In this document: piece after piece, positions 1-64,000 of the stretch
Position numbering within the stretch: the first letter of the stretch is position 1
Layout of the letters: every line of letters starts with the position of its first letter
Assembly (NCBI GenBank): GCA_014904985.1
Contig: MU128912.1
Span: 554,594 to 618,593 of the forward strand
Length of the DNA stretch: 64,000 nt
Reading direction: 5' to 3'
Origin: Hydnum rufescens UP504
Taxonomy: Eukaryota > Basidiomycota > Agaricomycetes > Cantharellales > Hydnaceae
Translations under genes and position numbers: made by a program
The notes under the pieces: model-generated
Told to the model about the DNA's origin: nothing
The model's database searches: none
The model's input: only the letters and a program-made list of their open reading frames with translations

Positions 1-374
1 AGAGAGTATTACAAACAACCTCATATAGATTACACCTAGTTAGCTAAGATACACCTATAGAGAATATCCTAGCTAACTAGTTACCCAGAGTTGATTTCCT
101 CGGGTGCTATGAAAGACAGTAGTTTCAAGAGAAATGGCAAAAAATTGAGGTGACAATGAAGAGCAGTGTCAAGAACGTGGGCAATGATGCCGAGGGCGGA
201 ACTCAACACTAACGCGGCTGCACTTGCTTACATCATATATTGTAGAAAACAGGCCTCTGCAATAGGGCCTTTTTTTTTTTCTTCCGCGCTCCATATGGCT
301 TATCAAATCGACAAATTTCTGGCAGATCAGTGCGGAAAGGGAAACAGTGCTAATACGCGCATGATGTTCTTCCG
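1..374. other. Intergenic, nothing recognised
   Basis: AT-rich sequence downstream of the F-box gene, containing one run of T around 269-279. I see no convincing gene or RNA here. Confidence 0.4.
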
Positions 375-1439
375 TCATAGTACAGTCAGGTGATATGATG
401 AATAGGTGATCCAACATCCAGCATCGTCTCGCCCATACGTATGGGATATTTCGGGGATATGTTGCCGCACATCAACTCTTTGCAAAGACTTGAAACGATG
501 GGCGCATGCCATAAACCTTTCAGAGAAGCGTGAGTCGCGATCTCCTGAGAGTTCCAAGTGCACCAAATCGCACAATGAAGTCAAGACGTCCAACAGCTCG
601 GCATCGTCTAGATCGATGGTAAAATGGTTTATAGCAAGGGATTGAAGTCGGGGGAGATGGCGTATCACTGATGGAAAGATGTCTGGTGTCTGACAGAGGC
701 GGACGCGCAAGTGGAGGAGGTCGGCCGTCGAAGACCGTATATTCTCCAAAAGGATGCCACAGTCATCATTCTCCATTATCCCCACTGTCAAATTAGTTAC
801 GGGACAGGCCTGGAGAATGCTACTATGTTCTACACGACCGAGCTGGACGGTCTCCAGGAAAGGGAGAGGAAGGGGTGGTGATTTCGGCGACAGGTGAAAT
901 CCTCTTCCATAGTGCTCCCATTTAAGCGATTTAATGGTCGGTCGACTCCGCCAGAAATCGTGATCCTTCATGATCGCCAGGCCCATTGGCTCACTGAGGA
1001 TGATGTGATCTAGACGCGGAGCTACACCGTAGATCCCAAACGAATCGAGGACCAGTTTGCAAGGAGTACGGCGGAAAACATCGAGTCTGATGGAGGAGAG
1101 GTTGGTAGCGAGCCGGAGACTAGAGAAGAGCTCCCGGATGACCGCTTCTGCTTCTTCGCGCGTCCCCAGTGAGCCTTCAAGCCCCAGGCGAAGATCGCGA
1201 AGATGCTGTGCGCGGCCCTCTCGCGAGATGATAGAGGCTGCCGTCCGGAGATGTGTCCACAAATTATGGGGGCCTTCGAGGTTATGGGTTTGGATGGAGA
1301 TGGTCCTCCAAAGACGTTTGCTGGCCTCATGATGAAGGTCACGACTGACGAGAGCAACCTCCTTGAGGGTTTCGAACTCGACATGTTCGATGATCGCACA
1401 TAACACATCGTAAGGGATCGGGAATGACAGGGGAACCAT
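375..1439 (-). CDS. F-box protein
   Basis: An uninterrupted 354-codon frame with ATG at 1439 and stop at 375. Residues about 6-45 read as an F-box: IPYDVLCAIIEHV followed by ALVSRDLHHEASKRLW, the usual proline-hydrophobic start and the SRDLH...A..LW end. The rest shows loose leucine-rich spacing (LRDLRLGLEG, LVHLELSGD), as in many fungal F-box/LRR-like substrate receptors. By family knowledge the F-box would bind Skp1 and place the protein in an SCF ubiquitin ligase; the substrate cannot be told. No intron is needed, and length is normal for single-exon basidiomycete F-box genes, which form large, fast-evolving families. Its nearest neighbour, HDA1, lies upstream and is transcribed in the same direction; nothing suggests functional linkage. 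Confidence 0.8.
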   Translation of the reverse strand: MVPLSFPIPYDVLCAIIEHVEFETLKEVALVSRDLHHEASKRLWRTISIQTHNLEGPHNLWTHLRTAASIISREGRAQHLRDLRLGLEGSLGTREEAEAVIRELFSSLRLATNLSSIRLDVFRRTPCKLVLDSFGIYGVAPRLDHIILSEPMGLAIMKDHDFWRSRPTIKSLKWEHYGRGFHLSPKSPPLPLPFLETVQLGRVEHSSILQACPVTNLTVGIMENDDCGILLENIRSSTADLLHLRVRLCQTPDIFPSVIRHLPRLQSLAINHFTIDLDDAELLDVLTSLCDLVHLELSGDRDSRFSERFMACAHRFKSLQRVDVRQHIPEISHTYGRDDAGCWITYSSYHLTVL

Positions 1440-1787
1440 CTCCTAGTTATGGAGACGACACATCAAGACCGCATGTTTCATGATCAAGGCCATCAATATT
1501 TACGAACTACGCTCAAGGACATGGCGGCGACTAGCATGAGACTTGCTTCCGGCGATTAGCTTCCCAAAAATTCGAGGTCTGATAAATTATGACAGCAGCA
1601 CGTATATGCACAAGATCTCCCCTTACGACTACAGAACTATTAATTTGCTTCGACTTTACTGCTAACAAATTCATCGATACTTGGCATCGCTTCCTCGAAA
1701 AGCTTGGTCACTCGTTCTTGAGCTATTGAGACCACGCACCCACGAAGTCAAAGTCCGATTCAAAGCGAGGAGTGATTAGACGAAAAA
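1440..1787. other. Intergenic between HDA1 3' end and F-box 5' end
   Basis: About 350 bp that must hold the HDA1 3' flank and the F-box promoter. No specific element is recognisable. Confidence 0.4.
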
Positions 1788-4561
1788 CTAACCGAAAGTC
1801 TTTGCCACTCCATACCTCCGAAGCATCGCCTTCTTCGTCAAAAAGGTGCTGTGAGTCTCAGGTATCGCCAAATACGAAACCTGATGAGCACAGACTAGGT
1901 AAGCGTACATACATTCCAACCAGAACGGAAAAAGACTTGCTTCCTTAAACCACCCCTGAATATCGTCGGAGCCTCTTGGATAATGGGGTGAGTGTTGCAT
2001 GCCAACAACTTGAACTATTGCCTTCACTAATTTCGTGACCGCTAGCAGAAAATTGTGAATCCGCAAGCAAGCATTCATAGGCCAGTAAAGCACGTACGCC
2101 TGGAACTAATCAGGTCCACCATAGCACGAGTAGCCGATCCATGAGATATGACGACGACCCTCTTCGCATCCGTCAATCTGAGTCCATGCACAAAAGGTTT
2201 AGTCAGGTTTGGGGAACATAGATGGGAGACACACTCGACATAGTTATCCCATAGATAGGTCATCACTTCGGTCAAGGTGGGCTGCATACAGATTGAAGCT
2301 CAGTATTGTCTCTGCCACAGTCCACTGCAGAAGAGTCGCTGGAATGGTTCACCATGGGGGTCTTCTTATTGGGAACGCGTAGTTTCGCAAGTATGTTCAC
2401 GTCTAACAGACTCCAATCCTTCTTAATTGTCCAGTCGACGACACGACGGCTCACGTCGACCTATAAAACCGACTGGATCAGGAAGATATAAGGATCTAAT
2501 TTCCAGAACCTACAATGTACGAGTTCTCCGTTTTAATGTTGCAATACAACACGCTACTGAATTCAGCGAACACATTTCCGCTATTCAAAACCGGATTGAA
2601 TAATAGGACATTCCTTATATACAAGGAATACCTACAAGTCATGTACGAAGAGCACAAGAGTATGTGCATCCCAGAGGTTCCGCCTGAAATAGTCGCATTG
2701 AAGAACTTTGTCGAACTAGCAGCTGAAACACTCACGAGCATATCACTTGTCCTCCAAAGCTCTGCTGCAATGATTCTCTGGCGAATGGGATGGTTTGTAG
2801 TTTGTACGTCTTGAACATCGCATGCATGCGATGGGCTTTAAGAAGCTCTAATTGTATTGATTGACGAACGAATGAATGGTCGTATCCGAGCCGGTAATAC
2901 TGTGTACACACCTGAAATCGTGATGACGTCCTCCTGAACCTCTGATTACCACAATAAGGGTGAACATAGTGTCCACTGTTCAGCTGAATCACTCACCTTC
3001 TGAAGGTTCCAAAGCCTTGGGATTTATACATTTCCAGTAACGAGATTGCACGATGGATACCTGATATATAGTTTCTGTCGCTGCCTCGGAGGCAACAAGG
3101 GGGTTCAGGTGAGGTGCTGTCCCGCCGAGTAGTACTCGGGCAACGGCGAGGCACGATTGGGAGTTAGAATGTACATTATATCCACCCTGGCGGAAATGAA
3201 GTGTTTCGAGGCATAAACCATCGTTTACATCAGTTACATACCTCTGAATACAACGCAAATCTTTACCTCCAGTATTACTGCCATTTTCCCACCAGCAAGA
3301 GGCGACAAAAGCTGTGTCATATGTGCATACCCTGCAGGAGTCACATTACATTCTCCCACAGGGTCACCAGCCGCAGCGTCGAACCCAGCCGAAACTTGAA
3401 CATCATATATTCATTGAACGACGCATACTCAACCGAGCGAGGAACATACCGATGACAAGCTCTGGAGCAAATTCATACGCGATTGGGAGCACGATTTTCA
3501 TAAAGGCATAAAGATAATCAGCGTCCCCCATTCCAGGGGTAGGCCACGGGATGTTGACATTTCTACCATTCGAAACGCTCAGCATCCTCGATGTTTATAC
3601 TTGGCTCAACACACCTCCCAATACCTTTATCCATGCCACAGTGATCCATGTCCCCATAATTTCCCGACGGATAAAAGTCACCATTGTCATGCCGGTGTAA
3701 AGAAATGTAAAGAACATCAGGATCGTCGTAGAAGGCTTTCTGTGTACCATTACCTAGGTAGAACTCAAACGTCAGAATTCCATTAGATCTTGGACGATAT
3801 TTCTTACCATGGTGCACATCCCTTCAGGAAAGATGTCAGTTATGAGTGAAGCGTGCCATAGAAGGGCTGCATACCAGTCCACAATGAGAATTTTCTTCAG
3901 ATTTGTTTTAGCCCGCACCACGCGGGCTGCAACCGCGACGTTATTGAAAAAGCAAAAGCCCATATGTTCGGAAGGCTCAGCATGATGGCCAGGCGGTCTA
4001 ATTATAGCCAACGAATTGGCTACCTCGCCTCGAGCAACTGCCAAGGCTGCTTCAATGGCGCAGCCACAGCTCAATTTCGCACATTCTGTGGTTGATGGTG
4101 AGATGTATAGTGATAGGTACTCGTAGTATAACGACGCCATCCTGATTCCTTCCTCCGACAGATCTTGAAAGGGTTAAGCATTGTCATTGACATTAAATGG
4201 CCGACGCCTAGCCTATCGAATGCCTACATTGTATATCTTCGACCTTCTCGATGTGGTCGGAGCCATGAACCAGTAATAGTTCCTCCTTGAGAACAGAGCG
4301 TGGCTCCAAACGTTTCATCCTGCGCACCAGACCGTTGACACTCAGCATATTGTCTATGCCGCGAATTCTTTCAGGTTGCTCGGGATGATCAGTATCCATG
4401 TATGGTCGGTGGAGAAGCATTTTCTCGTCGTAGATGTATCCAGATGGGAGTCTACCGAAAAGCTTAGGCGGATCGGGACTGCTATGCCTTTCAAGGGAGG
4501 CAGAATTCTTGGCTTCAGAAGCCGTTCCAATCGCTATATCCACATCCATGGACTCGTCCAT
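1788..4561 (-). CDS. HDA1: Class II histone deacetylase, Hda1 type, spliced
   Basis: Multi-exon gene; I place the ATG at 4561 ([12 protein letters not shown]) and the stop at 1788. Deacetylase motifs appear in order: [12 protein letters not shown] and HPEQPERI near the start; the catalytic [10 protein letters not shown] and GFCFFNNVA around 4020-3930; DVHHG split by an intron from [11 protein letters not shown] near 3800; [29 protein letters not shown] near 3550; [11 protein letters not shown] near 3400; GGYNVHS near 3180. A C-terminal Arb2-like domain follows ([12 protein letters not shown] about 2440, [13 protein letters not shown] about 2150, RYGVAKTFG at the stop). Introns are short GT-AG. 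The catalytic His-His and metal-binding residues are present, so the enzyme looks intact. Family knowledge: Hda1/Clr3 deacetylates histone H3 in repressive chromatin. The start is divergent from MET14, 135 bp away. Confidence 0.88.
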
Positions 4562-4696
4562 AATGTCTCGTTCAGGAGGGATATCGCGTTCAGATAGGAT
4601 GTTTTTCTCGAGCAAAAGCCAAGTATGGACGCGCGCGATGAAGTCGAGTTTCGATACCCGCGAACAGCCGGTATCTGTTTCCGACGAGATCCCCGC
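4562..4696. promoter_or_regulatory. Shared divergent promoter of HDA1 and MET14
   Basis: Only 135 bp separate the HDA1 ATG (minus, 4561) from the MET14 ATG (plus, 4697), so both 5' untranslated regions and both promoters must overlap here or extend into the neighbouring coding sequence. No clear TATA box is seen. Confidence 0.6.
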
Positions 4697-5485
4697 ATGG
4701 CTACCAACATCACGTTTCCACCCAGGAATCGTCGGAAGTGCAGAGCGTAGGGGACTCCTTGGGCAGGCCGGAATCACTGTATGGCTCACAGGTTTGAGCG
4801 CAAGTGGAAAAGTCAAGTCAATCTAATGTACACTGCGCCGCATTGGACTCATCTCGTCCCAGCGTAGTCCACGATTGCGTGCGCCCTCGAACAGCACCTG
4901 CTCCATCTCAAGAAATTCACCTATATATTAGATGGTGATAATATCCGGTCCGGCCTTAACAAGGGTCTTAAATTTAGTGAAGCTGACCGAAACGAAAATA
5001 TACGTCGGATCGGAGAGGTAAGAGAGCCTCGAATATCACACTCTACAAGCAGTCCGCGTAATCCCCATGTCGGGTCGTGTTTTTTTTCTGTGCAGGTCTC
5101 CAAATTATTCGCCGATGCGTGTGCGATCACGATTGTCTCCTTCATTTCCCCATACAAGACCGATCGCCAGTCGGCACGTCAACTCCACGAAGATGCAGGC
5201 ATTCCATTTGTAGAGGTGTTCGTCGATGCGCCGCTCTCTGTCGTTGAAATACGGGATCCGAAAGGTTTGTACAAGAAAGCACGGGCTGGTGAGATAAAAG
5301 GTGCAGTGATCCCCATGATATCTTATTTCTTTTGCTGAATATTCGAGGTTGCAGATTTCACTGGGATATCCGCACCATACGAAGCTCCGGATGCCCCTGA
5401 GATCCACATTCGTACGGACGAGCTCTCGGTTGAGGACAGTGTCCTTGAGATCACAAGATACCTGGAGGACCATCAGTACTTGTAA
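4697..5485 (+). CDS. MET14: Adenylylsulfate (APS) kinase, with an apparent one-base frameshift
   Basis: Transfers phosphate from ATP to adenylylsulfate to make PAPS in sulfate assimilation. The protein begins MATNIT (4697) and continues [30 protein letters not shown] (P-loop, 4771-4821), [81 protein letters not shown] and ends EDHQYL at 5485. Three introns fit: after the P-loop lysine (donor GTCAAG), after RRIGE, and after EIK. The order and length match the yeast enzyme throughout. Oddity: one extra C in the run near 4716-4723 puts the ATG out of frame with the P-loop. Because the rest is intact, an assembly indel is likelier than a dead gene. The usual DGDNIRFGLN has S for F. Confidence 0.85.
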
Positions 5486-5698
5486 TTACATTGTCTCGGG
5501 CAGACAAACAAATTGTAGAGCATGTGCAATGATTCAAATGTGGTGCAACATGTCCTGCGCAAGACAACTAAGAAAAAGAAGATGCAGAAACGGAGAGCCA
5601 AAAGAGAAAATGGTCAAGACTTGGAGGAAGAGTCACGAACCCATTTTTCACCCGCGCACTGCATAGCAAAAATGGGGGATTTTAGCCGGGAACAAATC
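5486..5698. other. Convergent 3' ends of MET14 and the kinase gene
   Basis: About 210 bp between the two stop codons, holding both 3' ends. No terminator signal can be assigned. Confidence 0.5.
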
Positions 5699-8659
5699 TT
5701 ATTCATCTATGTCGTGCCCAAGACGATATCGATCTGGAGGATCAATCGCTATCTCACTCTCCTCAGGGATCCCAGGAACACCACCATCCTCAGACCACGA
5801 TTCGCCCTTGAGATCATCGTCAGGATCAGACGAAACCGCCTGAAGCAGCCGTGCAAGACCACACTCGACGAGCCCGAGCCATTGGCCAAGATCATCCACA
5901 GTGCGTGTGAGCTCGGTGTGTAGATCAGAGGATGACAGCATCAAACTGTAGTCTAACGGCCGAATTGGGGGACCAGCTAAGTCTGCTGCAGAGATCCCGA
6001 AAGTGCCAGGACTTCGTCCGATCTCCGGGGGAGTATAGCCGCTGATGGCGGTCATGCCCGTACTATTTGTAGGTACTTGAGGACTAGCTGGATCAAATCG
6101 TGATGGCGAAGGCTCTGAGTGAGGCGAATGGGGGAAAGGTTGAGGGCGATTTGCCAAAGAAATGAGGGTAGAGGGGGAAGGCGGGAGATCATTTCCACCA
6201 AGCGCTACAAGGCCTGCACCATTTGGCATTGGGGACAGCTTCATCATCAAGATCCCGGTCAGATCTCAGTAGCAAAATATGAAGTGCCGCAATGGGACGT
6301 ACATTCAGAACATCTTTCAATCGTACATCTGGGCCAGGCTTCGGTGGTCGTATTGTGAGAGAGGACCCGCTTCCTTCAGGTTCACTCCGATACCCTCGTA
6401 AGGGTGCAAGACGACTGGGCCCGGGCTTGACCGTCTGCACGGCCTCCGGGCTCGTTACCCGACCGTCCACCTTGCCCTCAGATGTCCCTTCCATGACTGC
6501 CACGGAGGCTAAACGAGTTATAATTGGGGGGCGTGTGCGAGGAGGCGATGTTGTAGGTTTAACAGAGGTATTGTTTCCCATCGTAGGCGATGAAATCTCT
6601 AAGGGGTTCACAGTCATAGCTCGGGCTATGCGGGGAAGTGCCGGAGTGGTGGCAAGATGACGAGCAGGTGTGCCATTTGGGATGCCGGGGAGTGGAGGCA
6701 GTCGATGTGGAGGGGAAAGAGACGAAGACGGTGATGGATTGGGGGATGGAGGTCCTGCCGAAGGGAAGGTGATGGGTGTAGGAGAAGTACCCTGCACAGG
6801 TCGTGGAGGTGTGGTGGGGAGATTAGAAATTTCCCGGTGCATCGGAAGGACATTGTTGGCTAATGGCAAGCGAAAAGGCGACGCGACAAAATGCTCTTTG
6901 TCTGATTCGGGAGATGACGAGAATGTGGGGGTTTCAATGTCTTCGTTATGATCGGGGTGTAAAGATGGCACTGCGGGAGTTGGGGGAATAGAAATATTTG
7001 GGAGGCCCCGGGTCGCACGCACGTCCCGATACGAGGTTGTTGCCTTAGGGGGTGAATCTGGCGGAGTGGATAGTGGATGTTGTAACCCCGGGGACGATGC
7101 TGCCAGAGCTTTGGGTCCACATTCCTTGTCTTGGCGTAGGAGCATCTGGACCCTCGGTTTCAGGGTCTCGGTGCGTAGGATTACGAAAGAAAGGTGATGG
7201 GGATCGCGATACACCAGTCAAATCAGGGGTTTGAAGCATCGAATTCCCATCCTCAAAGAGTAATCGGAGGGAACGGGGCGCCTGCATTGCAAGTGGAGGG
7301 GCAGATGAGAGGGCCTGCCCCGCTACATTGTGAGTAAGGGAAGTATTGGATGACGGTTGCAAGTATTCGTCAGATTCATGGTGAAAACTGCCATTCCCGT
7401 TGACGTGGAGGTCTGGGTGTCGCACTCCGCGCACTGTGTCGAACTCCCAATTACCACTACTCCTGAAATCCCCACTATACAGTTAAACGACTTGTCAACG
7501 AAGGCCCCCCGGTATTCGTAAAGGGGAACGAACTTGGATTCATTCTCCCAATCCACATCATCTCCAGCCAAGCTAGCTCTAACACCACCCTGGCGAGCCC
7601 AATTGTCGTATACAGTGAGAAGCTCACGAAGGAAAGATACCGGAACTTTTGAGGAGGATTTGATCCATTTCAATTTGTTCAACTCTTCTGCTGAAGGCCG
7701 CTACAGTTGACAGAGGGATTGCTCGGGACTATACTCAAGTTGAGAGTGCGAGTAGGGACCCATACCTCTGCAGGAACCTCTCTGAGACAAAAAGAGACGA
7801 ACTCTTTCATCTCTTTAGAACCAGCGTTGTCAGGTAGTCGGGGTGGCTTTGATTTTGGAATAAGTGCGATTGCTCGCAAATTCAATTGATCTCCATGAGG
7901 TGGACCGCCAGTGATCATTTCGTAAATGGTAACACCGAGACTCCAAATATCCGCTTTGGCGTCATAGAGAGACCCGGATGTGATGACCTCGGGGGCCATC
8001 CAATGTGGAGTTCCGACGAACGTCGTACGCTTCGAGTGACTGGTTGTGAGCAGTGCCGACACACCGAAATCACAGAGTACAACGCGTCCGGTATGTGTGA
8101 CGAGGATATTGGCGGCTGAAATAAGATAGATAGAAAATAAGCGTATATGCAATGCCAAGGAAAGGGGTAGCAGAGGGAACCTTTCATATCACGATGGATG
8201 ACCCCGACTTATGCAGAAAAGCAAGCGCGACCAAACATTCACGGACGATGACGACAGCAAAACGTTCTTCAATGATGTTATTTTTCGTGGCCTTCATCTA
8301 TAGCAGTAATCAGCCATGGAATAGGCCCGCGACAGCACAGGAAGATCACGAACCAGAGTCCTGACACTACCGCCACTGGCAAAGTCCATTACGATCCAGA
8401 CACGTGGCCCTTCCAAGTAACAGCCGTAGTACATGATGACATTGTTGCGCTCGGCACCACGTAGTTGACTGAGCAAAGTGACCTCACGCTGGATATCCGC
8501 GACGTCGTCGTCTTCCGTGTCGAGGTTGACGATTTTGAGAGCAACAACTCGTCCCGTGGCAATATCTACGCCCTTGTACACGGCACCATAGCTACCTTTT
8601 CCCACTAGTTCTTGCTTCTGGTACAGTTGGGTGACTGGGATTGCGTCGCGGGGTGCCAT
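5699..8659 (-). CDS. NAK1: Ste20/GCK-type serine/threonine kinase (Nak1/Kic1-like)
   Basis: ATG at 8659, stop at 5699. The N-terminal kinase domain is complete: LVGKGSYGAVYKG glycine loop, VVALKIVNLDTEDDD with the catalytic lysine, REVTLLSQL, then VIHRDMK, a DFG loop (LCDFGVSALL), the GTPHWMAPEVI activation segment and DIWSLGVTIYEM. The tail of the domain (EELNKLKWIKSSSKVPVS) and the following VYDNWARQGGVR resemble the Nak1/Kic1 group acting in polarity and RAM signalling. A long Pro/Ser/Thr-rich linker (about 7450-6100, many PP and SP pairs) leads to a C-terminal segment (TVDDLGQWLGLVECGLARLL). Several short introns are needed. One G seems missing in the run at 8202-8205, just before the VIHRD catalytic loop; this is probably an assembly error. 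The group assignment is by motif similarity only. Confidence 0.83.
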
Positions 8660-9603
8660 GCCCTACGGATCCTAGACCAAAGCCACAGACGGCGGAAAAC
8701 AAAGGGAGATTGAGTAAGGGGAGGGAATGCTTAGAGGGTCTCTAAGCGACAAGGGTTGCGTCTCTGCAAATCAAGGTGTGGTTGGGCGAGGCTCCTTATA
8801 GCCTCATGTTCAGGGATTGGCCCCCAAAAGTGGTTCCTCAAGGGACCGGGACTTGCCACCATATCCTCAATAGACGTCCAACAAGCCTCCCCATAAACAC
8901 CGCTAAATTATCGCAGACCCGTGGCTATTGGGCGGGCGATTTTTCTGATGATTGAATTGGGAATACGTACAGATTCGAATTCTGTTGAGAGATGCTGTAA
9001 AGGTACAGGATGTCGAGATGTCCAGCTGATATGTATCATTCACACAATTGTAACATTCGAATAATCGATGTTCACCCCCCGAGCCAACGGCTCACGTCAG
9101 TCCCATCCACAGTTCATGGCCGATCGCCAATTTTGCTGTAAGCCTGATCCAACCAACAAATCTAGGCACGGCGTCAAAGCACTTCCTACTCGAGATCGTC
9201 AATTCCCCACATCCAGTAAAATTGAATCCATTCGGCTATGCGAGAAGACGAGATCCATTGCTCACTGCACTGATAAACGTTGCTGTCGGCAAAAGGAATA
9301 CGCGATGCGCAGGAATGATATCGATATTCCCGGTCGAACGGAGACATTAACTGAAATGCGGGGTTCATGTAAAGCATACGTTATGTTCTGTCCTGCTGTT
9401 TTCTTTTTCAGCTTTATATATGTTACCGCCATTGGTAGACTGTCCTCGAGCTGGGGCTGCAAGGAATTTCTGGAAAATAGTATAATACGGGTCATTCAGC
9501 CCAACTGTTAAAATTTAGTTCACGTGCCAGACAATCGTGACTGGACTCGTTTGTGGGTGCTTGCAAACACCTTTCTCTTTGCTTGCACCAAGAGATGAGC
9601 ACA
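8660..9603. promoter_or_regulatory. Shared 5' intergenic region of the kinase and eIF2B-gamma genes
   Basis: About 940 bp between two divergent start codons. Nothing specific is recognised. A 147-codon frame at 9068-9511 has no recognisable domain and sits where promoters are expected. Confidence 0.5.
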
Positions 9604-11622
9604 ATGGAGTTCAACAGAAAGGCGTCGCGCCCTTTTCTTCGTACTCCGGAATTCCAGGCTGTGATTCTTGCGGGTTATGGCACAGGGTAAGCAGTTTCGT
9701 CGCACACAATACCATACTACCTAGTCAATTTAACTCTCCACAGACTTCAGCCCCTCACAAATGAACTCACGAGAGGAAGTAGTTCGTCACCGACCCCAAA
9801 GGCACTGCTTCCTATTGGGAATAAACCCATGATTTTCTACCCGTTATCTTGGCTACAAGCCGCGGCCGTAAAAGGTGCGCATTCAGATAGCAGCGTTCCC
9901 GTCTCATTTCTCATTTCCCCCAATCCTTAGATATCTTGATCATTTCCCCTGCCTCCCACAAAGCCGAAATCTCAGAGACAATATGGCATTCCGATCCTTC
10001 ATATCCTTCATTCTCTTCTCTTACCATAACACTAGAAACTCTCGATGAAGGAGAATCTGCCTCAATGGGTACTGCAGATATTCTCCGGAAATTCTCTGGT
10101 CTATTCCAGGTACATAGCCATAGTTCTACCCTGTAGACTGAGAACCTAATTCTGATTTATGACCATTAAAGACAGACATCATCGTCCTAGCGTGTGATTT
10201 CGTCCCCCCACCCTCGTTGACCTTGACTTCTGTACTAAACTCCTACCGAACGGATACGGACCGACCAATATGTCAAGTTCTCCTTTATGAGCGCGGAGGC
10301 GCTGCCAAGGACGGTAAATTCTTGTTCATTCAGAGTCTTGATTTCATCTCGTCCAAGGCTCACTTGGCGCTAACCAGGGCCGCCAGTCTCAATGTTTGGT
10401 ATGGACAAGAAAACGAATTCTTTGGTTTATGTCGATGAAGAGTACGGGAGCAACGAAGACCTCGATTTGCGAATGTCCTTGCTGTGGAAATATCCCCATG
10501 TTTCATTAACGTCGCGATTTCTCGACTCGCACGTATATATTCTGAGACGGCCGGTTCTAGAACTACTAGCAGAACGCCCCAATCTTAGTTCTTTGAGGGA
10601 GGACGTACTCCCATGGCTAGTTAAGTTGTCCTATCGCAAAACCCATCGCAAGAAGTGGGAATATGTAAGGATATACGTCCTTTGGGCTCCATCATGCGCC
10701 GCTCAACATGTATTATGTCTCAATAGCGCTTCGTCTTCCACCCGATCCTCAATATCTCGCTCTTGCACATTCTACAACCCCATATCGGAACGATAGGAAC
10801 ATCCTGGACATCCTTGGAACGACCACTCACCCTGCTACCACGGCACTTTCCCCTTCAATCCAACGGCGGGCTTCGCTTTCGAGGTCCAACAATCCTGCAC
10901 AAGATAAAGCATCAGCGCTCACCAAGAAGGCCATTCTACCGGAGGATAATTTGCCCAGCTTTCGATGTGGTGTGACGCTTCACCACTTGAAAGACGGGTA
11001 CGCCGCGCGAGCCAACACGATCGGCACGTATTCAGAACTCAATCGCCAGGTATGCAAACTCCATACTTTCCTGACCTTTCATCTCTAGTACTGAGTAATT
11101 TCCGGACCATCGATGGGTCTAGGCGCTGGCCGCCGCCGCTCTCTCGGCTGCCTCTGCCCCAGTTCAAGTACAGAGCCAGGCACCGATGGTATCGGCTGAC
11201 TCGATCGTGGCCGGCACTTCACGGATTGGGGAGCGGACTTCTATCAAGAAGTCAGTCCTTGGGCCACATTGTGTCATTGGAAAGAATGTCAAGATATCAG
11301 GCTGTATCATTATGGACCATGTCGAGGTCAAAGACGGGTACGCTGTCCCTTCCCCATATCATACCATCCGCTATTCAGCTCTTAATCGTCAAGCTAATAT
11401 CGTGTACAGGGCCAAGCTGGAGGGTACAATTCTCAGTCGCAATACTTTGGTGGAAGAACGGAGCCAGCTGAAGGATTGCGAGCTGGCGCCAGGGTGGCAA
11501 CCCAACCAGATGGTATGTTACACTCGTATTGGCTCCTTGTGTTCGTGTTGCCTTTGATGTCTCTCCTTATCTTGTTAGTCTCGCTAAAGGGCGAGCGTCT
11601 GAGTCTCTGGCAGTCTTATTGA
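9604..11622 (+). CDS. GCD1: Translation initiation factor eIF2B, gamma subunit
   Basis: Part of the eIF2B complex that reloads eIF2 with GTP. ATG at 9604; exon 1 ends at 9686 after FQAVILAGYGT; further exons start at about 9744, 9931 and 10172. Nucleotidyltransferase-like motifs follow in order: KALLPIGNKPMIFYPLSWLQ, MGTADILRKF, DIIVLACDFVPPPS. Then comes the middle region with SSLREDVLPWLVKLSYRKTH and YAARANTIGTYSELNRQ, and a left-handed beta-helix C-terminus (hexapeptide repeats VLGPHCVIGKNVKISGCIIM and LVEERSQLKDCELAP). These match the gamma subunit better than epsilon, which would carry a W2/HEAT tail that is not seen. The last exon boundary is uncertain; GERLSLWQSY ending at 11622 is my best fit. 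A second, damaged copy of the 3' third lies at 17019-17640. Confidence 0.85.
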
Positions 11623-12539
11623 GAGTTTTCGTACTTCTGTATACACGCTGTGCGGTACGGGCTGGTTATTACAGAATGCATTCTTGAATGCATTTCGATG
11701 TGAATGCAACGCTCTGATGAGGGGTGTCGTCGAATCTATAGCGGATCCAGAGTGTGCAGAGTGTGTTGTCAGCCTTCTGTATTTTGTGACGTGCTGAACA
11801 AGATAAGGCGATTCAGGACACCCAGTAATTGATCTCACGCTCACGTTGCGCGTTACGCAGCGTAATTCGTATAATAGGGAACTGAGGAGTCATCATGTAG
11901 CACGAAAGGGATCGTGAAAAGACACAGTACGTACAGCACAACGAAAAGGATGCGGAGTGTCTGGGAATGATGTTCGGTGGATTTCCATAACAACGACTGT
12001 TTCGCCGAATCCATGGTGTACGGACCCACAAAGTTTCGACAGGAAACCCATCCTGGTGGAGCCATTTGCCCCAGGTTGGTTTGAGCGGTCTAACACACAT
12101 CCCCTTCTGTGAAGCTTTGCCAATACAAGATATTCCAAGTCAAGATCAGAGTTGGTTGTTTTTGTCGGGACGAACCGAAAAAAATTGAGTCGTAAAAGCG
12201 AGATTCTGCCCTGAAAATGCAGCGCCCGTGCCGAGTGGATCATATACTCTGATTCTGTCTGCTCTGCGTGGAGAGAGAGCCAAGTATCTGCTGACAGCAC
12301 TTCCGAATGCAAAGGATGGGATCAATGCATCAGAGAATTCTCTCCAAGGATAGGAGAATTGACCCAATTTCATGCTTGCTAGGATGGATTTCCCAAGAGC
12401 GAGGTACTTGTTATGAACAGAATTTTTGAGAAGGAAGTTATTCCTACTCTCTACTCTCCTTACGAAATCAGTTCTGTGAGCTTTTTTGGTCTGTTGTATC
12501 CTACCATATCATTTAACCATCAGTGTCCAGGATGAGAAA
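11623..12539. other. eIF2B-gamma 3' flank with an unrecognised minus-strand frame
   Basis: CpG content is normal here, unlike the repeats further right. A minus-strand frame can be followed at 12312-11813, but in two overlapping frames; in the second copy of the locus (18213-17779) it is one continuous 144-codon frame ending NAQREREINYWVS. I recognise no domain and cannot say whether it is a gene. Confidence 0.3.
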
Positions 12540-12830
12540 ATCTGAGGTGCTCACAAGCCTGAAGAGTTCAGCATTGGCAAAGTCCACCTGTTACTGGAAG
12601 CTTTGGAAGACTCTGAAGCCTTCCGAACCATCTTCTGAAAGCTTTAGAGTCCTCCAGACCCTCCAGGTGACAGGTGGATTTTGCTGATGCAAGGTGGACT
12701 ATATGCAAGATGCTGTCTTCCCCAGCACTGTAGGGCCTGAACAGTTGAAAGGTTCCAGGTTCTACTATTACAAAATCCAGATTCTTTTGAATTCCTTCAA
12801 CTGTTCAGGGCTGTGAATATTTGTGTTTGC
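12540..12830. repeat. Two adjacent imperfect hairpin repeats
   Basis: First hairpin: arms at about 12573-12625 and 12640-12695, built on GGCAAAGTCCACCTGT and its imperfect complement. Second hairpin: CCTGAACAGTTGAA near 12736 pairs with TTCAACTGTTCAGG near 12797. The same pair of hairpins recurs at about 18540-18790 in the second copy of the locus. This looks like a small foldback element; no coding sequence is seen. Confidence 0.5.
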
Positions 12831-13206
12831 TGGTGTTTTTTTGGGCTGTCTGCTCCAGATCACTGGCCAGTACTTCTTGTTAAGGGTTGTTTGTAGTATG
12901 GGGAAGTGATCATGTAATCAGGCCAAGTATGAACAGGAGCCCCTTAATATGATTGACAAGGAGACTTGAAAAGCAAGGATTATGTAATGTCATGGAAAAT
13001 GAGAATGCAGAGGAATGAAGTGGAGGAACTGAATTCTCAGGGAGACTTGAGACAAGAGGAGGAATTGGTGAGAAGAGACAATCACAGGAACATATATTCT
13101 CAATCTTCTGAAGGGGCAAGAGTACATGAAGTATCTACTTATATACTGAAAGATCAAGGAAGCTTGGTAAGGAATTATTAATGAGTAGATACATGGCACC
13201 TATGTG

Positions 13207-13211
13207 GCAAG
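13207..13211. other. Empty target site of the copia element
   Basis: A single GCAAG inside TATGTGGCAAGGTCATG. The second copy of the locus has GCAAG at 19171-19175, then the element, then GCAAG at 40030-40034 followed by GTCATG. This stretch is therefore the unoccupied form of that insertion site. Confidence 0.9.
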
Positions 13212-14450
13212 GTCATGTGATGTGCTTATGTATGAGGACTCATAACATTTCTACAGCAATGCTGCAGTTTAATGCCTCACAATGTACAGATGGAATATGG
13301 TGTTGCAATGATGTTGCATGGCGAAGGCCACCTCAAGCACACTGTTCATGTCACTATTCCTTGTCCCACCCCCATTACAGCACATAGTCTCCCAGTGATG
13401 AGGGATGATGAGCCAGTTGCAGGTGGGATCAGGATAGCAAAAGGAGTGAGAATCACATTAGTGGGTGTATGGTTCACATGTTCATGGAGTATTTGTTCAG
13501 TGGCCTTGCCACTTGATGGGCTTGCTGGTTGGTGGCTTTGTCTGTTTGTTGGTTTGTCATTCAGTGGGTTTTGGATCAGGTCAAGACCTAAAATAAAAAA
13601 TTCAAAGCTGTGCACCAAAAGGGCAGCATCTGCTGTTCTTTTGGCATGGCTGTATCTATGAGGGTTGAGGATGAGTGTAGTCACCTGCTTTCCCTTGTTG
13701 GCAGTTGCCATGTTCCTTGGTGGTGCAGGGCAGAGACAGAACTCAACACTGGCAATTGCTGGCATCTAAAAGTGCCCATGTCAGGGTGACACTGCCATTG
13801 AGGCCACAAACAGAAAGAGAGAGGAGATGAATAACCACATGACTATCACAGTGGGAACCCTGAGAGATTGAAATTGGTGATCCCCCAACTGGGCACAGCT
13901 GTAAGTACTACTCCCTGCACACAGCCACCACAACCACTATAGCCACCCAGGGTGCCACATTGCCACATCCTCCACAGCCACTTACCAACCATGACTCATC
14001 AGCTGACAAACCCTTACTCATCCTGTGTGCATCCCTCCACATGCCCCATCCCCAACTTTCATATGCACCTTGCACTGTCAGGGCAACACTGCTGTTGAAG
14101 CCACAAACAGAAAGAGGAAAGAGATTAATTAACCACATGCTATCACAGTGGGAATCCTGAGTATACACCACACAACAAGGGACACACAAGTCTCACACCT
14201 ATCACAGTGGGAATCCTGAGAGATTGAAACTGGTGATCCCCCAACTGTGAAGGGCTATAAGTACTACTTCCTGCACACAGCCACCACAGCCACCACAGCC
14301 CATCAAGATGACATATCTCCATCACGGACACAGCCCATCAGTCAGCCTCCACAGCCACCATCACTAAGCCTCACTAAGCTGACACAGCCATGTTATGAAT
14401 CCTGGGTGCACCTCCACATGGCTATGCCCCAACTTCCATATGCATCCCCC

Positions 14451-14873
14451 TTAGTGCATATCCTTCCAAGGCAGTGTATGCCTGGGTACCCCAAAGGTGT
14501 CAATGGAGTTGAAGGACCATAGTGATGTGGAGGGAGCTGGGATTGGGAGGGGTGGCAAGGATTCAGGGAATGGGGGCAGAGTAGGAGGGAGAGGAGGAGG
14601 AGTCTGGATTGGCAACTGCATTGACTCACATGGGGAGTGAGGGGACAAGAGGTGCTGACAAGGCTGCCACTGCTGCCACTGGTTGATTACCCAGCCCATA
14701 GCCTGCCAGTTGAGGCCCAATAGTATGAGGGCAATGACAATAAGAGAAATGCCAATAATGGCAAGGATGACAATAACCCCCCTGACTGAATGGAGGGAGA
14801 GAGGAGACAAGAGCATTTGAAGAAGTAGGCACTGTTGTTGGAGGGATAAAATCCCATTATGTATATACCTCAT
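14451..14873 (-). CDS. Repeat-encoded small membrane/proline-rich protein
   Basis: A 140-codon minus-strand frame. Its centre is one strong membrane segment (VIVILAIIGISLIVIALILL, about residues 34-53), followed by GLNWQAMGWVINQW, then a proline-rich stretch (PPPLPPTLPPFPESLPPLPI) and a C-terminal motif SLWSFNSIDTFGVPRHTLPW. No signal peptide is clear. Close relatives lie at 41505-41760 (second copy of the locus, frameshifted) and on the opposite strand at 58752-59132; a distant one lies at 16096-16710. I do not recognise the family. Conservation of the frame between the 14.4-kb and 58.7-kb copies suggests it was once a real protein carried by a repeat. No function is claimed. Confidence 0.4.
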   Translation of the reverse strand: MRYIHNGILSLQQQCLLLQMLLSPLSLHSVRGVIVILAIIGISLIVIALILLGLNWQAMGWVINQWQQWQPCQHLLSPHSPCESMQLPIQTPPPLPPTLPPFPESLPPLPIPAPSTSLWSFNSIDTFGVPRHTLPWKDMH

Positions 14874-15229
14874 CCAGGCCCAACTACCTCCTCAAACAAA
14901 TCCACATTTCTACATTTCTCTCATATCCACACTTGTTATTCCTTTGGCCATCAAATAGCATGGATTCCACATCCCAGGAACTGTGGTCCTTTTACTTTTC
15001 CTCCACCCTATATACGAGACAATTACTTGTCCATCCTTGGCACTTCAACAGGCCATCCAAATTGTACTTATTTTCAAGCCAGTTCAACCAGGCTATAGCA
15101 ATTCAACTTGCTTACTTTCATCCATCTATTGTATCACTATCAGCATATCCAATTGCCTCAAGGGCAGTAATTGACCTTGGATTACATAACACAACTCCCA
15201 CTTTGACTTGCAGACTCATCACATGTTAA

Positions 15230-16015
15230 ATAGGGGCTATTCCAATACTCTCAAGGAGTATTTCGTGAATATCTCCACCAATTTTGATCGTATCGACTCG
15301 GAAAAACAGCTCCCAGAATGCCACGGTCAATACCTATCTAACGGTACCACACATGTGTTTATCGGATGCGAACTGCATCCTCCAGGTCGATTTTACCTCA
15401 TGCTCCACACTACCCTTCAGTATTTCGTGAATATCTCCATTGGTTTTGATCTGATTCGTTAGGAACGACCACCCCTGTAAAGACGCTGAAAGTCCACATT
15501 GAACAGTACCAAGGGAAAAACGAGCGGATTAGAACTCGGCTTTCTGTAATTTAGTCTCCTCATGTCTCATTTCACTTTTACCTCTGCTTTTTCTGATTAC
15601 TAAGGGCAATTATGGTTCCGGCACCCTATATATGATGGAGGGTACATCTAGGGCGACCAATTCCACCTTTCACCAAGGGATTTTGTTCAGTAGAGGAGGA
15701 GGAATACCTTGGTAAAGCGATATTCCCCTATTCTGACTTGATATTGAAATATATCCTTCAGTTTTGAGGCTTTTGACTTTATTTTTTTTTTCATAATTTT
15801 CGCCTTAATCCCACCTTTCCACCGGTTACCATAGCATTTTTTTGAGATGTATATTAAGTCCAGGAGATGCGAATTTCTATCATCTTTCCCCCCATCCCCA
15901 GTTGAAAAGCTAGTTGAACTGCTGCTGGTGTTAGGGTAAATTCCACATCTCAAACCCCACTTATCACACTTTTGACAGGCTCTCAAGAGGAGGACCTAGG
16001 GTGTGATTCCCTGAT
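15230..16015. mobile_element. CpG-rich nested insertion, possibly TTAA-targeted
   Basis: This 786-bp stretch is rich in CpG, while the repeat on both sides is nearly devoid of it, so it is younger than its surroundings. TTAA flanks both sides (15226-15229 and 16016-16019), and the ends ATAGGG and CCCTGAT are weakly inverted, which would fit a piggyBac-like target duplication; that part is tentative. Inside, CAGTATTTCGTGAATATCTC and a close variant occur twice as direct repeats near 15255 and 15420. A minus frame at 15687-15986 starts RACQKCDKWGLRC, a cysteine pattern I cannot place. Confidence 0.35.
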
Positions 16016-16095
16016 TTAACAACCCCTTCATTTATTGTCTGGATAGGCTCAGTCTATACAGGACAATTCTACCTGTCCAAAGACCCCTCTTTCCC

Positions 16096-16710
16096 TCAGA
16101 CCCTAATGTTTGGATTGGCCCCATGATCCCCTTTCTTCATCCTCATTTCCATTTCGTGGACTGTAGCTGGATTCATCTTCCATTTCCTGCTTACACTGTA
16201 TGATAGAGTCAACAAGGAATGATACTCTGATGGGTAAGTCCACAAGTGGAAGCAAATGTCAATTTGATCCTGACATGCACCTTGCCTATACCTCCAGGAC
16301 ACTCCACATGTGGGTACCCCAAAGGTCTTGAATGACCATAGTAATGACAAGGGGTTAGGAATTGGGATAGGTGCTGAGGGTTGAGGGGACAAAGGGGGGA
16401 GTGGGAGGAGGAGTTTGGATTGGTAGCTTTAGGGACTCATGTGGGGGGTGAAGTAATGGGGGTGCAAGTGCAGCCCCAGATGTTTCCAGTGACCACTTAC
16501 CCAGCCCACAGCCTACCGACCTAGGCCCAATGACACAAGGGCAATAATAATAACAAGAATGCTGATAATCATGGAAAGGATGACAAAAGCCCCATAACTG
16601 AGGTGGGGAAGAGAGGAGGCAAGAGCATATGAAGATATGGGTGCCATATGATAAGATTGATGTAGGATAACACTCTGATGGATAATTCTGAGGGTGGAAG
16701 CAAATGTCAA
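16096..16710 (-). pseudogene. Diverged relative of the membrane/proline-rich repeat protein
   Basis: Two broken minus frames carry the same order of parts as the 14451-14873 protein: ALASSLPHLSYGAFVIL, a membrane segment (SMIISILVIIIALVSLGLG), and SLLWSFKTFGVPTCGVSW. A module, QDQIDICFHLWTYPSEYHS, ends the second frame, and related sequence also precedes the membrane segment of the 58.7-kb copy. This suggests a larger module repeated head to tail. Stops and frame breaks separate the parts. Confidence 0.4.
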
Positions 16711-16993
16711 TTCACTCCTGACAGCCCAAGTGCCAGCACCACAAATACAGTATGAATTAGTAGGAAGTGTCTAGACCTGTAATAAATAGTGGATAATGAA
16801 TATTTTCCCAAGAAAAATGAGAACATGGAAGTGCCAAAATGAAGCTGTGGCAGCCAGGAATCAAGGTAATTCCACTTAAGAAGGGCACAGTGCAACTGAC
16901 AGGTGATGTTGCACAGTAGGCCTATCAGCAATGACTAGGTACTTCTTTCATCAGATGCATCAATCAAAGGGAAGAGCATTAGAATTATTGTTC

Positions 16994-17018
16994 NNNNNNN
17001 NNNNNNNNNNNNNNNNNN
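16994..17018. other. Assembly gap, 25 N
   Basis: Exactly 25 N. Sequence left of the gap (ends ATTATTGTTC) continues in the second copy at about 43855; sequence right of the gap restarts at the equivalent of 11068. The gap therefore joins two overlapping versions of one locus rather than neighbouring DNA. Confidence 0.95.
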
Positions 17019-17640
17019 TTCCTGACCCTTTCATCTCTTTAGTACTGAGTAATTTCCGGACCATCGATTGCGGTCTAGGCGCTTGGTCGCTGCCCGCTCT
17101 CTCGGGCTGCCTCTGCCCAGTTCAAGTAACAGAGTCAGCCCCGATGATATTCGGGCTGATTCCGATGGTGGCCGGCCACTTCACGGATTGGGGAGCGGAC
17201 TTCTATCAAGAGGTCCAGTCCTTGGGCCACATTTGTGTTCATTGGAAAGAAATGTCAAGATATCAGGCTGTATCATTATGGGACCCATGTCGAGGTTCAG
17301 GAGACGGGTACGCCTGTCTCCCTTCCCCATATCATACCATCCGCTATTCAGCTCTTAATCGTCAAGCTTAATATCGTTTGTACAGGGCCAAGCTGGAGGG
17401 TACAATTCTCAAGTCGCAATACTCTGGTGAAGAACGGGGCCAGCTGAAGGATTGCGAGCTGGCGCCAGGGGTGGCAACCCAACCAGATGGTATGTTACAC
17501 TCGTATTGGCTCCTTGTGTTCGTGTTGCCTTTGATGTCTCTCCTTATCTTGTTAGTCTCGCTAAAGGCGAGCGTCTGAGTCTCTGGCAGTCTTATTGAGA
17601 GTTTTCGTACTTCTGTATACCACACTGTGCGGCACGGGCT
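17019..17640 (+). pseudogene. GCD1: Duplicate 3' part of eIF2B-gamma, full of indels
   Basis: Matches 11068-11640 but with many one- and two-base insertions and deletions, densest next to the gap and thinning out beyond about 17500. The beta-helix coding exons can be followed but no frame stays open. The 5' two-thirds of the gene are absent. The pattern fits an unpolished contig end better than a biological pseudogene. Confidence 0.75.
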
Positions 17641-19170
17641 GTTATTATTAGAATGCGTTTCGATGTGAATGCAACGCTCTTATGAGGCGTGTCGTCGAAT
17701 CTATAGCGGATCCAGAGGTGTGCAGAGTGTGCTGTCAGCCTTCTGTATTTTGTGACGTGCAGAGCAAGATAAGGCGATTCAGGAAACCCAGTAATTGATC
17801 TCACGCTCGCGTTGCGCGTTACGCAGCGTAATTCGTATAATAGGGAACTGAGGAGTCATCATGTTAGCACGAAAGGGATCGTGAAAAAGACATAGTACGT
17901 ACATCACAACGAAAAGGGATGCGGAGTGTCTGGGAATGATGTTCGGTGGATTTCCATAACAACGACTGTTTCGCCGAATCCATGGTGTACGGACCCACAG
18001 AGTTTCGACAGGAAACCCATCCTGGTGGAGCCATTTGCCCCAGGTTGGTTTTGAGCGGTCTAACACACATCCCCTTCTGTGAAGCTTTGCCAATACAAGA
18101 TATTCCAAGTCAAGATCAGAGTTGGTTGTTTTTGTCGGGACGAACCGAAAAAAATTGAGTCGTAAAGCGAGATTCTGCCCCTGAAAATGCAGCGCCCGCG
18201 CCGAGTGGATCATATACTCTGATTCTGTCTGCTCTGCGTGGAGAGAGAGTCAAGTATCTGCTGACAGCACTTCCGAATGCAAAGGATGGGATCAAATGCA
18301 TCAAAGAATTCTCTCCAAGGATAGGAGAATTGACCCAATTTCATGCTTGCTAAGATAGATTTCCCAAGAGTGAGGTACTTGTTATGAACAGAATTTTTGA
18401 GAAGGAAGTTATTCCTACTCTCCTTATGAAATCAGTTCTGTGAGCTTTTTTGGTCTGTTGTATCCTACCATATTATTTAACCATCAGTGTCCAGGATGAG
18501 AAAATCTGAGGTGCTCACAAGCCTGAAGAGTTCAGCATTGGCAAAGTCCACCTGTTACTGGAAGCTTTGGAAGACTCTAAAGCCTTCAGAACCATCTTCT
18601 GAAAGCTTTAGAGTCCTCCAGACCCTCCAGGTGACAGGTGGATTTTGCTGATGCAAGGTGGACTATATGCAAGATGCTGTCTTCCCCAGCACTGTAGGCC
18701 TGAACAGTTGAAAGGTTCCAGGTTCTACTATTACAAAAATCCAGATTCTTTTGAATTCTTTCAACTGTTCAGGGCTGTGAGTATTTGTGTTTGCTGGTGT
18801 TTTTTTGGGCTGTCTGCTCCAGATCACTGGCCAGTACTTCTTGTTAAGGGTTGTTTGTAGTATGGGGAAGTGATCATGTAATCAGGCCAAGTATGAACAG
18901 GAGCCCCTTAATATGATTGACAAGGAGACTTGAAAAGCAAGGATTATGTAATGTCATGGAAAATGAGAATGCAGAGGAATGAAGTGGAGGAACTGAATTC
19001 TCAGGGAGACTTGAGACAAGAGGAGGAATTGGTGAGAAGAGACAATCACAGGAACATATATTCTCAATCTTCTGAAGGGGCAAGAGTACATGAAGTATCT
19101 ACTTATATACTGAAAGATCAAGGAGGCTTGGTAAGGAATTATTAATGAGTAGATACATGGCACCTATGTG
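17641..19170. repeat. Second copy of the eIF2B-gamma 3' flank (allele B)
   Basis: Matches 11640-13206 with few differences. It includes the unrecognised minus frame (17779-18213), the double hairpin (about 18540-18790) and ends at the target-site duplication of the copia element. Confidence 0.85.
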
Positions 19171-19175
19171 GCAAG
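19171..19175. repeat. Target-site duplication, left
   Basis: GCAAG directly before the left LTR edge at 19176. Identical to 40030-40034 and present once in the empty site at 13207-13211. Confidence 0.9.
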
Positions 19176-22100
19176 TAATGAGGTATACTCAGTGTCACCT
19201 GATATGGGAAGGACAACTATATTGTGATTACCTAATGAGGCATACTGTATGATACATGAGTTATAAGTAACCGGTCTAGCATGTATTGTGGTGGAACCAA
19301 CTTTACCTCAGTGTTGCCTGATATGGGAAGGACAACTATATTGTGATTACCTAATGAGGCATACTGTATGATACATGAGTTATAAGTAACCGGTCTAGCA
19401 TGTATTGTGGTGGAACCAACTTTACCTCAGTGTTGCCTGATATGGGAAGGACAACTATATTGTGATTACCTAATGAGGCATACTGTATGATACATGAGTT
19501 ATAAGTAACCGGTCTAGCATGTATTGTGGTGGAACCAACTTTACCTCAGTGTTGCCTGATATGGGAAGGACAACTATATTGTGATTACCTAATGAGGCAT
19601 ACTGTATGATACATGAGTTATAAGTAACCGGTCTAGCATGTATTGTGGTGGAACCAACTTTACCTCAGTGTTGCCTGATATGGGAAGGACAACTATATTG
19701 TGATTACCTAATGAGGCATACTGTATGATACATGAGTTATAAGTAACCGGTCTAGCATGTATTGTGGTGGAACCAACTTTACCTCAGTGTTGCCTGATAT
19801 GGGAAGGACAACTATATTGTGATTACCTAATGAGGCATACTGTATGATACATGAGTTATAAGTAACCGGTCTAGCATGTATTGTGGTGGAACCAACTTTA
19901 CCTCAGTGTTGCCTGATATGGGAAGGACAACTATATTGTGATTACCTAATGAGGCATACTGTATGATACATGAGTTATAAGTAACCGGTCTAGCATGTAT
20001 TGTGGTGGAACCAACTTTACCTCAGTGTTGCCTGATATGGGAAGGACAACTATATTGTGATTACCTAATGAGGCATACTGTATGATACATGAGTTATAAG
20101 TAACCGGTCTAGCATGTATTGTGGTGGAACCAACTTTACCTCAGTGTTGCCTGATATGGGAAGGACAACTATATTGTGATTACCTAATGAGGCATACTGT
20201 ATGATACATGAGTTATAAGTAACCGGTCTAGCATGTATTGTGGTGGAACCAACTTTACCTCAGTGTTGCCTGATATGGGAAGGACAACTATATTGTGATT
20301 ACCTAATGAGGCATACTGTATGATACATGAGTTATAAGTAACCGGTCTAGCATGTATTGTGGTGGAACCAACTTTACCTCAGTGTTGCCTGATATGGGAA
20401 GGACAACTATATTGTGATTACCTAATGAGGCATACTGTATGATACATGAGTTATAAGTAACCGGTCTAGCATGTATTGTGGTGGAACCAACTTTACCTCA
20501 GTGTTGCCTGATATGGGAAGGACAACTATATTGTGATTACCTAATGAGGCATACTGTATGATACATGAGTTATAAGTAACCGGTCTAGCATGTATTGTGG
20601 TGGAACCAACTTTACCTCAGTGTTGCCTGATATGGGAAGGACAACTATATTGTGATTACCTAATGAGGCATACTGTATGATACATGAGTTATAAGTAACC
20701 GGTCTAGCATGTATTGTGGTGGAACCAACTTTACCTCAGTGTTGCCTGATATGGGAAGGACAACTATATTGTGATTACCTAATGAGGCATACTGTATGAT
20801 ACATGAGTTATAAGTAACCGGTCTAGCATGTATTGTGGTGGAACCAACTTTACCTCAGTGTTGCCTGATATGGGAAGGACAACTATATTGTGATTACCTA
20901 ATGAGGCATACTGTATGATACATGAGTTATAAGTAACCGGTCTAGCATGTATTGTGGTGGAACCAACTTTACCTCAGTGTTGCCTGATATGGGAAGGACA
21001 ACTATATTGTGATTACCTAATGAGGCATACTGTATGATACATGAGTTATAAGTAACCGGTCTAGCATGTATTGTGGTGGAACCAACTTTACCTCAGTGTT
21101 GCCTGATATGGGAAGGACAACTATATTGTGATTACCTAATGAGGCATACTGTATGATACATGAGTTATAAGTAACCGGTCTAGCATGTATTGTGGTGGAA
21201 CCAACTTTACCTCAGTGTTGCCTGATATGGGAAGGACAACTATATTGTGATTACCTAATGAGGCATACTGTATGATACATGAGTTATAAGTAACCGGTCT
21301 AGCATGTATTGTGGTGGAACCAACTTTACCTCAGTGTTGCCTGATATGGGAAGGACAACTATATTGTGATTACCTAATGAGGCATACTGTATGATACATG
21401 AGTTATAAGTAACCGGTCTAGCATGTATTGTGGTGGAACCAACTTTACCTCAGTGTTGCCTGATATGGGAAGGACAACTATATTGTGATTACCTAATGAG
21501 GCATACTGTATGATACATGAGTTATAAGTAACCGGTCTAGCATGTATTGTGGTGGAACCAACTTTACCTCAGTGTTGCCTGATATGGGAAGGACAACTAT
21601 ATTGTGATTACCTAATGAGGCATACTGTATGATACATGAGTTATAAGTAACCGGTCTAGCATGTATTGTGGTGGAACCAACTTTACCTCAGTGTTGCCTG
21701 ATATGGGAAGGACAACTATATTGTGATTACCTAATGAGGCATACTGTATGATACATGAGTTATAAGTAACCGGTCTAGCATGTATTGTGGTGGAACCAAC
21801 TTTACCTCAGTGTTGCCTGATATGGGAAGGACAACTATATTGTGATTACCTAATGAGGCATACTGTATGATACATGAGTTATAAGTAACCGGTCTAGCAT
21901 GTATTGTGGTGGAACCAACTTTACCTCAGTGTTGCCTGATATGGGAAGGACAACTATATTGTGATTACCTAATGAGGCATACTGTATGATACATGAGTTA
22001 TAAGTAACCGGTCTAGCATGTATTGTGGTGGAACCAACTTTACCTCAGTGTTGCCTGATATGGGAAGGACAACTATATTGTGATTACCTAATGAGGCATA

Positions 22101-25100
22101 CTGTATGATACATGAGTTATAAGTAACCGGTCTAGCATGTATTGTGGTGGAACCAACTTTACCTCAGTGTTGCCTGATATGGGAAGGACAACTATATTGT
22201 GATTACCTAATGAGGCATACTGTATGATACATGAGTTATAAGTAACCGGTCTAGCATGTATTGTGGTGGAACCAACTTTACCTCAGTGTTGCCTGATATG
22301 GGAAGGACAACTATATTGTGATTACCTAATGAGGCATACTGTATGATACATGAGTTATAAGTAACCGGTCTAGCATGTATTGTGGTGGAACCAACTTTAC
22401 CTCAGTGTTGCCTGATATGGGAAGGACAACTATATTGTGATTACCTAATGAGGCATACTGTATGATACATGAGTTATAAGTAACCGGTCTAGCATGTATT
22501 GTGGTGGAACCAACTTTACCTCAGTGTTGCCTGATATGGGAAGGACAACTATATTGTGATTACCTAATGAGGCATACTGTATGATACATGAGTTATAAGT
22601 AACCGGTCTAGCATGTATTGTGGTGGAACCAACTTTACCTCAGTGTTGCCTGATATGGGAAGGACAACTATATTGTGATTACCTAATGAGGCATACTGTA
22701 TGATACATGAGTTATAAGTAACCGGTCTAGCATGTATTGTGGTGGAACCAACTTTACCTCAGTGTTGCCTGATATGGGAAGGACAACTATATTGTGATTA
22801 CCTAATGAGGCATACTGTATGATACATGAGTTATAAGTAACCGGTCTAGCATGTATTGTGGTGGAACCAACTTTACCTCAGTGTTGCCTGATATGGGAAG
22901 GACAACTATATTGTGATTACCTAATGAGGCATACTGTATGATACATGAGTTATAAGTAACCGGTCTAGCATGTATTGTGGTGGAACCAACTTTACCTCAG
23001 TGTTGCCTGATATGGGAAGGACAACTATATTGTGATTACCTAATGAGGCATACTGTATGATACATGAGTTATAAGTAACCGGTCTAGCATGTATTGTGGT
23101 GGAACCAACTTTACCTCAGTGTTGCCTGATATGGGAAGGACAACTATATTGTGATTACCTAATGAGGCATACTGTATGATACATGAGTTATAAGTAACCG
23201 GTCTAGCATGTATTGTGGTGGAACCAACTTTACCTCAGTGTTGCCTGATATGGGAAGGACAACTATATTGTGATTACCTAATGAGGCATACTGTATGATA
23301 CATGAGTTATAAGTAACCGGTCTAGCATGTATTGTGGTGGAACCAACTTTACCTCAGTGTTGCCTGATATGGGAAGGACAACTATATTGTGATTACCTAA
23401 TGAGGCATACTGTATGATACATGAGTTATAAGTAACCGGTCTAGCATGTATTGTGGTGGAACCAACTTTACCTCAGTGTTGCCTGATATGGGAAGGACAA
23501 CTATATTGTGATTACCTAATGAGGCATACTGTATGATACATGAGTTATAAGTAACCGGTCTAGCATGTATTGTGGTGGAACCAACTTTACCTCAGTGTTG
23601 CCTGATATGGGAAGGACAACTATATTGTGATTACCTAATGAGGCATACTGTATGATACATGAGTTATAAGTAACCGGTCTAGCATGTATTGTGGTGGAAC
23701 CAACTTTACCTCAGTGTTGCCTGATATGGGAAGGACAACTATATTGTGATTACCTAATGAGGCATACTGTATGATACATGAGTTATAAGTAACCGGTCTA
23801 GCATGTATTGTGGTGGAACCAACTTTACCTCAGTGTTGCCTGATATGGGAAGGACAACTATATTGTGATTACCTAATGAGGCATACTGTATGATACATGA
23901 GTTATAAGTAACCGGTCTAGCATGTATTGTGGTGGAACCAACTTTACCTCAGTGTTGCCTGATATGGGAAGGACAACTATATTGTGATTACCTAATGAGG
24001 CATACTGTATGATACATGAGTTATAAGTAACCGGTCTAGCATGTATTGTGGTGGAACCAACTTTACCTCAGTGTTGCCTGATATGGGAAGGACAACTATA
24101 TTGTGATTACCTAATGAGGCATACTGTATGATACATGAGTTATAAGTAACCGGTCTAGCATGTATTGTGGTGGAACCAACTTTACCTCAGTGTTGCCTGA
24201 TATGGGAAGGACAACTATATTGTGATTACCTAATGAGGCATACTGTATGATACATGAGTTATAAGTAACCGGTCTAGCATGTATTGTGGTGGAACCAACT
24301 TTACCTCAGTGTTGCCTGATATGGGAAGGACAACTATATTGTGATTACCTAATGAGGCATACTGTATGATACATGAGTTATAAGTAACCGGTCTAGCATG
24401 TATTGTGGTGGAACCAACTTTACCTCAGTGTTGCCTGATATGGGAAGGACAACTATATTGTGATTACCTAATGAGGCATACTGTATGATACATGAGTTAT
24501 AAGTAACCGGTCTAGCATGTATTGTGGTGGAACCAACTTTACCTCAGTGTTGCCTGATATGGGAAGGACAACTATATTGTGATTACCTAATGAGGCATAC
24601 TGTATGATACATGAGTTATAAGTAACCGGTCTAGCATGTATTGTGGTGGAACCAACTTTACCTCAGTGTTGCCTGATATGGGAAGGACAACTATATTGTG
24701 ATTACCTAATGAGGCATACTGTATGATACATGAGTTATAAGTAACCGGTCTAGCATGTATTGTGGTGGAACCAACTTTACCTCAGTGTTGCCTGATATGG
24801 GAAGGACAACTATATTGTGATTACCTAATGAGGCATACTGTATGATACATGAGTTATAAGTAACCGGTCTAGCATGTATTGTGGTGGAACCAACTTTACC
24901 TCAGTGTTGCCTGATATGGGAAGGACAACTATATTGTGATTACCTAATGAGGCATACTGTATGATACATGAGTTATAAGTAACCGGTCTAGCATGTATTG
25001 TGGTGGAACCAACTTTACCTCAGTGTTGCCTGATATGGGAAGGACAACTATATTGTGATTACCTAATGAGGCATACTGTATGATACATGAGTTATAAGTA

Positions 25101-28100
25101 ACCGGTCTAGCATGTATTGTGGTGGAACCAACTTTACCTCAGTGTTGCCTGATATGGGAAGGACAACTATATTGTGATTACCTAATGAGGCATACTGTAT
25201 GATACATGAGTTATAAGTAACCGGTCTAGCATGTATTGTGGTGGAACCAACTTTACCTCAGTGTTGCCTGATATGGGAAGGACAACTATATTGTGATTAC
25301 CTAATGAGGCATACTGTATGATACATGAGTTATAAGTAACCGGTCTAGCATGTATTGTGGTGGAACCAACTTTACCTCAGTGTTGCCTGATATGGGAAGG
25401 ACAACTATATTGTGATTACCTAATGAGGCATACTGTATGATACATGAGTTATAAGTAACCGGTCTAGCATGTATTGTGGTGGAACCAACTTTACCTCAGT
25501 GTTGCCTGATATGGGAAGGACAACTATATTGTGATTACCTAATGAGGCATACTGTATGATACATGAGTTATAAGTAACCGGTCTAGCATGTATTGTGGTG
25601 GAACCAACTTTACCTCAGTGTTGCCTGATATGGGAAGGACAACTATATTGTGATTACCTAATGAGGCATACTGTATGATACATGAGTTATAAGTAACCGG
25701 TCTAGCATGTATTGTGGTGGAACCAACTTTACCTCAGTGTTGCCTGATATGGGAAGGACAACTATATTGTGATTACCTAATGAGGCATACTGTATGATAC
25801 ATGAGTTATAAGTAACCGGTCTAGCATGTATTGTGGTGGAACCAACTTTACCTCAGTGTTGCCTGATATGGGAAGGACAACTATATTGTGATTACCTAAT
25901 GAGGCATACTGTATGATACATGAGTTATAAGTAACCGGTCTAGCATGTATTGTGGTGGAACCAACTTTACCTCAGTGTTGCCTGATATGGGAAGGACAAC
26001 TATATTGTGATTACCTAATGAGGCATACTGTATGATACATGAGTTATAAGTAACCGGTCTAGCATGTATTGTGGTGGAACCAACTTTACCTCAGTGTTGC
26101 CTGATATGGGAAGGACAACTATATTGTGATTACCTAATGAGGCATACTGTATGATACATGAGTTATAAGTAACCGGTCTAGCATGTATTGTGGTGGAACC
26201 AACTTTACCTCAGTGTTGCCTGATATGGGAAGGACAACTATATTGTGATTACCTAATGAGGCATACTGTATGATACATGAGTTATAAGTAACCGGTCTAG
26301 CATGTATTGTGGTGGAACCAACTTTACCTCAGTGTTGCCTGATATGGGAAGGACAACTATATTGTGATTACCTAATGAGGCATACTGTATGATACATGAG
26401 TTATAAGTAACCGGTCTAGCATGTATTGTGGTGGAACCAACTTTACCTCAGTGTTGCCTGATATGGGAAGGACAACTATATTGTGATTACCTAATGAGGC
26501 ATACTGTATGATACATGAGTTATAAGTAACCGGTCTAGCATGTATTGTGGTGGAACCAACTTTACCTCAGTGTTGCCTGATATGGGAAGGACAACTATAT
26601 TGTGATTACCTAATGAGGCATACTGTATGATACATGAGTTATAAGTAACCGGTCTAGCATGTATTGTGGTGGAACCAACTTTACCTCAGTGTTGCCTGAT
26701 ATGGGAAGGACAACTATATTGTGATTACCTAATGAGGCATACTGTATGATACATGAGTTATAAGTAACCGGTCTAGCATGTATTGTGGTGGAACCAACTT
26801 TACCTCAGTGTTGCCTGATATGGGAAGGACAACTATATTGTGATTACCTAATGAGGCATACTGTATGATACATGAGTTATAAGTAACCGGTCTAGCATGT
26901 ATTGTGGTGGAACCAACTTTACCTCAGTGTTGCCTGATATGGGAAGGACAACTATATTGTGATTACCTAATGAGGCATACTGTATGATACATGAGTTATA
27001 AGTAACCGGTCTAGCATGTATTGTGGTGGAACCAACTTTACCTCAGTGTTGCCTGATATGGGAAGGACAACTATATTGTGATTACCTAATGAGGCATACT
27101 GTATGATACATGAGTTATAAGTAACCGGTCTAGCATGTATTGTGGTGGAACCAACTTTACCTCAGTGTTGCCTGATATGGGAAGGACAACTATATTGTGA
27201 TTACCTAATGAGGCATACTGTATGATACATGAGTTATAAGTAACCGGTCTAGCATGTATTGTGGTGGAACCAACTTTACCTCAGTGTTGCCTGATATGGG
27301 AAGGACAACTATATTGTGATTACCTAATGAGGCATACTGTATGATACATGAGTTATAAGTAACCGGTCTAGCATGTATTGTGGTGGAACCAACTTTACCT
27401 CAGTGTTGCCTGATATGGGAAGGACAACTATATTGTGATTACCTAATGAGGCATACTGTATGATACATGAGTTATAAGTAACCGGTCTAGCATGTATTGT
27501 GGTGGAACCAACTTTACCTCAGTGTTGCCTGATATGGGAAGGACAACTATATTGTGATTACCTAATGAGGCATACTGTATGATACATGAGTTATAAGTAA
27601 CCGGTCTAGCATGTATTGTGGTGGAACCAACTTTACCTCAGTGTTGCCTGATATGGGAAGGACAACTATATTGTGATTACCTAATGAGGCATACTGTATG
27701 ATACATGAGTTATAAGTAACCGGTCTAGCATGTATTGTGGTGGAACCAACTTTACCTCAGTGTTGCCTGATATGGGAAGGACAACTATATTGTGATTACC
27801 TAATGAGGCATACTGTATGATACATGAGTTATAAGTAACCGGTCTAGCATGTATTGTGGTGGAACCAACTTTACCTCAGTGTTGCCTGATATGGGAAGGA
27901 CAACTATATTGTGATTACCTAATGAGGCATACTGTATGATACATGAGTTATAAGTAACCGGTCTAGCATGTATTGTGGTGGAACCAACTTTACCTCAGTG
28001 TTGCCTGATATGGGAAGGACAACTATATTGTGATTACCTAATGAGGCATACTGTATGATACATGAGTTATAAGTAACCGGTCTAGCATGTATTGTGGTGG

Positions 28101-31100
28101 AACCAACTTTACCTCAGTGTTGCCTGATATGGGAAGGACAACTATATTGTGATTACCTAATGAGGCATACTGTATGATACATGAGTTATAAGTAACCGGT
28201 CTAGCATGTATTGTGGTGGAACCAACTTTACCTCAGTGTTGCCTGATATGGGAAGGACAACTATATTGTGATTACCTAATGAGGCATACTGTATGATACA
28301 TGAGTTATAAGTAACCGGTCTAGCATGTATTGTGGTGGAACCAACTTTACCTCAGTGTTGCCTGATATGGGAAGGACAACTATATTGTGATTACCTAATG
28401 AGGCATACTGTATGATACATGAGTTATAAGTAACCGGTCTAGCATGTATTGTGGTGGAACCAACTTTACCTCAGTGTTGCCTGATATGGGAAGGACAACT
28501 ATATTGTGATTACCTAATGAGGCATACTGTATGATACATGAGTTATAAGTAACCGGTCTAGCATGTATTGTGGTGGAACCAACTTTACCTCAGTGTTGCC
28601 TGATATGGGAAGGACAACTATATTGTGATTACCTAATGAGGCATACTGTATGATACATGAGTTATAAGTAACCGGTCTAGCATGTATTGTGGTGGAACCA
28701 ACTTTACCTCAGTGTTGCCTGATATGGGAAGGACAACTATATTGTGATTACCTAATGAGGCATACTGTATGATACATGAGTTATAAGTAACCGGTCTAGC
28801 ATGTATTGTGGTGGAACCAACTTTACCTCAGTGTTGCCTGATATGGGAAGGACAACTATATTGTGATTACCTAATGAGGCATACTGTATGATACATGAGT
28901 TATAAGTAACCGGTCTAGCATGTATTGTGGTGGAACCAACTTTACCTCAGTGTTGCCTGATATGGGAAGGACAACTATATTGTGATTACCTAATGAGGCA
29001 TACTGTATGATACATGAGTTATAAGTAACCGGTCTAGCATGTATTGTGGTGGAACCAACTTTACCTCAGTGTTGCCTGATATGGGAAGGACAACTATATT
29101 GTGATTACCTAATGAGGCATACTGTATGATACATGAGTTATAAGTAACCGGTCTAGCATGTATTGTGGTGGAACCAACTTTACCTCAGTGTTGCCTGATA
29201 TGGGAAGGACAACTATATTGTGATTACCTAATGAGGCATACTGTATGATACATGAGTTATAAGTAACCGGTCTAGCATGTATTGTGGTGGAACCAACTTT
29301 ACCTCAGTGTTGCCTGATATGGGAAGGACAACTATATTGTGATTACCTAATGAGGCATACTGTATGATACATGAGTTATAAGTAACCGGTCTAGCATGTA
29401 TTGTGGTGGAACCAACTTTACCTCAGTGTTGCCTGATATGGGAAGGACAACTATATTGTGATTACCTAATGAGGCATACTGTATGATACATGAGTTATAA
29501 GTAACCGGTCTAGCATGTATTGTGGTGGAACCAACTTTACCTCAGTGTTGCCTGATATGGGAAGGACAACTATATTGTGATTACCTAATGAGGCATACTG
29601 TATGATACATGAGTTATAAGTAACCGGTCTAGCATGTATTGTGGTGGAACCAACTTTACCTCAGTGTTGCCTGATATGGGAAGGACAACTATATTGTGAT
29701 TACCTAATGAGGCATACTGTATGATACATGAGTTATAAGTAACCGGTCTAGCATGTATTGTGGTGGAACCAACTTTACCTCAGTGTTGCCTGATATGGGA
29801 AGGACAACTATATTGTGATTACCTAATGAGGCATACTGTATGATACATGAGTTATAAGTAACCGGTCTAGCATGTATTGTGGTGGAACCAACTTTACCTC
29901 AGTGTTGCCTGATATGGGAAGGACAACTATATTGTGATTACCTAATGAGGCATACTGTATGATACATGAGTTATAAGTAACCGGTCTAGCATGTATTGTG
30001 GTGGAACCAACTTTACCTCAGTGTTGCCTGATATGGGAAGGACAACTATATTGTGATTACCTAATGAGGCATACTGTATGATACATGAGTTATAAGTAAC
30101 CGGTCTAGCATGTATTGTGGTGGAACCAACTTTACCTCAGTGTTGCCTGATATGGGAAGGACAACTATATTGTGATTACCTAATGAGGCATACTGTATGA
30201 TACATGAGTTATAAGTAACCGGTCTAGCATGTATTGTGGTGGAACCAACTTTACCTCAGTGTTGCCTGATATGGGAAGGACAACTATATTGTGATTACCT
30301 AATGAGGCATACTGTATGATACATGAGTTATAAGTAACCGGTCTAGCATGTATTGTGGTGGAACCAACTTTACCTCAGTGTTGCCTGATATGGGAAGGAC
30401 AACTATATTGTGATTACCTAATGAGGCATACTGTATGATACATGAGTTATAAGTAACCGGTCTAGCATGTATTGTGGTGGAACCAACTTTACCTCAGTGT
30501 TGCCTGATATGGGAAGGACAACTATATTGTGATTACCTAATGAGGCATACTGTATGATACATGAGTTATAAGTAACCGGTCTAGCATGTATTGTGGTGGA
30601 ACCAACTTTACCTCAGTGTTGCCTGATATGGGAAGGACAACTATATTGTGATTACCTAATGAGGCATACTGTATGATACATGAGTTATAAGTAACCGGTC
30701 TAGCATGTATTGTGGTGGAACCAACTTTACCTCAGTGTTGCCTGATATGGGAAGGACAACTATATTGTGATTACCTAATGAGGCATACTGTATGATACAT
30801 GAGTTATAAGTAACCGGTCTAGCATGTATTGTGGTGGAACCAACTTTACCTCAGTGTTGCCTGATATGGGAAGGACAACTATATTGTGATTACCTAATGA
30901 GGCATACTGTATGATACATGAGTTATAAGTAACCGGTCTAGCATGTATTGTGGTGGAACCAACTTTACCTCAGTGTTGCCTGATATGGGAAGGACAACTA
31001 TATTGTGATTACCTAATGAGGCATACTGTATGATACATGAGTTATAAGTAACCGGTCTAGCATGTATTGTGGTGGAACCAACTTTACCTCAGTGTTGCCT

Positions 31101-34100
31101 GATATGGGAAGGACAACTATATTGTGATTACCTAATGAGGCATACTGTATGATACATGAGTTATAAGTAACCGGTCTAGCATGTATTGTGGTGGAACCAA
31201 CTTTACCTCAGTGTTGCCTGATATGGGAAGGACAACTATATTGTGATTACCTAATGAGGCATACTGTATGATACATGAGTTATAAGTAACCGGTCTAGCA
31301 TGTATTGTGGTGGAACCAACTTTACCTCAGTGTTGCCTGATATGGGAAGGACAACTATATTGTGATTACCTAATGAGGCATACTGTATGATACATGAGTT
31401 ATAAGTAACCGGTCTAGCATGTATTGTGGTGGAACCAACTTTACCTCAGTGTTGCCTGATATGGGAAGGACAACTATATTGTGATTACCTAATGAGGCAT
31501 ACTGTATGATACATGAGTTATAAGTAACCGGTCTAGCATGTATTGTGGTGGAACCAACTTTACCTCAGTGTTGCCTGATATGGGAAGGACAACTATATTG
31601 TGATTACCTAATGAGGCATACTGTATGATACATGAGTTATAAGTAACCGGTCTAGCATGTATTGTGGTGGAACCAACTTTACCTCAGTGTTGCCTGATAT
31701 GGGAAGGACAACTATATTGTGATTACCTAATGAGGCATACTGTATGATACATGAGTTATAAGTAACCGGTCTAGCATGTATTGTGGTGGAACCAACTTTA
31801 CCTCAGTGTTGCCTGATATGGGAAGGACAACTATATTGTGATTACCTAATGAGGCATACTGTATGATACATGAGTTATAAGTAACCGGTCTAGCATGTAT
31901 TGTGGTGGAACCAACTTTACCTCAGTGTTGCCTGATATGGGAAGGACAACTATATTGTGATTACCTAATGAGGCATACTGTATGATACATGAGTTATAAG
32001 TAACCGGTCTAGCATGTATTGTGGTGGAACCAACTTTACCTCAGTGTTGCCTGATATGGGAAGGACAACTATATTGTGATTACCTAATGAGGCATACTGT
32101 ATGATACATGAGTTATAAGTAACCGGTCTAGCATGTATTGTGGTGGAACCAACTTTACCTCAGTGTTGCCTGATATGGGAAGGACAACTATATTGTGATT
32201 ACCTAATGAGGCATACTGTATGATACATGAGTTATAAGTAACCGGTCTAGCATGTATTGTGGTGGAACCAACTTTACCTCAGTGTTGCCTGATATGGGAA
32301 GGACAACTATATTGTGATTACCTAATGAGGCATACTGTATGATACATGAGTTATAAGTAACCGGTCTAGCATGTATTGTGGTGGAACCAACTTTACCTCA
32401 GTGTTGCCTGATATGGGAAGGACAACTATATTGTGATTACCTAATGAGGCATACTGTATGATACATGAGTTATAAGTAACCGGTCTAGCATGTATTGTGG
32501 TGGAACCAACTTTACCTCAGTGTTGCCTGATATGGGAAGGACAACTATATTGTGATTACCTAATGAGGCATACTGTATGATACATGAGTTATAAGTAACC
32601 GGTCTAGCATGTATTGTGGTGGAACCAACTTTACCTCAGTGTTGCCTGATATGGGAAGGACAACTATATTGTGATTACCTAATGAGGCATACTGTATGAT
32701 ACATGAGTTATAAGTAACCGGTCTAGCATGTATTGTGGTGGAACCAACTTTACCTCAGTGTTGCCTGATATGGGAAGGACAACTATATTGTGATTACCTA
32801 ATGAGGCATACTGTATGATACATGAGTTATAAGTAACCGGTCTAGCATGTATTGTGGTGGAACCAACTTTACCTCAGTGTTGCCTGATATGGGAAGGACA
32901 ACTATATTGTGATTACCTAATGAGGCATACTGTATGATACATGAGTTATAAGTAACCGGTCTAGCATGTATTGTGGTGGAACCAACTTTACCTCAGTGTT
33001 GCCTGATATGGGAAGGACAACTATATTGTGATTACCTAATGAGGCATACTGTATGATACATGAGTTATAAGTAACCGGTCTAGCATGTATTGTGGTGGAA
33101 CCAACTTTACCTCAGTGTTGCCTGATATGGGAAGGACAACTATATTGTGATTACCTAATGAGGCATACTGTATGATACATGAGTTATAAGTAACCGGTCT
33201 AGCATGTATTGTGGTGGAACCAACTTTACCTCAGTGTTGCCTGATATGGGAAGGACAACTATATTGTGATTACCTAATGAGGCATACTGTATGATACATG
33301 AGTTATAAGTAACCGGTCTAGCATGTATTGTGGTGGAACCAACTTTACCTCAGTGTTGCCTGATATGGGAAGGACAACTATATTGTGATTACCTAATGAG
33401 GCATACTGTATGATACATGAGTTATAAGTAACCGGTCTAGCATGTATTGTGGTGGAACCAACTTTACCTCAGTGTTGCCTGATATGGGAAGGACAACTAT
33501 ATTGTGATTACCTAATGAGGCATACTGTATGATACATGAGTTATAAGTAACCGGTCTAGCATGTATTGTGGTGGAACCAACTTTACCTCAGTGTTGCCTG
33601 ATATGGGAAGGACAACTATATTGTGATTACCTAATGAGGCATACTGTATGATACATGAGTTATAAGTAACCGGTCTAGCATGTATTGTGGTGGAACCAAC
33701 TTTACCTCAGTGTTGCCTGATATGGGAAGGACAACTATATTGTGATTACCTAATGAGGCATACTGTATGATACATGAGTTATAAGTAACCGGTCTAGCAT
33801 GTATTGTGGTGGAACCAACTTTACCTCAGTGTTGCCTGATATGGGAAGGACAACTATATTGTGATTACCTAATGAGGCATACTGTATGATACATGAGTTA
33901 TAAGTAACCGGTCTAGCATGTATTGTGGTGGAACCAACTTTACCTCAGTGTTGCCTGATATGGGAAGGACAACTATATTGTGATTACCTAATGAGGCATA
34001 CTGTATGATACATGAGTTATAAGTAACCGGTCTAGCATGTATTGTGGTGGAACCAACTTTACCTCAGTGTTGCCTGATATGGGAAGGACAACTATATTGT

Positions 34101-34282
34101 GATTACCTAATGAGGCATACTGTATGATACATGAGTTATAAGTAACCGGTCTAGCATGTATTGTGGTGGAACCAACTTTACCTCAGTGTTGCCTGATATG
34201 GGAAGGACAACTGAGGAAGAAGCCAAAGCTCTGTTCTGGCATGTACCAGATTGGTTTGTGGCGCCGTGTCACATCTCAAACC
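19176..34282 (-). repeat. Expanded 3' LTR of the copia element
   Basis: About 15,107 bp against 232 bp for the 5' LTR. Both share the same outer 113 bp; the 5' LTR contains one 119-bp unit and this one contains 126. Outside the array the two LTRs differ nearly only at positions that fit loss of a CpG in one or the other copy. Confidence 0.85.
19191..34184. repeat. 119-bp satellite array, 126 units
   Basis: From AGTGTCACCT (19191) to the last AGTGTTGCCT (34185) is 14,994 bp, exactly 126 x 119. The line phase of the repeat recurs without shift at 19321, 26461 and 33601, so there is no net indel, and I see no base variant between units after the first few bases of unit 1. Each unit has one CpG (in AACCGGTC), a small inverted repeat CATACTGTATG, and no open frame over 60 codons. 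It takes up 23 percent of the window. Confidence 0.95.
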
Positions 34283-34290
34283 CCCCTGCA
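34283..34290 (-). other. Polypurine tract of the copia element
   Basis: On the element strand a short run of G (GCAGGGGGG) directly precedes the 3' LTR edge. This is the expected position for the plus-strand primer. Confidence 0.5.
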
Positions 34291-34299
34291 ATCTAGGGG

Positions 34300-34715
34300 C
34301 CATGCCTAGTGATTGGATGAAGTTTTTGTGTTTTATGCATGGCAGTGCTTTGGCAAGTATGTCTGCAGCTTGGTCTTCTGTGGGACACCATTCAATTGAA
34401 CATATTTTGTGGCTATAGTGTGGTGGATGAAATGATGTTGTATGTTGATGTGTTTCATGTGTGTACTGGTATCAGTTGCATTGGTGGCAAGTGCTATGGC
34501 ACTTTGATTGTCACACCAGATGGTGGTGGCTGGGTGGGCTCAGATCCGAGGTCGGTAAGCATGCCTTGTAGCCATATAGCTTCCTGTGCTGCGTGTGTTG
34601 AACTAATGTATTCTGCTTCTGTGGATGAGAGTGCTGGCGAGGTCTGGCCTTGCTACTCCATGTGACCATGGCACCAGCAATCATGAATACATATCCACTT
34701 GTGGATTTCCGTGAG
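34300..34715 (-). pseudogene. Copia RNase H domain remnant
   Basis: Minus-strand translation, with a frame change, gives WSSKARP and then LSSTEAEYISST, the signature of copia RNase H, followed by AAQEAIWLQGML. It lies at the 3' end of pol as expected. Frame breaks are present. Confidence 0.7.
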
Positions 34716-35832
34716 TCAATATTGCCGGCCAGTCTGTGTCACTGAAGCCATGGGTGATTGCTGATAAATCATTGTTGAGCTTCCATCATATATAATGGAT
34801 AGGTCTTGTGTCCCTTTGAGGTAGTGTAGGACACATTTGGCAGCAAGCCAATGTGTATGGCCATAGTTGGAGTTGAATTGGCAGAGTGATCCAACTGCAT
34901 AAGCAATGTCAGGGTGGGTGGCCATGGCTGCATAAAGTAGGGAGCCTGTGATATTTTGGTAAGGAATGGATTTCATTTCCATGTGTTCAGTGTCATCTTG
35001 TGGGCATTGGGTAACTGATAGGGGGTGTTGGGGTCCAGGGGGTATGTACAGTATTTGCATCTGCCATCCCAGATTGCTCACAAATGTCTTGGATATAGTG
35101 ACGCTGGGACAGGGTGATCCTCCTGTTTGGGTGGTCATGTATTATTCTATACCAATGATGAGGTGTGCTGGTCCAAGTTCTGTGATATTAAATCTCTGCT
35201 TTAGTTGGTCCTTGATATTGGTTAGGAATGCCTTTGAGTTTGTTGTGGTAAGGAGGTCATCCACATAAAGGGCAATAATCATAAGTATTCCCTCTTGGTG
35301 GTATATGTATAGGCACTTGTCACCGGAGCAGCATGTGAAACCGAGTTCTATAAGTACACTGTGGATGAGGTTGTTCCAGACTTTGCCAGATTGTTTGAGG
35401 CCATAAATGGTGTGTAGGAGGAGCCATATTTCATTGGGCTTGGCACTGACCCCCTCTGGGGGTTTCATGTAGATTTCCTCCTTTAGGTGGCCATTCAAGT
35501 AGGCAGTTTTGATGTCTAGCTGTTCAAGCTCTAAGTTGTGTATTGCTGCAATTGCACAGACAAGTCTGATTGAGGCAATCATTGTAACAGGTGTGTATGT
35601 ATCGAAATAGTTGATTCCTGGGATTTGGCTGAAACCCTGTGCAACTAATCAGGCTTTGTAGCATGCAATGTTTCCTTCAGCATCTCACTTCAATTTGAAA
35701 ATGAGTTTGCTGCCAATGAGCTTGTGGCCAGCTGGCACATCCTTTCGTTTGATAGTTTTGAATGTGTTATTTTCACATATTGATTGTATTTCGTCCTCAA
35801 TTCCCTTCTGCCATTCATTGGCACTATTGCTC
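34716..35832 (-). pseudogene. Copia reverse transcriptase remnant
   Basis: Two frames (35582-35142 and 35138-34716) carry LDIKTAYLNGHLKEEIYMK, YGLKQSGKVWNN, the catalytic ALYVDDLL and PGPQHPLS, then AMATHPDIAYAVGSL of the connection domain. Stops near 35140 and 35650 break it. The upstream end is cut by the nested foldback element at 35841. Confidence 0.85.
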
Positions 35833-35840
35833 CTCATGGC

Positions 35841-36485
35841 TATGGTTGCTGAAGTCAGGTTACAAACCCTGGAAACCTGAGTTCAAACCTGAACCTGACC
35901 TGTGGTCAGGTTCAGGTTTGCCCTCATGAGTGATTTCAGGTTTTGGTCAAGTTTGGGTTTTGGGCCCCCATGTTTTCAGGTTCAGGTCAGGTTCAGGTTT
36001 AACCCAGGTTCAAACCTGAAATCATGAGCCCCTTCAGATATGAGAAATATCTGAGCTGAACACTGATTTTAACCATAATCCAGAATGAGTCATCAATTCT
36101 GGCAAGTTCCAGAGCTATGTAAGCAGGTTCCTTGGTGTGTATAGACTATGTATAGTCAATATAAACTCTGCATGAGGTTTTATGTTTAACTTCAGTTCAA
36201 AGTAACTTATTTCTCCACCAAGGAACCTGCTTACATAACTCTGGAACTTGCCAGAATTGATGACTCATTCTGGATTATGGTTAAAATCAGTGTTCAGCTC
36301 AGATATTTCTCATGTCTGAAGGGGCTCATGATTTCAGGTTTGAACCTGGGTTAAACCTGAACCTGACCTGAACCTAACCTAAGATAGGTTTTCTTAAGGT
36401 TAGGTTCAGGTTTTGCCAATTGAGGATATTCAGGTTTTGCCCAAATGGGGCAAAACCTGACCTGAACCTGACTTTGACAGCCATA
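35841..36485. mobile_element. Nested hAT-like foldback element (MITE)
   Basis: 645 bp, flanked by the 8-bp duplication CTCATGGC (35833-35840 and 36486-36493). Ends are inverted: TATGGTTGCTGAAGTCAGG on the left pairs with TATGGCTGTCAAAGTCAGG read from the right. Inside, arms of about 150 bp (around 35985-36140 and 36215-36370) are nearly perfect inverted repeats around a 75-bp loop, and AGGTTCAGGTTT-like motifs recur. There is no coding sequence. The 8-bp duplication fits the hAT superfamily. Removing the element and one copy of the duplication leaves the copia reading frame continuous. Confidence 0.8.
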
Positions 36486-36493
36486 CTCATGGC

Positions 36494-37018
36494 TTCTTTG
36501 TAGCTGCATGGCTCATCAAAGTTCTGGGACTGGGTTACTGCTCTGAGTGCGAATACATTGTGTTCGTGCGTGGGGATCCTGGCCACAGTGGCTGTGTTTG
36601 GGTCCTTGTCCATGTGTCTGGCAGCTTGTTGGAAGTCATCCTCACTGGAGGCATTGTTGAGGTCATTTTGGCACCAGGCAGGTGGTCAGTGTATTCGGAC
36701 TGGTTGTGCGGGGGCTGGGGCCGGTGTGGGGACCAGTATGGGCTCATGTGTATATGTGGGATCAGGCTCGATAGTGGGATTTATCTTGCTGGTGTCTGGG
36801 GTGTTAATTGGCCAAGTATCTTGTAGTATTGGTGGTTCTCCTGGCATGTCTTGTAGGTATACACCATTGTTGAATGATACATCATGGGATATGATGATTT
36901 GGTGATCTCTGATCCACCACAAGCAGTATGCTTTGGTTCCAACTGCATAACCAAGTAGGATGCACTTGTTGCTTTTGTCATCTAATTTCTTCCAAAGTTC
37001 CCTCAGGACAAGGGCATA
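36494..37018 (-). pseudogene. Copia integrase C-terminal region and linker remnant
   Basis: Minus frame carrying RELWKKLDDKSNKCILLGYA and DHQIIISHDVSFNNGVY, the usual start of the copia region between integrase and reverse transcriptase, then a threonine/proline-rich linker and DEPCSYKEAM at the foldback insertion. Split from the integrase core by the solo LTR at 37019. Confidence 0.75.
37014..37018. repeat. Target-site duplication of the nested solo LTR
   Basis: GCATA here and again at 37632-37636, directly outside the TG...CA ends of the solo LTR. Confidence 0.7.
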
Positions 37019-37631
37019 TGTCAGGGCCACACTGCGACGAGAGCACCAAACAAATATAAACACAGATAACTCTGGCTAAGTCCGGTGTGAGTCCGGCTAA
37101 GTCCAGGAGAATCCGGGCAAGAAGGAGATAACGAGGACAGGAGGGGATGGAGAGGCAATCCAGCGGCCCGGAGGGGACTAGGCGGAAATGGGCACAGTGG
37201 TCCTTAAGCTCACAGAGTCAACTGGAAAGTACTCGGACCTGTAGTCCAGAGTAAAAGCGGAAATCCTGAGATTAACATTAAGGGAATAGATACAGTGAGG
37301 CTAACCTGTAGTCTGGAGTAAAAGTGGAAATCCTGAGAGACCAAAGCTGGGTCTCTGGATGTCGCCCCCAGACTACTTATACATAGTTCCTATACTATGG
37401 GGGATTGATTGCTTAACGAGGAGGTGGTTACAGGGGGGCAGGCACAAGAGGGGGAGCAGGCAGGGGATGGGAAAGTGGAGGGAACAGGAACAGGGCCAGG
37501 GGTAAGTGTGGGAATCGGAAGTAAAGGAGATGAAGGGGAAATGAAATGGAGGTGGGGACAAATCGGAAACAGACCAGAAGTAAGACCGGAACCAAAACCA
37601 GAATTAACCAGGAAATGGATGAACTCTGACA
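37019..37631. mobile_element. Nested solo LTR (613 bp), probably Ty3/gypsy
   Basis: Starts TGTCAGGGCC and ends CTCTGACA, a TG...CA pair with matching inverted tips, flanked by 5-bp GCATA duplications. It splits the copia integrase between AYA and the following YALVLREL. There is no coding sequence. It contains an internal duplication built on CTGTAGTCYRGAGTAAAA (near 37240 and 37305). The TGTCA tips and length suggest a gypsy-class LTR left after recombination; no internal region remains in this window. Confidence 0.65.
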
Positions 37632-38600
37632 GCATATGCAACTGTGCCAAATTCATAAATTCCATGTATATGGGGGTGCTTGTTTGACCAGGCTTCCATT
37701 GGAGTTTTATTTTTTAATGCAGTGTGGGGTGAAATATTTCCAAGATATGTAGCTGTTAGGGCCACCTCTGCCCAGAAACCATTCAACATTCCTGCCACCT
37801 TGAGCATGGGTCTAATTTTTTCAACAATTGTGTGATTGCCTTGTTCCAACAGTCCATTCTGTTCAGGTGTGTATGGAGTAGATGTTTGGGGGGATATTCC
37901 TTCAGCTGTGAGGTAGCATTGGAATTCCAGTGAAGTGTATTCACCTCCATTGTCACTTCGTATGGTTTTGATTTGGTGACCAGTTTCCTTTTCCATCAAT
38001 GCCTTGAACTCCAGGAACTTTGCTAGGACTTTGCTTTTGGCTGACATGAGGTACAGGAATTTTCAGTGGGAGTGGTCATCTGTGAATGTGATGAAATAAT
38101 GTTTGCCTCCAATTGATAGTGGGAGTGGGCCACATACATCTGAGTGGATGAGGTCAAGGATGCCAGTGGCTGTGGTTTTGTTGTTTGGGAATGGGGGTCA
38201 GTGTGCCTTGCCTAAAGCACATGCTTCACAGAACTCTTGTGTTCCAACAAGTTTGTGAATGTCTTCAACCATCCCTTGATTAACTAATTGCGATATGTTA
38301 TCATATCCAAGGTGGCCAAGTTGGCAGTGTAGTAGATTTATGTCAATTGAGCGGGTAGTAGCTACATTGGCTGCAGTAGGGTTGTTGATTGCTCTAGCAA
38401 GCAGATGGTAGAGGTCACTTGGCCCTGCCTGGAGGCCATTCCAATGGTGCGGCTAGATGGCTTTGATTTTATATCACATTGGTCACTGTCAAATATAAGG
38501 ATGTGGTTGCGTTTGGTGAGGTCTGCCACAGATAGGAGGGTGGTGGCCATATGTTTGGTGTATAGTACGTTTTCAATATAGCCATGGGTAGTATTTCTGT
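37632..38600 (-). pseudogene. Copia integrase core remnant
   Basis: Frame 38047-37632 holds IKTIRSDNGGEYTS and STPYTPEQNGLLEQ, the second Asp and the Glu of the DD35E integrase core, then the WAEVALTATYLGN and KTPMEAW motifs. Upstream frames toward 38600 are broken (stop near 38050). The domain is inactive as it stands. Confidence 0.8.
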
Positions 38601-38867
38601 TTACATTGAGCTCCAAGTGGATTGTTCCAGAACCTGTTGCCAAGATGGATGAGGCATCATCAAGGTCAATTTTATGGGTTTGTCTAGGAGATGGAAAGTG
38701 GAGTTGTTGAACCAGTCATGGCAGGGTGATGTGTGGCATGAACATCCAGAGTTGATGAGTATGTCATTGAGTGCTTGGTGGGTCACTAGGTTCACTTTTG
38801 CACTGAAGTTGTTGTTGTGAACAGCCGTAAGGAATGCATGCGGGGACCCTGGTAGAGGCTTGATCAT
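38601..38867 (-). pseudogene. Copia protease-like remnant
   Basis: An 88-codon frame with ILINSGCSCHTSP where an active copia protease would have a D-S/T-G-A-S motif. The catalytic Asp is replaced by Asn, so it looks dead. It lies between gag and integrase as expected. Confidence 0.55.
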
Positions 38868-38966
38868 GCATATGCTGTGGTGGCAGACGTATCTGCTGCT
38901 GCAGCTGTGGTGATGGCCCTTGTGGGTTTGTCAAAAGGGACTCCAAACTTTGCCCCCCTCACTTCG

Positions 38967-39620
38967 TCAGTTTTCTGCCTTATGCAGTCCTTTCTTGCAG
39001 TTGGTACAGAGAGGTGGGGTAGGCTTTGGCTTTGGCTGGGTAGCCAGGGTTTGGCATGTGGCCACAGCAAGTGCAGATTGTCTGTGGATTGGATCATCTT
39101 GTAATAATGATTCAGCACAGAGTAGGCGAGATTTGATGTGTGTGACAGTCAGTGGAACTGTGTCAGAGGTGGCTTTGATGGTGTTTGATATGAATTGTGC
39201 CCAAGTTTCAGTTTTGGGAAGGGAGTGGAGGAGTAAGAGGGCAAGGAATTTGTCATCCAGACCCTTTCTCATCCCTAATAAGTGCTGGTTCTCTGTATGT
39301 ATCCAACCAATGTGGTCAGTGATAGGGGTACTGTCTGTGTATTTATGTTTGATAATCCCTATTTTGATGTAGAAAGCCATGACACCGGAGTGTGTGTCTT
39401 GGTTGACAGATAGTACAGTTTTCCAAATTTCAGCAGATATCCCTTTGTCGCCGAACTGTGTAATCATGTTATCATTGACATGTTCAATGATTATGTTGAA
39501 AGCATCTGCATCACATTTCATCCAGGTAGCAATTTCAGCAAGTCTCTTTGTGGCAGCACAGTCATGGGCATCCTTGGAGATAAGGGTGCTTGGCACATAT
39601 GGGCTCAATGGAGTGGCCAT
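38967..39620 (-). pseudogene. Copia gag remnant
   Basis: A 217-codon frame starting at 39620. It has the gag-like helical region (AEIWKTVLSV, LLHSLPKTETWAQFI) and ends in a degenerate zinc knuckle, CTNCKKGLHKAEN, with the last cysteine missing from this frame. Order gag-protease-integrase-RT-RNase H is correct for copia. Confidence 0.75.
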
Positions 39621-39784
39621 TGTTCTATGCCTGAGAGAATATCTGAGGCACCAAGAGTTTGAATTTTCATGCTAATTCTGACTTTCCATATTGGAAAATT
39701 CCAGCTAGTGAGTTGTGGGATACATGACTTAATGTTGCCAAGTTCTAGAGTTGTCATTGGAATTACTGAGTGTTTACCCTATAA

Positions 39785-39797
39785 TGGGCCCATAACC
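39785..39797 (-). other. Primer-binding site, initiator tRNA-Met half-tRNA type
   Basis: On the element strand GGTTATGGGCCCA directly follows the 5' LTR. It is complementary to the anticodon arm of initiator tRNA-Met (TGGGCCCATAACC as I recall it from animal sequences), the internal half-tRNA priming known from Drosophila copia and several fungal copia elements. Confidence 0.65.
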
Positions 39798-40029
39798 TAA
39801 TGAGGCATACTCAGTGTCGCCCAATATGGGAAGGACAACTATATTGTGATTACCTAATGAGGCATACTGTACAATACATGAGTTATAAGTAACCAGTCTA
39901 GTGTGTATTGTGGTGGAACTGACTTTACCTCAGTGTTGCCCAATATGGGAAGGACAACTGAGGGAAGAAGCCAAAGCTCTGTTCTGGCATGTACTGGATT
40001 GGTTCATGGCACTGTGTCACATCTCAACA
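39798..40029 (-). repeat. 5' LTR of the copia element
   Basis: 232 bp. It contains a 30-bp direct repeat (CAGTGTYGCCCAATATGGG plus AAGGACAACT) whose two copies are 119 bp apart. This is the seed arrangement of the 126-unit array in the other LTR. Confidence 0.85.
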
Positions 40030-40034
40030 GCAAG
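40030..40034. repeat. Target-site duplication, right
   Basis: GCAAG directly after the right LTR edge, identical to 19171-19175. Confidence 0.9.
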
Positions 40035-43000
40035 GTCATGTGATGTGCTTATGTATGAGGTTACAAGTACAACTCATAACATTTCTACAGCAATGCTGCA
40101 GTTTAATGCCTCACAATGTACAGATGGAATATGGTGTTGCAATGATGTTGCATGGCAAAGGCCACCTCAAGCACACTGTTCATGTCACTATTCCTTGTCC
40201 CACCCCCATTACAGCACATAGTCTCCCAGTGATGAGGGATGATGAGCCAGTTGCAGGTGGGATCAGGATAGCAAAAGGAGTGAGAATCACATTAGTGGGT
40301 GTATGGTTCACATGCTCATGGAGTATTTGTTCAGTGGCCTTGCCACTTGATGGGCTTGCTGGTTGGTGGCTTTGTCTGTTTGTTGGTTTGTCATTTAGTG
40401 GGTTTTGGATCAGGTCAAGACCTAGAATAATAAAATGTACATTAATAAAAAATTCAAAGCTGTGCACCAAAAGGGCAGCATCTGCTGCTCTTTTGGCATG
40501 GCTGTATCTATGAGGGTTGAGAATTCACATTGTATGACCACACACCCACTGCAGCAAGTGTGTGGTCACCTGCTTTCCCTTGTTAGCAGTTGCCATGTTC
40601 CTTGGTGGTGCAGGGCAGAGACAGAACTCAACACTGGCAATTGCTGGCATCTAAAGTGCCCATGTCAGGGTGACACTGCCATTGAGGCCACAAACAGAAA
40701 GAGAGAGGAGATGAATAACCACATGACTATCACAGTGGGAACCCTGAGAGATTGAAATTGGTGATCCCCCAAATGGGCACAGCTGTAAGTACTACTCCCT
40801 GCACACAGCCACCACAGCCACTATAGCCACCCAGGGTGCCACATTGCCACATCCTCCACAGCCACTTACCAACCATGACTCATCAGCTGACAAACCCTTA
40901 CTCATCCTGTGTGCATCCCTCCACATGCCCCATCCCCAACTTCCATATGCACCTTGCACTGTCAGGGAAACACTGCTGTCAAAGCCACAAACAGAAAGAG
41001 GAAAGAGATTAATTAACCACATTCTATTGCAGTGGGAATCCTGAGTATACACCACACAACAAGGGACACACAAGTCTCACACCTATCGCAGTGGGAATCC
41101 TGAGAGATCAAAACTGGTGATCCCCCAACTGTGAAGGGCTATAAGCACTACTTCCTGCACACAGCCACCACAGCCACCACAGCCATCAAGATGACATATC
41201 TCCATCACGGACACAGCCCATCAGTCAGCCTCCACAGCCACCATCACTAAGCCTCATAAGCTGACACAGCCATGTTATGAATCCTGGGTGCACCTCCACA
41301 TGGCTATGCCCCAACTTCCATATGCATCCCCCTTAGTGCATATCCTTCCAAGGCAGTGTATGCCTGGGTACCCCAAAGGTGTCAATGGAGTGAAAGGACC
41401 ATAGTGATGTGGAGGGAGCTGGATTGGGAGGGTGGCAAGGATTCAGGGAATGGGGGCAGAGTAGGAGGAGAAGGAGGAGGAGTCTGGATTGCAACTGCAT
41501 TGACTCACATGGGGAGTGAGGGGGACAAGAGGTGCTGACAAGGCTGCCACTGCTGCCACTGGTTGATTACCCAGCCCATAGCCTGCCAGTTGAGGCCCAA
41601 TAGTATGAGGGCAATGACAATAAGAGAAATGCCAATAATGGCAAGGATGACAATAACCCCTGACTGAATGGAGGGAGAGAGGAGAACAAGAGCATTTGAA
41701 GAAGTAGGCACTGTTGTTGGAGGGATAAAATCCCATTATGTATATACCTCATCCAGGCCCAACTACCTCCTCAAACAAATCCACATTTCTACATTTCTCT
41801 CATATCCACACTTGTTATTCCTTTGGCCATCAAATAGCATGGATTCCACATCCCAGGAACTGTGGTCCTTTTACTTTTCCTCCACCCTATATACGAGACA
41901 ATTACTTGTCCATCCTGGCACTTCAACAGGCCATCCAAATTGTACTTATTTTCAAGCCAGTTCAACCAGGCTATAGCAATTCAACTTGCTTACTTTCATC
42001 CATCTATTGTATCACTATCAGCATATCCAATTGCCTCAAGGGCAGTAATTGACCTTGGATTACATAACACAACTCCCACTTGACTTGCAGACTCATCACA
42101 TGTTAAATAGGGGCTATTCCAATACTCTCAAGAGTATTTCGTGAATATCTCCACCAATTTGATCGTATCGACTCGGAAAACAGCTCCCAGAATGCCACGG
42201 TCATACCTATCTAACGGTACCACACATGTGTTTATCGGATGCGAACTGCATCCTCCAGGTCGATTTTACCTCATGCTCCACACTACCCTTCAGTATTTCG
42301 TGAATATCTCCATTGGTTTTGATCTGATTCGTTAGGAACGACCACCCCTGTAAAGACGCTGAAGTCCACATTGAACAGTACCAAGGGAAAACGAGCGGAT
42401 TAGAACTCGGCTTTCTGTAATTTAGTCTCCTCATGTCTCATTTCACTTTACCTCTGCTTTTTCTGATTACTAAGGGCAATTATGGTTCCGGCACCCTATA
42501 TATGATGGAGGGTACATCTAGGGCGACCAATTCCACCTTTCACCAAGGGATTTTGTTCAGTAGAGGAGGAGGAATACCTTGGTAAAGCGATATTCCCTAT
42601 TCTGACTTGATATTGAAATATATCCTTCAGTTTTGAGGCTTTTGACTTTATTTTTTTTTCATAATTTTCGCCTTAATCCCACCTTTCCACCGGTTACCAT
42701 AGCATTTTTTTGAGATTATATTAAGTCCAGGAGATGCGAATTTCTATCATCTTTCCCCCCATCCCCAGTTGAAAAGCTAGTTGAACTGCTGCTGGTGTTA
42801 GGGTAAATTCCACATCTCAAACCCCACTTATCACACTTTTGACAGGCTCTCAAGAGAGGACCTAGGGTGTGATTCCCTGATTTAACAACCCCTTCATTTA
42901 TTGTCTGGATAGGCTCAGTCTATACAGGACAATTCTACCTGTCCAAAGACCCCTCTTTCCCTCAGACCCTAATGTTTGGATTGGCCCCATGATCCCCTTT

Positions 43001-43860
43001 CTTCATCCTCATTTCCATTTCGTGGACTGTAGCTGGATTCATCTTCCATTTCCTGCTTACACTGTATGATAGAGTCAACAAGGAATGATACTCTGATGGG
43101 TAAGTCCACAAGTGGAAGAAAATGTCAATTTGATCCTGACATGCACCTTGCCTATACCTCCAGGACACTCCACATGTGGGTACCCCAAAGGTCTTGAATG
43201 ACCATAGTGATGACAAGGGGTTAGGAATTGGGATAGGTGCTGAGGGTTGAGGGGACAAAGGGGGGAGTGGGAGGAGAAGTTTGGATTGGTAGCTTTAGGG
43301 ACTCATGTGGGGGTGAAGTAATGGGGGTGCAAGTGCAGCCCCAGATGTTTCCAGTGACCACTTACCCAGCCCACAGCCTACCAACCTAGGCCCAATGACA
43401 CAAGGGCAATAATAATAACAAGAATGCTGATAATCATGGAAAGGATGACAAAAGCCCCATAACTGAAGTGGGGAAGAGAGGAGGCAAGAGCATATGAAGA
43501 TATGGGTGCCATATGATAATATTGATGTAGGATAAAACTCTGATGGATAATTCTGAGGGTGGAAGCAAATGTCAATTCACTCCTGACAGCCCAAGTGCCA
43601 GCACCACAAATACAGTATGAATTAGTAGGAAGTGTCTAGACCTGTAATAGATAGTGGATAATGGATATTTTCCCAAGAAAAATGAGAACATGGAAGTGCC
43701 AAAATGAAGCTGTGGCAGCCAGGAATCAAGGTAATTCCACTTAAGAAGGGCACAGTGTAACTGACAGGTGATGTTGCACAGTAGGCCTACCAGGCAATGA
43801 CTAGGTACTTCTTTCATCAGTGCATCAATCAAGGTGAGAGCATAGAATTATTGTTCATGT
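40035..43860. repeat. CpG-poor repeat block, second copy (allele B)
   Basis: Continues from the right target-site duplication and matches 13212-16993 throughout, including the membrane/proline-rich frame (about 41390-41760, broken here by one-base losses), the CpG-rich insertion (about 42100-42910) and the diverged relative (42962-43575). Many homopolymers are one base shorter than in the first copy, but three larger indels look like real allelic differences. Confidence 0.85.
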
Positions 43861-44136
43861 GGTACCACAATAGTCCACTAGTGTTAGGTATTTGGAACTC
43901 CCCAATATTGCACTATACAAACCTAGCAACATTATCCTAGAGCTCCTGGGGGCAGACCCCCAAATGCAGCTACACAGAATAGGAACTGAAATGCCACCAT
44001 ACAATCTATTCAAAACCCCTTGCAAGATCCTGAGAATGGGGTGACTGCAGGTGCAACACACCCCATCAGAGGTAAGGATGAATTCAAATGATATTGGACA
44101 ATGTCACTTTTTTGATGCATGGATTCTACAACATGC
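43861..44136. other. 3' flank of the micro-exon gene
   Basis: Joins the repeat block to the last exon of the minus-strand gene. A perfect hairpin TGGGGGCAGACCCCCA lies near 43948. Nothing else is recognised. Confidence 0.35.
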
Positions 44137-47100
44137 CTACAATGGTGTATAGTCATCAATGATCCTTGCAAGTGCCTTTGCAGTATCATATGAATCTGGT
44201 CCCTGTGCATCTCCATAACCCACAAAGTCACTCTTGATCTGAGCCTGGATCAAGGTAATTGTATGCTCTGTTTCAGGTGCATTCTTCCCACACCGAATCC
44301 AAAGGATGACCACTGGTTTAATGAGCCAAGATAAGCAGTTTCCTATGCACATAAAATTAGTCTCAAACTGACAACAAATAAACACCAGATATTGAAGATT
44401 AGGGTGGGATGGGATAGGCAGGTGATGCTGGAAGGACTGCTTAGACTTCTTGGAAATGGGGAATCAATGAAAACCTGAGCTGACCAACAGTTTCAGGAAG
44501 GATGCACAGGCCTTGATTCCCTGAATGTTTGAGTGCCTAATAAACCATAGGTGAGATAGAGAGATGGTTGGAAGTGCAGATTGACTGTATTTACCAGATA
44601 GAATGAGATGCAGGTGAGAAATGATGAGATTGCAATTGTACAGAATCATTTGGCTTTGGTGCATTGAATGCAACTTACATGATCCTGTGGTATATGAAAT
44701 TAGAAGGAAAACTGTTGGAAAATAAAATATGAATTATATAGATCAATGGACTCACAAGCTATATTGTAAACATCAGTAAAATGTGTGAGCCATGACAATA
44801 CACCAAATAGTAAGAAATATAGAATTACATCCTATATGGTTAATGTTCCCAGGTAAGGGATAGGCCAAAGATCATGAACCAAAGGGTGGGAGGTGTGGAC
44901 TGACCTCCTATGGGACCAAGCCACCATGTGGGACATCAGAAAATGATGATGCACTGGATTATCAGATGTCTGGACTTACAGGCTGCATTATATCAAAAGA
45001 GGAAATCAGCAAGGGATGATGGATTGAATTTTAATATATCAACTTACTTTCTACATTCAATCCCATAAAAAGATGGATTAGTGAAGACAATGCATCAAAT
45101 TCTGAGAGATACAGACTTACAACCTGTGTCACCAACATCACCACAAGATGCATCAGTTCAGGACAATACATTGAATCATAAGGCATCTAGCATTACCTCC
45201 TATGTTGCCAATGCCACCCAAAGATGAGTCAGCAGGGGACAATCCATTAAATTATAAAACATCCAGACTTACCTGCTATATTTTCAAATGCCACCAAAAG
45301 ATGAATCAGCAGGGGACAATCCATTAAATTATAAAACATCCAGACTTACTTGCTATATTGTCAATACCACCAAAAGATGGATCAACAAGTGACAATGCAT
45401 TGAATTCTAAGACATCCAGACTTACCTGCTATGTGGTTAATGCCACCAAAAGATGGATCAGCAAGAGACAATGCATTGAATTCTAAGACATTCAGACTCA
45501 CACGCTATGTTGTCAATGCCACCAAAAGATGGATTAGCAAGGGACAATGCATTGAATTCCAAGATATGCAGACCCACAGGCTATGTTGTCAATACCACCA
45601 CAAGATCAATCAGCAAGGGGCAATACATTAGATTCTGAGACATCCAGACTTACAAACTATTTGTCAATGCCACCAAAAGATGAATCAGCAATAGACAATG
45701 CATTGAATTTCAAGACATCTAGACATACAAGCTATTGTCAATGCCACCAACAGATCAATCAGCAATGGATAATGCATTGAATTTTAAGACCCATACTTAC
45801 AGCCTATGTTGTCAATGCCACCAAACATGAATCAACAAGGGACAGTGCATTGAATTCTAACACATCCAGACTTACACGCTGTGTTGTCAATGCCACCAAC
45901 AGATCAATCAGCAAGGGGTGATGCAGTGAATTCTGAGACATCTAGACTTACACCCTACATCATCAATACCATCAAAAGAGGAATCAGCAAAGGACAATGC
46001 ATTCAATTCTAAGTCACCCAGACTTACATGCTATGTTGTCAATTGCCACCAAAAGATGAATCAGAAGGGATAATTCCATGAATTCTAAGATATCCAGACT
46101 TACAAGCTATGTTATCAATACCACCAACAGATGAATCAACCATAGACAATGCATTTAATTCTTCTGAGACATCCTGACTTACAAGCTACATGGTCAACAC
46201 CACCAGAAAATAAATCAACCTGAGACAATGCATTGAATTTGAGACATCCAAACTTACAAGCTATGTTGTCAATTCCACCAAAAGATGAATCAGAATGGAC
46301 AATGCATTGAATTGTAAATATCCAGACTTACACCCTATGTTGTCAACCCCATCAAAGGATGAATCAGCAAGGTACAATACATTGAATTCTAGAACATCCA
46401 GACTTACATCCTGTGTTGTCAATGTCACTTAGAGATGAACCAACAAAATACAATGAATTGAATTCTCAGACATCCAGACTTACAAACTACATGTCAATCC
46501 ACAAAGATAGATCAAAAAGGGCATGCATTGGATTATAGACATCCAGACTTACACGCTGTGTTCCAATGCCCCCAAAGATGAATCAGCAAGGGACAATGTA
46601 TTGAATCCTAAGATATCCAAACTTACACCCTATATTGTCAATGCCACCAAAACATAAATCAGCAGGGGATGATGCATTGAATCATAAGTCACCCAGACTT
46701 ACAAGCTATCAATGCCACAAAGGATGAATCAGCAAGGGACAATGCATTGAATTATAAGGCATCCAGACTTACAAGCTGATGTTATCAATGCCACCAAAAT
46801 ATGAATCAACCAGGGACAATGCACTGAATTGTCAGACATCAGACTTACACCCTATGTGATCAATGCACCAAATGGTAAATAAATCAAGAGGATAATACAT
46901 TGAATTCTGAGACAGATAAACTTACAACCTATGGTATCAATGCCATCAAATGATAAATCAGTAAGGGACAATGCATTCAGTTCTGAGACAGTCTAAGACA
47001 TCCAGACTCACATGCTGTGTTGCCAATTCCACCAAAGGATGAATCAGAAAAGGACAATGCATTGAATTTTAAGACATCCAGACTTACAGCCTATGTTGTC

Positions 47101-50100
47101 AATACCACCCAAAATATTAATCAGCCAGAGACAATGCATTGTATTCCAAGATATTCAAACTTACCCCCTATATTGTTAATGCCACCATAACACAAATTAG
47201 CCAGGGACAATGTATTGCATTCCAAGATCTCCAAACTCACCTCCTATGTTGCCAATGCCACCAAAATATGAATCATGAAGGGATATTGAATTTTAAGATG
47301 TCCAGACTTACACGCTATGTTGTCCATGATCAGCAAGGGACAATGCATTGAATTCTGAGACATTCAGACTCACATCCTGTGTCCCCCATGTCAGCATGAG
47401 ATGAATCAGCAAGGGACAATGTATTGAATTCTAAGACATCCAGACTTACACGCTATGTTGTCAATTCCACCAAAGATAAATCAGCAAGAGGCAATGCATT
47501 AATTTCTAAGACATCTAGACTCACATGCTATGTTGTCAATGCCACCAAAATATGAGTCAGGAAGGGATTATGTATCAAATTTCAAGCCATCTGACTCACT
47601 TCCTGCATTGGTCAATGCCACCCAAAGATATATTACCTCATAGCCATTCTTCATGGTGGATGATATGCACTTACATCCTACAGTTTTCAGGTTGACCATC
47701 CAATCTATCAGTGTGGTGCCTTGCATCACATTCCAAGAGATGCTATCTTACCCTCTATGTTATCAACCCACCAAAAGATAAATCAACCTACAGTGCTGTA
47801 TGGAATTCAAAGATCTAGACCCACCCTCTTGGTTGTAGATGTCACCAATAACTGATTCAGGCAAGTACCATGCATCAATCAGCATGATATTGGACTTACA
47901 TACTATAGTGTCATGACCACCCAACTACATATCAACCAAGGATCACCCAATGAATAATGGGGAACACAAGCTCACCACCTTAGATTGTCACACAACAAAC
48001 AATGTATCAGTTGGTAACCTCACAGTAATTTGCAAGAGATCTCAACATACAGTCTGTATTCAAGGCACTAAATCAGCTAACACCTCTGGGTTATACAGTG
48101 GGGGCATGTGACTCACCTCCTATATTGCCAATGCAACCAGATGATGAATCAGCTGGCAATCCTGTATCACATTGCATTGTAAGAGGTCATGGGCCTACCA
48201 GCTATGTTGTTGATACCATTGGGGAGATCAACAAGTCACCACACACTAAGTCAAAAGACCTAGGCTTACCCGCTACATTGTCAGGGCCATCCAGAATGCA
48301 TCAGTCAGTGATTGTGCATCAAGTGGCAGAGATCAGAACTTACATGCTGCATTATTAAGGTCACCAAAAGATATATTGGCCACCAACCCCATATTCAATT
48401 AGAAGAGATCCAGACTTACATACTACATTGCCAATGGGCCAAACAATGCATCAGACAGTGACCATGCATTCCATTGTGAGAGATCCAGCCTTACATCCTA
48501 CATTGGCCATATCAGACACAGAAATATCAGTCTACATCTGTGCATTGCATTGGAAGAGGACCAGACTCACAGCCTACATTTTCAATGTCACCAAAAGATA
48601 GATTCAACAACAACAGCAACAGATTGAATGGTAGAAATTCAGACTCACATTCTATTTTATCAATCCCACAATGGATGTATCAGCCCAGCAACCACCCATC
48701 AATAGTAGGAGACAGTACTCACTTCCTACATCATCAATCCCACCCAGCAAGGGATGAGCCAGCATTCATACATCAAACTGGGAGCTGCCCAGACTTACAT
48801 CCTACATTGTTGATGGCAATGAAAAAAATTTAGCTGGTGACTAATGATAGCAGGGGATATGACTTCACCTGCTATAATTTGAATGCCACCAGCTAATGCA
48901 TCAGCCAATGAGCCTGTATCAAATTGTAAGAGAAGCAGCCCACCAGCTGCATGGTAAATGCCACCAGAAGATGGATCAATCAATAATCATGCACAAAATT
49001 GAAAGGCAGCACACATTCTTTGATTGCTAATGTCATCCAGTGATGTGTCATCCAGTGATGGTGCATCAAGGTGGAGGAGATTCAGACTTACATCCTATAG
49101 TATCAGTGTTATCCAACAACATTAGCCAGTGACCACATATCAAATTGGAGTATGTCCAAACTTACAGGCTGTGGTGTCAATCCCAAATGAAGCATCAATC
49201 AGGGACCATGCATCAGACTGTGAGAGACCTGGACTTACTCCCTACAGTATCCATGACAAAGAAAGAGACATCAATCTGCCCAGTGACCATGTGCCAACAG
49301 GGAATTCCAACTTACATACTACATTTTCCATGCCACCAAATAATGTATTGGCCAACAACCACCCATGAAAGCTGGGTGATATGGACTGACCTCCTATTTT
49401 ATCCATCCAACATAATGAGGTATCAAACATGGATCTCATAGTGAACCCACTTACATACTGTGGTGTGAATGTCAACATAATTTGGTAGTCAGTAAGCATC
49501 CACCAAATTCCAACACATCTGGACATACAAGCTATGGTGTTGATGCCACCAAGAGGTGTATAAGCCAGTCATAACACATTGAGTGGTGGGGAAAGCCAAC
49601 CAACATTCTAAGTTCATGCCACCAAAATGTTAGTGACCACATATCAAACCATGACAGGTGACTCTTACCTCCTATGTTGTTGATGTCACCAAGGGATATG
49701 TCAACAGGTCAGCAGGTGGGAGTGTGGGTTTAAAGGTGAGAGATTCATTCTCACATTCTATGGTATCCATCCCACCAAGAGATATAGGCCCAGTGAGTTT
49801 GCATCAACTAAGAGACATAAACTCACCCCCTGTGTTGTGGATTCCACCAGAAGTCATATCAGGGAACCACCATGCATGGAAGGGTGGGAGATCTGGACTC
49901 ACATACTGTGCCCCCAGTGGCACCCAAAAAAATGTATCAGCCAGCTACCATGTATTGAAATTGTCAGAGATCTACACTGACCAACTACATTGGCAGTGCC
50001 ACAAAGACACATGTAAGCTAGTGTTTGTGCACCAAATGTGAACACCTGCAGCCATACCTCCTATGTTGTCACCACCATCCAAAACCAGTGTTTCAGCCCC

Positions 50101-51634
50101 ACCATATAATACATCAGTACCTTAAATGTTGTGCAAGTGACATATTCACTCACCATAAGAATCCTGAAGCCCTCATCTGCACATAACTCCAACTCTTCAT
50201 CTTGTGTAGGTTGTTGGGTTCCTACTATAATATTCCCTGAACATAGTCAAATTGTACCATCATCTTATCAATACAGCTTGAGCCTGGACCTTTAACTCCA
50301 ACATGAATGACACTATATGATAACATGATTGTTAATCACTATCAATCCCTTGGACACCATACTCACCGCATTAAAACATATATGGTATGAATCCGACGGT
50401 TCCTTTTCCAGACCGTGAGCCTGAGCAATGATCTCTGCATCTCATGGGGAAGTGCATCCATAGTGACTTGAAGAAGTTGGTTGCACAATGCTATGCTCTG
50501 GTTGCTAACTTCATCCATGTCTTTAAGCGATAAATTTAAGGGTCAAAATTATTTTGTGGATAGAGTATGCATACTTCCAACCCTGATAAAACCAGCAGGT
50601 GGGTACTTCTGCTTTTGAAATCGCATCTCGAGTCTGTTAATGAATTCAGCCACTTTCCACTCCACCTCTTGGCCACAATTGAGGAAATCGGGCGGGCTGG
50701 GAGAGGGGCCTAGAACCTCAACCTCGACTTTCGTCCTTCTTCCATCTAACTTGGTGAAAATTCCAATAACAGGCACTGGATGGATAACATGGACCGTGCG
50801 CAACAGATCATGTCAAATGCTGTGACTAACGGGACATACCTGATGCTGTAGATTCAGAGAAAAAGCCTAACTGTAGGAATTCAAAAGGCCTGTCATTATC
50901 TGTTGGAATGCAAAGCCTGTCACAATTGATGAGTCCAAGTATGACGACGTGTGAACTGCATGGATGACGCACCAAATCGCATGCAATTGCTGCGAAGGCG
51001 AAGCTAACGAGCGCTTTCGAATAAATTTCCAGACGGCCTCGACCTCTTCGACCCCTCCTGCCTCAAAACCACCAGAGTCGTGAAAAACAAATGCCGGGTC
51101 TGATGCGTAGGTGATTTCGTCGTCGATAATGTGGATCCCTCGCTAGATGGTGTGAAAGCATGGGGCAACCGCAGTGCACCTTTGATAGGATGGCACTTAC
51201 TTGATCGTGTCCTTTGGGGTCCTGCTTGACCTGGGATAAAGGGAGGAATTAGACCAGCAGCTCTACGGAGTTCGAACATCCATAGCAATTACAAGTTTTC
51301 CATTCCGGGTCACTATGGCGGCACCGGCAGGGCTGTCTGTTAATCGCTCGAGCAGAGTGGTCTTTCCTGCATTCGCCGGTCCAAGTATGAGGACCCTGAA
51401 GCGTTTGACGCTGGATTCCTCGTCAGAGAGTTCTTCGTCAGAATGTCCTTCGTCAGAGTGTCCTTCGCTGGACCATTCTTCATCAGACCGCTCTTCATCA
51501 GAGTGTTGTTCATCGGGCTGTTGTTCATCAGGCTGTTGTTCATCGGGGGATTCTTCATCGGGGTGTTCTTTCTTGGTGGGTTTGTTGATAAGTTTGTTGG
51601 GGAGTTGAAAATGCTTGCGTATGGATTTCCACAT
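44137..51634 (-). CDS. P-loop GTPase-like gene running into an array of 3-nt micro-exons
   Basis: ATG at 51634. Exon 1 encodes an acidic DE/Q-rich stretch (about residues 24-75), then the P-loop VLILGPANAGKTTLLERL. Short introns lead to VKQDPKGHDQ, RGIHIIDDEITYASDP, FVFHDSGGFEAGG (G3-like, near 51090), LHAIWLCIPTDNDRPFEF, VPVIGIFTKLDG (G4-like TKLD, near 50750) and AGFIRVG. An exon at about 50519-50367 and one at 50312-50154 (ends CADEGFRILM) follow. From 50154 to 44679 come 73 tiny islands framed by AG and GT (see the array entry), and the last recognisable frame starts after TTTGTTGTCAG near 44370 (FETNFMCIGNCLSW) and stops at 44137 (DDYTPL). Exon 50312-50154 needs one missing base or a tiny intron near 50225. 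The GTPase part is well supported by family motifs; that all parts form one transcript is inference. The fused C-terminus is unrecognised. Confidence 0.55.
44679..50154 (-). repeat. Array of 73 intron-like units separated by 3-nt exon-like islands
   Basis: On the minus strand each unit reads GTAAGT (or GTGAGT, GTATGT, GTAAGC) ... CTGAT/TTGAT ... TTGAC-like ... TAG/CAG, then 3 nt, then the next GT. I located 73 islands: 72 of 3 nt, and the last one (44679-44684) of 6 nt. Examples: 50058-50060, 49827-49829, 49316-49318, 48270-48272, 47450-47452, 46553-46555, 45121-45123, 44829-44831. Spacing is 62-86 bp, most often 76. AG and GT flanked every island I checked, including old units at 47600-50100 that have lost most other similarity. 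Young units (45200-47600) have nearly alike introns of about 73 nt. Islands are G or C first and usually T third. Confidence 0.85.
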
Positions 51635-52497
51635 GGTTGATGGACCAGAGAAAGAGAGAGAGATGGCGCGCGTCTGTGGATGTAGATGAAATGTTATGTA
51701 AATACATACTACCCGAAAATGTCGAAACTAAGGCATTCCCACTATGTCAACCTGGATAGCCGAGAGGCACAGGCCTCTCCAATGGGCGACCTAGCCGAGG
51801 ACGCGATCGAGGGATCGGATTCCCACGTCAATATCAGTAACTTGACACCCGCCCTGGCCTTGGCACTGCTGTCCTTGGATACGTCCTCGCTGTCTGCGCA
51901 ATAAGGAAAAACAAATTTTTATGAATGCACTGGGAAGCAGCCTGGGGTTCGGGCCACCCCCTCAAGCCCCGCGCGGCCGGGATCCGCGGGATAACTTGGT
52001 CTTTTTACCAAATAAGGAAATGAATTCGTAGCGGGAGCCCCTAAAACAATTCCTACCAAGCCCCACGCAGCGAAAGGGAGTCTGTGAGGTGTCCATCAAG
52101 CGACTACGGGAGTTTAGCATCGCCTGGAGTCGTTGAATCCGACCCATCGACTGTAGTCCCGACTTAGCCTCAGATTCCGAGAGAGGAAGGTCGCAAACAC
52201 TTCGTATTCTCTATGTGAAATTCAGTAGATCGAGCCCCTAGGTCTGATTCTTTTGGGCCCATCCAGATCACACTGCATAACAGCCCAATTTGCCTGAGTG
52301 ACCGGGTGGCGGAACACGTCCTCATCGGCATACTAGCAGCGGCTACAGGCGGGAGACCTGAAGCGCGAATCAGTCACGTGAAGATGCATCCCCTCATTTG
52401 AGCAGTCCGTGGCGCTTCCAATTAGATAGAATGTGGCCTCGGCTTATCTTTACGTACCAGCTATCGAACTATCGCTGTACTCCATCTGCTAACCATA
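51635..52497. promoter_or_regulatory. Intergenic between two divergent GTPase-like genes
   Basis: About 860 bp of CpG-normal DNA between divergent starts at 51634 (-) and 52498 (+). Short frames here lack recognisable domains. Likely holds both promoters. Confidence 0.45.
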
Positions 52498-54239
52498 ATG
52501 CCGCTCTTCAAGTTCCTCCGTCCGCAACACCCCGTTCCTACTCCAGAGCCCAGATCGCGAAGCCAGGTCTTATCTGTGGATCACACTGACCCAGGCAGTA
52601 AAACTCCGAGGGAGACTGGAATAGTTCAATCATCAGCATCGCCAATGCATCATGGGACTCCTCCCCGCTTAGACCCACTACCGACACTCAGCTTGGGGAT
52701 TCTAGGTATATTACGTTTGTTATCCACACCTCTGTCAGTGCTCAGCTAGCGTCGTTGGGTTCGCGATGCTCTTTGTGGTGAGGTGAGCCATGCATCCTTT
52801 CCATTACATTTCACTTATTGTAGAGCATTCGCAATCTGGAGTGGGAAAGTCTTCTTTGATCAACGCACTATTCGGCGTTGGCCTCACTGTGCGTCTTCTT
52901 GTGGTCCCTCAAATCTCGCATAACTTGATTCCAACGTATGCGATAGAGAATCCCCGATGGCCATGCCAATGAACACGATATTGACCAAGAACTCCCCCTC
53001 TGATGATAATTCGCGACTCATTCTGCGTTTTGTTGGCGGAGATATAGAGAGTCTTCTAATGCTACAAGACATCATCAAGAGGAAGAGCACGGAAAGGGTA
53101 CTCAAAAGACAGGGTACATGCTATTTGGTGCGTGTGACATTACATTCGATCCATGAAATTGTGATTTCATACGTCTCTAGGCTGTGTTGCGAGATTCCCG
53201 CTCCTCGAGGAGATGAAATACACCGCCAAGATGATGCCAACCAGGGTACGTCGATGATTTCTCTTGAAACTAGTCTCTGCATGCTGACTGTTGGCAATGT
53301 ATCACCCCGCATCCCCCCAAGTCCCGATCATTGTCGTATTCATCAAGTGCGACCAGCTTGTGATACGACAGAAGGGTGATCTCGTATGGACCCTTAATAG
53401 TCGAACGGGGACATCGAACCAAAGAGACTGCCATGGAGGTCGTCAAAATTGGCTGCCAGAGGCTCTCGACATGGTGACAGACAATAGACAAACATTCGCT
53501 GAGGTTTTTAGTGTGTACTATTGGTTGGATGACGTTTATTCTCATTGATAGTGTCTAATTTCCAGCGACGATCGAGTACAAAGACATCGAGAAACTGATC
53601 AAGCTCACAAGGAACTCTATCGTCGGTGTTCTTACGGATCTTGAAGGCTGACTTTTCGCATTTGCTCAAAGACACAGTCTCGGGTAAGTCCAGTCTGTTT
53701 AATATCGCTTGTCTAAGGTTCACATTCTGTTGATCTTCCAGTATCGGCCGACGCGTCGCGTCGGTTTTGGAAACGCGAGATTCTCATGACCACCTTTTCG
53801 TTTCCATAGAGTATTGGGATTATATCTTCTTAGGATCTTACTGGCCACTGGCTTGGTGAATGTGTTGGGGTAATCCGTGACGACATTACGAACGGCTGGA
53901 ATTCCAATGGCCCAAAGGAGCGGGAACGCCTTGCATCAGTCGTTGCAACGGTCCTTGGCACTGATCGAGTTCTTGGGTGTAGTTCCTGAGGCGATGGAAT
54001 CTCGGGCCCCGATGACGCATCTAGTTGCAGATCTTATAAGCGACTATCCGAGTCCTCCGCGTCTGTGGGCATTGCCCTGGCCTCTAGATCTAAACGACAA
54101 GCATGATATAGAACCATCTCAGTGCCGATACCGCCATAAGGGTTATAGGTTCCCGATGCTGCTATGGTTGGAGCTCTCCCGCCTCAGCACCAATTGTCCT
54201 CCCGGTTGCAATTACTGTGGCACTAGCATGGGTTGATGA
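52498..54239 (+). pseudogene. Second P-loop GTPase-like gene, decayed
   Basis: ATG at 52498 gives a Ser/Pro-rich N-terminus (MPLFKFLRPQHPVPTPEP), an intron near 52705, then a P-loop HSQSGVGKSSLINALFGV (52823-52880). Later pieces match the same Agaricomycete G-domain family as the 51634 gene: GHANEHDIDQEL, then in another frame NSRLILRFVGGD where a G3 DSxGF motif is expected, VPIIVVFIKCDQLV (G4-like KCD, near 53340), DIEKLIKLTRNSIVGVL and VSADASRRFWKREILM (53740-53790). The frame must change at about 52990 and 53650, and the G3 Asp-Ser-Gly is lost. I therefore read it as a pseudogene, though sequencing indels could account for the frame changes. It is divergent from the micro-exon gene, possibly an old duplicate. 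Confidence 0.55.
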
Positions 54240-55789
54240 AAGGCACCGAAGAAGGTGGGTGTCCGTCATGCGCAGATGAAGCTCCAGTTGAACCATGTAA
54301 TAATATAATCCCGTGGATTGAACCGGATATCTCCTGCGATGGTCAGTCTTGCGCTGATGGAGTGGGCGTCAGACGGCGTCCTTGAACAGGTCAAGTAACC
54401 GCGTTCTCGGCGTTGAAACCGAAGCGTGCGATCGGCTGGATCTCTGAGCTTGTCAAGGCTGTACAGTACTATGGATTTCGTGCGGCAGCCATATAGGCCG
54501 TCTCAAGGAAATGCAGAATCACTTCGAATTCTGGTATGATCTGAATCTCGTTACTGTTTGTATTTATGCATTATTACATGTATGACTCTAGATACCTTGG
54601 ATAACTTTTGAACGAATGTAGAGCTGCACAGGAAATGATGAGTCCAGTCGACTTGAATACATAATGGACCTGGTGTAAAAATTGACAAACAAGATGAGGC
54701 TTGGACCTCCCACAATTGAACCACGCCGAGAATAAAGACTGAATAAAGCCAATCGTAATATGGCGCTTTCCCTCGTTGCTGATGCCACTGTACCAACCGT
54801 GTATTCCAAAACTCAATGGTCTCCGATGGCCCGCAGGGCTCCTCATAGATCGGATCTCTGCGGACCGAATGCGCAGATCCTGGTTCCCGAGTCGCGACGA
54901 TGGCAACACTACAGAGTCTGGCTCTAGGAGGGCAATCGCAATTCTGAGAATTCATCATGGAGCATGGATGGGATCATCAAAGGACATGATAGTACACACA
55001 GTGCAATGAGGATGATGGGGAGTGGCTAGGAACGATGATGATGAATATCTCGATATTTAGCCTGCAACTACCGGCTTTGATTCGGATGATTCCCAGATCA
55101 CATAAACAACGACCTGACTCCGGCCAATGGAAGCTGTCATTTTATTGTGCCCCCCCTCTCTCTCTCAATTCCTCATTCCCTTTCTGACTCTAAAAATGGG
55201 AAGGCTAGTGCCCAACATGCATGTGAGGATGGTATGAAAGGCCAGTACCAATCATATCACTTTTTCCCTTGCCCCTGTAGTTAATGCCTCATTCTTGACT
55301 CCTGGTTCAGGACCTCAGCTCATAGCACCTATTCTAGTGCCATTACCAGGCACACTCTATGTGAGAAGTGTGAGAAACTAGTGTTTATCATGCTTCTCCT
55401 TCACTATCCCCTAGGCTTTGCCCTGTCTTCAACTCTACCTCAACTCCCACACCTTAATCTGAGTACATTCATTACAGCTGTCCTCTTATTTGCTGAATAT
55501 CCAACACTGAGGGAGAGTGAGAATACCACTCTTGATCTGGAAGAATTGGACTGAGACAGATGGCACACAGGTCAGGATGTAGAGGATGAGGAAGAACTTG
55601 AGGATGTGGTGATGAAGGAACTGGAATGGGGTGATACATACAATAAGGTGGATTTAGGAGATTCTGAGGATTGGATTGATTCCATTTAAGCAATACCAAT
55701 TATTTCCATGGGTAGCACAAGTCATGGGTGGGAAGAGTATTATGGTAACAGAAGGAGTGCCCTAGGTGATGGGAACTGGACTACTTACT
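54240..55789. other. Intergenic, nothing recognised
   Basis: Short frames on both strands without recognisable domains; a pyrimidine-rich run (CCCCCCTCTCTCTCTCTC) at about 55149. CpG content falls from left to right, marking the return to repeat-rich DNA near 55150. Confidence 0.4.
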
Positions 55790-56935
55790 GTATATGAGGA
55801 TTTCATAGCAAGTAATAAGATGTAGGGTATCCTTTGGGAGAGTAGATGATAAGGTGATGTGAATTGCATAGCAGGTGATACATAGTTCATAGATGATATG
55901 CATCCTATGGCAGATGATATATATGTCATAGTAGGTGATATATGTTTCATAGTGATGTGCATTTCATAGTAGGTGATATGTATATCATAGTCAGTGATAT
56001 GAATTCTATAGCAGATGATATGGATGTCATAGTAGGTGATATGGATTCTATAGTAGGTGATATGGATTCTATAGCAGGTGATATCAATGTCATAGTAGGT
56101 GATATGGATTCTATAGCAGGTGATATCAATGTCATAGTAGGTGATATGGATTCTATAGCAGGTGATATGGATGTCATAAGAGGTGATATGGATTCTGTAG
56201 CAGGTGATATGAATTCTATTGCAGGTGATCTGGATATCCTAGTAGGTGATATGCCTGATATAGCAGGTGATATGTATGTCATAGTAGGTGATACACATGC
56301 TATAGCAGGTGATGTGTATATTCTAGTAGGTGACACACATGCTACAGCAGGTGATGTGTATACTCTAGTAGGTGATACACATGCTATAGCAGGTGATGTG
56401 TATATTCTAGTAGGTGCTATGCATGCTATAGCAGGTGATGTGTATATCCTAGGTGCTATGCATGCTATAGCAGGTGATGTGTATATCCTAGTAGGTGCTA
56501 TGCATTCCATAGCAGGTGATATTGACATCATAGTAGGTGATATGCATTCTATAGCAGGTGATATGCATTCTATAGCAGGTGATATGCATGTCATAGTAGG
56601 TGATGAGTATTTCATACTAGGTAATCTGCATTCTATAGCAAGTGACATGCATTCCATAGCAGGTGATATGTATTCTATAGCAGATGATATGTGGTTCATA
56701 GCAAGTGATATGCTTATAGGGGGTGATATGTATTTTATAGTAGGTGATATAGGATAAATAGTAGGTGATATGGGATGTGTTGTAGGTGATATGTACTTCA
56801 TAGCAAGTGATATATGTTTCATAGTAGGTGATGTGCATGCAATATCAGGTGATATGTGCCCATAGTGGGTGATCTGTTGATCCATAGTACATGCTTATGC
56901 TTCCCATAGTAGGTGATATGCACATCATAGCAGGC
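55790..56935. repeat. 21-bp minisatellite, open on both strands
   Basis: About 54 imperfect units built on GGTGATATGNATTCTATAGCA. Because 21 is a multiple of 3, the plus strand stays open for 271 codons (55942-56757; IAGDMDSIVGDMDS heptads) and the minus strand for 312 codons (56885-55947; ISPAIES/ISPTMTS heptads). Neither resembles a known protein, and openness follows from the repeat itself. Confidence 0.85.
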
Positions 56936-57143
56936 CATCCTCTAACACATCCTATAACTTGAAGTCCACATAAGATATGAGGGCACAAATAGAGAATGAT
57001 AATCCACCCACTTTTCAGAATGAAGTTGAATTATTTGTGCTCCCATTCCTGGCAAGGGACTTGATACCAATTTCTTCTAAATCCAATACCTCATACCCTG
57101 AGAATAACAGTAGAATAGTGAGAGGGGTTTACAATTGAAATAC

Positions 57144-57366
57144 CTGGCCACACTGCAGTTCATTCAAAGGTGAAACCATTATGAAAATGGTCTTGGGATT
57201 AATGAGCATGAGTAGCCCCATTGTGATGGTCTTCCCCAAGCCTGTTGCAGCCTCATGGATGACATTCACACCTTTTCACTGTGCTACAACAACTGTCTCA
57301 AGTTGTACAATGAGAGGTATTTTCTTGCAACCTGACCTCTTCCATAAATGTTCTGTTGCATCTTGA
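57144..57366 (-). pseudogene. RecQ-like helicase N-terminal fragment
   Basis: Minus strand: LIVQLETVVVAQ, a stop or frame change, then VIHEAATGLGKTITMGLL (Walker A, motif I, near 57230) and TIFIMVSPLNELQCGQ (motif Ia, ending at a possible donor at 57144). This order is that of RecQ/DEAD-like helicases that are common in repeats of mushroom genomes. Later motifs are absent, so this is a relic. Confidence 0.55.
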
Positions 57367-58130
57367 ACAACACTGAGATGATGAGCAGGAAAGGAATGGT
57401 ACATGGAGCTTCCAAGAAGGCTCTCAGCAAGGGAAGGGATGGTGATGAGAGATTTTGATTGATCAGCACCACCTAATATCCAATTGGGGGATGGAGCACA
57501 TTGTAAGCAGGAGAAAAAGGGGGAATCTCCACTACAGTCCATGATATGAGAATGAAAAGTGGGGGCCACCAAAATAATGTGAATATTCAGATCCAAGTGT
57601 AAGAGGGTCTTTTGGATAGAAGATAATCTGCTGTAAGCAGTAGTTGCCCAAGCAGATGAATGAAGGGGGAAATGTGCCACAAAATCCACACTCCAAGGTC
57701 CCAGTCTTGTGTCCTTAGAGAAAGTGTAGTAGGAACAGTGAGATGAAACACCTGACAGATGCAAGGCCATAGGGGAAATGTGTAGAAAAAGGAATGAAGT
57801 CAAAAGCTTCAAAATTAACAGAGATATTCAATATGCAAGTTTGGGGAAAGAATAAAGCACAAAACAGGTATTTCTCCTTCCCTTATGGACAGATTCCCTT
57901 GAGGAATGGTGGAATAAGTCATCCTGGATGTCCTTTCCTTTGGATATAAGGCTACCAGACAATATTTGATATTTGAAAATTGTAAGGGGGAATGATGATC
58001 TCCTGAGACATGGGGGAGATTCATATACAGAACACCAAGTTCTTCCTTGTTCATGACACCCTTGGTACCAATGGATAGAAATTTTAATAGCTTTCTATGC
58101 ATGGTTATTTTCTGCAGATCTGATCAAAAC
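57367..58130 (-). other. Uncharacterised minus-strand frames, probably repeat-derived
   Basis: Frames of 178 codons (57812-57276) and 95 codons (58102-57815) lie directly upstream of the helicase relic and might belong to the same decayed element. No domain is recognised and CpG is depleted. Confidence 0.25.
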
Positions 58131-58500
58131 TGATGGAGAAATTCAAAAAGTACATGACCCAATTATGAATCAGCAGGTGGAATCACTCCAGAACCTTCAG
58201 TTTTGGTCCAATAACCATGTAATATGTGTTATTGGATAGGTATTAATCACAACTTTCAGAGGGCTGTACTCAAGAATGGATTGGATAAGAAATGGCCTCA
58301 GAATTCACAAAACACTCCTTGAGAGCATGAATTACACATAGTAAAATCATTCCATAGAGTGCAGTTTTAATCAGATCAGCTTGTGTTTGGCATCATTGGA
58401 TAGGTATAAATCCTATCTTTCCGGGTGCTGCTTTTATGAGTCAATCCAATCAAAACTGATGAAGACTTTCACTGAATACTCCTTGAGAGTGCCACATTTA
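58131..58500 (-). repeat. CpG-decayed relative of the insertion at 15230-16015
   Basis: Read on the minus strand, CAAGGAGTATTCAGTGAAAG matches CAAGGAGTATTTCGTGAATA of 15252 onward, and TTTTGATTGGATTGACTCAT matches TTTTGATCGTATCGACTCGG. Where the younger copy has CG, this one has CA or TG. It contains at least two tandem copies. Confidence 0.45.
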
Positions 58501-58679
58501 CCCCTATTTGATTATGTAACCAATCTGTGGGTAAGAATGAAGGCCCAGACATGTGATCCTTCATGTTACATAATGATAATTCATTAGGCTCACCCTTAAG
58601 GCAGCAAGATTCATATGAGGGAATTGAAGGAGAATTCAAGATGATATAAGGAGGAGCAAGTTGAATTGCTGGGTCTGTC

Positions 58680-59513
58680 CAGATCAAATTGACATTTGCT
58701 TCCACCTGAGGACTTACCCATCAGAGTATCATTCTTCATCAACTCTATCATATGGTGCCTACTCCTTCAAATGCTCTTGTCTCCTCTCTCCCTCCATTCA
58801 CTAAGGGGGTTATTGTCATCCTTGCCATTATTGGCATTTCTCTTATTATTATTGCCCTCATTCTATCAGGCCTCAACCAGCAGGCTATGGGCTGGGTAAT
58901 CAACCAGTGGCAGCATTGGCAGCCTTGTCAGCACCTCTTGTCCCCTTGCTCCCCACATGAGTCAATGCAGTTGCCAATCCAGACTCCTCCTCTTCCTCCT
59001 ACTCTGCCCCCATTCCCTGAACCCTTGCCACCCCTCCCAATCCCAGCTCCCTCAGCATCACTATGGTCCTTTGACTCCATTGACACCTTTGGGGTACCCA
59101 GGCATACACTGCCTTGGAAGTACATGTGCTAAGGGGGATGCATATGGAAGTTGGGGCATAGCCATGTGGAGGTGTGCACAGGATTTGTAACATGGCTGTG
59201 TCAGCTTAGTGAGGCTTAGTGATGGTGGCTGTGAAGGCTGATTGATGGGCTGCATCTGTGATGGAGATGTATCATCTTGATGGGCTGTGGAGGCTGTGGT
59301 GGCTGTGTGCAGAAAGTAGCACTTATAGCCCTTCGTAGTGGGGGGGATTGCCAGTTTTGATCTCTCAGGATTCCCACTGTGATAGGTGCAAGACTTGTGT
59401 GTCCCTTGTTGTGTGATGTATACTCAGGATTCCCACTGCAATAGTGTGTGGTTAATTAATCTCTTTCCTCTTTCTGTTTGTGGCTTCAATGGCAGTGTTG
59501 CCCTGACAGGGTC
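58680..59513 (+). repeat. Inverted third copy of the membrane-protein repeat
   Basis: Matches the reverse complement of about 14085-14870 at high identity, starting in a QIDICFHL-coding module and ending after CCCTGACAGG near 59510, where similarity stops. Confidence 0.75.
58752..59132 (+). CDS. Repeat-encoded small membrane/proline-rich protein, plus-strand copy
   Basis: A 126-codon frame (MVPTPSNALVSSLPPF) with one membrane segment (GVIVILAIIGISLIIIALIL), GWVINQWQHWQPCQH, a proline-rich stretch (PPLPPTLPPFPEPLPPLP) and SLWSFDSIDTFGVPRHTLPW near the end. It matches the 14451-14873 frame over about 105 residues with only about a dozen substitutions and one indel of a codon, and is the cleanest copy in the window. 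The family is unknown to me. A short type II or tail-free membrane protein with a cytoplasmic proline-rich tail is one reading; a chance-conserved repeat frame is the other. Confidence 0.45.
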   Translation: MVPTPSNALVSSLPPFTKGVIVILAIIGISLIIIALILSGLNQQAMGWVINQWQHWQPCQHLLSPCSPHESMQLPIQTPPLPPTLPPFPEPLPPLPIPAPSASLWSFDSIDTFGVPRHTLPWKYMC

Positions 59514-59764
59514 CACCATATTATGGCTTGTGGTAGGGCATAGATGAATACAGTCCCTGTGGCCTGTTGAAGACCCAGCAAGTTTAGCTCATGTACAGGG
59601 GGAAGGAGCATTCCATTTTCATGACTTCAGGCATATGGAATTTATGCTCATTTTTGGATAGATGAAAGACTTGTTATTTGGATGACATATTGTTACATTT
59701 TTAATTTGTTCATCAGAAAATTCAACATTGAAAGGGAACTCCAGAGAGAAGCTCAGGTAGAGTA

Positions 59765-60670
59765 CAGTCATGGACAGGCAAAGTCATCCAATTTATTTTG
59801 CCTCTGAAAGACTCCACAAAATCATCTGGAAACTACTTCTATGTCTTCACAGATGCTCTAAGAAGCTTAACACATTCTCAGCTGCTCTTAATTCTGTTTT
59901 TTTTTTTGACAATTATACAAAAAATTTGGCCAGACCCTTAAAATTAAGTGCCCAGGCTCGGGGTTGTTCCTGAATGTGGCTATTAACCAGGAGAGTGATT
60001 TCATAGAGATTATGTCCCCAGCTGTGCCCAGGAAGACAGAAATGAACAATTAGTTGCAGCATGTGAGTGGACTCAAATTCGGAAACACCCACATGACCTC
60101 CCGAATTGACTTAACAGCCTGAATAACTTCTTATTTTCTGTGAATAAATGACCCAAATGACACTGATGATGAAGACACTGCCTAGGATCCATATGGTGCC
60201 AAAATACTGCTTCCCCTTACATTGCCAGTGCAGATGCCAACCTTAATGATCCTGGTGATAATAATTTAGAATGGGAGGATATTCACATAAATAAACAAAA
60301 TTCTCTTTTTTTTGATGCTGGTGAGTGGCTGCCAAGTGGAAAGAAAAGGAGGACACAATTAATTGTATAATACTTTCTCACTTTCTCACTGATTATAGGT
60401 ATATGTCTCATTTGCACTCTCCAGTGCATTCTCTATACATAAATATGGTCCCAATACATGTTCTGGCCATTCTGGCTACCCTGGGAGTGATGTAAAATTT
60501 TGGAAAATCAGCCCAAAAATTTGGCCAATCCAAAAAAAGCCCCTGGAAAATTTTTGAAGGTGTTTTTGGGCTTCCTGAGGCTCAAGGAGTCCAAATATGG
60601 TGGTACCTAAGACATAGAGCCACAGAATCAAATTTTGGATACAGTGGATGACTTTGCCTGTCCACAACTG
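59765..60670. mobile_element. Tc1/mariner-like non-autonomous element, decayed
   Basis: Terminal inverted repeats of about 26 bp: CAGT, then CA (left) or TG (right), then TGGACAGGCAAAGTCATCCA, each directly flanked by TA (59763-59764 and 60671-60672). The two-base difference is what an ancestral CG would give after decay on opposite strands. The interior has poly-T runs and no recognisable transposase. Weaker inverted similarity continues inward for about 100 bp. Confidence 0.6.
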
Positions 60671-60672
60671 TA

Positions 60673-62129
60673 CCCATAACAGCCATTCAAAAACCAACCA
60701 AGTATAAAATTAATTACCATGGGAGAAACAATATGATTGGTCACCTGGATATGTCTGATCTACACCTACCAGCAAACCCCATTGTACCAGTCCCTCTGCA
60801 AGCAGAGGAAGACTGGTCATGAGTCTGATGTCTAACATAACAAAATCTCAAATATATTCACTTCATGGCATGCAGCACAGGCAACAGCATTGATTTTCAG
60901 ATCCAAATTTATCCCTGGTTGTCAACAATAATATTGCACTGAACCACAGTACACTTGTTTTGTTGTGTGAGAGCTCCTTTCATAAGGGAACCCACAGCAT
61001 ATCATGCTAATAGTGCAGATACCCCCCACACTCTTCATCACATATTGTTTCTTCAGAATCTGTGAGGCATTGAAGAATACTGTGACAGTGCAATGCTGAG
61101 TGAGAAACAGTTCAGTGATTGGCAGACATAATATGTGTCTCCTATCACACCCTTACCCCATCTTGGAGCACCCAATATCTACTCCTTGTAACAGGCATGC
61201 AGGAACAGTTCTGTAATATAGTGTATTGCATAATTTACAGACTCAAAAGTCATGTATATGTGGCAGATTCCACAGAATCAATAGTGAATCTCTGCCCAGA
61301 TCTTCATCATATGAAACCATGAATATCTGTGACCCTGGCTCCTCTCCTTCCATCTGGATCTCTAGTTGGCCCCTAGTAGTCATTAATACTAGACCTTTCC
61401 TTAGCTTGGGGGTTGTACCTTAGGACTCTAGCAGGGAAAGCAGTAAGCAGGACTACCCTACATAGTGACTGTGCCACTTGGCCAGTCACCACTTTACTAT
61501 CCTTCACCATTATCTCCATTCCCTCACAACCTTTTCCCCTGCACTCAGAGCAAGGCCAGTGCTAAGGGTGGTGTGATTACCCCTTCTACTATTCCCCTTA
61601 TTCCTACTCCCTGCCCTGTTGACTCTGCTTTGTCCAAGAACAACTGTACCCTCCCAGAATCTGGAGGCACTTCATTACAAGTTCTGACTATCTCATTGGA
61701 AGCCACTGTCACTGGCACTAAGGCCACCATACACCAGGATGGCCATGTATACAACAGTGGTTACTGAACCCACCCACTCTCTGGAAATGCACTGTTGGCA
61801 CCCACACCTAATAGATATAGCTGGCCCTGGCCACATTTTGGCTGGGTTTGTGGCCTGCAACTGACCCCATTCCCAAAGGTCTGGTCAGATGCCCCAGGAA
61901 CATTCCTAGAACTTGATTCTGAACAGTAAAATCATGAAATATTTCTACCCATTCCTTGCAACCCCTTGTTTTGTAGTCTACAAAAACAGGCTAAACTCCT
62001 GAGGTCTATACTTCAACATAATGTAGCAAGAAGCAGTTTGTTGTGTCATCACCTTGTTATTCTAGTTCCGCCTGTGCTCTGATTGGTGATCTGCCAAGAA
62101 AAAGAAATTCACAATGCAAGAAAAGACAT
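60673..62129. other. Repeat-poor-in-signal stretch, nothing recognised
   Basis: CpG-depleted, AT-rich. A 100-codon plus frame (61465-61767) has no recognisable domain. I see no gene or clear element boundary. Confidence 0.35.
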
Positions 62130-62317
62130 TTTTGGCTTGTTATTTTGCCACATTTCAAGAAATCAGTAAGTAGTGATTGGCAAATTGCAGCATGCCCATC
62201 AACCCAAAAACAGCTGGAGGTACCCCTCCCAAAATAAAGGTCCGAAGAGCTAAGCATGATCCCTCAACTCTTCTACTGATTGCAACCATGTCTTAATGTC
62301 TTCATCGTGAGCGACAT

Positions 62318-63049
62318 TCAATGCAGCAGGGCTTTCCAGCCTCCGTTGTACCTGCTTCGCAGTGTGCATCCACACCCCCAAGACAACATCCAGCATGTCG
62401 CCCAAGCGCCTTTGGGCTCGTCGGCTCGCTCAGGGGGCGGGTCGAACTTTATTGCGGCGGCGGAGATTGTGACCGTGAGTGGGGCAGCCGCTGGTCGATA
62501 CTTCCAGCACTTCACCCTCCTCGCCGTCATCTTCAGAGTCGTCTTCAGCACTTTTGTAGTAAGTCCCTTTCATAGCTTCTCTAGCGTCCGTGAGGAAAGC
62601 CTTTGGACCCCAGGCTTGGAGAGCTACAGCGGCATAAACGGAATTGAGGATGGCATTAGGTGGCCGCTCGTCAGGACTCCCGAGTAGCCGCACATCACAG
62701 TTGTGGGGGGCGACTATGGGGATCACAACGCCCATGTCACTGACAAAATGTTGAAGGGTAAGGCGACTCGCTGGGCTCCCTTGATCAGCTGTTTGTGGGG
62801 GGTTAAATGGAATGTCATCGACAGCTAAGCCAAAATTGGGAGTCTACCAAATCCAATCCCGTTAACTGGTGGAATAGACGAAAATAGACTTAGATAGCTC
62901 ACTTTCAAAAATGCCACTTCGGCACGGCTAAGTGCAGGATGGAGGGAAGTAAATAACATAAGCCCATTTCGAGGGTCGTCAATGCTGTTGATATCGTCGG
63001 GCCCGCCTGCGGTGATTCTCCAAGCCTGGGGTCCAAAGGATTTCCTCAC
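62318..63049 (-). pseudogene. HNH endonuclease-like protein, broken copy
   Basis: Reading on the minus strand from 63049: GPDDINSIDDPRNGLMLF and SLHPALSRAEVAFLK look like the C-terminal part of the HNH domain seen in fungal HNH-domain proteins (the asparagine-containing D...N...RNG..L...LH pattern). A GTGAGC...GGTAG intron (about 62912-62852) leads to TPNFGLAVDDIPFNPP, VVIPIVAPHNCDVRLLGSPD, LQAWGPKAFLTDAREAMKGT, an acidic stretch (SAEDDSEDDGEEGE) and ADEPKGAWATCW. A one-base insertion near 62449 shifts the frame and a TGA at 62318 replaces a CGA present in the other arm, a CpG loss. The N-terminal half of the HNH domain is missing because the opposite arm begins there. Confidence 0.5.
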
Positions 63050-63407
63050 GTACGCTCGAGAGGAGACTAGAGGAACTTACTACGAAAGTGCCGAAGACGA
63101 CACCGACTCTGAAGATGATGCTGAAGAAGGTGCCGGAGATAAAGGTGAAGATGATGCTGAGGGTAACGAAGGGCGGGAAGCGTCGACCAGTGCCCAACCC
63201 ACTCACAGTTACAACCTCCGCCGCCAGAGTACAGTCCAACCTGCCCCCGAGGGGGCCGACGAGCCGAAGGGGGCTTGGGTGACATGTTGGATCTTGTCTT
63301 GGGATTGTGGATGCGCACTGCGAAGCAGGCGCGATCGGAACGAGAAAGCCCTGCTGCATCGAATGTCGGTCGCGATGAAGATATTAAGACATGGTTGGAA
63401 TCAGTAG
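62994..63407 (+). pseudogene. 5'-truncated HNH-associated protein, other arm
   Basis: Plus-strand frame with VILQAWGPKDFLTYAREETR, an expanded acidic stretch (SAEDDTDSEDDAEEGAGDKG), STSAQPTHSYNLRRQSTVQP, EGADEPKGAWVTCWILSWDC and a C-terminus ending RHGWNQ at 63407. It is the same protein as the minus-strand copy but intact through the tail, and it lacks the HNH part, so it starts inside a gene. The function of this tail is unknown. Confidence 0.5.
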
Positions 63408-63560
63408 AAGAGCCGGTGGGTCATGCTTAGCTCTTCCGACGTATATTTTGGGAGAGATGCCTCCAGCTGTTTTCAGGTTGATGGGCACGCCGCAATTCGC
63501 CAATCGATACTTACATAATCCAATTTCTTGAAATGTGGCAAGATAGCAAGCCAAAAATCT

Positions 63561-64000
63561 CAGTTTCCTTTTCTTGGGCTTCGAATTTCTTTTTCTTTGC
63601 AGAGCTTATTTCGATACGAAATTTTGATCTTATCGCTATAAAGGACCCTTGTACGGGGGAGATTCCAAATCTTCATCTGAAGTTATCACAAGGAGGCGGA
63701 GGTATAAACCCCAGGGGTTTACCTTTTTGCAGAGAGACTACAAAACAAGAAATGGACACAAGTTGCCGGAGTCTGAGAACGAGGCACGAGTATCAGACTC
63801 ACAGTTAGATAAGCGAGTGGTTTGAGTCACACTTCTCCGCTTCAACTTCTGAGACTCAAACCGCTCAAGCAAGAATCCTATCATCCTAAGCACCCGCCCT
63901 CCTCCCTTTTGCTCCCCCTCCTTGGTCCACAAAACAATGTGCCTTATGTAAGGGTCTCACAGTCGTGTGCCCTGCATTTCGCACTCCAAGGTTCCAGCCC
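63561..64000. other. Right edge, nothing recognised
   Basis: Short frames only; no gene, RNA or repeat recognised. Confidence 0.4.

Follow-up and report, generated by a model that had tools for sequence, protein, structure and literature searches.

The window, a 64,000-nucleotide stretch of DNA from Hydnum rufescens UP504, carries on its minus strand a complete open gene that runs from ATG to stop (51634-44137; 84 exons, 522 amino acids, with a predicted CDS of 1569 nt). In this model the frame stays open across eight ordinary exons, 72 candidate exons of 3 nt, one of 6 nt and three downstream exons. We call the short pieces islands, and all of the array exons are in phase 0. The features are as follows:

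51293..51634, minus strand: exon 1, with the ATG, acidic 5-residue repeats and the P-loop GPANAGKT (model; NCBI model P0016)
51201..51230, minus strand: exon 2 (model; P0016)
50973..51142, minus strand: exon 3, RGIH...HDSGGF, switch II-like by eye (model; P0016)
50840..50916, minus strand: exon 4 (model; P0016)
50575..50775, minus strand: exon 5, with FTKLDG, the TKxD motif (model; P0016)
50367..50520, minus strand: exon 6 (alignment; model)
50290..50312, minus strand: exon 7 (alignment; model)
50154..50236, minus strand: exon 8, ending GFRILM in phase 0 (alignment; model; paralogue annotations)
47675..50060, minus strand: islands 1-33, the N-block (ELYGNENLYEYGPDNL...RRD), 3 nt each (DP chain; related peptide in JGI proteins)
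44756..47602, minus strand: islands 34-72, the hypervariable part and PEDL end, 3 nt each (DP chain; diversity)
44756..46410, minus strand: islands 50-72, joined in P0031 (JGI protein match)
44679..44684, minus strand: 6-nt exon GATCAT, encoding DH (DP chain; P0031)
44485..44520, minus strand: 36-nt exon GIKACASFLKLL (model; P0031)
44373..44427, minus strand: 55-nt exon in which the hydrophobic segment begins (model; P0031)
44137..44312, minus strand: last exon, with the LVILWI segment, tail and stop (model; P0031)

To call the islands we used a DP chain that demands AG and GT (or GC), allows exon lengths of 0 to 9 nt, and scores acceptors and donors with PWMs; these were trained on AG-NNN-GT sites of the window itself. 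Between 50060 and 44679 the chain recovered the 73 islands claimed in the initial annotation, 72 of exactly 3 nt and a last one of 6 nt, all flanked by AG and GT; the first is GAG (50060-50058) and the last GATCAT (44684-44679). The array introns (n = 72) measure 59-83 nt and fall into the three length classes modulo 3 as 17, 35 and 20, and TRF detects a 76-bp tandem repeat. Donors are strong, as first described, with GTAAGT in 38 and GTGAGT in 13 of the 73. In six loci, array donors match GTAAGT at 5.43 of six positions, compared with 4.48 for the ordinary upstream donors of those loci. A scan of the window with Rfam at gathering thresholds gave no match.

Joined in order, the islands read ELYGNENLYEYGPDNL...PEDLDH, and this stop-free frame of 74 codons, also claimed at the outset, sits inside the 84-exon open model. 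The edges of the array had been drawn differently. Position 50154, taken as its upstream limit, is the last base of ordinary exon 8 (50236-50154) and belongs to no island. The indel suspected upstream is needless: with an exon at 50312-50290 and an intron at 50289-50237, boundaries that are common to the paralogues, the frame runs straight into island 1. Downstream, the single exon placed at about 44370 is really three (44520-44485, 44427-44373 and 44312-44137). The warning that a second frame of the joined islands is also open has a simple explanation, as T at island position 3 gives N-T-N codons in that frame, which are never stops.

The predicted product is P-loop GTPase-like. Between its G domain and a hydrophobic helix, which is probably membrane-spanning, lies a variable segment that has 74 residues in the window. 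The G domain has the GxxxxGK[ST] and [NT]KxD motifs and a predicted alternating strand-helix fold; the G, G, K and T of GPANAGKT and the T, K and D of TKLD are invariant in 20 sequences. Its predicted structure model has a pTM of 0.72, and PDB profile matches include Der and Arl3. No Pfam family reached its cut-off for the G domain (Arf, 20.9 against 22.3 bits; MMR_HSR1, 17.7 against 21.9). For the product of paralogue L016, Pfam at E values up to 1 returned nine weak families of P-loop NTPase type, with neither the NACHT NTPase nor the WD repeats of hnwd and STAND NLR proteins. The N-terminus, MWKSIRKHF, does not resemble a signal peptide by eye. The public NCBI model of the window gene, P0016, is identical over residues 1-273 and ends after exon 5.

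Are the islands spliced together? Unnamed JGI proteins from contigs of 0.9-1.6 kb hold island residues in one piece. Our prediction for the window was made before the search that found P0031, which is identical to it over 113 residues comprising islands 50-72 (23 of the 72 three-nucleotide islands), the 6-nt exon and the three downstream exons. In eleven of 12 JGI matches, between 4 and 72 island-type residues follow one another without interruption. Island residues are continuous in P0030, P0031, P0034, P0037 and P0041, and a peptide related to the N-block is unbroken in P0037, P0041, P0042 and P0043. None of the JGI matches comes from a contig spanning the whole array of the window locus. 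By eye, P0021 and P0035 read through ordinary introns unspliced; the JGI gene caller therefore does not splice. We infer that the contigs are cDNA, and on this reading the JGI proteins support splicing of the islands. Together with the 84-exon ATG-to-stop model, the identity of P0031 also supports the original proposal of consecutive 3-nt exons in one gene. The islands have both marks of a spliceosomal exon series, a joined product in what we take to be RNA and GT/GC-AG intron ends, the latter imposed by the chain, with GC donors shown separately.

Where these proteins end oddly, the cause is mostly an array intron: intron 4 in P0039 and P0044, 8 in P0038, 9 in P0043, 11 in P0042 and 15 in P0030. 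P0044 is identical to locus L032 throughout its 51 residues, a stretch that joins four islands and retains intron 4. Single kept introns are the pattern that RNA intermediates would show. Retention of the units, or a skip from 50154 to about 44370, had been named as outcomes that would speak against the exons, and for the whole array neither was seen among the JGI proteins. Apart from the several contigs that keep single array introns, one contig pair suggests a skip of two islands.

The window gene belongs to a family. We compared 25 stretches with such arrays, the window and 24 others, and the last exon is present at 53 places in the genome. At up to one mismatch, the genome contains the unit GNNATTNACAACATAGNNNGTAAGT 1131 times and a reversed control not once, which excludes a chance origin. 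Intact complete arrays contain 60 to 91 three-nucleotide islands, a block is repeated within the array of L028, and the chain runs without a gap above 95 nt in 19 of the 25 stretches. Six are open from ATG to stop: the window, L016, L021, L022, L030 and L015, the last despite three 2-nt islands, which cancel out. These paralogue models were built by alignment; L013 and L023 are blank upstream (runs of N), and L025, L027, L029 and L031 are not mapped there. Exons 1-8 have a dN/dS of 0.375 among ten stretches chosen as intact in that part. Over the 25 stretches, frame 1 of the joined islands contains a single stop among 1449 codons, against 293 stops in frame 2, counts in which some islands appear twice, as the stretches on contig C74 overlap in the array. 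Arrays with introns of 42-62 nt were also sought beyond the family. Of the 16 matches, 13 lie on family contigs, two overlap on C70 and one, on C229, is a simple repeat by eye; as one strand of the reversed control gave 29 matches, this search carries little weight.

Several features of the arrays proved weak or unsuitable as proof of coding. The near-invariance of AG and GT (variation of 0.005 and 0.000, against 0.189 at other intron sites) was discarded, because the chain asks for AG and GT and so largely builds it in. Constant length is weak evidence by itself. Across the 25 stretches, 1379 strong acceptors are followed by a strong donor within 60 nt, in 84 cases at a spacing other than 3, and a further 149 have no strong donor in that range; this excess over the intron indel rate (about 1.7%) arises because many copies have decayed, and decayed copies hold many 2-nt islands. 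In 15 loci selected for cleanness the shortfall of odd islands is modest (9 of 1035, with 17 expected, five GC-donor islands set aside). Five 7-nt islands are 3-nt islands with a GC donor, GAT|GCAAGT or GCT|GCAAGT. The first island of L015, the zero-length islands of L011, L020 and L025 and a 9-nt island of L025 are chain artefacts by eye.

Stops were weighed separately in the two parts of the array. In the hypervariable part their absence is uninformative, because NNT, the form of 94% of codons, cannot be a stop. We therefore used the N-block count alone: 0 of 581 islands are stops, against 39.2 expected for independent positions, in copies that are related and with six stretches omitted (L013, L015, L023, L027, L029 and L031). 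Codon conservation in the N-block gives no signal, with differences at positions 1/2/3 of 0.243/0.169/0.145 and 0.189 in introns. The N-block peptide and the PEDL/ESMDL end are common to the paralogues.

The codons of the middle of the array show a different pattern. In 14 loci, differences at codon positions 1, 2 and 3 average 0.64, 0.71 and 0.10, against about 0.12 in introns; positions 1 and 2 are near saturation, and position 3 and the introns are homogenised. In 13 loci, introns differ by 0.115 within and 0.173 between loci, compared with 0.656 within and 0.683 between loci for codon positions 1 and 2 taken together. Within the window alone, codon position 1 ranks 13th of 63 columns in diversity. 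We consider it very likely that the islands are real one-codon coding exons, and that codon cassettes, intron-definition splicing, repeat exchange and diversifying selection jointly account for the array.

Targeted mutagenesis might, in place of selection, vary positions 1 and 2, as in a diversity-generating system. Near-identical introns beside saturated codons at some loci (upstream flank differences of 0.00 in L020 and 0.02 in L014) would suit this idea, as would the prevalence of NNT, which resembles a designed library. We think it unlikely, as the edges of the variable bases match what alters the amino acid and A is scarce at codon position 1 (15 of 567). It is quite unlikely that a mobile intron was gained en masse, with identical copies inserted between the codons of an older continuous exon. 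Such an origin would leave homogenised introns beside diverse codons, but a share of 94% NNT codons is not expected of an ordinary exon, and both the variable number of units among paralogues and the repeated block in L028 argue against it. One genome search, run without a positive control, found no continuous copy of the N-block.

Recursive splicing removes short introns stepwise, and its sites are not known to leave an exon. If the islands were ratchet points with which a short-intron spliceosome removes 5.5 kb, their codons would be tolerated baggage; the short, regular introns, strong donors, singly retained introns and N-block codons conserved no more than introns agree with this. However, AG does not directly abut GT here, as the islands are 3 nt long. 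The shared N-block peptide and PEDL/ESMDL end, the stop-free N-block and a diversity that is higher at codon positions 1 and 2 than at position 3 suggest that what is encoded matters and not just the removal, and we regard the ratchet explanation as highly unlikely. Most improbable is a minisatellite inside one long intron, in which mature mRNA would go directly from exon 8 to either the 6-nt or the 36-nt exon, leaving the islands as repeat by-products: the tandem repeat, the in-phase skip from exon 8 to downstream of the array and the NCBI models of eight paralogues, which share the exon 8 frame and then depart from the array frame, would allow it, but codon positions 1 and 2 vary where position 3 does not, five JGI proteins hold continuous island residues, and P0031, provided that it comes from a cDNA contig, already contradicts it over part of the array.

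In the codon-cassette model, each residue of the segment would have its own 3-nt exon. The intron after it, about 73 nt long, would carry a GTAAGT-like donor, a branch site resembling TTGAC, which is placed by consensus, and a TAG or CAG acceptor. The spliceosome would excise the introns individually, through intron definition and in no strict order, a point partly supported by contigs that keep one intron but lack later ones. Any array exon could be skipped in frame, because every one is 3 nt long and in phase 0. Exchange or conversion between near-identical introns of the 76-bp cassettes would lengthen, shorten and shuffle the array, and selection may maintain the differences between units at codon positions 1 and 2. 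The variable segment could serve a diversified family of receptor-like proteins as their recognition surface, with non-self recognition as one example, a role that we suggest only tentatively.

Podospora hnwd genes (HET-D/E/R) are described as combining an NTPase with repeats under concerted evolution that control recognition and undergo many spontaneous rearrangements (PMC2873952). The Hydnum arrays share the concerted evolution, with units homogenised within a locus and selected positions diverse. In hnwd, however, the repeat is a WD40 unit of the protein, whereas in Hydnum it is an intron plus one codon and is invisible in the protein. Schistosome MEGs are reported to have 10-20 exons, mostly of 15 bp (the text gives a range of 6-81 bp, the abstract one of 3-81), secreted products and introns of 0.1-5 kb (PMC10526429). 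According to that source they are similar in their many short symmetric exons, fast evolution and poor automatic annotation; the window gene differs in its GTPase-like product, its unit-wise tandem repeat and its 72 three-nucleotide exons, which alternate with introns of about 73 nt, and lacks the 10-20 short exons and long introns of MEGs. Aphid bicycle genes are likewise described as a micro-exon-rich, fast-evolving family, with about 17 exons on average and almost all internal exons in phase 2 (PMC9168663), in contrast to the phase 0, one-codon exons of Hydnum.

Equally small exons can be spliced. Single micro-exons of 1-15 nt are in plants (PMC8831610), and Trichoderma Xlr2 has a functional fungal one (PMC11121469); as described there, they number one or two per gene, against tens in an unbroken series here. 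Stwintrons, nested or adjoining short introns, are reported to be removed stepwise (PMC6616335). Removal is stepwise in the Hydnum model too, in which each step would leave a codon. We found no report of such an array in the open-licence PMC literature, a scope that excludes subscription papers and preprints.

If correct, the gene is as far as we know a new extreme of splicing, with 83 introns for 522 residues and 72 one-codon exons, and it suggests that recognition need not be bounded by exon size when each intron is defined singly. Annotation pipelines lose such genes, as the truncated window model and the eight off-frame paralogue models illustrate. The arrays also suggest how introns could let a protein diversify one residue at a time. 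We see an even chance that the system amounts to a natural genomic library of NNT type, in which each residue of the recognition segment sits in its own exon and 76-bp unit, the intron is used in splicing as well as recombination, single residues can be gained, lost or exchanged, or selected by exon skipping, and some 50 loci form a receptor repertoire. Building and diversifying a protein in this manner appears to be new.

The gene in the window is read as an in-frame model of 84 exons encoding a predicted P-loop GTPase-like product of 522 residues. Its parts, all on the minus strand, are as follows.

51634-44137, minus strand: whole gene, 84 exons, in-frame model of 522 codons and a stop
51634-50154, minus strand: eight ordinary upstream exons (exons 1-8), same model
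50060-44756, minus strand: 72 exons of exactly 3 nt each (islands), placed by the chain
44684-44679, minus strand: 6-nt exon, placed by the chain
44520-44485, 44427-44373 and 44312-44137, minus strand: three ordinary downstream exons, same model

The islands were placed with a DP chain over acceptor and donor PWMs, in which exon length was free within 0-9 nt and AG and GT (or GC) were obligatory. The PWMs were trained on the AG-NNN-GT sites of the window itself. Because the chain demands AG and GT, their invariance is mostly a product of that requirement. The series of 3-nt islands proposed in the initial annotation stands, with 72 islands of 3 nt and one of 6 nt in a frame open from ATG to stop, and the upstream frame problem suspected there disappears once the intron at 50289-50237 is positioned as in the paralogues. 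An intron of 93 nt precedes island 1, and one of 158 nt follows the 6-nt exon. If kept in the message, 51 of the 72 array introns introduce an in-frame stop.

Elsewhere in the window lie a 15-kb tandem array of a 119-bp unit (19188-34212, ~126 copies, 99% identity), a 21/42/63-bp minisatellite, both strands of which contain long open frames (55852-56934), and, on the minus strand at 35142-39671, Copia-type-like retroelement fragments with reverse transcriptase, integrase and gag-like ORFs, named by eye.

When the predicted C-terminal halves and the array portions were aligned and the alignments used as queries, 12 unnamed JGI proteins came up, encoded on contigs 931-1641 nt long. Eleven carry uninterrupted island-type residues: 72 in P0034, 42 in P0030, 33 in P0037, 29 each in P0040 and P0041, 23 in P0031, 11 in P0042, 9 in P0043, 8 in P0038 and 4 each in P0039 and P0044. 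The twelfth, P0035, has no island, and its last intron is read through unspliced. P0031 belongs to the gene in the window itself: of its 119 residues, 113 are identical to model residues 410-522, a stretch encoded by islands 50-72, the 6-nt exon and all three ordinary exons downstream. The window model had been fixed ahead of the search that found P0031. With islands 50-72 joined in this protein and identical to the model, the proposal that islands are consecutive exons of one gene is supported. Likewise, joining four islands of paralogue L032 and leaving intron 4 in place reproduces all 51 residues of P0044. P0034 and P0037 have no near counterpart among the stretches; by likeness, their residues would also come from 3-nt exons. 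As a whole, the islands are very probably single-codon exons of a cassette array.

Several of these proteins leave the array by reading through an intron: P0038 (intron 8), P0039 (4), P0042 (11), P0043 (9) and P0044 (4). Each intron tail matches fetched loci at the correct island, at 81% for P0042 and 95-100% for the others. P0030 starts with the end of intron 15, an exact match in three loci, and P0031 with VALTTQ, one base change from VTLTTQ in the reference intron before island 50. For the end of P0037, VSPDPY (after VY), no intron match was found at that island. P0040 and P0041 end in DSRYHID, which fits a GAT island joined to AAG within the next donor (GTATGTAAG then TCCAGATATCATATTGATTGA, several loci), as a mis-splice or skip might produce. 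P0021 and P0035, from the same JGI source, read through ordinary introns (by eye); therefore, the JGI caller performs no in silico splicing. Many introns gone and one retained is the look of RNA intermediates, suggesting that the contigs derive from cDNA. In P0030 and P0031 an upstream intron is retained while every later one is removed, so the introns do not leave in strict 5'-to-3' order. Because two splice sites 3 nt apart are hardly occupied simultaneously, neighbouring introns are probably removed successively. Read-through of intron 4, retained in two contigs (P0039, P0044), gives an open 22-residue tail that is similar in paralogues L016, L022, L030 and L032, perhaps a short isoform.

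In six loci, agreement with GTAAGT is 5.43 of 6 positions for array donors (n=438) and 4.48 of 6 for upstream ordinary donors (n=42), and the median intron is 73 nt in the array versus 56 nt upstream. In the acceptor profile, positions 12 to 8 ahead of the exon have the consensus TTGAC, taken here as the putative branch site. Five 7-nt islands were re-read as 3-nt islands (GAT or GCT) with a GC donor, GCAAGT.

Public models miss the array. In a protein search with the L016 model, scoring the 8000 candidates with most words in common, the NCBI model P0016 equals the window model over residues 1-273 and then runs into the intron after exon 5. Eight more NCBI paralogue models of H. rufescens UP504, a species sequenced in PMC7550596, leave the array's frame after exon 8 (...ILM), as judged by eye: P0004, P0005, P0007, P0010 and P0014 run on, with VSE or VSD, into the first intron of the array, and P0008, P0009 and P0011 exit by other routes.

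Codons and introns evolve differently after island 33. We computed per-column diversity among units within each of 16 loci and used the 14 with at least 8 units, dropping L011 and L023. Mean diversity is 0.64, 0.71 and 0.10 at codon positions 1, 2 and 3, and 0 to 0.33 (mean ~0.12) in flanking intron columns, the AG and GT columns being 0 by construction. Ranked among the 63 columns, positions 1 and 2 both fall in the top three in every one of the 14 loci except the window (ranks 13 and 2). This pattern identifies the islands as frame-0 codons: the variable bases are the amino-acid-changing ones. Across 13 loci, intron divergence is 0.115 within a locus and 0.173 between loci, against 0.656 and 0.683 for codon positions 1+2; introns are thus homogenised within loci, whereas codons are not. 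The codon diversity points to diversifying selection. Targeted mutation is a less likely cause. Among 567 hypervariable codons, 94% end in T, 3 have C at position 3 and 15 have A at position 1. In islands 1-33 (the N-block), codon variability between paralogues equals that of introns, and intact loci share the peptide EL.G.E..YEY..DN..LE..YR.DE. Exon 1 holds a second variable region, acidic 5-residue units encoded by 15-bp repeats (51420-51570), whose copy number varies widely among paralogues.

The array occurs at ~24 places in the genome (DNA search; 23 of 58 candidates scored), and the C-terminal exons used as query have at least 62 matches, of which the last exon accounts for at least 53. 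Our sample comprised 25 stretches, the window and 24 fetched, with two overlapping pairs (contigs C74 and C252). Besides the 6-nt island, eight are purely 3-nt (the window, L010, L013, L016, L017, L021, L022 and L030), L013 without its start and L017 without its end; the other 17 have 1-27 odd islands each, part of them chain artefacts. The frame is open from ATG to stop in six (the window, L016, L021, L022, L030 and L015). In L015, islands 73, 74 and 77 have 2 nt each and compensate one another within five units, preserving the frame. L010 has an intact array and a broken upstream part, and arrays are broken in L009, L012, L024, L029, L031 and others. The family is partly decayed. Median dN/dS is 0.375 for exons 1-8 (45 pairs from 10 stretches selected for intactness there), and 0.677 for the last exons (136 pairs, 17 stretches).

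In decayed copies such as L009, L012 and L024, 2-nt islands (58) far outnumber 4-nt ones (14); several are consecutive in L024, where unit duplication may have spread them. L028 and L029 (C74) carry a piece of the N-block duplicated within the array, as expected of unequal exchange. Two possible tiny exons (TTC, TAT) at G000:C70:48369-48566 lie in sequence not of the family.

We know of no counterpart for one-codon-per-exon architecture or for intron-as-cassette diversification, and the open-licence literature searched yielded no report of a single-codon exon array. By comparison, the micro-exon genes described in PMC10526429 have 10-20 exons, mostly of 15 bp, and those in PMC9168663 about 17; a 2024 account (PMC11121469) presents filamentous fungi as previously without described functional microexons.

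GPANAGKT, HDSGGF and FTKLD contain residues invariant in an alignment of 20 proteins. No Pfam family model reached its cut-off, the nearest being Arf and MMR_HSR1, and PDB profile searches pointed to GTPases, Der and Arl3 among them (best E 1.7e-7), over the P-loop part only. The strand-helix order in a structure model of P0001 (pLDDT 72, pTM 0.72) fits a G domain. Hydrophobicity in a 19-residue window peaks at residues 455-473 (PNLQYLVFICLVILWIRCG), which look like a membrane helix. From the positions of the motifs and this hydrophobic peak, the variable segment would separate the G domain from a likely membrane anchor. In fungal non-self recognition, NTPases of the hnwd type carry repeat-borne, fast-changing segments (PMC2873952). 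Because such segments are known on hnwd NTPases, the most likely role of the variable segment would be recognition.
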